DNA of 64,000 nucleotides from NCBI RefSeq assembly GCF_964355755.1, contig NC_092673.1, positions 19,347,001-19,411,000 on the forward strand. Direction: 5' to 3'. The stretch comes from Antedon mediterranea (lineage: Eukaryota; Echinodermata; Crinoidea; Comatulida; Antedonidae). Below, piece after piece: positions 1 to 64,000 of the stretch (the stretch's first letter is position 1; every line of letters starts with the position of its first letter). Under the pieces are notes generated by a model. The model did not search any database, had not been told where the DNA came from, and saw only the letters and a list, made by a program, of their open reading frames with translations. The position numbers and the translations under genes were made by a program.

Positions 1-831
1 ATATTGTGTCGAGAGAGACATTGACATGGAAATTAACAATTATATTGGAGGATAACTCTGACACAACCACCTAAAGTTAGGTGAGAAGGTCCAGTCAATA
101 CAATTTACACAGGAAGGAAAAATCTTATCTGGTACATCTTCAGAAGAGAGTCATGCATACTTTACATTTTCCTCATTGCTCACAGACGCCACTGAGCCAA
201 ATAGTGTTTCTATCCATTGTTGGATGCCCTTCACATCTCTAGAGAATACAGACTGAAGACTATAACGTGCTGTACCAGTGTACTTGGTTCTAGTATTTTC
301 GTCAGCTTTTTCATAACATTTTTAAAGATATTAACGGTAACGTTGATCAAAATCGGGAAACTTGCAAAGTATCACATTCCAAAATGTCAAGGAACATTGC
401 ACAAGATCATACTTCAGTTTGCGATAACAAAATCATGTCTTTTAAAGATTTCTATATATACCCAGTTGTTTTAAATGATGTAGGCTTTACTGGAATTTGA
501 CGATGTAATAATAGAATTCATTTTTGAGAAAGTGTGAATTGCTAAACTGCAGCTGATATGCAGATCTGAAACATTTACATATTGTTACGGAGTTCATTTT
601 TGTAAACCAAGATACAGGAAAATGTCAGATGAACATTTATAGAAAAAGAATATCTTTTAAATACAAATTTAATTGGTAGGCCCTAGTGTCATTTTTAAAA
701 TTACTATATAAGTCGATTAATTGATTTAAAGTACAATCTGTAAAATAATAACAATTTATACAGTATACAGTAGCCTAAAAACAGTAGCCGTAGGATGTAT
801 TTAAAAAATAACCAAATACCCTATCTAAAGT
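1..831. other. AT-rich region, nothing recognised
   Basis: No supported gene, RNA or element boundary is visible. The 85-residue frame at 217-474 has no recognisable motif and no splice context, so I treat it as chance. Confidence 0.4.
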
Positions 832-1062
832 AGTGGAGCTGTAGCTTGGTGGTTAACATGCTTGCCTTCCAATCCCAAGTTCCCGGGTTCAATCCTGACC
901 TAGTGCCAGGCTTGTAACTCACGACTCTTTCAACTCCACTCCTTAAGCCTTAAGTGAGACTTAGTTTATAATCACGATAAATTATAAAATAGTTTATCCA
1001 CACTGTAATTTCACGATGAAATATATGTTTTTATAAAGCTCCTATCCTCATATTAAAACAAA
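832..1062 (+). repeat. tRNA-derived SINE
   Basis: The head resembles a tRNA gene with internal RNA polymerase III promoter boxes: A-box-like TAGCTTGGTGG at 842-852 and B-box GGTTCAATCC at 886-895, correctly spaced. It is not a functional tRNA because no consistent cloverleaf is evident, and it continues into a non-tRNA body of about 150 bp. The 3' limit is approximate. Confidence 0.7.
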
Positions 1063-1249
1063 ATCATTAATTTTTTTTTCAATAATTTATACCCTCCAAC
1101 AAGTCATGCATAATGTGTGCATTGTGTACCCCACAACAACACTAAATACTAAAATTTTGTCTACAGGCTTTAAATAAAACTACACAACCACTATTATTTG
1201 AGATCAAAATGTTGCATAATTTTTGGATATAACAATTTTTGATTAAACA

Positions 1250-2835
1250 GTTTATACAGTACCCTACTTATTGTTACCAAGAAATGCAAAATATGTTCAA
1301 TAAATTCAAAGTTATTAGCGAAAATGTTACCCCTTACCCCATAATTTTTAAGGATTACAAATTACTAATACGGTCAAAATTCTTCATATTGTTAGGGCCT
1401 ATACATGTTTATTTGTGTTTAATCTTTAACTTTAATTTGTACTTGTACATTGTCTTTATAGGTTTAAAAAAAAACACCAGTTTGTAATAGATTTGTTGTA
1501 TTTTTGTGTTTAAAATTGAAACTTTATTAATGTTAAATTTGGACGAAATTGTATTTTTTGTTAATGTTCAATGATCCTTTGACCTACAATGATGTCAATA
1601 TGTTACGTTTTATTTTTTCAACATGAATAACAATTAGGCAACCTACACAGTACATTATTAATACAAAAAAATGCAAATTTGATCACTAAATACAAAGTTA
1701 TTAGAAAAAATGTTGCCCCTTACCCTATAATTGTTAATAACAAATTATTAGTAACGGACAAAATTTCTTCATAAATTCATAGAATATTTGTTTGTTTAAT
1801 TTCAATTTTCTTATTCATTGTGTCTATATGTTTAGGAAAACATCAACATAAGATCTTTTGTAAGTTTGTGTTTAAAATTGAAATATATAAGTTAATTTAG
1901 AAGAAATTGCATTTTTGATTGAAGGTCATTGACCTTTTGACCTCTAAAGACGTCAATAGATGCTGGATTCATTTTAAAAAAGTATATTACAATAATGAAA
2001 TCCATACACTACATAATGATAACATAAAAATGTAAATCTGTTCACTAAATCTTAAGTTATTTGCAAAAACGTTACCCCCTACCCCATAATTGTCACAAAT
2101 TACTAATGACTAACAAGTTTCTTTATAATGCACAGCATATTCAATTTAGAAAAAATGTTAAATTCAATTTTCTTATTTATTGTGTCTATAGGTTTAAGAA
2201 AACATTAGTTTGCATAAGATTTCCTGTTTTTTGTGTTTAAAATTGAAATTTTTAAAACTAATTTAGAAGAAATTGCATTTTTTATTAAAGGTCAGTGACC
2301 TTTTGACCTCTAAAGATGTCAACAAATGCGGGATTCATTTTTAAAAAGTATATTACAATTAGGCAATCTATACACTACATATTGATAGCAAGAAAATGCA
2401 AATCTGTTAACTAAATTGTAAGTTATTTGCAAAAATGTTACCCCCTACCCCATAATTGTAAACGATTACAAATTACAAAAACAAAAAAATGTCTTCATAA
2501 TACACAGCATATTCATATTTTGTTAATCTTTAACTTCAATTTTCTTGTTTATTGGGTCTATATGTTCATGAAAACATCAGTTTGCATAACATCTATTGTA
2601 TTTTTTTTGTTAAAAACTGAAAGTTATACGTTAATATTAGACAAAAAATCATTTTTTATTAAAGTTCAATGACCTTCTGACCTCTAATGGCGTCAATAAT
2701 TGTTGGATTTACTTAGAAAAATATATTACACTTAAGCTGTCTATACACTACATATTGATACCAAGAAAATGCAAATCTGTTCATTAAATCCCGAGTTATT
2801 AGCAAACGTGTTACCCCCTACCCCAAAATTTTGTG
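1250..2835. repeat. ~370 bp tandem repeat, about 4-5 diverged copies
   Basis: A block containing GTTACCCCYTACCCCATAAT recurs with starts near 1326, 1712, 2071, 2437 and 2810, giving spacings of 386, 359, 366 and 373 bp. Each unit also has a 'tgaccttttgacctctaa'-like stretch. Copies differ by many substitutions and small indels, so the array is old. The frames at 1239-1487 and 2427-2672 lie within it and are not supported as genes. Confidence 0.75.
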
Positions 2836-2933
2836 GTGCATATTTTCCGTAGGCGGTGTTATATAATCCTCAAAAATGACTATTAAGCTGTACAATTGGC
2901 ATTGCTATCATGGATTTCTAAAAAGTAGACATA

Positions 2934-3290
2934 TTAAGCTTTCCAAAAATGTATGGTAGCATTTGCCACCAATTTGATACCGAAAAAATGTCTGGCCCAT
3001 GGACTATGACCTTTGTAACAGACATTAGTAGGTTTGAAATTACCTTTTAACTCAAGTTTATTGAACAATTCATGTGCTATTAAACGAGAGGCCTGAAAGG
3101 TAAGTGATAACATAGGCAGAATTTGAGCAAAAGATAGTATCACCCTTGTAGTGTGTGCACCAAGATTAGCTTTTAAGCCTCTGAATTTTGAATTAAAATC
3201 TGTAATTTTATTGTATTGCAATTTTTGCTGTACAGTAAAATTAAAATAGTCAGAAAACACTTGTTTCAATGGATGCAACTGGGTTGCCAT
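2934..3290 (-). CDS. hypothetical 118-aa ORF in a repeated element
   Basis: This frame starts MATQLHPLKQ and ends WKA. I recognise no domain. Most of it lies in a repeat that recurs inverted at 15293-16402, where related words appear (QLHPLK, QQKLQYNKITDFNSKFRG) but the frame is interrupted. It may be a fragment of a transposon-encoded protein, or an open frame kept by chance. Confidence 0.3.
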   Translation of the reverse strand: MATQLHPLKQVFSDYFNFTVQQKLQYNKITDFNSKFRGLKANLGAHTTRVILSFAQILPMLSLTFQASRLIAHELFNKLELKGNFKPTNVCYKGHSPWARHFFGIKLVANATIHFWKA

Positions 3291-4126
3291 GAACCAACAT
3301 TTCCAAACAAAGTATTGCTATTCCTGTAATTGTCATAAAACAAAGCACAATTATGTAAGTCAAATTAAATATTCTGTAAAAATAATATAAAAACTCACAT
3401 TACAACTGAATCTGAACAACACAATTGTTGGTACCCTACCCTGGAAACAATCCTCCATCCACTGGTAAATCAGTTCGACTGAAAAGCTCTACATAAACAC
3501 GCTACTTGACTATAAGGTGTTTATAATTGTCACTGCTTCTGTGCGTCACATGACTTCCCAATCAGTCTTGCATGCTAGCCTATAATAGAAAATATAAGTC
3601 TTGTTTACCTATCTATCGTTTGCAAACTTAATATAAACAAAGATATCGTTAGGAAGATATCATAATTCATATTCAACCAATGTAAACAAACGAATTATGG
3701 GCGGAGCCAGAGCCATATATAAAGAGTTACAACATTGGGTTAAACTTCAAAGTCATGTGATATACAGAGCAAACTTTTTCAAAATTATCTCCATTAATGC
3801 ATGTAAAGTATAGATTAGGAGCAACAAATACTTTAAACATTTTCTTATATTTTTAAAAATGTAATTGCATATTTGATGGTGAATTATTGATGTGCAAAGT
3901 GTACAGAAGTACTTGCTTGCGCTAGTACATTATAAGATTTATTGATTTTGGAACAAAACATCACATAACTATGTATATTTTTAATTCATAATAGATGCTT
4001 TGCTGATTAAATAAAATTAATAAAGTGTCGTGGATATACTGTATTTGTTAATAATATTTTGTGCTTTAGGATAATAATGTGTATTTTGATTACCAGGAAT
4101 TGTTTAGGTATAAAAAACAATTTATA
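3005..4126. repeat. arm 1 of a ~1.1 kb inverted repeat pair
   Basis: This stretch matches the reverse complement of 15293-16402. Shared landmarks include the GGGCGGAGCCAGAGCCATAT region near 3700 (partner near 15690-15710) and the 'taccaggaattgtt' stretch near 4091 (partner near 15320-15335). Homology stops at the TTAA where the Kolobok element inserted, so the transposon may have landed at the edge of, or inside, this repeat. Confidence 0.75.
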
Positions 4127-4130
4127 TTAA
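4127..4130. repeat. TTAA target-site duplication (left)
   Basis: TTAA directly precedes the left terminus AGTGCTAGTGCCACA. It is matched by TTAA at 11168-11171 right after the inverted terminus. Confidence 0.85.
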
Positions 4131-4305
4131 AGTGCTAGTGCCACACTTTCGACAAATACGACATTTACTATTATCAGTATCAAGAATAATATATGTAGAT
4201 ACTGTGTTAAATTGAGTTTCAATAATAAATTGTTATATATATGAAAAAAAAAGCAATATGTGTGTCGTTATTTGGTCACGAAATGTTACCTTTCGACATT
4301 TGTAT

Positions 4306-4369
4306 GTGACGTCACAGCCAGAACACCGACGATCGCGAGGAGGAACTAACCTGCATCTTGCGCCTTATA
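4306..4369 (+). promoter_or_regulatory. putative promoter of the P2X7-domain gene: CRE and TATA-like box
   Basis: A palindromic TGACGTCA (4307-4314, a CREB/ATF site) lies about 100 bp upstream of the ATG at 4413. It is followed by a CpG-containing stretch and a TATA-like CTTATAACA near 4360. A second TGACGTCA sits at the opposite end of the transposon beside the transposase start, so the two genes may share control. Confidence 0.45.
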
Positions 4370-4412
4370 ACACACCCCGCGGCGATCACAACAAGCTTAC
4401 TGAATATTTGTT

Positions 4413-5460
4413 ATGGATTCCGAAAGCGATTTAGAAAGTGTTTCATCAGATAGACCTAGTAGTAGTAGTTCATCATCAAGTGATGAGGAAAATGGTACTG
4501 GCCTTATAATACCATATAATTTCGAACCACGTTTTGAGGAACATGAATTACAAGACATTGATGAAGAAGCCCAAGGTGAAGATGTTGACATGATGGCTGC
4601 ACGCCTGGATAATTTAGAATGGTAGGTGTTCCCCTTGTGGTTGTTGTAGTGAAGCGTCTGCTTGATTGGGCTAGGCCTAATTAATCAATCGAAGCTAGAG
4701 CTACCTCAGTGTTTCTAAATTCTAAATATACAATCGGTTTTTTTTTTTCAAATTTTGTGAGATGCCATACGTTAATATAAAGTCCCCATCGTAATTTGTT
4801 TGATGATTATTAGATGGGTCGGATTTGGGACGGTGGTTTAATAATAGGCTACTCCTTGGGCTTGGGTTTGGTTATAATAATAGATGGACTAGGCCTAAAG
4901 TATTAATATTAATATTCTGGTCATAGTTCAAATGGGCATTTGAATTTCACTTGCTTGAGTGACTGCTGATATGATCAACTAATTATAATCATAATAATTA
5001 GTTTTATAATGACTAAATACATGTTTTCATCTTGTTCAGGTGTTCCTGTGAACATTGCCAAATCATGGGCTCAGGGGAAGAGTGCATCTGCTGCAAGGAG
5101 TGCGAAAACACAAGTGCTAAACTTGAAGACAATGTCAATCTGTTCAACAATGATGCTCCATTCTCCTGCATCACAAATCATCCAGGTTTCAAGTCTGTTG
5201 CTCTTGACCCTTGGGTGCTGGAAGTAGCATGGCTTTCGTATAAGCAACACTATGATAAGAAAGTTATCTATAACGGACCAAAAAACAAAAAGTACCGTCA
5301 CATATCGTACAGACAGTATGCCCGATGGATACATGGATATGTCGGAAAAAATATCCGTATAGTGCTTCCGTCTTGTGTTGTCTCTTGCATAAGAGCACAT
5401 TTCCCACCACCTGGAGATGACCCGGTGTTTACAGGATTTAAATTACCTGACCTAAATTAA
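4413..5460 (+). CDS. P2X7 intracellular (ballast) domain protein, 2 exons, transposon-borne
   Basis: Exon 1 is 4413-4621 and exon 2 is 5040-5460. The donor GTAGGT and acceptor TTGTTCAG join in phase 2 to complete a Trp codon, giving a 209-residue protein. Residues 1-69 are acidic and Ser-rich with a PYNFEP motif. Residues 70-209 match the C-terminal cytosolic domain of vertebrate P2X7 receptors: a WCSCEHC / CICCKEC cysteine cluster (zinc-coordinating in P2X7), NHPGF, YRQYARW, and IRIVLPSCVV near the end. No P2X channel core or membrane segment is present, so this is the free-standing form. A poly(A) signal AATAAA follows at 5528-5533. The reading frame is intact, unlike the convergent transposase in the same element. 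Its role in the transposon is unknown; DNA or RNA binding is possible but unproven. Confidence 0.88.
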
Positions 5461-6103
5461 AACAGCCATAGCAGCATTTTAATTTTCTTATACTATTTAG
5501 TATTAGTTTAGTAATTTTTGGAAATTAAATAAAGTAATAATTTATACAATTTGTAACTCATTTTGATTTTATTGCTTCTCTCATTCATATACATCTCCAA
5601 TACATTGTTATTGGGGAAAAAATGAAATAGTCTGAAAATACAGTACATTGTGAATATTTCAACAATTTTATTATGTCTACAATAATATGCTGTGTTCAAT
5701 TCATTTATATGATTAATAAACATGGTGTCAAGTTATTACTGGTTTTTAAACCGGCTTGTATGTTGGGCAACTGCAGCACTTTTTTCAGGTCTTTCAAATG
5801 CTGCGCACAATGATGGTGGTATGGTCTCTGTAAATGCATCTAGATTTGGTTCCATAACAATCTCAAGAAGACTCTTGAATAACTCATCAACATAATTATA
5901 TGTACATTCTGTTAAAAGTTTTTTAACAATGTAACCCCCTTTCTTGTACTTAGGAAATGATATTACGTATTGCTTTTCTCCAGCCTTATTTACCATTTGT
6001 TCTCTGGTACTGTTCTCATTATAGTGAAGAGCAGCTATGAAAAGTCGACTCTTCATTCCACTATATGAAAAGTGGAACATTTTAGGAGCGAAATGATTAA
6101 TAA

Positions 6104-8391
6104 TAGACCAGTCGGATCTGGAGGCAGGTGTCACTTTTCTGCAGAATTTTCCAAACCAACTTTTTCTAGTGCATTTTTTGACGTAGATTACGAATCTGGT
6201 TGTTGATCGGACTAACGTGGGGGCTTTTTAAAGATATAAACGTTTAAAATCTTGATTTTTGAGAGCCGAAATTAATCAAAATAAAACAAATTTAGACAAT
6301 AGAGGGCGCACTTTCTACATAATTATGAGTAAATTGGATTAAAAAAGACTTCGTTGCTGTTAATTTTATTCACGTAAATGTGAAAATAATTTATAAATCT
6401 GATCGGTTTTATATGCTGAAATTGTTTTAGTAATACACTGTGTAGTATAAAGTTAGTTAGAACTTTTCATTTTCGCGTTTTCAGTGATCAAAAATGATAT
6501 TGTCTAGGCCCGAATATGAATGCTTCCAGCGTACGACGTATGTAAACAAAGGACGTTTAAACCGCGATGACCGCATATAAAGTTCGCTCAAGTGAATAGT
6601 GGGTAGGCTTTTACTAGCCTAGCGTATTGTGACCGTATGCATGAAACATCTTTCTCTAGCTTATTTTGCATGCAGCGCTAGCTTTACATAAACATGTGTA
6701 CTACTGTTTTTAAATTTTTTCCCCCGATTTTTAGGTGGTGTAAGGGCCTAGAACTTATATTATTATTACTGACAGGCTTCTAGAGTAGGCTACTACTATA
6801 CTACTAGGCCTAGTACTGGTGTAGTAACTAGCTGGCATAATAATAGCGTAGGTGTAGATGTATTATGGTGTCGTGTGTGTAGTCTTACAGCTAAAACATT
6901 TATTTTTGTATACATAAATCTAATAAATGCTGTGTACTACTACCCGTATATTCAGCTGATTATAATATAACAATACATTCAGCAACCCTATCAACCAACG
7001 ATTTCTCACAGGTGACATCATTGTTCATAATTAGAGGTGCTATTTATCATGAATGTTATGTGCGAGAGTATACCATTTCCAGCCATCTAGAGGTGTCATT
7101 TAACCAAATTTGCTTCGCCCCTCCAGATTTAGGATGGCTTTTAGGTAAGGGTGGAATTAAACGACATTAAACTCATTACAAACGTATCAGATTAACATAA
7201 TTCGTTTTTGCTGTAGCATACGTCGATACACAGTACATAACGTAACCGTCAGTAAACTTCGCCTGGAAAGTAATACTACGACACATTTTGGTCCCTGGAT
7301 GGAATATGATATCACGCGTTTGGACACAACGTTGAACGATTCGTACAAAGGGATACCGCCAGACAAGTGCGTACCTATTGTTTAATAGTTGGATAGCTGG
7401 CAATAATGAATGCATAATAGCCCTCCGACGTACTCGCGGTCAATGGAACGTCGCGGTTTTCTAGGCGCTGAGGCTACGAAGTGAACGCCAACGATTTTTA
7501 CAGTATTCCCCGACTCGACAAAAAGTACCTGTGTTCCCAGATATGGGATAGGCTCCCCGACGAGGGGATAGAGCCCATGCGGATACACAGTTGATGATCT
7601 TAACCTGGATGTTTTACTATTTTCATGAGATTTAAAACATATTTTTTCTTAGAATATGCCAATTGCGCATTCTTTTGACATCATACTTTACTAACTTATG
7701 ACGTCATAGGTACGTTATATGGTAATTTAAATATTAATTGGAAAGTTTAATACCACATTTATATAGCGGCTATTCTGAATTTATGCTAATTAACCTTTTT
7801 GATGTCTGACCGTATCATGTTCATTTCAACAGGAAAATGTTAGAAAATTGTTTTCCTGCGGTTTCTACATTTTTTTTAGCATAGGATAATGTCATTTAAG
7901 CAGTTATAACATAATATATGACGTCACAACTACCTTATGACGTCATAGTTACGTCATATGCTAATTTAAATATGCTAGTTTGAAAGTTTAATGTCACATT
8001 TATATTTACTCGTAATGCACTTAGGTGGTCTAAAACCAACCGTTGAGGAGATATGGGAACTTCAAATGGTAAATGGCGGCCATTTTGAATTTATGCCAAT
8101 TAACCCACTTTCCGGTGTCCGATTTCGATAAATTTTGGATATGATGTTTATTTGGACTATATCAACTAGACAACACATTTCTGTTGCATTTAACATATCT
8201 AAACGATTTCCTCTTCATAAAATGACTTATTTGACCTAATTTGACCTTTGACCCTTCATATCTCAAAAACGCCCCCTCCCCGTCGCGATCAACATTCATA
8301 TTCGTATTCTACAGCCAAAATTACCTCAGAAAAAGTACATGAAGTAAATTCTGCAAAAAGTGACACCTACACCTCAAATACGACTGGTCTA
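6104..8391. mobile_element. nested DNA transposon with TAA duplication (PIF/Harbinger-like TSD)
   Basis: The termini are inverted: TAGACCAGTCG at 6104-6114 and CGACTGGTCTA at 8381-8391, extending imperfectly to about 47 bp (both arms include a GGTGTCACTTTT-like stretch). TAA flanks both sides (6101-6103, 8392-8394). Removing the element plus one TAA rejoins the Kolobok transposase frame at HSL-INHF, which confirms the boundaries. A 3 bp TWA duplication fits PIF/Harbinger, but no nuclease is recognisable. Two overlapping minus-strand frames (7176-7588) are unidentified; sequence related to them recurs inverted at about 16640-16860. Confidence 0.8.
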
Positions 8392-9044
8392 TAAGGCTAT
8401 GGTACCCTTCCACTGATGACGTTTGCCCATGAGGTGAAGAATTGCGAATGTCCTTCACCAACATTTTGGTTTCAACAAATTTTTGTAAGGCATCACAAGC
8501 TTCAGTATCAGCAGTCAACCACTTTGTTAACCGTTGGTCTGAAGGAGACATTACCGGATGGGCACATTCCGTATATGGTTCAGGATGTCCAGTATGAAGA
8601 TTTTGTACATGTCTTACCACAGACTTCCACTTTGCTTCAATGATATCTTTTTCATCAATGTTGGTGGACATTACACACCAGTAATAATGGTTAGAAATAG
8701 ATTTTTGCCAATTACCTAAAAGGTTACACGATTTTTTTGTTGATATGGCCTTGATCTTTTTCTTAATACTTTTTGCAATGTGCCAGCAGTCAAAATAATG
8801 CTTAATGTCTGGAAAATTATCCCTTAAATATTTTTGTAGCTGTCTATGTCTATCGGAAACAATTGTACTTATATTTACTTTGAAATCTTTAAAGACATCC
8901 AATGTTTTTTGTAGACCCTTAAGTTCCATATGATAAGATGATTTAACATCACTACTCTGAACTAATTCAACATTCAAAATCTTATTTTCGGTCAAGTCAA
9001 CTGATGTGTATGAACCATATTTTGCACTGTGGCCCATACTGTCA

Positions 9045-9088
9045 CAGCGTCCATCTACTCCAATAGCAGCGTCCATCTACTCCAATAG
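9045..9088. repeat. 22 bp perfect tandem duplication in the transposase
   Basis: A 22 bp unit beginning CAGCGTCCATC occurs twice back to back. Because 22 is not a multiple of three it shifts the frame within the catalytic VDGRC region, which is why this motif is readable in two different frames. Confidence 0.9.
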
Positions 9089-10998
9089 AAATATCCTTGC
9101 CCTGTAATTCAGCAAAGTGCTTATCCCTTTTAGAAAACCAATTATTCCTTACAACTCTGTGTAAGAAATTTTGTTGGTGACGGAAAAAAGTACGTTTACT
9201 AATGGCGCTCACATTTATACTTTTTAGCGCTCTTAAAAATTGTGTGGGTGTTGAGCCAGAAAAAAGAATAGCCCCACTTAGTAGAATGTTACCCATTGGG
9301 GTACCTCTAGCTTCTGGCTGACTTTTCCACTCGCGGTTAGTGTGGCAACATAAGCATCTTATGTTTGCAATAAGCATGCTTCCCTTGTTACGACAACATA
9401 CTTGAACTTTACTGGAAAAACAGGAAAGGCATATAGAAAGTAGCATCAGTAGGTGATTGTGAAAAACAATGTATTTTGGCTGTCTATGTGCATCCCCATT
9501 AAATCCTTTCATCTCATCATCTTCCATCTCTGTATCCTCACCATCTGAAACCGATACATCCTCTTCCGGTCGATAATCTGAATCGCTATCATCTTCTGTC
9601 GACTCATCAAAATCTTCATCATCTTCATCAGACGATTGTTCTTTGTATGTTGGTTTGGCTTTTTTGGGTGCCACGACTTTAGCTTTGCTCATTTTTCTTC
9701 GCCGAACACGTTTTCTTTGCTTTCGTGTCTGTGTGCCTCTGGACACCATAAGAGGCTTATCGCATACACTTGCGAGCTCCTGTTCATCCTCTTCCTCATC
9801 CTCTGTTCCAGTAATAAGCTCCCTGATCACTCCCGCCTTTTCTCTTTTAACAAATGCTGACCTGTTGGAATGAATATTAATACTATTAATAATAAATATC
9901 AGACAAACCTAAACATTTTTTCTTTTATTTATTGAATCTATTACACTAACCTCTGTGCTGTACACTCTTTGGCCACCTGACCACCATCGTCGGATGTCTC
10001 CCTCACAACATGTATTGTTGGTACCGCTGTTTTGGCATTCAGTAAAAAAGCCTAAAAGTAGTGAGGAAACCGTTGTCTAATTAATATTAAGGGCAAAATA
10101 ACGTAAGCAATATAATTATAATATAGTTGTTAGTTCCCACTTACACCGACAGGACATTCTCCTACTGAGCATAACAGTGTAGGCATTGACTAACCTCCAT
10201 CATGTTTGTACAGCATTCAGTAGTACTAATTAGGCCTGGCTAGGCTAGCCCTTATCCCATTATTATTAATGTAATAAGCCAAATACATAACAACTAGGTT
10301 AGGCCTAGTTGAGTTATCTGTGTGGTGTAGGCAAAACTGTTATTACTATTACTTATTAATTATGTTAAGTTTATTTAAAGATAAACCAACATAAAGTAAA
10401 TACTATACATATATATCAGGCGGAGCAACTGTACTGTATGTATGTACAGTAGTTTTAATGTTACTGCAAATTATGTGCCGGCCCGCCTAGAAGCTAGGCT
10501 TGGCCCAGCGGGCCCAGCAGGCCTAACAATAGCGACGGCGAACGTATTTTATTCAGTTTTTGTTGAAGGTAAAATATTAAAAGTAAATTCATCTAATTAA
10601 CAAATACTTACTTTGTAGCTAGACCAGCTTTGAATTGACCCATGTTTGTAAATGAATCGTCTGAAAAATGCTTAAAACAGAGCACTGATCGAGCTGTGGG
10701 TTTCCACTTATCGCGTTTTGTACGTACAAATCTTGTCCATTGCCTGGCGATGAAACTGTCCTTTGGCCACCGAAACAATAAGTTATTTTCATGATCACAA
10801 TTCGCAGCAACACAGCGAGAAGGCATATTGATTTATTATAATAGATAAATAAAAAAGTAGCTGACAATAATAATAGTTGAAAATAACAATTAGTACCAGT
10901 AGAAAGCAGTATACAGTATATATTATTAGTAGTAAACCAGCGTCTCATGCATGCACGTGTGTTGTTTTAAAAGGCGGAAGTAGAATGTCTTCTGCCTG

Positions 10999-11017
10999 TG
11001 ACGTCACGCTTATAAAG
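10999..11017 (-). promoter_or_regulatory. putative transposase promoter: CRE and TATA-like box
   Basis: TGACGTCA at 10999-11006 and TTATAAAG at 11010-11017 lie about 170-190 bp upstream of the THAP exon start. The arrangement mirrors the CRE/TATA-like pair at the other transposon end. Confidence 0.4.
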
Positions 11018-11171
11018 TACGAGGGCATATTAACGTTCCTAATTAAGAGGTGATTACGGCCATACCGTTAAAAGTAGGTCAATGCAAATTTCGGTCAAGA
11101 TTTATAGACATTAAGTCTACCCAAAAAATCATTAACATCTTAATTTAAAGTCTGTGGCACTAGCACTTTAA

Positions 11172-12525
11172 AGATATATCGTCACCTGGAAAATATATAT
11201 ATATTTTTCTTGAATATGCAATTTTAATGTCATAATAGTTATTCACTTTGACCAAAAATTGGAGCGAAAATAAAATTGTTTACCTGAAAATAATGCAAAA
11301 AATAGTCAAATTATCAGACAATGGGTTGAAACTGCAGAATTCCCTATTCAAAGTTTGATTTTATTAATCTTCATTTTTCATGTTTTTGGGGGACAATATA
11401 TCCAGTACCCTGTGGACCCCTGTTGAATAAATTTGAACCTGGTGAACTTAAGAACAACAATAATTAATGTTTAAATTTAAGCAACAACAAAATAAAGCTT
11501 ATTGACTGATGATTGACAGTTTGGATTTATTTGTCATTGTCATGATAATAAAACAATTTATAATAAAAAAGTAAACAAAATGTTTTTATTGTTCATGTGG
11601 ATTGTTATTTTTTGTTTAATTTTGCATAAAGCATGCACACTACTCACAGATAGTGTATCTTAGTTTCATTATGCAAATTACGATTTTGTAGGTTAGATAT
11701 TCATAATTAGGTGATACATTTGATATAAGGGCACTCTCCATACTAATGGGGAATTTAGGTGTAAGTTTCATTTTGATTGGTTCAGAAATGGTAATGGTAA
11801 CATGCATAGTGAACAGGCTTGTTGTGGTTTTTGTTTATTATATATAATTTAAATTTATATAAATTAATTAATAATTAAGTTAATATAAATATCAGGATAA
11901 GGATAAAACTGGTCAACAATTGTGGACAAATATTTCACTGTAACCTATCACCATCCTCAGTATTCTATTTCCTATGGTGACATCCAGAAGAAGATTAGTT
12001 GAAATCGGAATTAGAATGCTGTGAGGGTATCACTGAAATATTCATTAAAAAAATATCATGTTGTTTACAACTAACACATAAGAATAATCATTTGTGAATT
12101 TAAATACTTGGTAATATCATGAAGGAAATTACAGGAAAAAGATTACATTATTTTTTCCTCCATGATAGTACACAGTGTGTCTTGCTTTTGTGACGTGTGT
12201 ACACTCTTTTATTGACTTAACCAACTTGACTGTTAACATGTTCTTTACAAAAGGTTCTTTGTTAATATAAGTATGCAAGACCATGGATTAAAGAATAGAA
12301 GGATATGCATCGACGTGAGATCAAGGGTTCCTTGACTCTCGCCGACAGACTGCGGACCGCCCACAATGTTACAGTTTAATTAACCGCATGGTAACAACGA
12401 AACGGTCGCGTGCCTAATACTGTGTATTGTTTACTGCACATGTGCAACGACATTTAACCTTGTTGTTGACTGCGCTTCTTTCGCACGTTCTCTGTTGCCC
12501 TGTATGTATTCATACATATTTGAAC
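11172..12525. other. AT-rich intergenic sequence
   Basis: I see no gene, no clear terminal repeats and no tandem array here. Confidence 0.35.
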
Positions 12526-12533
12526 AGTATAAT

Positions 12534-12720
12534 CAGTGCCGTAACGGCTATGTGCGCTCACTGGCTAAATCGAAGCTTGGGGCCCATGAGCAGTGCCCAG
12601 AGGAACAGGCATAAAATATGTCGAAAATGCTAAAAACGTCCGAGGCCTCAATCTTTGAAACTTGGAGGGCCACTTAGGTTTCCTAAACAAGTGGCTTCAG
12701 GCCTCTGCCTCATGCCACTG
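12534..12720. mobile_element. 187 bp hAT-type MITE
   Basis: It begins CAGTGCCGTAAC and ends CATGCCACTG, an imperfect inverted pair. An exact 8 bp duplication AGTATAAT flanks it at 12526-12533 and 12721-12728, which is the hAT signature. It is too short to encode a transposase. Confidence 0.85.
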
Positions 12721-12973
12721 AGTATAATGTTTATTGAAAACAGTTATTAAATTACATTGTATGTTATTGTGAAGACCCTAGTGTAGGCCTACTTCATCAA
12801 TATACCAGATAAAAACAATACTATATTGTTATTGGCTTAGAATTGTAGATGCTATAATTGTATTAGTATAGGTTTCTGCCGCGATTGATCTACGCTAATG
12901 TTTTTATGACATTAAAGTAGCATTTTATGACCTGTAGTAGCCCTACATCTGAGACAATAACTATTTATTTGTT

Positions 12974-14490
12974 GGTATTGTACTACCTTACTTTATGATC
13001 CATTTATTAATAGACTAAAACGCACTGCTTCCCCAGGGCTGTTAGTCAGGGTATTTGTGTGGGGTATTGTACTACCTTACTTTATGATCCATTTATTAAT
13101 AGACTAAAATGCACTGCTTCCCCAGGGCTGTTAGTCAGGGTATTTGTGTGGGGTATTGTACTACCTTACTTTATGATCCATTTATTAATAGCCTAAATGC
13201 ACTGCTTCCCCAGGGCTGTTAGTCAGGGTATTTGTGTGGGGTATTGTACTACCTTACTTTATGATCCATTTATTAATAGACTAAAATGTACTGCTTCCCC
13301 AGGGCTGTTAGTCAGGGTATTTGTGTGTGGTATTGTACTACCTTACTTTATGATCCATTTATTAATAGACTAAAATGTACTGCTTCCCCAGGGCTGTTAG
13401 TTAGGGTATTTGTGTGGGGTATTGTTAACCTTACTTTATGATCCATTTATTAATAGACTAAAATGCACTGCTTCCCCAGGGCTGTTAGTCAGGGTATTTG
13501 TGTGGGGTATTGTACTACCTTACTTTATGATCCATTTATTAATAGACTAAAATGCACTGCTTCCCCAGGGCTGTTAGTCAGGGTATTTGTGTGGGGTATT
13601 GTACTACCTTACTTTATGATCCATTTATTAATAGACTAAAATGCACTGCTTCCCCAGGGCTGTTAGTCAGGGTATTTGTGTGGGGTATTGTACTACCTTA
13701 CTTTATGATCCATTTATTAATAGACTAAAATGCACTGCTTCCCCAGGGCTGTTAGTCAGGGTATTTGTGTGGGGTATTGTACTACCTTACTTTATGATCC
13801 ATTTATTAATAGACTAAAATGCACTGCTTCCCCAGGGCTGTTAGTCAGGGTATTTGTGTGGGGTATTGTAATACCTTACTTTATGATCCATTTATTAATA
13901 GACTAAAATGCACTGCTTCCCCAGGGCTGTTAGTCAGGGTATTTGTGTGGGGTATTGTAATACCTTACTTTATGATCCATTTATTAATAGACTAAAATGC
14001 ACTGCTTCCCCAGGGCTGTTAGTCAGGGTATTTGTGTGGGGTATTGTACTACCTTACTTTATGATCCATTTATTAATAGACTAAAATGCACTGCTTCCCA
14101 GGGCTGTTAGTCAGGGTATTTGTGTGGGGTATTGTACTACCTTACTTTATGATCCATTTATTAATAGACTAAAATGCACTGCTTCCCCAGGGCTGTTAGT
14201 CAGGGTATTTGTGTGGGGTATTGTAATACCTTACTTTATGATCCATTTATTAATAGACTAAAACGCACTGCTTCCCCAGGGCTGTTAGTTAGGGTATTTG
14301 TGTGGGGTATTGTACTACCTTACTTTATGATCCATTTATTAATAGACTAAAATGCACTGCTTCCCCATGGCTGTTAGTCATGGGTATTTGTGTGGGGTAT
14401 TGTAATACCTTACTTTATGATCCATTTATTAATAGACTAAAATGCACTGCTTCCCCAGGGCTGTTAGTCAGGGTACTTGTGTGGGGTATG
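12974..14490. repeat. minisatellite, 88-89 bp unit, about 17 copies
   Basis: Units containing GGTATTGTACTACCTTAC, 'tttattaatagactaaaa' and 'gcttccccagggctgttagt' repeat head to tail with very few differences (occasional single-base changes and 1-bp indels). The period is not a multiple of three, so the 66-residue frame at 14302-14502 is an artefact of the repeat. Confidence 0.95.
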
Positions 14491-14499
14491 CAGATAGTT

Positions 14500-15292
14500 T
14501 AGTTTAGTTCTGTAGTTATAATGCTTTATATTTCACATGACAGAAGATTGTAAAAATCTGTTGAATCAGTAAGTTTGTCTAACCTGCATAACATAATGCC
14601 ACACTCATTTTGGTAGAAATACACCAGGAGTAGATCCAGGATTTAGAGGGGACGGCTAATAATAGACTGGGGAAAGAAGCCTAGGCCCCTTGGTTCTAAT
14701 CAAAATTTTAAAATGTCCTCTTTCGCCATGCTTTTATAAAGTCTCCCACCATTTAATTTTTATGATTTCGGACCTCCACATACTAAAATGGCAGTGCGAA
14801 ATAACACTTTTGGTTTTTAATAGTAAATTAACAATAAATGATATCATTATTGAATAAAGAATTGTTTATCTCATAATAAATATATTTAATTCAAAATAAC
14901 GTTCTGTTCTTATTATCCATTTTTTTATCCATAATTGTTATTTTAAAATATTTTGTATAAAACTGGTAGATTGCTCACAATAAAATACAAACAGTAGTTT
15001 TTGTTTCATTATGCAAAGTATGATTTTTTTTTAATTAATAATTTATAATTAGGTGATACATTTTAATATAGCTTCTAAGTGCATTCTCCATACCAATTTA
15101 TGATAAAAAAATAAATAAAATTAATGTGATGTGAAGTAGGATTGGCCTTCCCATGGATATCTTTTTCCCTTCTTGATATACCTTACCAATAATTAACCAG
15201 TATATAGGCCAATAAATAATATTATAAATACTATTATCACAACATAAAATGGCATAGTAGGCCTCTATTAACCAAACAGAGTCTCCTAATTA
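14500..15292. other. AT-rich region with a possible hAT remnant
   Basis: Near 14625-14690 a 'gtagatccaggatttagagggg' type stretch resembles common hAT MITE termini, but no partner terminus or duplication could be paired. Nothing else is recognised. Confidence 0.3.
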
Positions 15293-16402
15293 CCCTTAGT
15301 ATAAATTGTTTTTTATAACAATTCCTGGTAATCAAAATACACATACTATTCTGAAGCACAAAATATTATTAAGAAATATATCCACAACACTTTATTATTT
15401 TATTTAATCAGCAAAGCATCCATTATGAATTAAAAAAATACATAGTTAAGTGATGTTTTGTTCCAAAATCAATAAATCTTATAATGTACTAGCCCAAGCA
15501 AGTACATCTGTACAATTTGCACCTCAATAATTCACCGTCAAATATGCAATTACATTTTTAAAAACATAAGAAAACGTTTAAAGTATTTGTTGCTCCTAAT
15601 CTATACTATGTGTTAATGGAGATAATTTTGACACAATTTGATCTATATACAGTATCATGCGACTTTAACCCAATGTTGTAACTCTTTACATATGGCTCTG
15701 GCTCCGCCCATAATTCGTTCGTTTACATTGGTTGAATAGGAATTATGATATCTTTCTAATATACTATCTTTGTTTATATGAAGTTTGCAAACTGTAGATA
15801 GGTAAACAAGACTTATATTTTCTATTATAGGCTAGCACGCAAGACTGATTTAAGGAAGTCATGTGATGCACAGAAGCAGTAACAATTATAAACCCCTTAT
15901 AGTCAAGTAGCGTGTTTATGTAGAAATTTTCAGTCGAACTGATTTACCAGTGGATTGAGGATTGTTTCCAGGGTAGGGTACCAACAATTCTGTTTTTCAG
16001 ATTCAGTTGTAGTGTGAGTTTTTATATTATTTTAACAGAATATTTAATTTTGACTTACAGAATTGTGCTTTATTTTATGACAATTACAGGATTAGCAATA
16101 CTTTGTTTGGAAACGTTGGTTTATGGCAACCAGTTGCATCCATTGAAGTGTTTCTCAACTATTTTATTTTTACAGCAAAAATTGCAATACAATAAAATAA
16201 CAGATTTTAATTCGAAATTCAGAGGCTTTAAAAGATAATCTTGGTGCACACACTACAAGGGTGATAACTATCTTTTGCTCAAATTCTGCCTATGTTATCA
16301 CTTACCTTTCAGGCCTTTCGTTTAATAGCACATGAATTGTTCAATAAACTTGAGTTAAAAGGTAATTTCAAACCTACTAAGGTCTGTTACAAAGGTCACA
16401 GA
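15293..16402. repeat. arm 2 of the ~1.1 kb inverted repeat pair
   Basis: It is the reverse complement of 3005-4126 with scattered substitutions. It keeps the QLHPLK/KITDFNSKFRG coding-like words near 16120-16225 on the plus strand, but the frame is interrupted. With arm 1 it brackets about 11.2 kb. Confidence 0.75.
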
Positions 16403-16482
16403 AGTTAGGCTGCTGAATATCTTTGAACAAAACATGTCTGACGTGAAAATAAAAAAAAGTATATTAGTCTGATAGTACAGTG

Positions 16483-16870
16483 ATACGCCCGTATTCTTTA
16501 AACCAGACTTTAGTCGTAGTTCGAACTTCGACTTCAAAAAGTGCTAGTTCGAGCTACGGGCTCAAGCCCCCCTTGCCAGAGAGACTAGCTTTCCCACCAA
16601 ATTTTTGTCGGGGAATATAATATACTGCACATTGTTCACGTACACTTCGTAGCTTCAGCACCTAGAAAACCGCGACGTTCAATTGACCGTGAGTACGTCA
16701 GAGGGCTATTGTGCACTTTATGCATTCATTATCGCCAGCGATCTAACTACTAAACAAAAGAATGCACTTGTCTGGCCTTTGTACAAATCGTTCGCGTTAC
16801 TTTGTGTACTGTGTATCGACATACGCTACAGCAAAAACAAGTTATGTTAATTATTCGTATGTTCACCAAT
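16483..16870. repeat. decayed transposon fragments
   Basis: At about 16485-16535 sits one terminus related to the MITE at 33430-34361 (GCCCGTATTCTTTAAACC, then AGTCGTAGTTCGAA). From about 16640 to 16860 the sequence matches the reverse complement of part of the nested element at 7170-7500. No complete boundaries are visible. Confidence 0.5.
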
Positions 16871-18020
16871 TTTTTAATTTACAATTAATCCTCTGTACCG
16901 TGGGGCACCTAAAATAAATATTTCATACATTACTAAACAAAAAACATGCTATTTTCGCTTAGCCAACAACATCTTATTATAGTTTAGTTATTAAGTTTTC
17001 AATGTCCTGTATGTCATGAACTTCTCACCATACTCAAAGTCCAGATGGTAAGCTTACATACACTTGCGAGGTATACTACTGAAAATGGTCTACGCTTGCG
17101 GACACACACCACCCACCCACCCCAATTAACCACTTTTTTAAGCCTCTAGGCCCGATGTTTTCAAATTATAAGATGCAATTTTTGAAGACCTGCAGGTCTA
17201 GTTTTCAAAATTTTCTTAGGTACTTATAAATTTCATTTCATATTTAATTTCATTTCATATTTCGAAGCACAATAAGTGCATTTTCCAGGACCTATAATCA
17301 GCTCTAATTTTCAAAAATGTCTTAGCTCAGTTCCTGCCTGTGGGTACGTTTTACGTTTGTGTATATTTTCTATGCTACAATATACTCGATAAATATAGGC
17401 ATATTTTGAACTTTAAAGGTCACTTCATTTTTAAAATTGAAATGGATTGCCACAGTCATCATTGCGCATCGGTTTTTTGCACGCAGTATTTTATTTATGC
17501 ATTATGAAAAATGGAAAAAGTGGCTACCCTAAATCTGATTAAAATTGCCTCAAATGACGCTAGAACGCGTTACTTCCGGGGGCTTTGCCCTCTAGACCCC
17601 CTGGCGGCCCCCTTGCACCCAGCCTAGAGAGAGATTAACAACATTTTTGACCAAATAACTGATATGTTTTTCTGATACTCACAATTGCCTAGAGGGATGT
17701 TTTTGCTGTTTTTTGGGGGTTTAAAGTAAAGTGGGCCAAACTGAATGGCAGCCATTTGTTGTGTATTAATTAAAGAAAAGTCATAATTGCCGTTTGGGAA
17801 AATGAATCCACAAAACAATGTTTCCAGTTGTTGATCTGTCAATCAATTATTATGAACAAAATAATTTTTTAAATATTTAAAGATGAGACCATGGCCAGTT
17901 TAATATCAACTTGGTGATAAACTTAGATTTTACAATCGCACAATGTACACAATATGCTTTATTTGTTTAATAACAAGTATAACAGTTTAAAAATCTAAAG
18001 TATAATATGTTGTAATGCTA
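16870..18020. other. no supported gene
   Basis: The sequence is AT-rich with one GC-rich patch near 17575-17625 ('ggggctttgccctctagaccccctgg') typical of a transposon end. The 72-residue minus frame 17624-17842 has no recognisable motif or splice context. Confidence 0.3.
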
Positions 18021-18021
18021 G

Positions 18022-18869
18022 CACAGGAGTCATCTTCATTCAGTAACACCAGCATACAGGTCATCTACATGCAGTAACACCAGCATACAGATCATCTTCA
18101 TTCAGTAACACCAGCATACAGGTCATCTACATGCAGTAACACCAGCATACAGATCATCTTCATTCAGTAACACCAGCATACAGGTCATCTTCATTCAGTA
18201 ACGCCAACATACAGGTCATCTTCATTCAGTAACACCAGCATACAGGTCATCTTCATTCATTAACACCAGCATACAGGTCATCTACATTCAGTAACACCAG
18301 CATACAGGTCATCTTCATTCAGTAACACCAGCATACAGGTCATCTTCATTCAGTAACACCAGCATACAGGTCATCTTCATTCATTAACACCGGCATACAG
18401 GTCATCTTCATTCAGTAACACCGGCATACAGGTCATCTTCATTCAGTAACACCAGCATACAGATCATCTTCATTCAGTAATGCCAGCATACAGGTCATCT
18501 TCATTCAGTAATGCCAGCATACAGATCATCTTCATTCAGTAACGCCAGCATACAGGTCATCTTCATTCATTAACACCGGCATACAGGTCATCTTCATTCA
18601 GTAACACCGGCATACAGGTCATCTTCATTCAGTAACACCAGCATACAGATCATCTTCATTCAGTAAACACCAGCATACAGATCATCTTCATTCAGTAATG
18701 CCAGCATACAGGTTATCTTCATTCAGTAACACCAGCATACAGGTCATCTTCATTCAGTAACACCAGCATACAGATCATCTTCATTCAGTAACACCAGCAT
18801 ACAGGTCATCTTCATTCAGTAACACCAGCATACAGATCATCTTCATTCAGTAATGCCAGCATACAGGTG
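18022..18869. repeat. minisatellite, 31 bp unit, about 27 copies
   Basis: The unit resembles CAGGTCATCTTCATTCAGT followed by 'aacaccagcata', with a few recurring variants (tcatctacatgc, atgccagcata, ttaacaccgg). It ends about 155 bp before the proposed start codon of the Roco gene, so it may sit in or next to the promoter or 5' UTR. Confidence 0.95.
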
Positions 18870-19024
18870 CAATTGAATTGTCATAGCTTTTTTAATGCAA
18901 AGGTTTCTGTCTGATGAAATTATGTTTTACCTTTCATATTTTCAGAACAGAATGTGTAGGCTTACTTTTACACTAGAAGCTATCAGTATTAATAATTGTT
19001 AAATGAAGACACTGTATTTTTGAA

Positions 19025-19373
19025 ATGGAAAGGTACGTTTGTTTTTTATTTCAAATCCAACAAAAATAACCAGCTCCAATATGTAAATGTTAAAAACAAA
19101 TTAAAATGTTTGAATAGTTAGCAATACTTTAAAACTTTCTTAAAAGATTATGAAATTATAAATATTACAAATAAAGGGCTCATTCTCATCAAATATAATG
19201 ATGATATTGATTATTTCCATCAATCATCATTTTCATAAAATAGTGTAATAAATCATTATTTCTTACATTTTAACAGGAACAAATTAGAAAAAGCTTTGTT
19301 GTACAGGGGTGATTTGCAAACAATTAAACAAATTTGTAAGACGCAACCAGATCTTGTGAAATCTATCAATGAG
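19025..19373 (+). CDS. first two coding exons: start and ankyrin N-cap
   Basis: Exon 1 contributes ATG GAA AG before GTACG; exon 2 (19277-19373) follows a TTTTAACAG acceptor and completes an Arg codon. Together they encode 35 residues starting MERNKLEKALLYRG, including an ALL.RGDL..I segment typical of a helix pair leading into ankyrin repeats, and end in phase 0 as the ankyrin exons require. An upstream start exon cannot be excluded because exon 1 contributes only 8 coding bases. Confidence 0.65.
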
Positions 19374-22300
19374 GTATAATATTATCAAAGAAGAAATTTA
19401 ATTAAAGTTTAAAATTATAGAGATTGTAATTTTCTTTATTATTTATTATAACATTTTTTTATATAATGAATTACAATTATTTTTCAATATCACACTAATG
19501 ATGTTGGTAAGACCTGCATGCACTGATTAACCACATTAGGCTAAAAATAATAATATAAATACACACTGATGATGGGGATAACCTGCATGTACTGATTAAC
19601 CACATTAGGCTAAAAATAATAATATAAATACACACTGATGATGGAGGTATAACCTGCATGTACTGATTAACCACATTAGGCTAAAAATAATAATATAAAT
19701 ACACACTGATGATGTTGGTATAACCTGCATGTACTGATTAACCACATTAGGCTATAAATAATAATATAAATACACACTGATGATAGGGGTATAACCTGCA
19801 TGCACTGATTAACCACATTAGGCTAAAAATAATAATATAAATACACACTGATGATGGAGGTATAACCTGCATGTACTGATTAACCACTTTAGGCTAAAAA
19901 TAATAATATAAATACACACTGATGATGGGGGTATAACCTGCATGTACTGATTAACAACATTAGGCTAAAAATAATAATATAGATACACACTGATGATGGG
20001 GGTATAACCTGCATGTACTGATTAACAACATTAGGCTAAAAATAATAATATAAACACACACTGATGATGGGGGTATAACCTGCATGTACTGATTAACAAC
20101 ATTAGGCTAAAAATAATAATATAAATACACACTGATGATGGAGGTATAACCTGCATATACTGATTAACCACATTAGGCTAAAAATAATAATATAAATACA
20201 CACTGATGATGGAGGTATAACCTGCATGCACTGATTAACAACATTAGGCTAAAAATAATAATATAAATACACACTGATGATGGGGGTATAACCTGCATGC
20301 ACTGATTAACCACATTAGGCAAAAATAATAATATAAATACACACTGATGGGTATGGCAAGCCTCAGCTGTCTGGAGTATTCAAAATATTATATTATTATA
20401 TCAGAGGTCCCAAATTGGGAAAGTCCATTCGCAGGAGATTTTGTCGTGAACCACATTCAATTCGTCGGGGCGTCGAAAGTCAACGCGCAGGGAATCGAAA
20501 ATCAACACGCGTGTCGTTTACGTCTCTTAATTAATTAACTAAATATGTTACATATACAGTATATACAATATTTACACATAAGTTTGCTTAATTTTTACAT
20601 AGGTTTATCCATCAGTATTTTTACATTCTTATTTTTTTTATGGACACATCCTCAGTACAAAGAATTAAAAAAATATATACTGTATTTTAACTAAAATTCA
20701 GTATATAAAATAATTTAACTTAATTACATAGGCACAGGCCTAGCCTAGGGCTTCTACTAGGCCCTAGCTAGCTACCATTTTAACCCCCCCCCCCCCAAAA
20801 AAAAAATAATAATAAGAAATAACTATTCCGAATCCGTCTTATGCTACATTACGCGAGTTAACATATTATTTCAGATGAAAAACATTGAGTTTTATATTGT
20901 TTTATCCATACGTAATTACACTGGCATTAAAGATATAACATTAAAATGTAGGCCGTTTATGAGCTATTTCGCCGATTTCTTATCGCTGGGAAATTCCCCA
21001 CCATCGACATCGATCGAGGAGTAGGCCTAGGCTAGAATAGAGGCCTAGCGTGCATGCCGGAACGGGTGGATTATTGCTATATAAATAACAAGTTTGAACA
21101 AAAGAGCTTACAACAATCTTAGGTAAATTTTTATTAAACGTAGGCCTACTTGCTTGGCGAATCCATATGCTCGTATTATCGGATCGTACAGTAAAACCAA
21201 ATAAAACACCGCCTCAACAACCTCGTGCGATGTGCGATCTGTTGTTCTTTGCAGCGGATCAACATTGGTAGAGTCCATTAATTATGAGGGTGTTTAAAAA
21301 TGTAATAACTATTAAAAACGTGTCTCAATCACTGTGTAATCAAAGCGTTTATTTAGTTAAAACTTGGATCCTCCCAAAATTGATAATCGCGTATTCCGGT
21401 GACCACGTGATTGATTCACGGTTGGTTGCACGCTCTTTTTTTTCTACGTCCGGCGTGTAGTAACCGTGCATGTTTATATTATTGTTACGGTTTAACAAAG
21501 GCAGTGCATACAAATAAAAATACAATAATAGACCACAGAGACTGCATGAATAGACATTGTTTCAACATCCTGCCTCACTTTTGTCTAGTTATTTATTGAT
21601 TATTGTTGACCTGGGCTGAGCCTGGGTGTAACCGTAAATCAATTTGGCCAAAAATATGGGGAAATTTGAAAATGCGGTAAAAAAAATCAAAATGCGGTAG
21701 AAAACGTTGAGATAGCGGTAGCGCGGTAGATGGGTTCTAAAAGCGGTAGACTACCGCGAGTAGCGGTAGACTTGGGACCCCTGTTTTCACGCTACATCAC
21801 AAGAGAGGACTCAATCAGATATAAAGCAAGCAGCAATTTTAGGACTATAGTTTATAGGTCCCAGCTGCTGGACCCAAAAAACATCTGGGAAAAGTGTCTA
21901 TGAGGGTTCACGGTTGAACGATTTTGGATTCTTGCCCTTTGATTGGTTGACTTCAATGCAAATGGTTTAACCTAAATTTGTTATCGTATCTAGTTTAACT
22001 TAATTATGATATTAGTTTCATTGGGTGTTAAAAATCAGTACCAAAAGTATGTACCAACTTTCTCTACCATTGAGTAAATATTCTAGAAGTTGCACTTAAT
22101 TTACTGAAATTTCTCATTACGCAAATTTATATATAAATTCATTAAACTGCTTATTGGCCTCATATTTTTAATATCTGAACATTTGTTTGTACAATTTTAT
22201 GAAAGTATTTTTTCTCATTACGCAAATTTATATATTAATTAAGTAATAGGCTAACAAATCTCTAGATCTGATCCATGGTAAGATAATCTATTAAACCCAA

Positions 22301-25300
22301 TTTCACATAATGTCTGTTGTCGGTATTATACACCAGCAAATTTGCAAAAGAAGGTAATGTACAGGGATTTGCTAGTGTAATAGGCTAACATTATATAGAT
22401 ATGCTGTGGTAAACCATTCTATTTTGTTCTACTCATTTATTAATAATGATAATTATGATTATTTATCACAATATTTAGTAGCAATTGTTGTTGTTTGTAT
22501 TGAAAAAAAAAACAAACAATTTTACATAATGTCTGTTGTCAGTATTTATAAACTTTATTATGATTCCTTTCCAGAATGGTGACACTCCATTACATTCATA
22601 TCTGGGGAGCGGATATAGATCTACCTTAGAAATAGTGACTTGTCTCATTCAGCATGGGACACCAGTAGCATTGCAAAATAAGGTAATGTACAGGGATTTG
22701 CTAGTGTAATAGGCTAACATTATATAGATATGCTGTGGTAAACCATTCTATTTTGTTCTACTCATTTATTAATAATGATAATTATGATTATTTACCACAA
22801 TATTTAGCAGCAATTGTTGTTGTTTGTATTGACAAAAAACAAACAATTTCACATAATGTCTGTTGTCAGTATTTATAAACTTTATTATGATTCCTTTCCA
22901 GGATGGTGACACTCCATTACATTCATATCTGTGGAGTAGTATGTATCCACCTACCTTAGAAATAGTGACGTGTCTCATTCAGCATGGGGCACCAGCAACA
23001 TTGCAAAATAAGGTAATGTACAGGGATTTGCTAGTGTAATAGGCTAACATTATATAGATATGCTGTGGTAAACCATTCTATTTTGTTCTACTCATTTATT
23101 AATAATGATAATTATGATTATTTACCACAATATTTAGCAGCAATTGTTGTTGTTTGTATTGAAAAAAAAAACAAACAATTTCACATAATGTCTGTTGTCA
23201 GTATTTATAAACTTCATTGTGATTCCTTTCCAGTCTGGTGACACTCCATTACATTCATATCTGAGGAGTGGATGTACTGCACCTACCTTAGAAATAGTGA
23301 CGTGTCTCATTCAGCATGGGGCACCAGTAGCATTGCAAAATGAGGTAATGTACAGGGATTTGCTAGTGTAGTAGGCTAACATTCTATAGCAGGCCTCGAA
23401 TTTTACCGCGGCCAGTGCCGTCGGTGCCCTCCCAGTTGGCCTCAATGCCCTCGAAAATTAATAGCACCCACGGCCACTACTGGCCTGCCCTTTTTTTGCG
23501 TTGGCCGTGAGTGCCCTTCCCGAGTTTTACCACAATAAAAACCACTAAAGTAGATAGAAAATAATGTCAAGAATATCGGACGAGGCGCAAAACTATCGCC
23601 TGTCTTCGTTGCAAGGGGATTTCCCTAAACGCATTTAGAGAAAACATCGAACATATTTATATAACCAAAACAATATCGTCCCGGCCGCCGTGCGTGGTAA
23701 ATAATGGTATAGATAGTACATTAAAATACAGGGGTGTACACTTTTAATAATAAAGCTAAAAACGTTCCTCGATCGGAGGTCACTGAAAGTATTAAAGTCG
23801 CACCACCCCCGCCTCAATAATCGAGCTAGCCGCCTTCGTTGAAAAAAAAATTACACGCACTCCTTGTCCTAGCCAGCCTATCCTCCCGCCGCCGATCCGA
23901 TCAACAAACACACGCGATTCAATACATTGGGAAAACAATTCCATTTGACGCACACGCACCCTCTGATAAGAAATTTCACACGACGTCGTCGTACGTGTGA
24001 GAGTACGAAGGATCGGTCGTTGGAAAAACAATTCCTTTTGACGTACACGCACCCGCTGATATGAAAATACCATGTGCGTTCCTGCATGGTGTAGTCCATT
24101 CCATTATACGTGTAAAATTAGGGGTGTCAACTTTTAGTACTAAAGTTAAACCGGTACCTCAACCCGAAGATCGTTGGAAGTATATTGTATTTATATTTTA
24201 TCGCACCCACCTCAATAATCCAGCCGACAGATCATCGAAAAATCTTGTTTAACGACGTCGTACACTAAATTAACAAACGCGTTTTTACCGAACTCAAGGA
24301 AATGGTATAGTCCACAATACACGTGCAGAAGGCTAAACGAGAGAGAGGGGTTGGCGTCCGTCCGTCCGTGTTTTGAATTCTTATGAATATGGATTATACT
24401 AACAAAAAAGCTTCAGAAATCGAAACTCGGAAAATAACAATAATTTATATTCTACAACATAATGTCATTGGCTTGATTTTTACCGTGGTTAACACTCTGT
24501 GTATGAATAGTTGTAGTTAAGGCCTACAAACAAATTGTTTTTGTAACCTGTGTTCTCCGTCCGCTACGCCTTTAGTGCTGCTAAGTGCTTGCTGTTGTTA
24601 GGGTCTTTACCCGTTGGGCCTGGCTTCACATGCCTTTTTTTGATCGCATTGTTTGAAACTAAACGAAACAACTGTGAACGCTAAACATCGTACCTTAATA
24701 ATTATTATTTATATGGATCGTAAATACACGTAATATTTATATGAAATACAAAAAGATGTAGACAGTCCTCTCCTACTACTACTACGCAATCTGATGAATA
24801 GGGGAAATACCCCCAAAAATGTTTGCGGGTAGAATTTTTTTTTTTGAAAAAAATTCCACCCGGGCGCTCAACCGGAAACAAGCTATTTTTAAATTTTGGC
24901 CTATTTATTAAAATATTTTTTAATTTTGGCCTTGGTGCCCCTTCGATTTAAAACAAATGGCCTTGGTGCCCTCCCATTTGGCCTTGGTGCCCCTCAAATC
25001 AATGAAAACCGGAGGCCAAATGGCCTTGCCCCTAAAATCCCCAAATTCGAGGCCTGCTATAGATATGCTGTGGTAAACCATTCTATTTTGTTCTACTCAT
25101 TTATTAATAATGATAATTATGATTATTTACCACAATATTTAGCAGCAATTGTTGTTGTTTGTATTGACAAAAAACAAACAATTTCACATAATGTCTGTTG
25201 TCAGTATTTATAAACTTTATTGTGATTCCTTTCCAGAATGGTAACACTCCATTACATTCATATCTGGAGAGAAAATATCCACATACCTTAGCAATAGTGA

Positions 25301-28300
25301 CTTGTCTCATTCAGCATGGGGCACCAGCAACATTGCAAAATAAGGTAATGTACAGGGATTTGCTAGTGTAATAGGCTAACATTCTATAGATATGATGTGG
25401 TAAACCATTCTATTTTGTTCTACTCATTTATTAATAATGATAATTATGATTATTTACCACAATATTTAGTAGCAATTGTTGTTGTTTGTATTGACAAAAA
25501 ACAAACAATTTCACATAATGTCTGTTGTCAGTATTTATAAACTTCATTATGATTCCTTTCCAGTATGGTGAAACTCTATTACATATATATCTGTGGGCTG
25601 GATATACTGCACCTACCTTAGAAATAGTGACGTGTCTCATTCAGCATGGGACACCATTAGCATTGCAAAAGAAGGTAATGTACAGGGATTTGCTAGTGTA
25701 ATAGGCAACATTCTATAGATATGCTGTGGTAAACCATTCTATTTTGTTCTACTCATTTATTAATAATGATAATTATGATTATTTACCACAATATTTAGTA
25801 GCAATTGTTGTTGTTTGTATTGTAAAAAAACAAACAATTTCACATAATGTCTGTTGTCAGTATTTATAAACTTCATTATGATTCCTTTCCAGTCTGGTGA
25901 CACTCTATTACATTTATATCTGGGGAGTGGATATAGACCTACCTTAGAAATAGTGACTTGTCTCATTCAGCATGGGACACCATTAGCATTGCAAAATAAG
26001 GTAATGTACAGGGATTTGCTACTGTAATAGGCAACATTCTATAGATATGCTGTGGTAAACCATTCTATTTTGTTCTACTCATTTATTAATAATGATAATT
26101 ATGATTATTTACCACAATATTTAGTAGCAATTGTTGTTGTTTGTATTGACAAAAAACAAACAATTTCACATAATGTCTGTTGTCAGTATTTATAAACTTT
26201 ATTATGATTCCTTTCCAGGATGGTAACACTCTATTACATTCATATCTGGGGAGTGGATATAGACCTACCTTAGAAATAGTGACTTGTCTCATTCAGCATG
26301 GGACACCATTAGCATTGCAAAATAAGGTATTGTACAGGGATTTGCTAGTGTAATAGGCTAACATTGTATAGATATGCCGTGGTAAACCATTCTATTTTGT
26401 TCTACTCATTTATTAATAATGATAATTATGATTATTTACCACAATATTTAGCAGCAATTGTTGTTGTTTGTATTGACAAAAAAACAAACAATTTCACATA
26501 ATGTCTGTTGTCAGTATTTATAAACTTCATTATGATTCCTTTCCAGGATGGTGACACTCCATTACATTCATATCTGAGTAGTGTATATGCACCTACCTTA
26601 GAAATAGTGACGTGTCTCATTCAGCATGAGGCACCATTAGCATTGCAAAATAAGGTAATGTACAGGGATTTGCTAGTGTAATAGGCTAACATTGTATAGA
26701 TATGATGTGGTAAACCATTCTATTTTGTTCTACTCATTTATTAATAATGATAATTATGATTATTTACCACAATATTTAGCAGCAATTGTTGTTGTTTGTA
26801 TTGACAAAAAACAAACAATTTTACATAATGTCTGTTGTCAGTATTTATAAACTCCATTTTGATTCCTTTCCAGAATGGTGACACTCTATTACATTCATAT
26901 CTGAGGAGTGGATACCCTACCTTAGAAATAGTGACGTGTCTCATTCAGCATGGGACACCAGTAGCATTGCAAAGTAAGGTAATGTACAGGGATTTGCTAG
27001 TGTAATAGGCTAACATTCTATTCTATTTTGTTCTGGTTTACCACATTATTTAGCAGTAATTTTTACTGTATTGTCTCATATTATGGCATATCTGCAGCAT
27101 TGCAAAATAGGGTAATGTAGGCTTACAAAGAATTGTCAGGACAATTTCACATTTTATTGTTATCAGTATTTATAAACTTCAACTTCAGTATCAATTAGCC
27201 TCCATATTAATCAATAGTATTACTACCTCAAAGAGTAGTATTATTTAATCAGACTTACAGATATAGAATTCTCAAGTGTTTGATTTTTTTCACATTTTTC
27301 TCTTTTTACACATAGCACATTCTAACAAGTTTGTTTTGATTTAGATATTCATTTATAAGTCAACTATAATTGTAATGTGTTGTTGTTGTTTTAATATTTC
27401 ATTTGTATCTGGATAGTATCCAAATATTATTTTCTTTGAAAGTTTATAGTAAAACTATTTGTTGTTTTATATTATGGCTCAAACATTTTAACACATCTAC
27501 CTACTGTTCCAAAGTAAACTTTTATTCAATTTATCTCTCTCTCTCTCTCTCTCCTCCATCTTTCAATGTTGAAGGCGGTAGACTATAAACAGCAGCACTC
27601 AAGTTTTGGTTTGGATACAGGAGTTATAGGTGGCGCACTGTACAAGTTGATGTCATTTATTAGCAAATAGTAATTTCTATTCACGTCCTAATTTACAACC
27701 AATGTTAAAAAATAGTAAATCTATGTGTTATCACATGATGCTCTTTCATCCAATCTCTAGATGGTAAATGTTTGAGCCATGACATAATACTGTATGTATG
27801 TGATGCATAATTAAAGTGTGTTATATTGTATATCAATAATTTCTCAAAACTACTAATAACTAAACCCATTTTTTTAATAGGATGGAAATACACCTGTCTC
27901 TCTTTTAGAAAGTAACAGGTGGATAAAGGAGCATAGTAAAACTGAAATTTTAAACTTCTTAGAAGGTAAGTGAAGTTTTAATTATTGAAATTTTAGGATC
28001 AACTAGTTTCATTGCAAACGATAACAATTTGACTTCTTGTTCCAAGTGAAGAAGAATGTCCAGATAAAGAAAATTAACATTTATGATATATCATTCACAG
28101 GTTTATTATAGATTAAATAATTCAGTGGGATAGTAGTATACATGGAAGTTGTGATATGTTGCAAGATGTAAATTATTTTGCTATTAATACGATAAAAATA
28201 ACACAAAAACGCAAACTTTAAAATTCCTTTGAAATAAAAATATTAAATAAATCATTTTTCAAATCAAATCAATCTCTTTATTCAATACATCAAAACAGTA

Positions 28301-31300
28301 CACATAACAAAAATAAAGAGATTTTAATGATGATGATGATGATTTTAAGATGAAAGGGACCTTCAATAAACCTCAAGGGGCTTTTGATAGGAGGCTTTAC
28401 TTTAAACTAGTTACAATAATCGGATGGGGGATATGCATTGTTAAGGAATATTTGAACTTTATTAATTGCACATAAATGTAAAATGTAGATTTTTTTTTTT
28501 TAATGTAATCTATTTTATATATAATGTACAATTGGTATTCGCATTCAAGGCAAACAATTTACGATAGGAGGAGATAAATATTGAATATAAAAATCTAATT
28601 TTCTTGTTAAATCCCAGTTTTTGTTTCCACAATGGATGAATTTCCTTCACACATTTTAAATAATAATTCGTCTTCTTCGAGGAGCTGAATCACCGGATTT
28701 TCAGCGCGCCGTGCGTACCAGGTTACTACCGTAAATGATGGCGCTTAATTAAAAGTTCTTAGTAGATATAGCTCTATATCTATTAGCCTTAAAAGTTATC
28801 CCCTTAATAGATTTAGCTCTATTACCTATTAAGCACCTACTAATAAGTAGATTTTAGGTAGAATTTAGATAGTTCCTAATAGGTTTTACCTCATTAGCAT
28901 AATTCAAAACCCCCACTAATAGTGTTAGATAGTTTTTTCACTATTTTCAATCTGTGAGTAACACAGTTGTATGCATCTATCTATTGTCTACTATAATAGC
29001 TATACCATGGGCTACCAGCAACCTATTAATAGACATAAACAAACTGATAATAGCCAGTAACTGTTAATAAGCTATCTATTTTATACAATAGATAGATATG
29101 GACTACCAGATAGCTATTAGAAATCTATGAGTATCATATCTATCTATCTACTGTCTACTTATTATAGCTATACAAGACTACCAATGACCTATCAATAGAC
29201 TATAAAGAAACTGATAATAGCCAGTTAAATATTAATCAACTATCTATTTTATAGCTGGGAAGTAGTCGTTCCATCATTGACTCATTGAGTTAAAATCCTT
29301 AGTAGGCGAGATAAAAAGGTCTACTAAAAAACTACTAAAAATAGAGCTATTTCTCCTTAAGTCTACTTAAATCTACTAATTTTTTTACTATGGGTAAAAC
29401 CAATAGACAAATTCAAACTCTTCCTTCCCACATTCGCATTCGAGGCAAACAATTTACGATAGGAGGAGATAAATATTGAATATAAAAATAAAACATTTTC
29501 TTGTTAATCCCATTTTTTGTTTCCACAATGAATGAATTTTCTTCACACATTTTTAAGCCAGCTTAAGAATACTATTTTTCTGTATGTAAAATTAAGCATC
29601 ATACATGTGTTATTCTAAACACCAAGTCCCACAAAGCATAACCAAGCTCTACCAAGTGTATAAAGAACAGTGCCCTTATTGTAGGCCTTTAAAAATGCAA
29701 TTCCAGGTCTATATTGGCAAAATTCAGCCCAAACCATGGTGGGCTCAAGTTCAAGTTATCTTTATTGTGTTTTCACACAGGTATAAAAACAAAATTGGTT
29801 ACTGGTCATAAAACAGAATATAAATTAAAACATTTAAAAAGTTCAAGGCATATTAAAAACTTACGATAGGTGGTCAATAATTCCTACTGCCAAATTGTGA
29901 ATCATACCAGTTATTCATTTCAGGATTACTTTATTTTCACTTTACACAGTGAAACCATCCTAATCAACCGTATGTTGCTAGAAACGATTTAGATTCAGGA
30001 TCTCTGTCAAAAAATGTTGCATAACGCCTATATGTTTGGATGAGTTTGAGTTCCACACATTTTTTAGGACATTAATAACTGTAGTTGTTAACTGTATACA
30101 TTTTAGTTTAAAAAAATACATTATTATTATAGTATCCAGAATGAATGAGATTTACCATTTTCATGTACAGTCGATTGCTTGTACACAGTCACCCACAAGC
30201 TTTTATATAACCTTATACCATTGAAAAAGTTTAAAGATACCATATGACAATTCAAGAGTTTTGCCAAGCTGTGACTTTTAATATAGTGTTTTTTATGAAA
30301 ATATGTAATATGTAATATTTTTGTTTTGGTATTTTTTTAGATTTACCAAGTACTGTTGATGAGCAATTTCAAACACAATTTCAGAAACCGACAAGTGACA
30401 AACAGAAAACAAAACTTCGTAAGCCAGAGAGTGGTGAGTTTAATAAGAATCACAAGAGCTGCTGTATGTTGTATGATTGTATCTATATATAAATTTACGT
30501 AAGGGCAAAAACGGTAAATCGTGCGTTATTTCTAGAATGTTTACTCGATGGTATATAAAGTTGGTTCGTACTTTCGGTACTGATTTTAACCGCCTGATGT
30601 AACCCTGTTTACTAATTAAATTGAGTTCGATTATTAGTTATTGACGATTAAAACGAATTTAGGTTCAACGATTTGCCCCAAATAGGGGTGTTTTCCGATC
30701 GTGGTATACACTGTCTAATGGATGTCAATTTGAAAAATACCCGCACACAATAATACGAGGACACTTCGCATTTTCCTATCTCCTCCTACGATAATTGTTT
30801 TTAATAGCTGAAAACCGGTTGACCAGTTCGAGTACAGTATCATGATGTTGAAGACAGGCCGATTTTCTTTAAAAAATGCTATTTTGATACATGTAATATA
30901 CGTTTTTACAAATGTATTGATTTGTGATGAATGGAACATTCCAAATTATTTTGTTTAACCATAGAGGTATAGATTTAGATTTATGGGCCCCCTTGGAGAA
31001 TAAACATAAATAGTATTGCAATGCTGTACAATACTGTTAAGGTATTAACCACTTTTGATCGCAATTTGAATCGCAAATTTCTTACTGTGAGTGTTGGTAC
31101 TGTTAGATATAATATAAACAAATATACAAATAAACTTTATTACTGTGAGTGTGGGTAGGCCCTACTGTTAGATTATAAACATATAATATACAAATAAATA
31201 AACGTTATTACTGACAGTTGCTTCTCAACGTTTGTATTAATTAATAATTTAAAAATATATAAACGTACGTAGTGGTGTATCGTTACATGTACTTTACTAT

Positions 31301-34300
31301 TTCAATCGACTATGACAGTGAGAGTTTTAACAAAGTATTAAATCGTAAATGTTTTACTGTATTTAGTGGTATATTATTTATAGGCCTATAAAACATTAAA
31401 AACAATATTTCGTTACTGAGTGGATAAGAATATATTTTAAAATGTTTCCTCTTTGTACCTATCTTCTTCCCCCATACCTCAACCCTTAATGTTACATACA
31501 AAACACAAATTGGGTTTGTTTAAATGAGTCCAAATAAAAAAATTTGACTCATTTTGTTTCTCTCTCGGAAGTAATTCCCAGGGTGCTAATTTTAGCTGAC
31601 TACATAAATCATCGTGTATATTTATTCGTTTCTGTAAACGACAATGTATTATAGTCCTGCAGTACGTACATTTGAAATCTCCATTTTTTTCTCGCTGGAA
31701 AATACTGTGTATTTGAGAACCATCTGTAGGCACGGTCGACCTAGATAGTACGCGAGCGAAGCGAGCGTGCCATCTAGTCTATATATAATTTAACACAATT
31801 GTGATTAAAATGGGATTTCAGTAAGGAGAGAATTAGACGCTAATGTTATTTAAAAAAAGCATTATTTCTGTGCAGTACTGTAAAAAAGGTAAAGTCGAAA
31901 CCTAAGCTAATGCTAACGGCCGTGGTGCCCATCTCCATTTCCTTAGCGTTTGGGCCAGACTCCACTAAGTGTGTATGTTCGTGGGGGGTACGCCACTCCT
32001 CCCGCACAAACGAGTCTGATTTACCTTCCCAGTACTTTTTACATACCGGTACCCATTTCTATCACCTGGGTGGGGAGGAACAATGTGGATAAAGAATCTT
32101 GCTCAAGGACTCAACACTGCAGTGACCGAGCCGGGGCTTGAACCGACAACCTCTTGATTGCAAGTCCAATGCTCTAACCACTGCGCCACAGTGCTCCAAT
32201 AGTACTGTAAAAAGGCGAAAAAGTGTGCAACTAATAACAAATGGAGAGATTTTATTTATCATAAATAAAACAAACAGTTGATTGTTTCCATCCAAAATAC
32301 TGTAATAATGGAATGGAGCTAGTTTGCAGATTTATGTGGCATGCTTGATTGATGATTTTTTTTTTTAACTTTATTTACTCCAGATGTTTTAAAAATCTAT
32401 TAAAATCTTGATTCAATTTTCAGATATTCCATCTGATATTGCTGCTCGTGAATTAGAGTATCAGGAAGCTTACAAGGAAGCTTTGAAAGGAGGATCTGTC
32501 GCAGTCAATCTTGGAATGCTTAAGGTGATTGGACAGGAAGGAGTGGGTAAAACATGCCTCATAAATGCCTGTCTTGGAAAGATGTAAGTAGTTGGACAGT
32601 AAAATTGAAATTACAAAATACATGTAGGTACTGCCTAATTATAACAATAATAGATAATAGAATTAAATTTTAACATTGTTTTGTAATTTTAAATGAAAGA
32701 TCATTTTAATTGTTGACTAAATAACTGATTTAAAATGTGTATTTTATAAATAAAGACTATTGAAATAGTAACTACTGGTATCTATAATTAAAAAGAGAAA
32801 ATTTAATTTTACAGCACTAAAAATGAATGACATTCATTGTTGGTTTCAAATTATTATATTATTATTATATGTATCTCAGATTTGAGGAAGAACATAAAGT
32901 TACAGATGGCATAGCAGTGATAAGGACTGTAAGCACAACATGGACAGAGGCTAAAGCTGATAGTGGTAAACATGAATACAAATTAGCATATTACTCTTCC
33001 CATCATCATAGTCAATGTAACAATATTTATCTTTGATCTCATTATCATAGACACAAACAGGCCCACATGGAGACATAGAATGGAATTCAATAAATGCATA
33101 CAACTGTAGTATGGTGTCAACAGTCATATTTTCACATACATTACAATTGTTACTTTATGATCCCTTAACATGCAATCTATTGTTTGTTGATGTACTGTAA
33201 TTGTAATTTTACATTAAATAATCAATCAGTTAAAGTATTGTCACCTATTAATGTATCTGCTGAAATAATACATACAAATGTCTTTTTTCTGTACAGGTAA
33301 TCCTTCAAAACAGTATACAAAAATCGTCACTGACAAACTGAGAGAAAAGAAAACCAAAGACGTATGTCAGTGTAATGAAAACATAAAATGAATAAAGTAG
33401 CACCTACAGGACTATTGCAAACCAGACACTTACGCACGTATTCTTAAACCGGACTGTAGTCGTAGTTCTAGCTAAAACTAAAAAAATGACGTCATTTTAA
33501 TTCATAAACCGAACTTCAACTAAATCACCGACTAAATCAGGCCAACCTCGACTAAATCGAGACGGATTTTGATCGATTTTTTTAGTCCTGGAGGGGGCAG
33601 GCTAAATGGTCGACTAAATGGTTTTTAAACGATGTTTATAAAAAACGTAACAGTCATTGAGTTGTTATATTGGCCAGATATTGAAGAATGAAATATCTAT
33701 ATTTATATTAGCTTAATTAAATATACATTGGTATAAGTTATAATAATGAAAATCATCTTTATTTACAACTGTATACAAATTACATTATTTTCTTCGCGCA
33801 AGTCCGACTTGAACTACGTCACGCCATAGCGACAATGGGAGATGCGGCAATTCACCACGCGATGGAATGTTTAGGGGGCCTAGCGCTTTCTTGTCACGCT
33901 AGGAAGTGCGTGGTTCGTCGCGATCATACTTTGTTGGAGGCCTAGAAAATATGAAAGTTACCGTACCGCCATGGTTCCTAAATATATTTTAAAGATTTTG
34001 TTTGTTGTTAATCAAAAGTACTTCACTGTTAAATTAATACTGATCTTGTTCTAATAATTAACGATTAAAATTATTTTTCATGTATAGTCCTGATGCGTAA
34101 AAAGTTTTGTAAGAAAATGGAAAGTGATATCAATGCGCAAAATTTCGTCTGCTCCTCAAATACTCTCTTGTCATTGGCCAATGTTTAGCCTTTGTTACCC
34201 AGACGTGTGCAACTCGACTAAAAGCTCGACTTCATTAAGTCGAACTGCAAACTTCGACTACTTCGTTTTTTAATCGAATTTTAAGTAATAGCTCGAACTA

Positions 34301-37300
34301 CGACTTTTTCAAGTCGAACTTCGAACTACGACTAAAGTCCGGTTTAAGAATACGGGCGTAAGGGTTTCTTTCTAAATGAATCAATGAGGCATTATGATTC
34401 TTTTTCAATCATTTTATAATCCAATTTACTTAAAAAATTAAGTTGATTTTGCTTTTGAGAGTAAATAATATTAGTTTTCTCTTATATTAAATTGTAAACA
34501 ATACTGTATTTAACTTTGAATAAACATTTGTTTCTTTTTTATATCCATTTATTTTTTTTTTATGTGTCAGATTGACATGAAACCACCTATAGATGATGAG
34601 GATGGTATTGTTGTTGATGACAACAATGGTGATTACAAAAATGATGGTATGTAACTTTCCATTAAATTCTAATTATTATTATTATATATTACATAGCCTA
34701 TGTAAATACGCGAACGTGATTGGTTGAAACTGCATCACATGACTACCGCTGCGAGGATAGTAAATCGTATATATCCTCGAGAACGATGATATTGACTGAG
34801 TAATTTTCCCGTAATTATCGTGTCCCCTGTCATTAATCATATAAATTATCGAGTACGATGATATTGACTGTGTAATTTTTGTGTGCAACATTCGCGTTTG
34901 CCGATAAATAAACAAAACTATTTAAACTATGCATACATAGCGCCCTCATTTATTTTTAGTCCTCCCAAGAGGTGATGAAACACCGTTTGTGATTGGTTAA
35001 TACTCACAGTAGTATCGGGTACGCGCGCGACGCACTGAACATCTGGTGATGATTCGACTCGAAAGAAGACGAATTATTATTTATTCGGCCTACCTGATAA
35101 TATTATTATTATTAATGTAGGCTTATTGATGGAAATTCTTCTGTTATTATTTAAACGACCTAGGCTAGTGAATATGTTATTGTCAAGGAATCATTAATTA
35201 GTAATTATCTGTATATTATTCTTCGAAAGGTAAGGTGTCTGGGCAGCTTGTTTACATACAATACAAAAAGGAGGCCTACCTAGCCTAGCTACCCGACCCA
35301 GCAGATATTCTACTTATTGTAATATATATATTATATCGGTAAAATATAAGATTAGACATCCCCTCGGGAATGATATTAAGTTCTTGGGAATTATATATTT
35401 CCCTCAGCTGGCGCTTCGGGAAATATATATTCCCTCGAACATAATAATATTCCCTCAGGGATGTCTAATCTTATATTTAGCCTCTAAGCAGTCAATATCT
35501 GTATAATATTACATTTTTTGTAGTCAAAACACTAATTTGCAATTATCTGTTTGCAATTTCTGTCATATTAAGTTTGTGCTGTAGTTATTTGAAACAGATT
35601 ATTAATTAGATTTTCCAATTTAAAGTAACTTTTAATTTTTCTATAAAATTATTAAATTTATGTGATCAGAGTTGGAGGTAAAGCAACCTATCAAGTGTAA
35701 CAATTATGGTGACATACTTTTCTACCTCTACTCTGACTATAATGATGACAACAATGATGACGACTCGGTGTAACAATGATTATGAAGACTGCAATGATGA
35801 TAATGACAACAATGATGATGACTCGGTGTAACAATGATTATGAAGACTGCAATGATGACAACAATGATGACGACTCGGTGTAACAATGATTATGAAGACT
35901 GCAATGATGACAACAATGATGACGACTCGGTGTAACAATGATAATGATAATGAAGACTGCAATGATGATAATGACAACAATGATGACGACTCGGTGTAAC
36001 AATGATTATGAAGACTGCAATGATGATAATGACAACAATGATGACGACAATGATGACGACTCGGTGTAACAATGATTATGAAGACTGCAATGATGATAAT
36101 GACAACAATGATGATGACTCGGTGTAACAATGATTATGAAGACTGCAATGATGATAATGACAACAATGATGATGACTCGGTGTAACAATGATTATGAAGA
36201 CTGCAATGATGATAATGACAATTACAACAATGATGATAATCAGAACAACTATAACAATATGTTAATGACTTTTACAATGATTAAAATAATGATGCTTGTT
36301 TACATGTGTTGAGAGTGACCAAATTGTGTTTCCACTACAGATACTGATAGAGCTACTGAAGCTATTCCATTTGATACAGATCAGCAGTTAGATAAAGATG
36401 TAATCAAGAAACTTGAGGAAAAAAAGGAGGTCCCATTGGAAGAAACATTTAACATCTGGGATCATGGAGGTCAATTAATATACCATGGTATACATCGCGT
36501 AAGTTATAATATATGTATTTGCCTTGAAGTTAATATTATATTGAAATTGTTTAAATACTTTGTACAGAGCCAGTTAAAAGAAAATGTCTCTGTATATACT
36601 AACATAATGGTATGACCAAGGTTTAATTTGTTCATTCAGTAATCGCAAAATTCTTTCCATGGTACTGCTTTATATAAATTGGTATTACAAATTTTGCCTA
36701 CGTCAACAAAAAAAGTATTTTCAGTAACTGTTTTCAATCACTGATTTTAACAGTGTTATATGAATTTGTACTAGAAAAATGCTTTAATAAAAAGAGTATC
36801 AATAGTAAATGTATAAACACAGTTTATAAAAAGACAAATAAAATGATACTTATTTATTAAGCCTTAAAGCATATTAATCAAATATTTGAATAAAAACAAA
36901 TTGTGTTTTTGCAGATGTTCATGACATTACAAGCACTTTATATTGTAGTGTTCGACCTAAGTGTAGACCTCAATGATCCTGCTGTTTATATTGATTCCAA
37001 TGGAGTAAGTATTTTGCTATATATTTTATGCATTACAAAGAGTTTTATTTCATACCTTCCAAATGAGCTGCATACATTTACATATTTGAAACCTAACCGT
37101 TTTGATTTTAATTGTGGTTAGAAATCATTTACTTCTTCATTTCATTTTTAATTGAACAAAGATAAATGTTTTTTAAACTAATCTTTTTTTTTTGACAGGA
37201 AATGTATCAACATCATTGGACCAATCTCCAGTTCATATTATCTTACATCCTGTCAGTTTATTCTCATAGTCGTATTGTGGAAGAAGATGAAGAGAATGAA

Positions 37301-40300
37301 GTTCACAAACCAACTATCCTTATTGTGGGTACACATAAGGGTAAGCTTGGTGAGACTGAAAAAGAACAAAATTATGAGGTTAATACTTACATTATTAAAA
37401 TTAGCAATCAATCAAGTATACATTTCTGTTCTAAAAGCTAATGTAAAAAAACTAGCTACTAAGGTACTGTATCGAATACATTCATATCAAAAGTTTTTAT
37501 ATGAATGTATTCTATACAGTACTCTAATAGGACTTGAAGTATTTAGATATTATTTATAAAAAAAAAACAGTTTTTACCCCATGTTTTCATTTATTTAAAT
37601 TGTTTACAACCAGGCACAGAAGGCCTTTAAAAAGATTCGAGATGCACTTAAACAGAAAGAGTTTATAAAACATGTGTTCCACGTATATTTTGCCGTTGAA
37701 AACAGCCAAGAAACTACAGATAAGAGCTTTAGTGATCTCAAACAAGTTATTGATGCACTTATGACTGCTTTAGAGAAAGAAGTTCCTTTAAAGTGGATGC
37801 GTTTTCGATGTGATCTACAAGATCTAAGGAGAAAAAAACATTTTTCTTTGTGTCCAGTTAAAGAGGTAAATTTAATTGGCATCATTCCTCAGTGTTTTGG
37901 TTTCAGAATAGAAATTTTTATTTTTTATTTATTTATTCAATTTTCTGCCATATACAATACAAAGAAAACAAAACAATTATAAAAGGAGGAAAGGAAAGAC
38001 CAAACAGGTGCTAAACACCTATGCTAGTTGGTCAACCCAGAACATACAGAGCACAGAAAGAAAGAGATAAATAAAAAAAATAATATTACGTCCTACAATT
38101 AAAGCATCTATAAAATATTTTGGAAATAGTAGTATTTAAAAAAGTATAAACAAAAGACTCTACCCACTATTATATATAACTACAGTACTATATAATAATA
38201 TTGATTATATTTTTTATTCACTGCTCTAAATCTGAATGGTAAAATAATGTTAATGTAATATAATATAAAATATATAATCCTATCCATGCTGTTATGGTTT
38301 CCTATCTGAAAAAATCATGAGTATTTTTTATGGAATATTTGCATTGCAACACTAACAATGCATTCTGTGAGAAAAATTGCAGTTACGTTTCCCCCATCCT
38401 GAGAGTGACGTTTTCCTTCAGATCCAAAATTATACAGTACATGTTTTCAAGTAAATTTCAAAACATTTCAGGCGGTAAAGGACAAAACTAATGTTGGAAA
38501 TGTATACCTACCTTTGGTTTAATATTTTTGATATTTTATTTGTATCTGAATTGTAAACAATTTTGTCTTTAGCTCAAAATGATGGCAAGTAAGAATGGTA
38601 TTGCAGATGAAAAACAACAATCCTTTCTTCTTAACTTTTTGTACGATCTTGGTGAAATTGTTTACAGGCCTGACAACAAATTATTGAAAGATAAAGCGGT
38701 GTTGGATCCGATGCAGCTGGTTGAAATTGTTACTACATTTGTGACGGTCGTTCCTCCCGAATTTCCAGTAAGTATTCTCATGAAAATGTTAATGCAGTGT
38801 TCTGTGAGGAAATAATAGAGGTACATGTGAATTCCTATAGGTGCTATAGTATCAAAAGCAATATCTGATAGTTTCATTAGTTTAACATTGAGGGGTATAT
38901 TGTATATTAAATGTAAACCATGTTATTGCATCTACAAGTCTTTATAAAGGTAAAGGTAAAGGTATTCATATTTGTCCTCAAGCTTAACTGGAAACTGAGG
39001 AAATTCGGATTAGGCCCTCCACGGACCCACGGCAGCCAGCAGTGCAGCGCCTACCAGATTAGCACACCGGGAGACGATCCCCTACTCTTTTCGAATAGTG
39101 TACCAAGTTCTTTAACGTGCACCAAGTTCTTTAATGTGCATCCTTTCAGATTCTAAATTGTTTGATAACTTAATAAACACAACATTCTAAGTATGGCTAA
39201 TTGGTGGTGTTTTTTAGCCGGCCATGTATATCGATGCATTTGATAAACTTGACAAAGGCATACTGGAAGAAAAGTTGTTGCGAAAATTATGGAAAAAGCG
39301 TGAAGTTGATGACGGAAAGAATTTTGAGTTTCTTGTAGCACTGATGATTCAATTAGGTTTTATTTGTGAAAGGAAGACAACCAGCAGCCAAGATGTGGCA
39401 AGTACATCTACAGTAGGTTTTGTTCAGTTATCTTTTCTAACATGTTTTGCATGCAAGATTGTGTAAACAAAAATTGTTTTGGTATGATACATAATTGTTG
39501 AAATTTTACAAAAATTTCAAAATATTTGTAAGGTTATGACATATTTTGGTTAAACATCCTGCTGAAAGATGTTTTTATCATATACAGGAAATGATCTTTA
39601 CTTATTAAAAGAAATCTAAATGGGATTTTATAAATCAACAATTTCAGGAATCTGTTGGAAAGCGATCATTCTTTGTGCCACTACGCCTTGCTTTCAAGAC
39701 ATCAAGTGAAGTGAAACCAGTGTCTGATGATTCACAATCTATCAGTATCTATTACGACTTTAAGGGATATCTGCCAGATGTATTGTTTCCATATATGATT
39801 ATTGATTTCCTCAACAAATTTCAAAAGAAAGGTGTTGACCCAATACTCTTGTATAACCATGCTGAACTTTACTTCGATCAAGATCATAATGTGACCTTAT
39901 CTCTTGTGAAATTTGTGACTATGGAGGATGAAAGAAAGTTCTTGTTAAAGGTACTGTATCATATAATTTGTTGTGAATAAATCATAATTTAATCTAAGCA
40001 TAAACTCAAATTAAAATATCAAAGCATCACTTTTCTTCTTTTTTCCAGGTGACTATTAAAAGAACTCCTGCTTGTAATGAAACAAGTAATGATGAACCCT
40101 CTTCTGAAGCATGTCAAGAGGTTTGTTATCATTTCATATATGCAAGGGCGGATCTAAATTTTCAAGGTGCCCTTTTTCAGAGGTTCAATATTTTAATCGT
40201 GTGACATATGTGGCAAATTCCATTTACCATGTCTCCGACCTTTAAGAGGGAGTGTGGCCTAAAATGGTTCAAATACTTAGGCTCGGAAGTGCCCTTTTCT

Positions 40301-43300
40301 TCTGGGAGGTAAACATTTGAGGCATGTAACATTTTGATAGTGATAATTCAGATTTGTATTTTAGATAGTTATTCTATTTCTTATTGGTTTAATTATCTCT
40401 TTTATTGTATTGTACATTTTAAGAATTTTGTGCTGCTTATTCAAAAGTTGCTACATTGTGTGTTTTTATTGTCATATTGTATTTGTAGGTTTTGTTAACA
40501 ATCCAGAAGTCATTTGAACCTTCTAAAGATGGTGGTAGAAGAGGCATTCAATATGAGAGATGCATACTTTGTGGTGTATGTAGTGATAATACATCAGAAA
40601 AGAAGCACATTCAAAATCTTGATGACTTCCAATACGAGAAGTTGACATGCACCAAAACTGACAAGTCTGTTACGATGGATGTTAGACGTTACCAGCGGCT
40701 ATTTGGAGGTAAGAGTAATATAGATACAAGTTTATTTTCATTTATTTATTTGACCAAAAAAACAATAAACTGAATGACCAATATGATTATTATGTAATGT
40801 AATTACTATCAGAATCATTATTGATAATCTATACATTGTTACAACATGCTGCTATTAGCTGTGATATCTTCATTCCTCTTACCAGTAGTAGTACTATTAG
40901 AATCATTATTGATAATCTATACATTGTTACAACATGCTGCTATTAGCTGTGATATCTTCATTCCTCTTACCAGTAGTAGTACTATCAGAATCATTATTGA
41001 TAATCTATACATTGTTACAACATGCTGCTATTAGCTGTGATATCTTCATTCCTCTTACCAGTAGTAGTACTATCAGAATCATTATTGATAATCTATACAT
41101 TGTTACAACATGCTGCTATTAGCTGTGATATCTTCATTCCTCTTACCAGTAGTAGTACTAGTAGAATCATTATTGATAATCTCTACTTACAGTAGTTAAA
41201 ATATTAAAATACTGTATTAACAATCTATTTGTTAATGTCAAGATATTTAAAATTCAAAAATGTGAATGTTGGAGGTTCAATATTATAAAAATATTTATTT
41301 TTTTTATTTGACAAGAGTTTAATATGTTGGCTGTTAATGAATCTCATTAGGATGCAATACAAGAATGTAGGCACAACAAGTAATTTGACCAATGGCAAGT
41401 GAATAAGCTCAGATGAGCTGTGCATTGCATCTTGGTGTGCATCCATGAGATACTTTGCTGGACCCAATGGTGTCCACTTACAGGAGGTTCAACTAATATT
41501 TTTTATTTTATTTGCAGATGAAACAGAAAGAAAAAGGAGAAATTCAGATGAAGGTCAATTGATTGAAATAAGTAGATAAATTTTGCAAAATGTTGTACTT
41601 TTATGGACTCAATGATATTTAATTATAATAAAGTATTTGCCTTTGTTAATGCTGTGCTGCCCTCAATGACGATTGTTTGGATCTCTAGGATGCAACACAA
41701 GAACGTAGGCACAACAATAGTAATTTGACCAATGACAAGTATTAAGGATTGGATAAGCTCAGATGAGCTGTCGCTTGTTGTAGATTACCCGCATAGCAAT
41801 TTGATCTTTGTGTCTCAAGTGATTATAGTTAAACATGGTATGCAGTGCTCCTCCCCTCCCTTAACAAACACTCAATTGATACTATCAGCTGAATCTGTCA
41901 TAAGTAGGCACTTTTATAAGCAGATACTTTTCTGGACCCAATGGTGTCCACTTACAGAAGGTTCAACTAGTGTAATATTTTTCATTTTATTTGCAGATGA
42001 AATTGGAAAGGGAAGAAAAAGAAGAAAAAGAGACCAAGGTGATTGAAATATTACATATCAGATAAATAGATTATTTAAAAAAAAATTTAAATTGTAACTA
42101 TGTTTTACTTTTATGAATGATAATTAACTAGTATTATAACATGGGTTCAAAGATGTATAGTAGCCAATCAGATGCGCTGAAATGAATCACATGGCGCTCT
42201 TTATTTTTTCACTATCATGCGATCACTGAAGTGGAAAAAGTTCCCAGCAAAAAAGCATAATACCACTGCGTGTAAACAAAGAATATATATCACAAGAATG
42301 AGTAATCCGCGATTTTCCCTGAACAGTAATATTGTCCATGTGGTAGGGCGCCGCCATAAGTGTGGATGTATCTGGGATGTATACAACTTTTTGTGAAGGT
42401 TTCACCATGGAGGTATACCTCCATGGTTTCACTAAATGCTGGACCACCGGAGTATTTTCCGATGATAAAAATGTTATCAACTACATGCCAACATCATGTT
42501 AAATACTATTTGAATATTTAATTGTTCGTTTTATGCAATTTATTTAGTAAAAACTGCCGTATAAACAGTTTGATTTATCAACCGGGCGCTACGATAGCGT
42601 GACCGGGCGTGTTGGTGTTTACACGTTTTCACGAAGGATAGTTTAATAATATTCCTATACTTAACTTGTTTCTGGTAAAACAAATAAATGTTAATGACAT
42701 TTAACATTTTCTCCTATTAATAACATGTGTTTTATACTAATTTATATCATAAAAACAATACTTAATTTACCGGGCGTACAGTAGTACACGGCAATTGTAA
42801 AGAATAGGCCGTGCTGAGTAATATTCGTTGATTTTTGGTGTTGCTGTGTTAGGCCTTTTTTGTGAACTAACTTAGCATGTTAGTAAATAATTGTCTGTAA
42901 AAGTGAATAAACACTAGTTTGTTAATAAATATGTATTATAAAATAGTTTACAATTGCAAAAACTATCATCATAATTCTATTTAATGTGACATGTATCATG
43001 TCTATTAAATCAAGTCTTATTTAGTATGTATACATCCGCCCTTATGAGGGCGGGCATCACTCACTGGAGCTCTCTGTTACAAATTTCTCATGCAAAAATC
43101 GCGGAATACTCATTCTTGTGATATATATTCTTTGGTGTAAATCATATGGCAGAGATTACCGATCGTGCTAGGCATTGTACCATTTTCTAGGCTAGGCGGT
43201 GATTTGGTCGGCAAGCAAAGTGGTGATTGCTGCTCCTTAGGCCTTGTCGGTGATTTGGTCGCCGAGCAGAGTGGTGATAATAATTCATAGACCCATGTTG

Positions 43301-45537
43301 TAAAACAAATAACAATTCTAAGTTTGTGCATTACTGGAGATGCAACGCACTCTCTGGTATTAAAAATGTTGTGCAACATACACCATTGTAAATACCCTCA
43401 AGTTTGCCGCATCTCCTCTAACGCACAAATTTAGACTTGTGCGTTATTTGTATAATAAATTATTTGTCTTTGTTAATATCAATGAATGGGTACCATGATT
43501 TATCCAGTGCATACATGTTCTAGAAATGGATATGTGTATATGGCACGTCATTGTGAGAGTCTAACAAATACGCAGAGTATTTATATTATAATATCATGGA
43601 CTATAAAGCTCTGTATGTTGTGAAACCTCTGTAAGCGCTGATCATACAGTAGAAAATTGAGGAAAAAAACTAAACCCAAACCTAAGTATGTGATATGCCC
43701 TTGCAATGTGTGACTTGGCCCGTCATCCCCGACTCGGTGCTTCCTACCCTAGTAAAGACAATATAACTATAACAAGATATCAAATTTATATTCATGAAAG
43801 TGTTTTGGTATTGCGACTCGTAAACAAGCTTAAATTTGGTAAATCACCAGGTCAAGATGGTATAACTTCTACTATGCTCAAGATAACTGCTACATTTATT
43901 GCTGAGCCGCTTTAAAAATTGTTTAATTTATCCCTCTCAACCGGTAACATTCCCAATGACTGGTTGAAGGCCAACGTGATTCCTATTCATAAATGAAATT
44001 GGTATAGACAATTTTAAGTAGCAAATTTATGTTAGTGGCGGTTTTCATCGCTGTTGGTTTTGATCGAATAAAAAATAAAATGATGAAGGAAACAACAGAA
44101 TGTGATGATGATCTAAAACACTTCAATAGTTTATAAAATACATTGCTGCTTTTATTATAACAATTGAACATATGATATTGTGCTGTAGTGCTGGCAATAT
44201 AGAATTTGAATGGCATCCATTGAATTCATTTCATTTCATTTCATTCATTTTTTTCATCAAAAAAAAATAATTATAAAACATGTAAAGATAAAATGCATAA
44301 AAGATGAAAAGGATCAACAACAAAAAGCTAAAAGCTTATACAGGGTTGAAGACCTAAAATAACAACTATAAAACAGCTAATAATATAATAGGAAATATAC
44401 AATATTAAAATATATATATAAAGTAACATTATTTCATTATTGTATGTTTTATTTTTGTGGATTTTTACTTTTATGTTAAACCAAGACAACGAAAAGGAAT
44501 AAAATTACCTTCGTGACGTTTCGCCGACAATCTGTCAGCTGCTTCAAACTAATGCCTGGGTTGGAATGGTCTGGTTTTTTGTAAGTGACGCTGAACAGCG
44601 CCACCAGCCGTCTGGTTGGTATTGACGGTAGAGCGTCTCCGCTGGCCCCCTCCTGCTTCAACTTTTTCCAGCAAACTATCATATGTATGTGGGAGGTCAT
44701 ACCCACCAATGTCTCTGTTGATATTCTATACTGATGATTAAGTAAAAATTTATTTTGATTTTTGAGTGGGTACAATAATGATCACTGTCAAATGAATGTC
44801 CTGTCATTTTATTTGCAGACAACAAGACAATTGCAGGATCGAAAACTTGCGACAATTTCCAAGACCTAAAAGCTGGTCTCAGTGGTTGCTTTGATGGCGA
44901 AAGATATCGTTGGCTAAGGTTCCTACTATTTGATAAGTTGGATGTCGGTGAAATTACAAATCAAGATTTCAATGGACATGACTTACTCAATGTACTTGAA
45001 GCTAAAGGTTTAATCTTATCAACCAATGTTAATTTGCTGTTGGAGATTACAAAGTTATCAGATATCAAATATGCCAAAGATCTTGTATCAAAGTATATGA
45101 GAGACAACGTTCAGTTTAGAAATACTGATAAAACCAAGTTGTCGTTTTACAGAAAGCGGCTGTTTAAAGCCCTGAAACAAGTTGACCCACGTGCATTACG
45201 TAATGTTATATCTTTCTACAAGTTAAGAAGATATAGCTTCTCCAATGTTTGGGATGCAGTTCTCTATCTGGAGATTCAGCAATTATTAGCAGATGATCCA
45301 GACAAAATAAATCGGTTTGCAGATCGTCTTGGCACAATAGCAAGTAACATTCTACTTGGTATGCATTTCTACTTTATATTATATTAAGTTTTTTGTATTG
45401 TTATTGAATCATTCATTTTTTAAACAGTTTACGTAATTGTAATTTGATTCAAATTAATAATATCTGGTTTACTTTATTTATTAAAGTTGATTATTTACAT
45501 TAAATGATTATTTTTAGGCGATAGTGGGAAGAAATGA
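19025..45537 (+). CDS. ANK-ROC-COR-DED protein (Roco-family GTPase), ~30 exons
   Basis: Exons: 19025-19032, 19277-19373, nine ankyrin exons (22575-22682, 22902-23012, 23234-23344, 25237-25344, 25564-25674, 25893-26000, 26219-26326, 26547-26654, 26874-26978), 27881-27965, 30341-30433, 32424-32583, 32880-32965, 33297-33361, 34571-34646, 36341-36498, 36915-37004, 37199-37378, 37614-37865, 38573-38767, 39218-39412, 39648-39950, 40049-40120, 40489-40708, 41518-41553, 41997-42038, 44819-45358, 45518-45537. All junctions are GT-AG and every phase matches, giving 3951 nt (1316 aa). Domains: cap 1-35, ankyrin 36-390, ROC about 450-720 (P-loop GQEGVGKT 457-464, DHGGQ 590-594), COR 777-1007, Cys-rich 1056-1062, basic linker, DED-like about 1140-1205. 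Roco proteins are GTP-regulated switches; the ankyrin/death-fold pairing is reminiscent of DAPK1 but there is no kinase. An innate-immune or cell-death signalling role is inferred. Weakest junctions are the first mini-exon and the donors GTTAAT (37379) and GTCAAT (41554). Confidence 0.85.
19491..20349. repeat. intronic minisatellite, ~71 bp unit, ~12 copies
   Basis: Units 'cacactgatgatggnggtataacctgcatg' plus 'actgattaaccacattaggctaaaaataataatataaata' repeat head to tail in the intron before the first ankyrin exon. Confidence 0.95.
20402..21783. mobile_element. hAT-like non-autonomous element (1.38 kb)
   Basis: The termini CAGAGGTCCCAA (20402-20413) and TTGGGACCCCTG (21772-21783) are inverted with one mismatch, in the CAGNGGT style of hAT transposons. 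Near the right end GCGGTAG motifs recur as subterminal repeats. An 8 bp target duplication is not visible, and no transposase frame is present. Confidence 0.6.
22020..22140 (-). repeat. Helitron 5'-end fragment
   Basis: This short stretch ('aaaaatcagtaccaaaagta', 'gagtaaatattctagaa', 'caaatttatatata') resembles the terminal region of the two longer Helitron copies at 30482-31777 and 61407-62697. A second partial 'attacgcaaatttatatatta' follows near 22215. Confidence 0.5.
22330..22358 (+). pseudogene. remnant of an extra ankyrin exon
   Basis: The sequence ends 'caccagcaaatttgcaaaagaag' followed by the array-type donor GTAATGTACAGGG, so it is the 3' end of a tenth ankyrin exon. The acceptor and the first roughly 80 bases of the exon are deleted relative to its neighbours, so it should not be spliced in. 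Confidence 0.75.
22575..26978 (+). repeat. tandem array of nine ankyrin exon/intron modules (~328 bp each)
   Basis: Nine exons of 105-111 nt, all phase 0-0, each encode one ankyrin repeat of 35-37 residues with the frame [NDSY]G[DNE]TxLHSYL, a variable loop, then TLEIVTCLIQHG and ALQNK. Exon starts are spaced 326-332 bp apart, once the 1.67 kb insertion in intron 3 is removed. Introns are near identical, sharing GTAATGTACAGGG at the 5' end and GATTCCTTTCCAG at the 3' end. Differences between exons concentrate in the codons between the two ankyrin helices (GSGYRS, WSSMYPP, RSGCTAP, ERKYPH, WAGYTAP, SSVYAP, RSGYP), with codon-sized indels there. Because modules are symmetric in phase, gain or loss of any module keeps the frame. 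Confidence 0.92.
23390..25056. mobile_element. hAT-like element inserted in an ankyrin-array intron (1.67 kb)
   Basis: Perfect 14 bp inverted termini CAGGCCTCGAATTT (23390-23403) and AAATTCGAGGCCTG (25043-25056) are flanked by CTATAG on both sides (23384-23389, 25057-25062). Removing the element restores the array intron 'attctatagatatg'. Subterminal GGCCTTGGTGCCC-type motifs occur near both ends. The termini look hAT-like but the visible duplication is 6 bp rather than 8, so the class is uncertain. No transposase is present. Confidence 0.85.
27004..27180 (+). pseudogene. decayed last module of the ankyrin array
   Basis: After the ninth exon the array continues in degraded form: 'ttgtctcatattatggcatatctgcagcattgcaaaataggg' followed by 'gtaatgtag', then array intron words. 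The reading frame and acceptor are lost. With the truncated module at the 5' end, this shows the array once extended further on both sides. Confidence 0.65.
27533..27556. repeat. (CT)n microsatellite
   Basis: A run of about 11 CT dinucleotides lies in the intron after the ankyrin array. Confidence 0.9.
28261..29570. repeat. intronic repeats with a ~135 bp direct duplication
   Basis: The stretch 'aggcaaacaatttacgatag...' at about 28541-28670 recurs at about 29428-29560, about 887 bp apart. Between them is an AT-rich region dense in short CTATTAG/TCTATC words. The 28261-28420 part ('caatctctttattcaata') looks like a LINE 3' end in antisense. Element boundaries are unclear. Confidence 0.55.
30482..31777 (+). 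mobile_element. non-autonomous Helitron copy 1 (1.3 kb)
   Basis: It starts TCTATATATAAATTTACG after an A and ends in CTAG before a T, which are the Helitron termini (5' TC, 3' CTRR, insertion between A and T, no duplication). About 5 bp before the CTAG is a strong GC hairpin, CGCGAGCGAAGCGAGCGTG. A copy with the same ends sits inverted at 61407-62697. Open frames (for example 31479-31733 minus) recur in both copies but show no Rep/helicase motifs. Confidence 0.8.
31906..32197 (-). repeat. tRNA-derived SINE (antisense)
   Basis: On the minus strand the head starts GGAGCACTGTGGCGCAG, with A box TGGCGCAGTGG (32188-32178) and B box GGTTCAAGCC (32144-32135). A body with 'ttgagcaagattctttatcc' follows. 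It lies in the intron before the ROC P-loop exon. The tail end is approximate. Confidence 0.8.
32424..37865 (+). CDS. ROC GTPase-domain exons of the Roco gene
   Basis: Eight exons encode the ROC domain. 32424-32583 gives VIGQEGVGKTCLINACLG with the phosphate-binding P-loop; 32880-32965 gives HKVTDGIAV, the switch I Thr; 36341-36498 gives FNIWDHGGQ, the switch II DxxGQ; 36915-37004 gives LYIVVFDLSVD; 37199-37378 gives ILIVGTHKGK, the G4 region; 37614-37865 gives VYFAVENS, in the G5 position. Exons 33297-33361 and 34571-34646 insert an acidic linker (PPIDDEDGIVVDD) between switch I and switch II. The G4 motif has Gly where Asp is usual (THKD), which could weaken guanine specificity. Confidence 0.88.
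33430..34361. mobile_element. MITE with ~38 bp terminal inverted repeats (0.93 kb)
   Basis: Ends TTACGCACGTATTCTTAAAC (33430 on) and the inverted partner ending GAATACGGGCGTAA (34348-34361) pair over about 38 bp with two or three mismatches; subterminal AGTCGTAGTTC motifs repeat. It lies within an intron of the ROC region. No target duplication is obvious. Confidence 0.75.
35342..35478. repeat. long near-perfect palindrome (~137 bp)
   Basis: AAATATAAGATTAGACATCC at the left pairs with GGATGTCTAATCTTATATTT at the right. Inside, 'tatatttccctcag' and 'cttcgggaaatatata' form a second stem around GCTGGCGC. It lies in an intron, so the pre-mRNA could form a strong hairpin. Confidence 0.8.
35740..36240. 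repeat. intronic minisatellite, 52-70 bp unit, ~8 copies
   Basis: Units 'cggtgtaacaatgattatgaagactgcaatgatgataatgacaacaatgatgacgact' repeat with variable numbers of AATGATGAC triplet words. The long frames on both strands here are products of the repeat. Confidence 0.9.
37915..38572. other. intron with LINE-tail-like sequence
   Basis: The part near 37920-38060 ('tttatttatttattcaattttctgccatatacaatac') resembles the antisense 3' end of a LINE. The rest is AT-rich and shows nothing. Confidence 0.35.
38573..39950 (+). CDS. COR-domain exons of the Roco gene
   Basis: Three phase-0 exons (38573-38767, 39218-39412, 39648-39950) encode about 230 residues. FLYDLGEIVY followed by VLDPMQLVEIV is the classic COR start (dimerisation and GTPase coupling in Roco proteins). 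A helical LRKLW / FEFLVALMIQLGFICE segment follows, then a beta-rich region SFFVPLRLAF, DFKGYLPDVLFPYMI, as expected for the C-terminal half of COR. Confidence 0.88.
38940..39160. repeat. interspersed repeat fragment in a COR intron
   Basis: The stretch with 'attagcacaccgggagacgatcccctactcttttcgaatagtgtaccaagttctttaacgtgc' is more GC-rich than its surroundings and has the look of a dispersed repeat. A short internal duplication ('accaagttctttaa(c/t)gtgca') is visible. No boundaries found. Confidence 0.4.
40049..40708 (+). CDS. Cys-rich post-COR exons of the Roco gene
   Basis: Exon 40049-40120 encodes an acidic/polar linker. Exon 40489-40708 encodes YERCILCGVC...H...C, a cluster of four Cys and one His that might bind zinc, ending in phase 1. 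I do not recognise a named domain. Confidence 0.75.
40802..41185. repeat. intronic minisatellite, 88 bp unit, ~4.4 copies
   Basis: The unit 'atcagaatcattattgataatctatacattgttacaacatgctgctattagctgtgatatcttcattcctcttaccagtagtagtact' repeats almost exactly. Open frames here are artefacts. Confidence 0.95.
41518..42038 (+). CDS. two duplicated basic mini-exons of the Roco gene
   Basis: 41518-41553 encodes DETERKRRNSDE and 41997-42038 encodes DEIGKGRKRRKRDQ. Both follow TTTGCAG, are phase 1-1 and sit in duplicated sequence (shared 'gatgcaa(t/c)acaagaa(t/c)gtaggcacaac' and 'tggtgtccacttaca' upstream). The second has a KGRKRRKR run that could act as a nuclear-localisation signal. The first has a poor donor (GTCAAT) and would otherwise read to a stop at 41577, so the exons may be alternatives or the first may be terminal in some transcripts. 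Confidence 0.6.
42276..43136 (-). mobile_element. MITE copy C of a ~0.9-1.1 kb family
   Basis: Inverted ends of about 36 bp (AATATATATCACAAGAATGA near 42282 and its reverse complement near 43110-43130). The family recurs in the other orientation at about 49745-50830 and 58203-63200 (sharing 'cgcccggtaaattaag' and 'aaactatccttcgtgaaaac'). It lies in an intron of the Roco gene. Confidence 0.7.
43770..43996 (+). pseudogene. LINE reverse-transcriptase fragment
   Basis: The frame reads LKFGKSPGQDGITSTMLK, then a stop, then LFNLSLSTGNIPNDWLKANVIPIHK, then a stop. This is the conserved N-terminal block of non-LTR reverse transcriptases (K-S-P-G-D-G-I ... P ... W K A ... V I P I x K). It is truncated on both sides and carries an internal stop, so it is dead. 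Confidence 0.8.
44819..45358 (+). CDS. DED-like domain exon of the Roco gene
   Basis: A single 540 nt exon, phase 1-1, encodes 180 residues. About the first 75 (LRFLLFDKLDVGEI, HDLLNVLEAKGLI, NLLLEITKLSDIKYAKDLV) follow the six-helix death-effector pattern with the typical 'DLL..LE..G.I...N...L' core. The remaining ~100 residues are helical (LSFYRKRLFKALKQVDP, LYLEIQQLLADDPDKINRFADRLG) and unidentified; they could be a second, diverged death fold. DEDs recruit caspases or adaptors through like-like contacts, so the protein may couple GTPase switching to a death or inflammatory complex (inference). Confidence 0.75.
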
Positions 45538-45561
45538 GACACCAATGTGAACAAAGTGAAG
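45518..45561 (+). CDS. terminal exon option 1 of the Roco gene
   Basis: After a TTTTTAG acceptor it adds GDSGKK and stops at 45535-45537. A donor-like GTAAAT follows at 45562, so the exon could also be internal with an early stop. A poly(A) signal AATAAA lies at 45734-45739. Confidence 0.55.
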
Positions 45562-46218
45562 GTAAATTATTCATAAATATTATACAAGAATGGGAGAAAA
45601 ACATAAAAAAGTTTTAAAAAGAAAGATTATATGAATATAATGACATAGAAGTTGGTGATATTGAGGATGATATTACTCTAAAATTTAGGATTTATAATAC
45701 ACCGAATATAATAATGTAGATTATTATTATAGGAATAAAATAATAGTGAGTAGTTTTTTTGTAGTTGTTTCTAAAAGCTGATTATAGATATAGAAAATTG
45801 TTGAATTGAATTAATATTATAATCATATTCAAACAATGATGATGATTTAAACAATACTTATAACAATGCTGAATTTATTACTTAAAATTGAAAATGGTTT
45901 TGTGGACTTTCTTGAATTTTTATTCATAAATCTTAAAACAGTAATTATGATAAGAATGCTATCTACTGAATTTATTACAAGAAATTAGAAATGATTTTGT
46001 GGTGTTCCATGAATTATACTGCAAACTTATTCAAATAATGATTATGATTTCAACAATGATTATGATGCTAATCTACTGAATTTATTACATTGGAAAATAT
46101 TGTGGTGTTTTATGAATTTATATTCATTATTCAAAATCTTAAAAAACAATTACAATTTCCACAATAATCATGATAACTGTTATACTAAATTGATTGATAC
46201 TGTTTTTCATTCGTATAG

Positions 46219-46274
46219 ATCTCTCAGAGGATGATGATGAAGACTTAAGTCACAGACTTAGCCCAATGCAATAA
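46219..46274 (+). CDS. terminal exon option 2 of the Roco gene
   Basis: After a CGTATAG acceptor, in the matching phase 1, it encodes DLSEDDDEDLSHRLSPMQ and stops at 46272-46274. The stop codon overlaps an AATAAA hexamer at 46270-46275. Direct splicing from 45358 would replace GDSGKK by an acidic tail. Confidence 0.45.
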
Positions 46275-46429
46275 ACATGGACATCTATTCATACAAATGT
46301 TAGATGACGTTAAAGTGTTGAAAACTGGTACCAGTACAATCTATCTGTTAACTCTTTTATCTGTGAATTGAGTAGCGATTTGGTTGCGATGTAATGTTAG
46401 CGTGTCGTACTAAATTTCCCCTTGTTTTA

Positions 46430-46955
46430 TGAGAAAGTATCCCCTGAATAGGGGTGTCCTAAAGAAGGGATTTACTCGAGTAGTAAAGAGGAGGGATGTG
46501 TCCCCTGAATAGGGTTCTCCTAAAGAAGGGGTTTGCTCCAGTAGTAAAGAGTAGGGGTGTGTCCCCTGAATAAGGTTGTCTTAAAAAAGGGATTTACTCC
46601 AGTAGTAAAGAGGAGGGGTGTGTCACCTGAATCTGGATGTGTCCCCTGAATAGGGGTGTCCTAAAGAAGGGGTATACTCCAGTAGTAAAGAGGAGGGGTG
46701 TGTCCCTTGAATAGGGATGTGTCCCCTGAATAGGGGTGTCCTAAAGAAGGGGTTTACTCCAGTAGTAAAGAGGAGGGGTGTGTCCCCTGAATAGGGGTGT
46801 CCTAAAGAAGGGGTTTACTCCAGTAGTAAAGAGGATGGGTGTGTTCCGTGAATAGGGATGTGTCCCCTGAATAGGGGTGTCCTAAAGAAGGGGTTTACTC
46901 CAGTAGTAAAGAGGAGGGGTGTGTTCCCTGAATAGGGATGTGTCCCCTGAATAAG
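46430..46955. repeat. minisatellite downstream of the Roco gene
   Basis: Repeats of 'gtgtcccctgaataggggtgtcctaaagaaggggtttactccagtagtaaagaggaggg' occur about seven times with units of about 60-85 bp. Confidence 0.92.
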
Positions 46956-46959
46956 ATTT

Positions 46960-48584
46960 CAGTGTACTAAACAGTACATGAATGTTGGTAACAAAGAAAA
47001 GACGACAAAACAAAATAACAATACTGGAACATTTACAAAAAATAACAGTAGGCCTACAAGCATGTGGGTATAAAACATTGCTACTGTTCCTTTTGCAGAC
47101 ATTACATATTGCTATATTTAGAGATAAGACCATTTTAACTGTTTTTATATTTTGTTGTGCATTTATATTAGAGTCTCTATGTTGAAATTACAGCCAAAAA
47201 TCAAATGACAAACATACATTTTTTGAATAAGAATTGATTTAAGTAAGAAGAATATGTGCTACCTCAGACCTCAATGCTATAAACGAATAATATATTAATA
47301 AATTAATTTTAGATTATAATTAGAATGTCTTGAGGAACAAAATATCTCAACTTAAATAATATGCCTATTTTCTTACATTTTGAAATAAACTATGAATATT
47401 ATTTTTCCATTCTATCCAATTAAGAGATCCAATTTTGTTTAAAATGTTCCTTCTGTTTTGAAAAATAATTTAAAAAAAATAAAAATAATCCACTCTTGAT
47501 TCCCGTTTTTATAAAAAAAAATATTTTCCCCTGAAGGAATTCAACCTTGCTTGTCAAATGAAACGACAACATTATAGTACAGTACAGTAAATGAACTGAG
47601 ATTAAATATTAATTAATTATCCAATTTTTTTTTTAACTTGAGAGAATATCCAGTTAATTATATAGTTTTATATGCAGAATTACAAAACCAAAAATATATG
47701 CAAATGAGACCAGGTAAACGGAAGAACAGAATCAGAGCCATATATATAAAGTCGTAACTATATATATATGGCTCTGAACAGAATTAAATCTAAATTAATG
47801 TTTGATGAATTGTTTATACCAGGGAGTTACAACTCCCTGTTTATACAGTAGTGTTCAATTTTTTTGTACAGTACTCAATTATATATTTGTTATGAATGAA
47901 TTTTATAATGTCTATTTGTTGAATGAATATATTTTGATGTTTTTTCACTTTTAATTCAATTTTAATTAAACTCAATTCAGTATGCTGCTATGTTTTAATG
48001 TTATTCATATTTTTTAATAAATACTAAATTATGAATGAAAAACTTATTTGTTTATTTGTAAGGATAGTGTTTTTTGAAGGGGAGATTTTAACATCGAGGA
48101 TATAAAATTATACGTTCTAGCTATTGTTAAAAATGTATTGTATATTATAGGAATAATAATATCCATTTCAACAACCCGCTGGAGGTCGAGTAATAAAGTT
48201 CTTCGATAATATTGCCGCGATAAAAATATGTAGACAAATTGTGATTGCGCCCTCTATAAAAAATAAAGTTTTATAAACATCACACACATTAAACAGAAAG
48301 AATGTCCGAAACAAGAAGTAAGTTTTGTTTCATTATTATCATACCATATCATATACGGAATTCTTTATACTGTGTTGTTTTAATAGCAGGTCTTTTTTTG
48401 GATCTTATATTCGTATCCTAGGGCTAGGCTATAGGCCCTACCTAGCTAGCTAACAAACTAGGCCAGGTCTAGGCCCTAGAATAGTAGGCTAGGTAGCCTA
48501 GAGGGCCTAGCTAGGCCTCTACTACTACTACTAGCTAGGCCGAACCATCTACGTACTACACTACTAGGCCTAGGGGCGCTAGTT
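46960..48584. other. AT-rich intergenic sequence; possible mini first exon at 48302
   Basis: No supported gene. At 48302-48317 ATGTCCGAAACAAGAA is followed by a strong GTAAGT donor, with TATA-like CTATAAAAAATAAAG about 50 bp upstream, so a first exon is conceivable; no downstream partner exon was found. A GGCCTA/CTAGCTAG-rich patch runs from 48420 to 48580. Confidence 0.3.
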
Positions 48585-48870
48585 CCGTTTCGCACCTGTC
48601 TTTTATTCCGACTCCAAATGTGTTAAGGAACTTTATCCTGAATACCACACTTTAGAATTAGACCTCATAAGTACTTTTACGATGGAGAATCACAGAAAAA
48701 GTAACAAATATATCCTTTAAATCGATGAAATTATAGACATGTTTCTTGCACGTGGTTTGTGAATTTCGCACACTCCATGTTCTATATATTGACATTTCTA
48801 TGGAGCGCCAAAAGAGCAACTATAATAGAGGGCTAAAAAGGCAGTGGAATGCGCATATTTAATGCATCTA
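48585..48870 (-). repeat. inverted partial copy of the duplicated segment
   Basis: It is the reverse complement of about 49310-49560 and 57625-57930 ('tatggagcgccaaaagagcaactataatagagggct'). Confidence 0.75.
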
Positions 48871-49144
48871 TTGGTGAAAATTACGTTCAATTTAAATATA
48901 TTTTATCAATGTTAATACAACTAAACTGTTGATACTGTACATGGTTTTCGACAAATCGACAAATTCATCATCATAAGATGTACTGTAGGTTATTATTATT
49001 ATTATTATTATTATTTATTGCCAAAAACCAGTTACAAACAAACAAAACACAGAAACTAAGGGAGTAGGCAGGAACCTAAAAGTGAACCTAATCACTATAA
49101 CAAGAGTTCAGGTTCCGTACTCCCAAAGTAACAACCTATTATAT

Positions 49145-51150
49145 ACCTCAATGATCTAAATAATATCCGTTTTAGTCCTGGGCATAGACCAATTAGATGC
49201 TGATTTAGGATCGTTTAATAATGTTCTTTGAAAACAGCACATTATCGCCAGTAACATGTAACAATTGACAAAAAATTGTGAATTAAAACGTGTATTTCAT
49301 AAATAGATGCATTAAAAGTAGACGCATTCCACTGAATTTTTAACCCTCTATTATAGTTGCTCTTTTGGCGCTCCATAGAGACGAAAAAAATGAACTTCGT
49401 GTATGTGAAATTTGCGAACGGTGTGCAAGAAACACGTCTGTAAAATCATCAATTTAAAGGATTTACTTGTTACTTTTTATGTGATTCTTCTTCATACAAG
49501 TACTTATGAGGCCCCAATTCTAAGGTGTGGTATTCAAAATAAGTTTGGAGTCCAAATAAAACAGCTAGGGCCAGGCATGGCCCAGGCGAACAGGGAGCCC
49601 AATAATGTTGTAAGACGATTGGGACAAGAGACGATCGGGCACCAAATAAAAATGTAGGGTCTCACAACTAAATGACAACTCAAACAAATGTTTGTGCTCC
49701 CGAAGCCATCTTGCAGAGATGACCAGCTGAGAGTAAAAACGGAGAATATATTACAAGAATGAGTAATCTGCAATTGTTGCATTAGAAATTTGTAACAGAG
49801 CATGGATGCCCGCCCTCGTGAGAGCGGATGTATACAAACTAAAGAAGACTTGATTTGACAGATATTATGTCATATTATTAATAGAATTATGATAATACAG
49901 TAGAACCTTCATTTTACGTACGGTACGCGTGAGACAAAAAGACATACGTAAAACATGGGATTCGTAAAATCCAGGTTGACCTTAAATTGACCCCAAATAC
50001 GTAGATTATAGCTAAAAAGGCTGCCATGTTTTCCTACAGTACTTTACTGCACAGCATGCAGGTTGTCACTAGCTAGGCCTTGCCTAGACTAACCTAGGGC
50101 CAGGCCAGGCTAGCAGGCCTAGCAAGATGTGAGGCCTAACTAGAAAAGTGCAGTAATACAGGCTGTGCGATGTTTAAATAAAGTGTTTTAAATAAAATAT
50201 CAATGTTCTTGTATTTTCCATAATAAAAACAGTCGCTGCTGTAGGTGGAATGCACATGTGTACTGTAGCTTGTCTCTCACACAGCAGAGTTCCTCACACA
50301 GCCATGGCTTTGTGCTTGTTGTTAAATTGCGCCCTCAATGTAAAAAATGATGATGTCATCAGTCATTTTAAGCGTACGTAAAATCCAGGGAACGTAAAAC
50401 AGAGGTTCTACTGTATATTTAAATTTGATTTCTTTAATTTAATTTATATTGTTACATGTTTATGTCTCGTCATATTGTATTTTTGTGAGGGTCCCTAATG
50501 GTCAGCTTCGGCTGGATGGACCACCCTCATAAAATATTGTTGAAATAAAAATAAATAAATAATACATTTTATAAAACATATTTAATAACAAACTATGGGT
50601 ACATTCACTTCTACAGAAAATTATTAAATTAGTTCACAAAGAAAGACCGAACCACAACAACAAACATCTACCCAGCGTTACTCAGCATGGTCTATTCTTT
50701 GCTGCGTAATAGTCTATGCCCGGTAAATTAAGTAATTTAGTTATGATATAAATGTTACATTTGATTAATATTTATTTTTTCTACTAGAAACAAGCTAAAT
50801 AGATATTATTAAACTATCCTTCGTGAAAACAAGTCAACAAAAATCTATCTGCTATGCCAGGGCTAGGTAGTGCCATTGTTAACCCACTCACTAGTTCATC
50901 CTCATTATCACTTTGGTAATAGTAGTGTACAATGATTGAGTACAGAGTATTGACATATTTCATTTTATTATCACTCTGTGTAAATATAACCAAAATGGTA
51001 ATAGTACAGAGAGTTATAAACTGCTGTGTGTTCTATTTATTATCTTTGTTTAACATTAGAATACAATGTTAATATTAAATCTATGGTAAAGATAATCTGA
51101 TAACAAATTGTATAACAGGAACTCCATAATCAAAACAAACAAATCATTAA
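49145..51150 (+). repeat. segmental duplication copy A
   Basis: It matches 52095-52290, then 57619-58234, then 61291-61406, then about 62698-63280 in the same order and orientation. Landmarks are 'acctcaatgatctaaataatatcc', 'gttgctcttttggcgctccata', 'cgccctc(g/a)tgag(a/g)gcgg', 'tcagcttcggctggatggaccaccctcataaaatattgttgaaataaaaataaataaata' and 'ttaatattaaatctatggtaaaga'. The gaps in copy B are insertions. It includes one copy of the MITE family also seen at 42276-43136. Confidence 0.75.
49898..50413. mobile_element. Tc1/mariner (pogo-like) MITE, 516 bp
   Basis: Inverted ends CAGTAGAACCT (49898-49908) and AGGTTCTACTG (50403-50413), continuing into a TTTTACG match, are flanked by TA on both sides (49896-49897, 50414-50415). 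It is absent from copy B, so it inserted after the duplication. No transposase frame. Confidence 0.85.
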
Positions 51151-51286
51151 TAACAATTTCTACCCTGGTTTTCTGTATAAGTGTTATAATGAACTTGTTA
51201 TCAATATCATATAAACTGTCTGACCAGAGCAATATGTACAAAAATATATTTAGATTATAAAGATAATAAATGTTTGCTAAAGTATT

Positions 51287-51500
51287 CTGACTGTACTGTA
51301 TATAGACCCTGAACCAGACTAGATCAAATGTGGGATCAAATGTGAGAACAAATTACCTACAGTCTTTAATATGACTGTATATAGACCCTGAACCAGACCA
51401 GATCAAATGTGAGATAACAAATTACCTACAGTCTTTAATATGACTGTATATAGACCCTGAACCAGACCAGATCAAATGTGAGATAACAAATTACCTATCA
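51287..51500. repeat. minisatellite, ~70 bp unit, 3 copies
   Basis: Units 'gactgtatatagaccctgaaccagaccagatcaaatgtgagataacaaattacctacagtctttaata' repeat three times. Confidence 0.9.
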
Positions 51501-51548
51501 GAGGTCCATGTAGCCCATTCAAATAAGACCAATTTTGACAAATATAGT

Positions 51549-51697
51549 CAGGGCCGTACACAGGATTTTATTTGAGTGGATGCGGATTAATATATTTTGG
51601 ACCGTTTTCATAATATTGAGTGAAGACGATAAGACCCTATAAAATGTTGACCTTTTGCAATTTGGGGGGACCGCACCCCCACCTGTGTACGACCCTA
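51549..51697. mobile_element. hAT-like MITE remnant (~150 bp)
   Basis: CAGGGCCGTACACAGG at the left pairs with CCTGTGTACGACCCTA at the right (imperfect terminal repeats). The target duplication cannot be made out. Confidence 0.6.
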
Positions 51698-52935
51698 ATG
51701 ATATTATCATTATCAACTGTATGTTGTATAATGATATAATATTTGAGATTGAGTGCATGTTTTAAACGCTTTATGTAACGTCCACCAACCACATGAACTT
51801 GCTCTATTACTACATCATTGACATTGTCGCCCGTTATGAAATGTCTGGATTCAACATTACTAGGTCTAGCCCCGGGGCTGAGTCACATAATCAGCGCACA
51901 CATCCACGCAGCCTGGCTCCGCCGATAGGCATTCTCTACAGACTCGATATTTAAAAAAAATCCAAAGTCCTTATACAATGACGTCACACACGTACCAGTA
52001 CCCCATTGGCTGATTATGACGTAATGCAATTTTACAGTACCTTTAGCAAAGAGAAGTTAGGATACGGTACCATAATCTTTAGCCACGGCGTAGGTTTATA
52101 CACCTCAATGATCTAAATAATATCCCTCCTAGTCATAGTCCCGGGCATGGACTAATTAGATGCTGATTTAGGGTCGGTTAATGTTCTTTGAAAACCGCAC
52201 ATTATCAGCGGTAACATGTAACAACTTTTTTATTGACAAAAAAAAATTGGAAATTAAATGTTTATTTCATAATAGATGCATTAAAAGTAGTAGTCTGGGC
52301 TCCAGACGGAGTTTTTTCTTAATATTAGTAAAACTATAAATATTTTTGCACATATGGCGTTTCATACGTGTATTACTTGAGTTTGGATACTCCGTCTGGG
52401 GAAACACGCAAAAGTCACGTGGTTTGACACCAAGAATTCTTGGTGCATAGATTATCCGGTTGACTAGTTTCAGCTGCATGCGATTGGCTACTCACTCATA
52501 CACTGTTTTAATATTCATGTTTCAGAATTTCAAAGACTCAACAACTAAGAAGGTACGCATGTGCTATGTTACGTTTAGACAATGTGTACTTGGGTACATT
52601 AATGAAAGTTTCTGAAGGCTAGAAATGATTTTATACCGTATGCCTAGTAGTAGTCTGGTAAACATTTGATGGGATTTTTCCCAAGAAAACTCGTCTTGCT
52701 TCTCCGCAAATCAAACATTGAATGGATCATTATTACGCGGAGATAATTTGATTTAATTCCCACCCAGACCCTGTCCTGTTCTGTGTAGTGGTGTACAACT
52801 CCCTGGACTGGTGTAGCCCTGTCTGTTGTGTGTGAATCCTGTTGTGTGCCGGTGGTGGTATGTAGGCCTACCTTATTGGTATTTTATTTGGCAGGTCATA
52901 CGTGCGAGTTGAGTAGGACCTACGAAGGAGGCCTA

Positions 52936-53117
52936 TGTTGAATCCATTGTAACCTGGAATCGGGAATATATAGAAATAATAATACAGAAACTACGGAAAC
53001 TAAGAGCAAAGTGTGTTTTATTTATCATCTCACGAGGTTTCACCACAAAAAGAGACCCGCGAATAATGACAGTATGGCACGTCAAAGGTGCATTATATAT
53101 GGGGGGATAACTTAACA
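52936..53117 (-). repeat. Copia 3' LTR
   Basis: 182 bp; by eye it is identical to 57102-57283. Confidence 0.93.
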
Positions 53118-53200
53118 CCCCCACATCACCTCATAATCTTAAACCACTACAAAAATAACACACACAATTCAATACAACAATGTAACATTTTTAACATCAA

Positions 53201-54316
53201 CTATTCTCCAAATAGAAATATTTTGAATTTCTCTAGTTTAACCTTGGTGGCTGGTTTGGTTAAAATATCTGCCACCCTGTCTTCTGTTGGACAATACTGG
53301 ATATCTATTTGTCCATCTTTTAAGACATCCCTTATGAAATGATACCGTATATCTATATGCTTAGACCTTTGTCTTTGCACTGGGTTTCTGCTTAATGCTA
53401 TAGCACCTTGGTTATCACATGAAATATGAGCACGTTTAAACTCATTGGGACAGATATCATTTAACAACTGCAGTAGGTAAAGGGCCTCCTGTGTTGCAGC
53501 CCCAAGACCCATATATTCAGACTCACAGGTGGACAGTGCCACAGTAGGCTGTCTTCTGGTTTTCCAAGATATTGGAGCACTACATTCATTCAAACTAAAG
53601 ATATACCCAGTGGTACTCTTCCTATCATCCAAACTAGCCCAATCAGAATCACAATACGAGGTTAATTTCATTGAATCAGATTTTCTATAAACTAATTTAT
53701 GATTTACAGTGCCTTTTAGGTATCTTAATACATGTTTTGCTGTGGTTAAATCCTCTAACTTGGGGTCAGCTAAACTTCTGGAGAGTTTACTGACAACCCA
53801 TGTGATATCTGGTCTTGTACATGTAGCTAGATAAATTAAACTTCCAACTATTTCCCTGTATCTGTCTAATTGTACTTTCTCATTATTTGGACCGGTGCCA
53901 GTCTGTACTTCACAGGGGGTTGACCTTGTCTTACAGTTAGACATATTAAATTTTTCAAGTACTTTCAGTGTATATCGTGTTTGGTTCATAGTTATCTTAT
54001 CGGCTTCTTGTTTGAAATCAATTCCAAGGAAATAGCTGATTTCCCCAAGGTCTTTCATTTTAAACTCATTTTTCATATTTGTCTTAAAATCACTAAGTAC
54101 ATTCTCATTTGTGGCTGCAATTAAAATATCGTCAACCCATATTACAACAATTACTAAGTCATCTTTGTTGCGTTTTGTATATACACAGTAGTCTGCTGGG
54201 TTTCTTTTAAAATCATTACTCTTCAAGTGGTTGTGCAGAAGCTGATTCCAATTTCGACCTGACTGTTTGAGCCCGTATAATGACTTGTTCAATTTTAATA
54301 CTAATTTTTTCCCCAT
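53201..54316 (-). CDS. Copia pol, C-terminal part (RT and RNase H)
   Basis: This frame continues pol after a frameshift. It has the RT motif SLYGLKQ, the catalytic VIWVDDILIAA (WVDD variant of YVDD), then SLIYLATCTRPDI and RNase H motifs YCDSDWASLDDRKSTTGY, STCESEYMG, ISCDNQGA, and RSKHIDIRYHFIRD. The frame otherwise runs intact to its stop. It is separated from the upstream frame by one base at an A6 run (54305-54310), so it is not translated as one polyprotein without a frameshift. Confidence 0.9.
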   Translation of the reverse strand: MGKKLVLKLNKSLYGLKQSGRNWNQLLHNHLKSNDFKRNPADYCVYTKRNKDDLVIVVIWVDDILIAATNENVLSDFKTNMKNEFKMKDLGEISYFLGIDFKQEADKITMNQTRYTLKVLEKFNMSNCKTRSTPCEVQTGTGPNNEKVQLDRYREIVGSLIYLATCTRPDITWVVSKLSRSLADPKLEDLTTAKHVLRYLKGTVNHKLVYRKSDSMKLTSYCDSDWASLDDRKSTTGYIFSLNECSAPISWKTRRQPTVALSTCESEYMGLGAATQEALYLLQLLNDICPNEFKRAHISCDNQGAIALSRNPVQRQRSKHIDIRYHFIRDVLKDGQIDIQYCPTEDRVADILTKPATKVKLEKFKIFLFGE

Positions 54317-57113
54317 TTTCAGACTTAATTTCGTAACCTTCAGGTTGGCTTAAGTATATTTCGGTATCAATATCTGCATTTAAGTATGCAGATTTCACAT
54401 CCATCTGGTGGACTATAAGGTTATGTTGTACAGATATTTGCATTAATGTTCTAATTGAGGTCAAATTGGCTGTGGGCGAGAATGTCTCATGATAGTCTAT
54501 GCCTTTTATTTGGTTAAAACCCTTGGCAACGTATCTTGCCTTGTACGTGTGATTACCCTCGGCCGATTCCTTTATAGCAAATGCCCATTTTCCGCCAATG
54601 AGGTGTTTGTCATTGGGTAATGCGACTATCTTAAAGGTGTTATTATCTTTCAATGATTGTAATTCTTCATCCATTGCCCTTTTCCAACTTTCTGAATATT
54701 GGGAATTTGTAGCTTCTGTATATGTTAAGGGAACATTTTGACATGACATATGATAGATCGAATCATCACTGTCAAATTCAGTCTCATACTCCTGTAGGTA
54801 ATTGGGATACTTTCTCTCCCTTTGAGGGTACCTTCTGTGGGCATCATCAATATCTACCCCATTGTTGTCATTTTCCTCTAAGTTATCATAATTATTAACA
54901 TTTGGGGTATTTTCATGTTCAATAATTTGGGATTCATTTGTGTTCTCATTATCCTCCAAGTTTACATTTGTTTCGTCACTTTCATCTGTCTGTGTTTGTT
55001 GGTTGGTGTTAGATGTTTGGTCAGATATAATTTTTATCAATCTGAATTTCTGAACTTTGCCAGTGTTTGGGTCATAGATTAAATATGCTGGACTAGATGA
55101 ATCATATCCCAGAAATATACCACGCTTACTCTTAGGTTCTAGTTTCTTTGAGTTATGTATGTATGCGTAGCAAGGTTTTCCAAAAATGTGCATTTTTCCC
55201 AAATTTGGTTTATAGCCAGTCATGGTCTCAAAAGGAGTCTTATTTAGGCGTTGGTTGAAACAACGGTTTCTTATATAGGTCGCTGCTCTTACTGCATAAG
55301 TCCATAAGGACTTTGGCAGTGAAGATTCCAGCAAAAGACATCTACCCATTTCAAAAAGAGTGCGCCAATTACGTTCCGCGGTTCCATTTTGATGGGGTGA
55401 ATTTGGAGATGAAAACTCATGTTTAATACCTCTATCTGTCATTAGGCTTTTGAAGTCTGAACTGACATATTCACCACCGTTATCAGTTCGCAAGCACTTA
55501 ACTTTGCCTATTGGGGCACAGTCAGAAAGAAATTGTTTGGTAGCTGCTGCAGCATCACTTTTCATTCTGAGGAAGTAAACAAAAACAAAACCAGAATGGT
55601 CATCAGTAAATGATATGGCGTATTTGAATTCGTCTTTAGCCAATGGTGATATTGGCCCTGCCATATCAGAATGTACTAAGGCTAATGGACAATTTGCCCT
55701 TTTGTCTGGTTCTCTATTTCTTACATTAACAAATTTACCTTCAGTGCATATGTTACATGTTTCCTTAACTTTACTACCTTTGATTTCCATGCCGTCCACT
55801 ACCTTTTCTAATTTTAGTACATCGTCAAAGTTACAATGTCCTAGGACTCTATGCCAATATTGTAAATCTTTAACAAGGCTTAATTTATCTACTTCTCTAG
55901 GTGCACTTGTGGTTGGTAAGTAGTATAGGTTGTCAATAATACTCATTTTGAATGTTCTTCCAGCATTAGTGATTGTGTTTTCTTCTTTACTAAGGGTTAC
56001 TCTTGCTCCTGTTGTCGTTGCAGCTCTTACGCTCATTATGTTGTGTGGGTACGTTGGTATGTACAGGGCATTTTTTAAGACAGTTTCTACTTTCTCGTTG
56101 TTTTCATCTATCAGGTTTATGTGTGCATGTCCTCTCTTTACTGCAACACCTTTTGCTACGCTACCATCCGCAAGTTCAATAGTATGATTAAGGCTTTTAA
56201 AGGTTGCATCGAAACTGGAGAATTTCTCTCGGTCATTTACTACATGTGAGGTGCAGCCAGTGTCTACTAAAATACCATCTTGACATGTTATGTTTTCTGA
56301 CGCTTGAAAGAAAACGGAATGTTCAAATCCATCCTCCGCTTTCTTTATTTGGTCCTTTGGTTTATTTCTGAAACAGTCCATGTCAAGGTGATTGGCATTC
56401 TTGTGGTATTTACAGGTTTTTGTAGGGCAATCTTTTATCAAGTGGTTAGGTGATCCGCACTCGTAGCATTTTCTGGAGTTTTGTGGGTTTTTAACTTTCA
56501 TCACTCTGTCGTTATTAGATTCTGGTGTATTTAGTTTCTCTGATTCTGCGAACTTTCTTAAGGATGTTTTAAATTCTACAAAAGATATGTCTTTTTCTTG
56601 TGTATTTATGTATATTTTAAATGGAGCGTATGCTTCAGGCAAACCTTTTAATACCATTGCTGTTAGAAGTGCGTCACTAAGTGTTTCTTTTGCTCTTTGT
56701 AATGATGTGATAATCTTTTCCACTCTGATAATAAACGACGTGCAGTCCTCCTCACCCATTTCGAGTGTTGTTAGTTTGGTGTAAAGTTGCACCACTTTTG
56801 GTTTAGATTTGCTAGAATATTCGGTTCTTAAAATAGACAGAGCTTTTCTCCCGTCATCAGTTGCATCGTTAATGATCAACGATAATGACTTGTCGTCCAG
56901 GAATTGTATCAGCTCCGAATACGCCTTTTCATTTTTATGGTTGTCATCGTCGGTGGCTGGCTCCGGCTGTGTAGACGTAATCGTGCTTTTTAACGCTGGT
57001 TTTAGTGTGTTTAGGTACCCTAGAAATTTTACTTCCCAAAGTTCATATTTTTCTTCATCTCCGTTAAAAAGCAATCTTTGAAAACGGCTGGGCCCATAAC
57101 CTGTTGAATCCAT
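54216..57113 (-). CDS. Copia gag-pol, N-terminal part (Gag, protease, integrase, start of RT)
   Basis: The start MDSTGYGPS at 57113 lies 12 nt inside the 5' LTR; the open frame extends upstream through the LTR but that part is probably not coding. Approximate residues: Gag 1-215; CCHC knuckle CYECGSPNHLIKDC 216-229; protease LVDTGCTSH near 285; HHCC zinc site WHRVLGH...CNIC 420-455; integrase with HSDMAG, RTDNGGEY and QNGTAERN, where the second Asp and the Glu are separated by 35 residues (DD35E); acidic Asn-rich spacer; RT from WKRAMDEE through YKARYVAKG, MDVKSAYLNADI and LSQPEGYE. The frame leaves RT at the A6 run and ends at 54216. The acquired shift makes this copy defective unless frameshifting occurs. 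Confidence 0.92.
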   Translation of the reverse strand: MDSTGYGPSRFQRLLFNGDEEKYELWEVKFLGYLNTLKPALKSTITSTQPEPATDDDNHKNEKAYSELIQFLDDKSLSLIINDATDDGRKALSILRTEYSSKSKPKVVQLYTKLTTLEMGEEDCTSFIIRVEKIITSLQRAKETLSDALLTAMVLKGLPEAYAPFKIYINTQEKDISFVEFKTSLRKFAESEKLNTPESNNDRVMKVKNPQNSRKCYECGSPNHLIKDCPTKTCKYHKNANHLDMDCFRNKPKDQIKKAEDGFEHSVFFQASENITCQDGILVDTGCTSHVVNDREKFSSFDATFKSLNHTIELADGSVAKGVAVKRGHAHINLIDENNEKVETVLKNALYIPTYPHNIMSVRAATTTGARVTLSKEENTITNAGRTFKMSIIDNLYYLPTTSAPREVDKLSLVKDLQYWHRVLGHCNFDDVLKLEKVVDGMEIKGSKVKETCNICTEGKFVNVRNREPDKRANCPLALVHSDMAGPISPLAKDEFKYAISFTDDHSGFVFVYFLRMKSDAAAATKQFLSDCAPIGKVKCLRTDNGGEYVSSDFKSLMTDRGIKHEFSSPNSPHQNGTAERNWRTLFEMGRCLLLESSLPKSLWTYAVRAATYIRNRCFNQRLNKTPFETMTGYKPNLGKMHIFGKPCYAYIHNSKKLEPKSKRGIFLGYDSSSPAYLIYDPNTGKVQKFRLIKIISDQTSNTNQQTQTDESDETNVNLEDNENTNESQIIEHENTPNVNNYDNLEENDNNGVDIDDAHRRYPQRERKYPNYLQEYETEFDSDDSIYHMSCQNVPLTYTEATNSQYSESWKRAMDEELQSLKDNNTFKIVALPNDKHLIGGKWAFAIKESAEGNHTYKARYVAKGFNQIKGIDYHETFSPTANLTSIRTLMQISVQHNLIVHQMDVKSAYLNADIDTEIYLSQPEGYEIKSENGEKISIKIEQVIIRAQTVRSKLESASAQPLEE
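57089..57101 (-). promoter_or_regulatory. Copia primer-binding site (initiator Met tRNA)
   Basis: The 13 bases next to the 5' LTR are complementary to the anticodon-stem region of eukaryotic initiator Met tRNA. They also encode Gag residues right after the start, because the start codon is inside the LTR. Confidence 0.85.
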
Positions 57114-57283
57114 TGTAACCTGGAATCGGGAATATATAGAAATAATAATACAGAAACTACGGAAACTAAGAGCAAAGTGTGTTTTATTTATCATCTCACG
57201 AGGTTTCACCACAAAAAGAGACCCGCGAATAATGACAGTATGGCACGTCAAAGGTGCATTATATATGGGGGGATAACTTAACA
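57102..57283 (-). repeat. Copia 5' LTR
   Basis: 182 bp, TG...CA ends in retroelement orientation, containing the proposed gag ATG at 57113-57111. Confidence 0.93.
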
Positions 57284-58242
57284 GCCTAGAGGACTAAACA
57301 ATTAATAAACAAAACAACTTGGCAACACGATTTCATATTTCAACAGTCTCGATCGTACATTCAGCACTGTACGTACTCGATCTTTTTCATTTTGAAACAA
57401 AATGATCATTGGTTGATTCGAAATCCATATTTACATACCGCCCGCCCCATAAAGCCAAATACGGTATGATAACCTACGTCATTCTTATTGGATGTTTGCG
57501 GTCTGCAAATCGATTTCTATACGTGTTTCACAAGTCTGTATTTTCAGACAAAAATCGCGGTCGAAATAAAAACAAATAAATAAAAATAAAAAACAATACA
57601 GACTTGGGGCAAGTCTATAAAAGTAGATGCATTCCACTGAATTTTTAACCCTCTATTATAGTTGCTCTTTTGGCGCTCCATAGAAATGAAAATATTGAAC
57701 TTCGTGTATGCGAAATTCGTGAACGGTGTGCGAGAAACAAGTCTGTAAAAATCATTAAAAAAAACAAAGAAAAAAAAAGATTTATTTGTTACTTTTTATG
57801 TGATTCTTCTTCATAAAAGTACTTATGAGGCCCAATTCTAAGGTGTGGTATTCACAATAAGTTACTTAATACATTTTGAGTCGAAAGCAAGTCGAAATAA
57901 AACAGGTGCGAAACGGAACTAGCGCCTAACCTTCTATCTAGGCCTACTAATCTAGACTAACTAATCTAGACTAGACTAGTTAGGGGTGCAATAGACGGTT
58001 GATCAGGACCACAGACGATCATGCCCAGGGGAGCCCAATAATGTTGTAAGACGATTGATTGGGACAAGAGACAATCGGGCACAAAATAAAAATATATGGT
58101 CTAAATGACTCTCACAACTCAAATCAATAAACAATATTTGTGCTACCGAAGCCATCTTGCAGAGATGACAAACAGTCGTGACCAGCTGAACGTAAAAACG
58201 GAGAATATATATATCACAAGAATGAGTAATCTGCGATTTTTG

Positions 58243-61200
58243 GAGCGGGGTTGGTGAAATCTGTCCATAATAGGTTACTTTTCTGTCCATAATAGGTTAC
58301 TTTCTGTCCATAATAGGGACTAGAGGGCGCTGTTGTTTGTCCATAATAGGTGACTTTCATAATTGGCTGTCCAAAATAGGTGACTTTTTGTCCACAATAG
58401 GCGAGTTTATTGGAGTAGTGCGCCATCCATTGTGTTGTCCATAATAGGTGATTTTTTTGGCGTACTCGTATACGTAGTTTATTTCGCGAGTAGAAGTAAT
58501 ACTAATTTGCTTTCTGTTCAGACTTCGAGGCTGCCTAGGAGGCCTAATTAGTATATAAATATTTAAGGCTTTCTAGCCTAGGCCTAGCTAGGCTAGTCCT
58601 GTTAGTTAGGCTACCTCTATAGGCCTACTAGTACTACTAGCCTAGGCCTAGTCCATTTGTTATTGTCCACTAATAATAATGAAATGTGAAATTTATTCAA
58701 CAACAAATAATTTAATTTGAACTTCATTTTAGGTTTGATAGTACGGACAGACATTACGCAACTTACCATACTATTGCAAGTTTAAATAAATCACCAAACC
58801 CACACGTTCTTTTACAAAAATAAAAAATACCCCATAATACTCTAATAATAATATTGATAAAGTTTTATTTTTTTAAGATAATGAAAATGTAAACTGTTAT
58901 TTTTATAAATGCATTGGTGTTTCAATGTATATTGTTGTATTTTTTTTTCCTTGGACTTATTTTGTTTTGTTAACAGTAATAATAAAAATCAATTTAATAT
59001 TGAAAAAGACATCACAGTTCAGCACTTCATTTCGTCATTTTAGGTCCTCCCCTATTTCAAAATTCTGGATCCACATAGCTCAATGACAAACCAAAGTGTA
59101 TCAACAGCAGCACATCTCATCCATTTATTATATTGTTTAATTAAATGAATCAATTTTAATGTTTAATAATAAGAAATACGACAACACCTTTGTTCTGTAT
59201 TCAGAACAGTTTATTCAAAATCTCAATCACATTTAAAAAATACTGAATTATATTAATTTTAAAAGTGTAAAAACATGGTTAAACTACAATTTAAAAAATA
59301 GCAAGGATAAATAAAAACCATAATTATTATGTTTATTACTATAATTATTGATCGATGATTATGATAAAAAATAATATGTTGAAGTGATGTACTTTTTCAT
59401 TTCAGCAGCATACTGTATATGAGCAGAATATCAAACATCTGTATGCCTATAATAAAAAAAAAAGGAAGCATTTAAATACTATAATAATGTTTAAGTATTT
59501 TATAATGCAAGTAACTTCAATCTTAGTAATGCTGAGACAAATTTTCATGTTGTATGGTGGGAAACAGTATGGTGGGAAACAGTTATGTTTAAATATTTTA
59601 TTGCATTTAAAAAAAGATATGTAGGATTGTTTTACTAAATTTAAGTTTATACCAGTTGTTAGAGTCAATTATTACCATACTCACTATATGAAAACTGATA
59701 TTAAATGTTTTAAAGACAAATGCTTTATTGAATGAATGCTTTAATAATATAACATTCAATTAAATTTTGAAATATTTTCTGCATGAATTTGTTAGTGGAT
59801 TTATCTATTCTTTTTACTGTGATTGTAATGTTTATAATGAATGGAAAAAAAAATATCTACTTTTAATTTCTTAGCAATTCAAATGAATAGAATATTTCAA
59901 ATCAGAATGTTAAAAATTAATTTTCATGTATTGTCAGTTTTTCTACTACGGTACTGATAAAATTCAGTTTGTCTCTCTGAAAATGTTTGACTAAATTGTA
60001 TCCTTTTCCGAAGATTACTTTTGCAAACAAATACTTTTTCTAAATAGGCTTCTTCTTGGGATTTTACAGTATCTTGGTCATATTGAAAAATGTCCTAAAA
60101 GATGTAGGCCTAGTGGGTTGTATGTAAAGTATTATTCTTCAATTGTAAGTTGGGCCTATCTGTTACTTACCCTAGTTAATGTCCATGCTACTGTACTATA
60201 ACATTGATCAGAAGATACACTGTACACAATCTTTGATACATGCAAAAAATATGGAAAAATTGAGATTTAAATAGATGACATAATTAATAACATACAGTAA
60301 CAATAGCTCTGGCTCTACTATACTGCCAACCTACTAACTGTCCGAACTGTCTGGATAAGACTCATTCATTCAAAAAATAATTAAAAAAAACAAAAATTTA
60401 AATAGGTCAATCTAGCAATCTAGATGTCTGTGATTTGAAGACAAACTACCAATAGGTCTAGTAGACTAGGCTAGTAGTAGCTGATTTCGGTCTTCAAAGT
60501 ATATAGTAGTGGGCGGTGGTGGCAGTGGTATTAGTAAAAGACTGTATAGTGACTAGTCCGTCAGACCTGACCTGCAGTTAGGCAGTATAGTTACGAGTAG
60601 GCCTAGGCCCTAGTCTGTAAAATATTCATATTAAAAAAATAAAATAATAAAAAAACAGATGAGGATAGGCCTAGTTGTTTGTAGTAGGAAACCTATCTAC
60701 CTAATATGAGCCCATGTCATTTGTATTCCTCCCCTGCTGTAGTGTAAGGTAGGCCTAGAAAAAAAAAAGCTCACATTTCATTAGTGGACAATAACAAATG
60801 GACTCCAGCGAAGCTAGTAGGCCTAGGCCTAGTAGTACTAGGCCTGACTGAGGTAGCCTAACTAAAACAGGACTAGGGCCTAGCCTAGGCTAGGCCTAGA
60901 GGCTAGAGAGACTTAAATAATTATACTAATTAGGCCTAGGGCCTAGGCCTCCTACTATCTAGGCCTAGGTAGCCTCGAAGTCTGAAGAGAAAGCAAATTA
61001 GTATTAACTAATAATACTATTACTTCTACTCGCGAAATAAACTACGTATGTACGATCGAGTACGCCAACAAAATCACCTATTATGGACAACACAATGGAT
61101 GGCGCACTACTCCAATAAAGTCGCCTATTGTGGACAAAAAGTCGCCTATTTTGGACAGCCAATTATGAAAGTTACCTATTATGGACAAACAACAGCGCCC

Positions 61201-61282
61201 TCTAGTCCCTATTATGGACAGAAAGTAACCTATTATGGACAGAAAAGTAACCTATTATGGACAGATTTCACCAACCCTATTG
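58243..61282. mobile_element. foldback transposon with ~450-500 bp inverted arms (3.0 kb)
   Basis: The left arm 58243-58695 is the inverted partner of 60765-61282. The ends GGTTGGTGAAATCTGTCC and its reverse complement carry about seven subterminal TGTCCATAATAGG repeats per arm, and both arms share a GGCCTAGGCCTAG-rich inner part. An 8 bp duplication GATTTTTG flanks it (58235-58242, 61283-61290), and it splits the MITE-family sequence that is continuous in copy A. The 2 kb centre (58696-60764) is AT-rich and shows no gene. Confidence 0.88.
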
Positions 61283-61406
61283 GATTTTTGCATTAGAAAT
61301 TTGTAACAGAGCATAGATGCCCGCCCTCATGAGGGCGGATATATACAGACTAAAGAAGACTTGATTTGACAGATATTATGTCATATTAAATAGAATTATG
61401 ATAATA

Positions 61407-62697
61407 CTAGATGGCACGCTCGCTTCGCTCGCGTACCATCTAGGTCGTGCCCACAGATGGTTCTCGAATACACAGTATTTTCTAGCGAGAAAAAAATGGA
61501 GATTTCAAATGTACGTACTGCAGGACTATAATACATGTCGTTTACAGAAACGAATAAATATACACGATGATTTTTGTAGTCAGCTAAAATTAGCACCCTG
61601 GGAATTACTTCCGAGAGAGAAACAAAATGCTTCAAATTTTTTTATTTGGACTCATTTAAACAAACCCAATTTGTGTTTTGTATGTAACATTAAGGGTTGA
61701 GGGATGGGGAAGAAGATAGGTACAAAGAGGAAACATTTTAAAATATATTCTTATCCACTCAGTAACGAAATATTGTTTTTAATGTTTTATAGGCCTATAA
61801 ATAATATACCACTAAATACAGTAAAACATTTACGATTTAATACTTTGTTAAAACTCTCACTGTCATAGTCGATTGAAATAGTAAAGTACATGTAACGATA
61901 CACCACTACGTACGTTTATATATTTTTAAATTATTAATTAATACAAACGTTGAGAAGCAACTGTCAGTAATAACGTTTATTTATTTGTATATTATATGTT
62001 TATAATCTAACAGTAGGGCCTACCCACACTCACAGTAATAAAGTTTATTTGTATATTTGTTTATATTATATCTAACAGTACCAACACTCACAGTAAGAAA
62101 TTTGCGATTCAAATTGCGATCAAAAGTGGTTAATACCTTAACAGTATTGTACAGCATTGCAATACTATTTATGTTTATTCTCCAAGGGGGCCCATAAATC
62201 TAAATCTATACCTCTATGGTTAAACCAAATAATTTGGAATGTTCCATTCATCACAAATCAATACATTTGTAAAAACGTATATTACATGTATCAAAATAGC
62301 ATTTTTTCAAGAAAATCGGCCTGTCTTCAACATTATGATGCTGTACTCGAACTGTTCAACCGGTTTTCAGCTATTAAAAACAATTATCGTAGGAGGAGAT
62401 AGGAAAATGCGAAGTGTCCTCGTATTATTGTGTGCGGGTATTTTTCAAATTGACATCCATTAGACAGTGTATACCATGATCGGAAAACACCCCTATTTGG
62501 GGCAAATCGTTGAACCTAAATTCGTTTTAATCGTCAATAACTAATTATCGAACTCAATTTAATTAGTAAACAGGGTTACATCAGGTGGTTAAAATTAGTA
62601 CCGAAAGTACGAACCAACTTTATATACCATCGAGTAAACATTCTAGAAATAACGCACGATTTACCGATTTTTGCCTTTACGTAAATTTATATATAGA
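61407..62697 (-). mobile_element. non-autonomous Helitron copy 2 (1.29 kb)
   Basis: The inverted counterpart of 30482-31777: on the minus strand it begins TCTATATATAAATTTACG after an A and ends CTAG before a T, with the same GC hairpin just inside the end (61412-61436). Internal frames (61398-61700, 62239-62463 plus) match those of copy 1 but carry no known domain. Confidence 0.8.
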
Positions 62698-63450
62698 TTA
62701 ATATATATAAATTTTATTTCTATTGCTACATTGTCATTGTATTTTGTGAGGGTCCCTAGTGATCAGCTTCGGCTGGATGGACCACCCTCATAAAATATTG
62801 TTGAAATAAAAATAAATAAATAAAACATTTTATAAAACATATTTAATAACAAACTAGTGTACATTCACTTCTACAGAAAATTATTAAATTAGTTCACAAA
62901 GAAAGACCAAATCACAACAACAAACATCAACCTAGCGTTACTCAGCATGGTCTATTCTTTGCCGCATAATAATCTACGCCCGGTAAATTAAGTAATGTTT
63001 TTAAGATATAAATATTACATTTAATTAATATTTATTTTTTCTACACATAGATATATTATTAAACTATCCTTCGTGAAAACATGTCAACAACAACGTGCTT
63101 TTTATTCGGCAGTTTGTACTAAATAAATTGCATAAAACAAACAATTAAATATCCAAATAGCATTTAATATGATGTTAGCTGATAACATTTTTAAACAAAT
63201 TGTATAACAGGAACTCAATAATCAAAACAAACAAATCATTAATAACAATGTTAATATTAAATCTATGGTAAAGATTATCTATAACAAATTATATAACAGG
63301 AACTCAATAACCAAAACAAATTAATCATTAATAACAATGTTAATATTAAATCTATGGTAAAGATTATCTATAACAAATTATATAACAGGAACTCAATAAC
63401 CAAAACAAATTAATCAGTAATAACAATGTTAATATTAAATCTACGGTATG

Positions 63451-64000
63451 GCGGCCATCTTGATTTCAAAATGGCCACCATAAAAACAAAAAATGTTCAT
63501 ATCTTGGCAACTATACACATTAGAGACTTAATTATGGTCTCAAATTGTTCACAAACTATATATTTCTATTTGCTCTAATGAAGATTTTCGTCCAAAAATG
63601 ACCGGAAATGACGTTTCTTTCAGTTTGACCTTTGACCTTGTATTTGTATATCTCTGTAAAACTACTGGTCATTTTCAATCGATTTTGGTGTCATTTTGTT
63701 CAGAATAAATACATTTATATTTGTAGTAATGAAACATTTTCACATAAAATGACCGGAAATACAATTTATGACCTTTGACATTTATTTATTGATTTTTAAT
63801 TAGGTGAATATACTGTATGTGGTTTTTGTTGGTCTTTGAACTTTGACCTGATAGGCGTAATTATATTAAATGATTAATGGACTTAAATTGTATATAGTAC
63901 ATAAAATTGGTAAACATTGTGCTTGGTGGTACCATTAGTTCAATGATGTTGGCACCTTCTGATTCGCTAAAAGTTTTAATAGTTTGACAGAGGAAATAAC
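63451..64000. other. repeat-like sequence, no gene
   Basis: It contains 'ggcggccatcttgatttcaaaatggccacc' and several 'gacctttgacctt' words, also seen near 8070-8260 and in the 1250-2830 array. This suggests a common repeat class. No boundaries are visible. Confidence 0.35.

Follow-up and report, generated by a model that had tools for sequence, protein, structure and literature searches.

An intact gene for a free-standing protein that resembles the intracellular ballast domain of the P2X7 receptor lies between the ends of a Kolobok DNA transposon in the crinoid Antedon mediterranea. The locus raises the question of whether the gene is host cargo or a regular part of the element. We analyzed the 64-kb window containing the locus and searched the 354-Mb A. 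mediterranea genome. The gene encodes KolX, already known as the usual second product of elements of the Kol0 lineage of Kolobok (PMC9587614). Our reading, to which we assign a probability of roughly 85%, is that KolX belongs to the normal gene set of a Kol0-type Kolobok as its second gene and is kept as an aid to movement, and that the tail of P2X7 came from another KolX clade. In the account of Kojima and Bao (2022), KolX resembles the P2X7 ballast domain, P2X7 originated by fusion with KolX, the Kol0 lineage is represented by Kolobok-1_XT with a transposase and KolX, and accessory proteins of unrelated kinds, namely nucleases and a helicase, are found in other Kolobok lineages (PMC9587614). 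A literature search for Kolobok in crinoids found no report.

The element was delimited by a perfect inverted pair of 19 nt (TTAA plus a 15-bp terminal repeat) at 4127-4145 and 11153-11171, from which it spans 4131-11167, exactly where the sequence-only reading had placed a Kolobok with perfect ends and TTAA duplications (Table 1). The element begins and ends in AG...CT. Since piggyBac elements have CC...GG ends with TTAA, a piggyBac identity was rejected. Kolobok termini are of the 5'-RR...YY-3' type, unlike those of piggyBac (PMC9587614), and the window element conforms to it; TTAA duplications were found in the window element and in three other groups of loci in the genome described below (L034-38, L042-44 and five of L045-50). 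Inside the element, KolX (plus strand) and a THAP/DDE transposase (minus strand) are convergent. The likeness to Kol0 and Kolobok-1_XT thus comprises TTAA, 5'-RR...YY-3' ends, a DDE transposase with a DxxH motif and a second gene, KolX, with similarity to the P2X7 ballast domain, the last judged by the published description rather than against a KolX reference sequence. The window family differs in its crinoid origin, and its Kol0 placement is by features rather than by the published Kolobok tree.

Table 1. Features of the Kolobok element, in window coordinates
Feature	Position	Strand	Evidence
TTAA target-site duplication, left	4127..4130		inverted-pair search
15-bp terminal inverted repeat AGTGCTAGTGCCACA, left	4131..4145	+	inverted-pair and genome 19-mer search
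KolX exon 1, Ser/Asp/Glu-rich N terminus	4413..4621	+	splice trial; protein start same in P0001
KolX exon 2, Zn-Cys/ballast domain P2RX7_C	5040..5460	+	splice trial, Pfam, phmmer; near-identical P0001 modelled
Transposase C-terminal part, NHFAPKM... to stop	5736..6103	-	ORF, loci comparison
TAA duplication of nested insertion, left	6101..6103		loci comparison
Nested DNA element in transposase gene, termini TAGACCAGTCG	6104..8391		repeat search, loci comparison
TAA duplication of nested insertion, right	8392..8394		loci comparison
Transposase DDE core, motifs GVDGRCD, SDRH, DCWH, VEGYHS	8395..9076	-	ORF, Pfam, loci comparison
Transposase middle part: acidic and basic stretch, Cys cluster	9042..9908	-	ORF
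22-bp tandem duplication, frame shift in transposase	9045..9088		repeat search; also in L028
Transposase first exon, THAP domain	10608..10832	-	PF05485, 35.6 bits, cut-off 23.9
15-bp terminal inverted repeat, right	11153..11167	-	inverted-pair and genome 19-mer search
TTAA target-site duplication, right	11168..11171		inverted-pair search

One GT..AG pair among those tried joined the two KolX exons into a single open frame of 209 aa, whose sole Pfam match was P2RX7_C (PF20478; 60 bits, cut-off 23.5). An intact two-exon P2X7-domain gene convergent to the transposase, and its recognition by the profile of the P2X7 C-terminal family, had both been anticipated from the sequence and were confirmed. 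A phmmer search of PDB sequences (E up to 0.001) returned P2X7 alone, as three distinct sequences with a best E of 6e-5. The closest database protein, P0001, is from A. mediterranea, is labelled uncharacterized by NCBI and differs, by reading, in one residue (N to Y near residue 107). All seven zinc cysteines occur in P0001 (7/7), and its structure model is predicted to adopt the P2X7 ballast fold; the best Foldseek E was 1.0e-3, and the P2X7 rows were clean by rank and modest in score (TM by query 0.32-0.39). The window family is accordingly predicted to encode a protein with the P2X7 ballast fold and its seven zinc cysteines. Compared with the ballast domain itself (PF20478; rat 6u9v, human 9e3m), KolX shares these two traits and R546, H547, Y550 and R578, but has neither R574 and K583 nor a P2X channel domain. 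A Pfam search of window KolX gave no match to that channel domain (PF00864), which has 12 matches in the genome, in two regions on C3, with the nearest P2RX7_C match about 1.5 Mb off. A P2X7 receptor identity was rejected, P2RX7_C standing without PF00864 in the same gene.

KolX is intact in the window copy, but the transposase beside it is disrupted twice, once by a nested insertion and once by a 22-bp duplication; these interruptions add to the earlier description of the locus. The insertion is 2288 bp long with imperfect inverted ends, and copy L028 carries the uninterrupted sequence. Its 3-bp TAA duplication resembles that of PIF/Harbinger elements; the one ORF tested in it (7161-7385) was without a Pfam match. 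Within the transposase core ORF (8321-9076), Pfam matches to MULE and ISL3 transposases both fell under the cut-off. All four core motifs were chosen by eye in this ORF, and DCWH, at 8791-8780, supplies the C/DxxH motif that Kolobok transposases have between the second D and the E; the D and E counted as catalytic are putative assignments. The middle part of the protein gave no match in a Pfam search. The first part of the motif-bearing core was aligned with four other Antedon families, two of which stop short of DxxH. The likeness to the P-element transposase lies in the THAP N terminus and in DDE/RNase H chemistry, which is that of Kolobok transposases.

Elsewhere in the window, the coding region of a Ty1/copia-type retrotransposon occupies 53204-57293 on the minus strand, with RVT_2 divided between two overlapping ORFs that use different frames and encode 1025 and 382 aa. 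An element-like structure of about 3 kb at 58248-61277 has long inverted arms (221 nt at 98%) with more arms inside and 22-bp tandem repeats at both ends. Tandem arrays with units of 89, 31, 71 and about 330 bp lie at 12974-14489, 18029-18868, 19486-20349, 22342-23389 and 25057-27021. A 201-aa ORF at 44782-45384 has a weak death-effector-domain match (E 0.0027) under the Pfam cut-off.

The end 19-mer, allowing up to one mismatch, matched the genome 22 times (20 exact), and a reversed control pattern gave 0 matches. The 22 matches form 10 convergent pairs and 2 singles; five pairs are 4732-4754 bp long, two are 7045 bp, and the others are 3881, 7904 and 23107 bp. The transposase of this family was read in the window copy and in part of L028. 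Window-family P2RX7_C matches were assigned by score and frame (seven at 44.8 bits and one at 43.1, 147-aa open frame). All eight lie inside end pairs, as expected if the 15-bp terminus and TTAA recur around P2X7-domain genes, and eight of the ten pairs hold one. The profile search gave no P2RX7_C match in the remaining two, C5:21499827-21504558 and C5:13293424-13297304. A weak P2RX7_C match (29.1 bits) about 7.6 kb from a single window-family end 19-mer (C4:12522563-12530199, G000) is perhaps an older copy whose left end has diverged.

Copy L029 lies about 262 kb from the window copy on the same contig and has an end pair of the same length (7045 bp). Over 2816 bp of compared sequence, of which 839 bp belong to the nested insertion, the two show no difference, and their flanks are not the same; a copy with a broken transposase has therefore moved. 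Most simply, it would have been mobilized by transposase supplied from other copies. L028 and L029 have 538 bp of flank in common at 100% identity and therefore do not count as two insertions; they reflect either a segmental duplication or a duplicate created in assembly.

PF20478 has at least 70 matches in the genome, counted exon by exon so that some genes count twice. Merging three second-exon matches and setting aside the window copy gave 66 places, and the 20 best-scoring were examined in stretches of 10 kb each. Pieces of the window transposase matched the opposite strand downstream of KolX, the convergent arrangement, in 18 of these 20 loci, and L033 and L041 had no match to it within their 10-kb stretches. 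As a control, the same transposase queries matched nothing in the 64-kb window except the element. About six families are represented among the 20 loci (L031/32/40, L033, L034-38, L039, L041-44 and L045-50). A convincing TTAA-flanked repeat pair was not found in the 10-kb stretches of seven loci (L031, L032, L033, L039, L040, L041 and L048). L034-38 are five 5.3-kb copies, 99.83-99.98% identical to L034, at five sites with different flanks; they are flanked by TTAA, bear a long terminal repeat that matches at all but one position, keep a KolX frame open over 180 aa, and represent a very recent transposition burst. L042-44 have a 10-bp terminal repeat. L045-50 are 3.1-kb elements (L048 being rearranged) with a 26-bp terminal repeat in five of six copies and a transposase reduced to a C-terminal remnant. 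The two-gene layout of KolX and transposase is thus repeated in other families of the genome.

These copies bear on the idea that a host P2X7-domain gene was taken up once by this Kolobok copy. KolX does have an intron and its own strand, and the NCBI entry for the nearly identical Antedon gene is annotated as an uncharacterized protein, as might be expected of a host gene. Against such a capture, the eight window-family matches all sit inside the element, five further family groups in the genome join the domain to a Kolobok transposase match, and relatives of KolX and of the transposase occur in overlapping animal groups (the 67 transposase relatives, many of them without a name, include proteins from a crinoid, ticks, a nemertean, fish, a priapulid, a sponge and an oyster). 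We consider a single capture extremely improbable and reject it, since the KolX-transposase pair recurs in several divergent Kolobok families. The sequence-only reading had proposed that the domain might have spread as transposon cargo or, alternatively, that it might be a regular second Kolobok protein with a role in transposition: the second option is upheld by eight of ten end pairs and by the published KolX (PMC9587614), whereas the cargo option failed, other copies carrying the gene.

A tree of 40 domain rows comprised 17 of the 28 proteins of one search, 16 of the 32 of another (hand-picked), four Antedon loci and three P2X7 sequences. It was split at 95/92 into a window clade (with L034, L042 and L045) and a clade labelled "P2X purinoceptor 7-like", to which L039 and P2X7 belong; several rows are long, and the tree was treated as a lead. 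Six Antedon rows required six changes, and a single Antedon clade was rejected (p-AU 6e-32), so the tree is not species-like, the outcome that the earlier reading had set against a single capture. Judged from these rows, the domain tree tracks element lineages, not species. Constraining P2X7 to the window clade was 14 log units worse without being rejected (p-AU 0.073), and constraining it to clade B without L039 was 3.7 log units worse (p 0.284). Window KolX is only distantly similar to P2X7 (E 6e-5), and L031 KolX is closer (E 9e-18). P2X7 probably has a nearer relative among the KolX branches than that of the window, and its tail would have descended from a KolX gene belonging to a different clade. 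The data are consistent with the fusion of P2X7 from a transposon, which was already published in 2022; what is new here is the sampling of six KolX lineages within one crinoid genome.

KolX would be retained because it helps the element to move, most likely as a zinc-stabilized helical adaptor acting with the transposase. L045-type KolX has in-frame stops in all six copies examined, and therefore KolX is not required in cis by every moving copy. KolX might instead regulate or defend the element, for example as a transposition repressor or an anti-silencing factor, without serving the reaction as a cofactor. It is a separate gene, unfused to the transposase, and other Kolobok lineages are described with unrelated accessory proteins (PMC9587614), so that the core chemistry might proceed without it. 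We regard this role as possible but rather unlikely, and rank a cofactor or adaptor role as the likelier one.

A more specific role was also considered: KolX might bind guanine nucleotides as a partner of the THAP transposase and so provide, in trans, the function that the P-element transposase has in its GTP-binding insertion domain. The P2X7 ballast domain is described as binding guanosine nucleotide (PMC9859053), with R546-H547, R574, R578 and K583 named as binding residues (PMC7016195), and the P-element transposase is reported to require GTP (PMC7776569). Among 37 KolX rows, R546 is kept in 36, H547 in 34, Y550 in 37 and R578 in 36. The case is weakened by R574, replaced in 37/37 rows, and by K583, replaced in 36 rows (the other row has a gap there); moreover, the P-element site is internal to the transposase and built from a residue set other than that of the P2X7 ballast site (PMC7776569), whereas KolX is a separate Zn-Cys protein. 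By this analogy, KolX would be guanine-nucleotide-responsive in trans, the P2X7 site would be inherited from such a transposition cofactor, and R574 and K583 would be later mammalian additions. We hold both the partner role and this history to be improbable, and favor an adaptor that aids movement.

Our findings also bear on stand-alone relatives of the domain. Like KolX, Nanor and other ZCD proteins are short and carry this domain C-terminally, and they are described as genes present in one or a few (<10) copies per species (PMC7016195). The Antedon genome differs in its number of matches, at least 70 exon by exon, and in the Kolobok transposase match beside 18 of the 20 P2RX7_C loci examined. 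The same source describes "ancestral synteny" of ballast-domain genes with two unnamed markers across invertebrates and, in Ixodes, a ballast domain fused to a THAP-like domain, printed TAHP (PMC7016195). We hypothesize that the reported synteny could reflect the way in which the transposon's two genes are arranged, the markers being pieces of its transposase. For the comparison of KolX with its transposase, the present work adds a multi-family setting in one crinoid genome, including one family with five near-identical copies. The residue pattern of KolX sharpens the question of guanine-nucleotide binding, and the tree adds a hint as to the KolX clade that may have given rise to the P2X7 tail.
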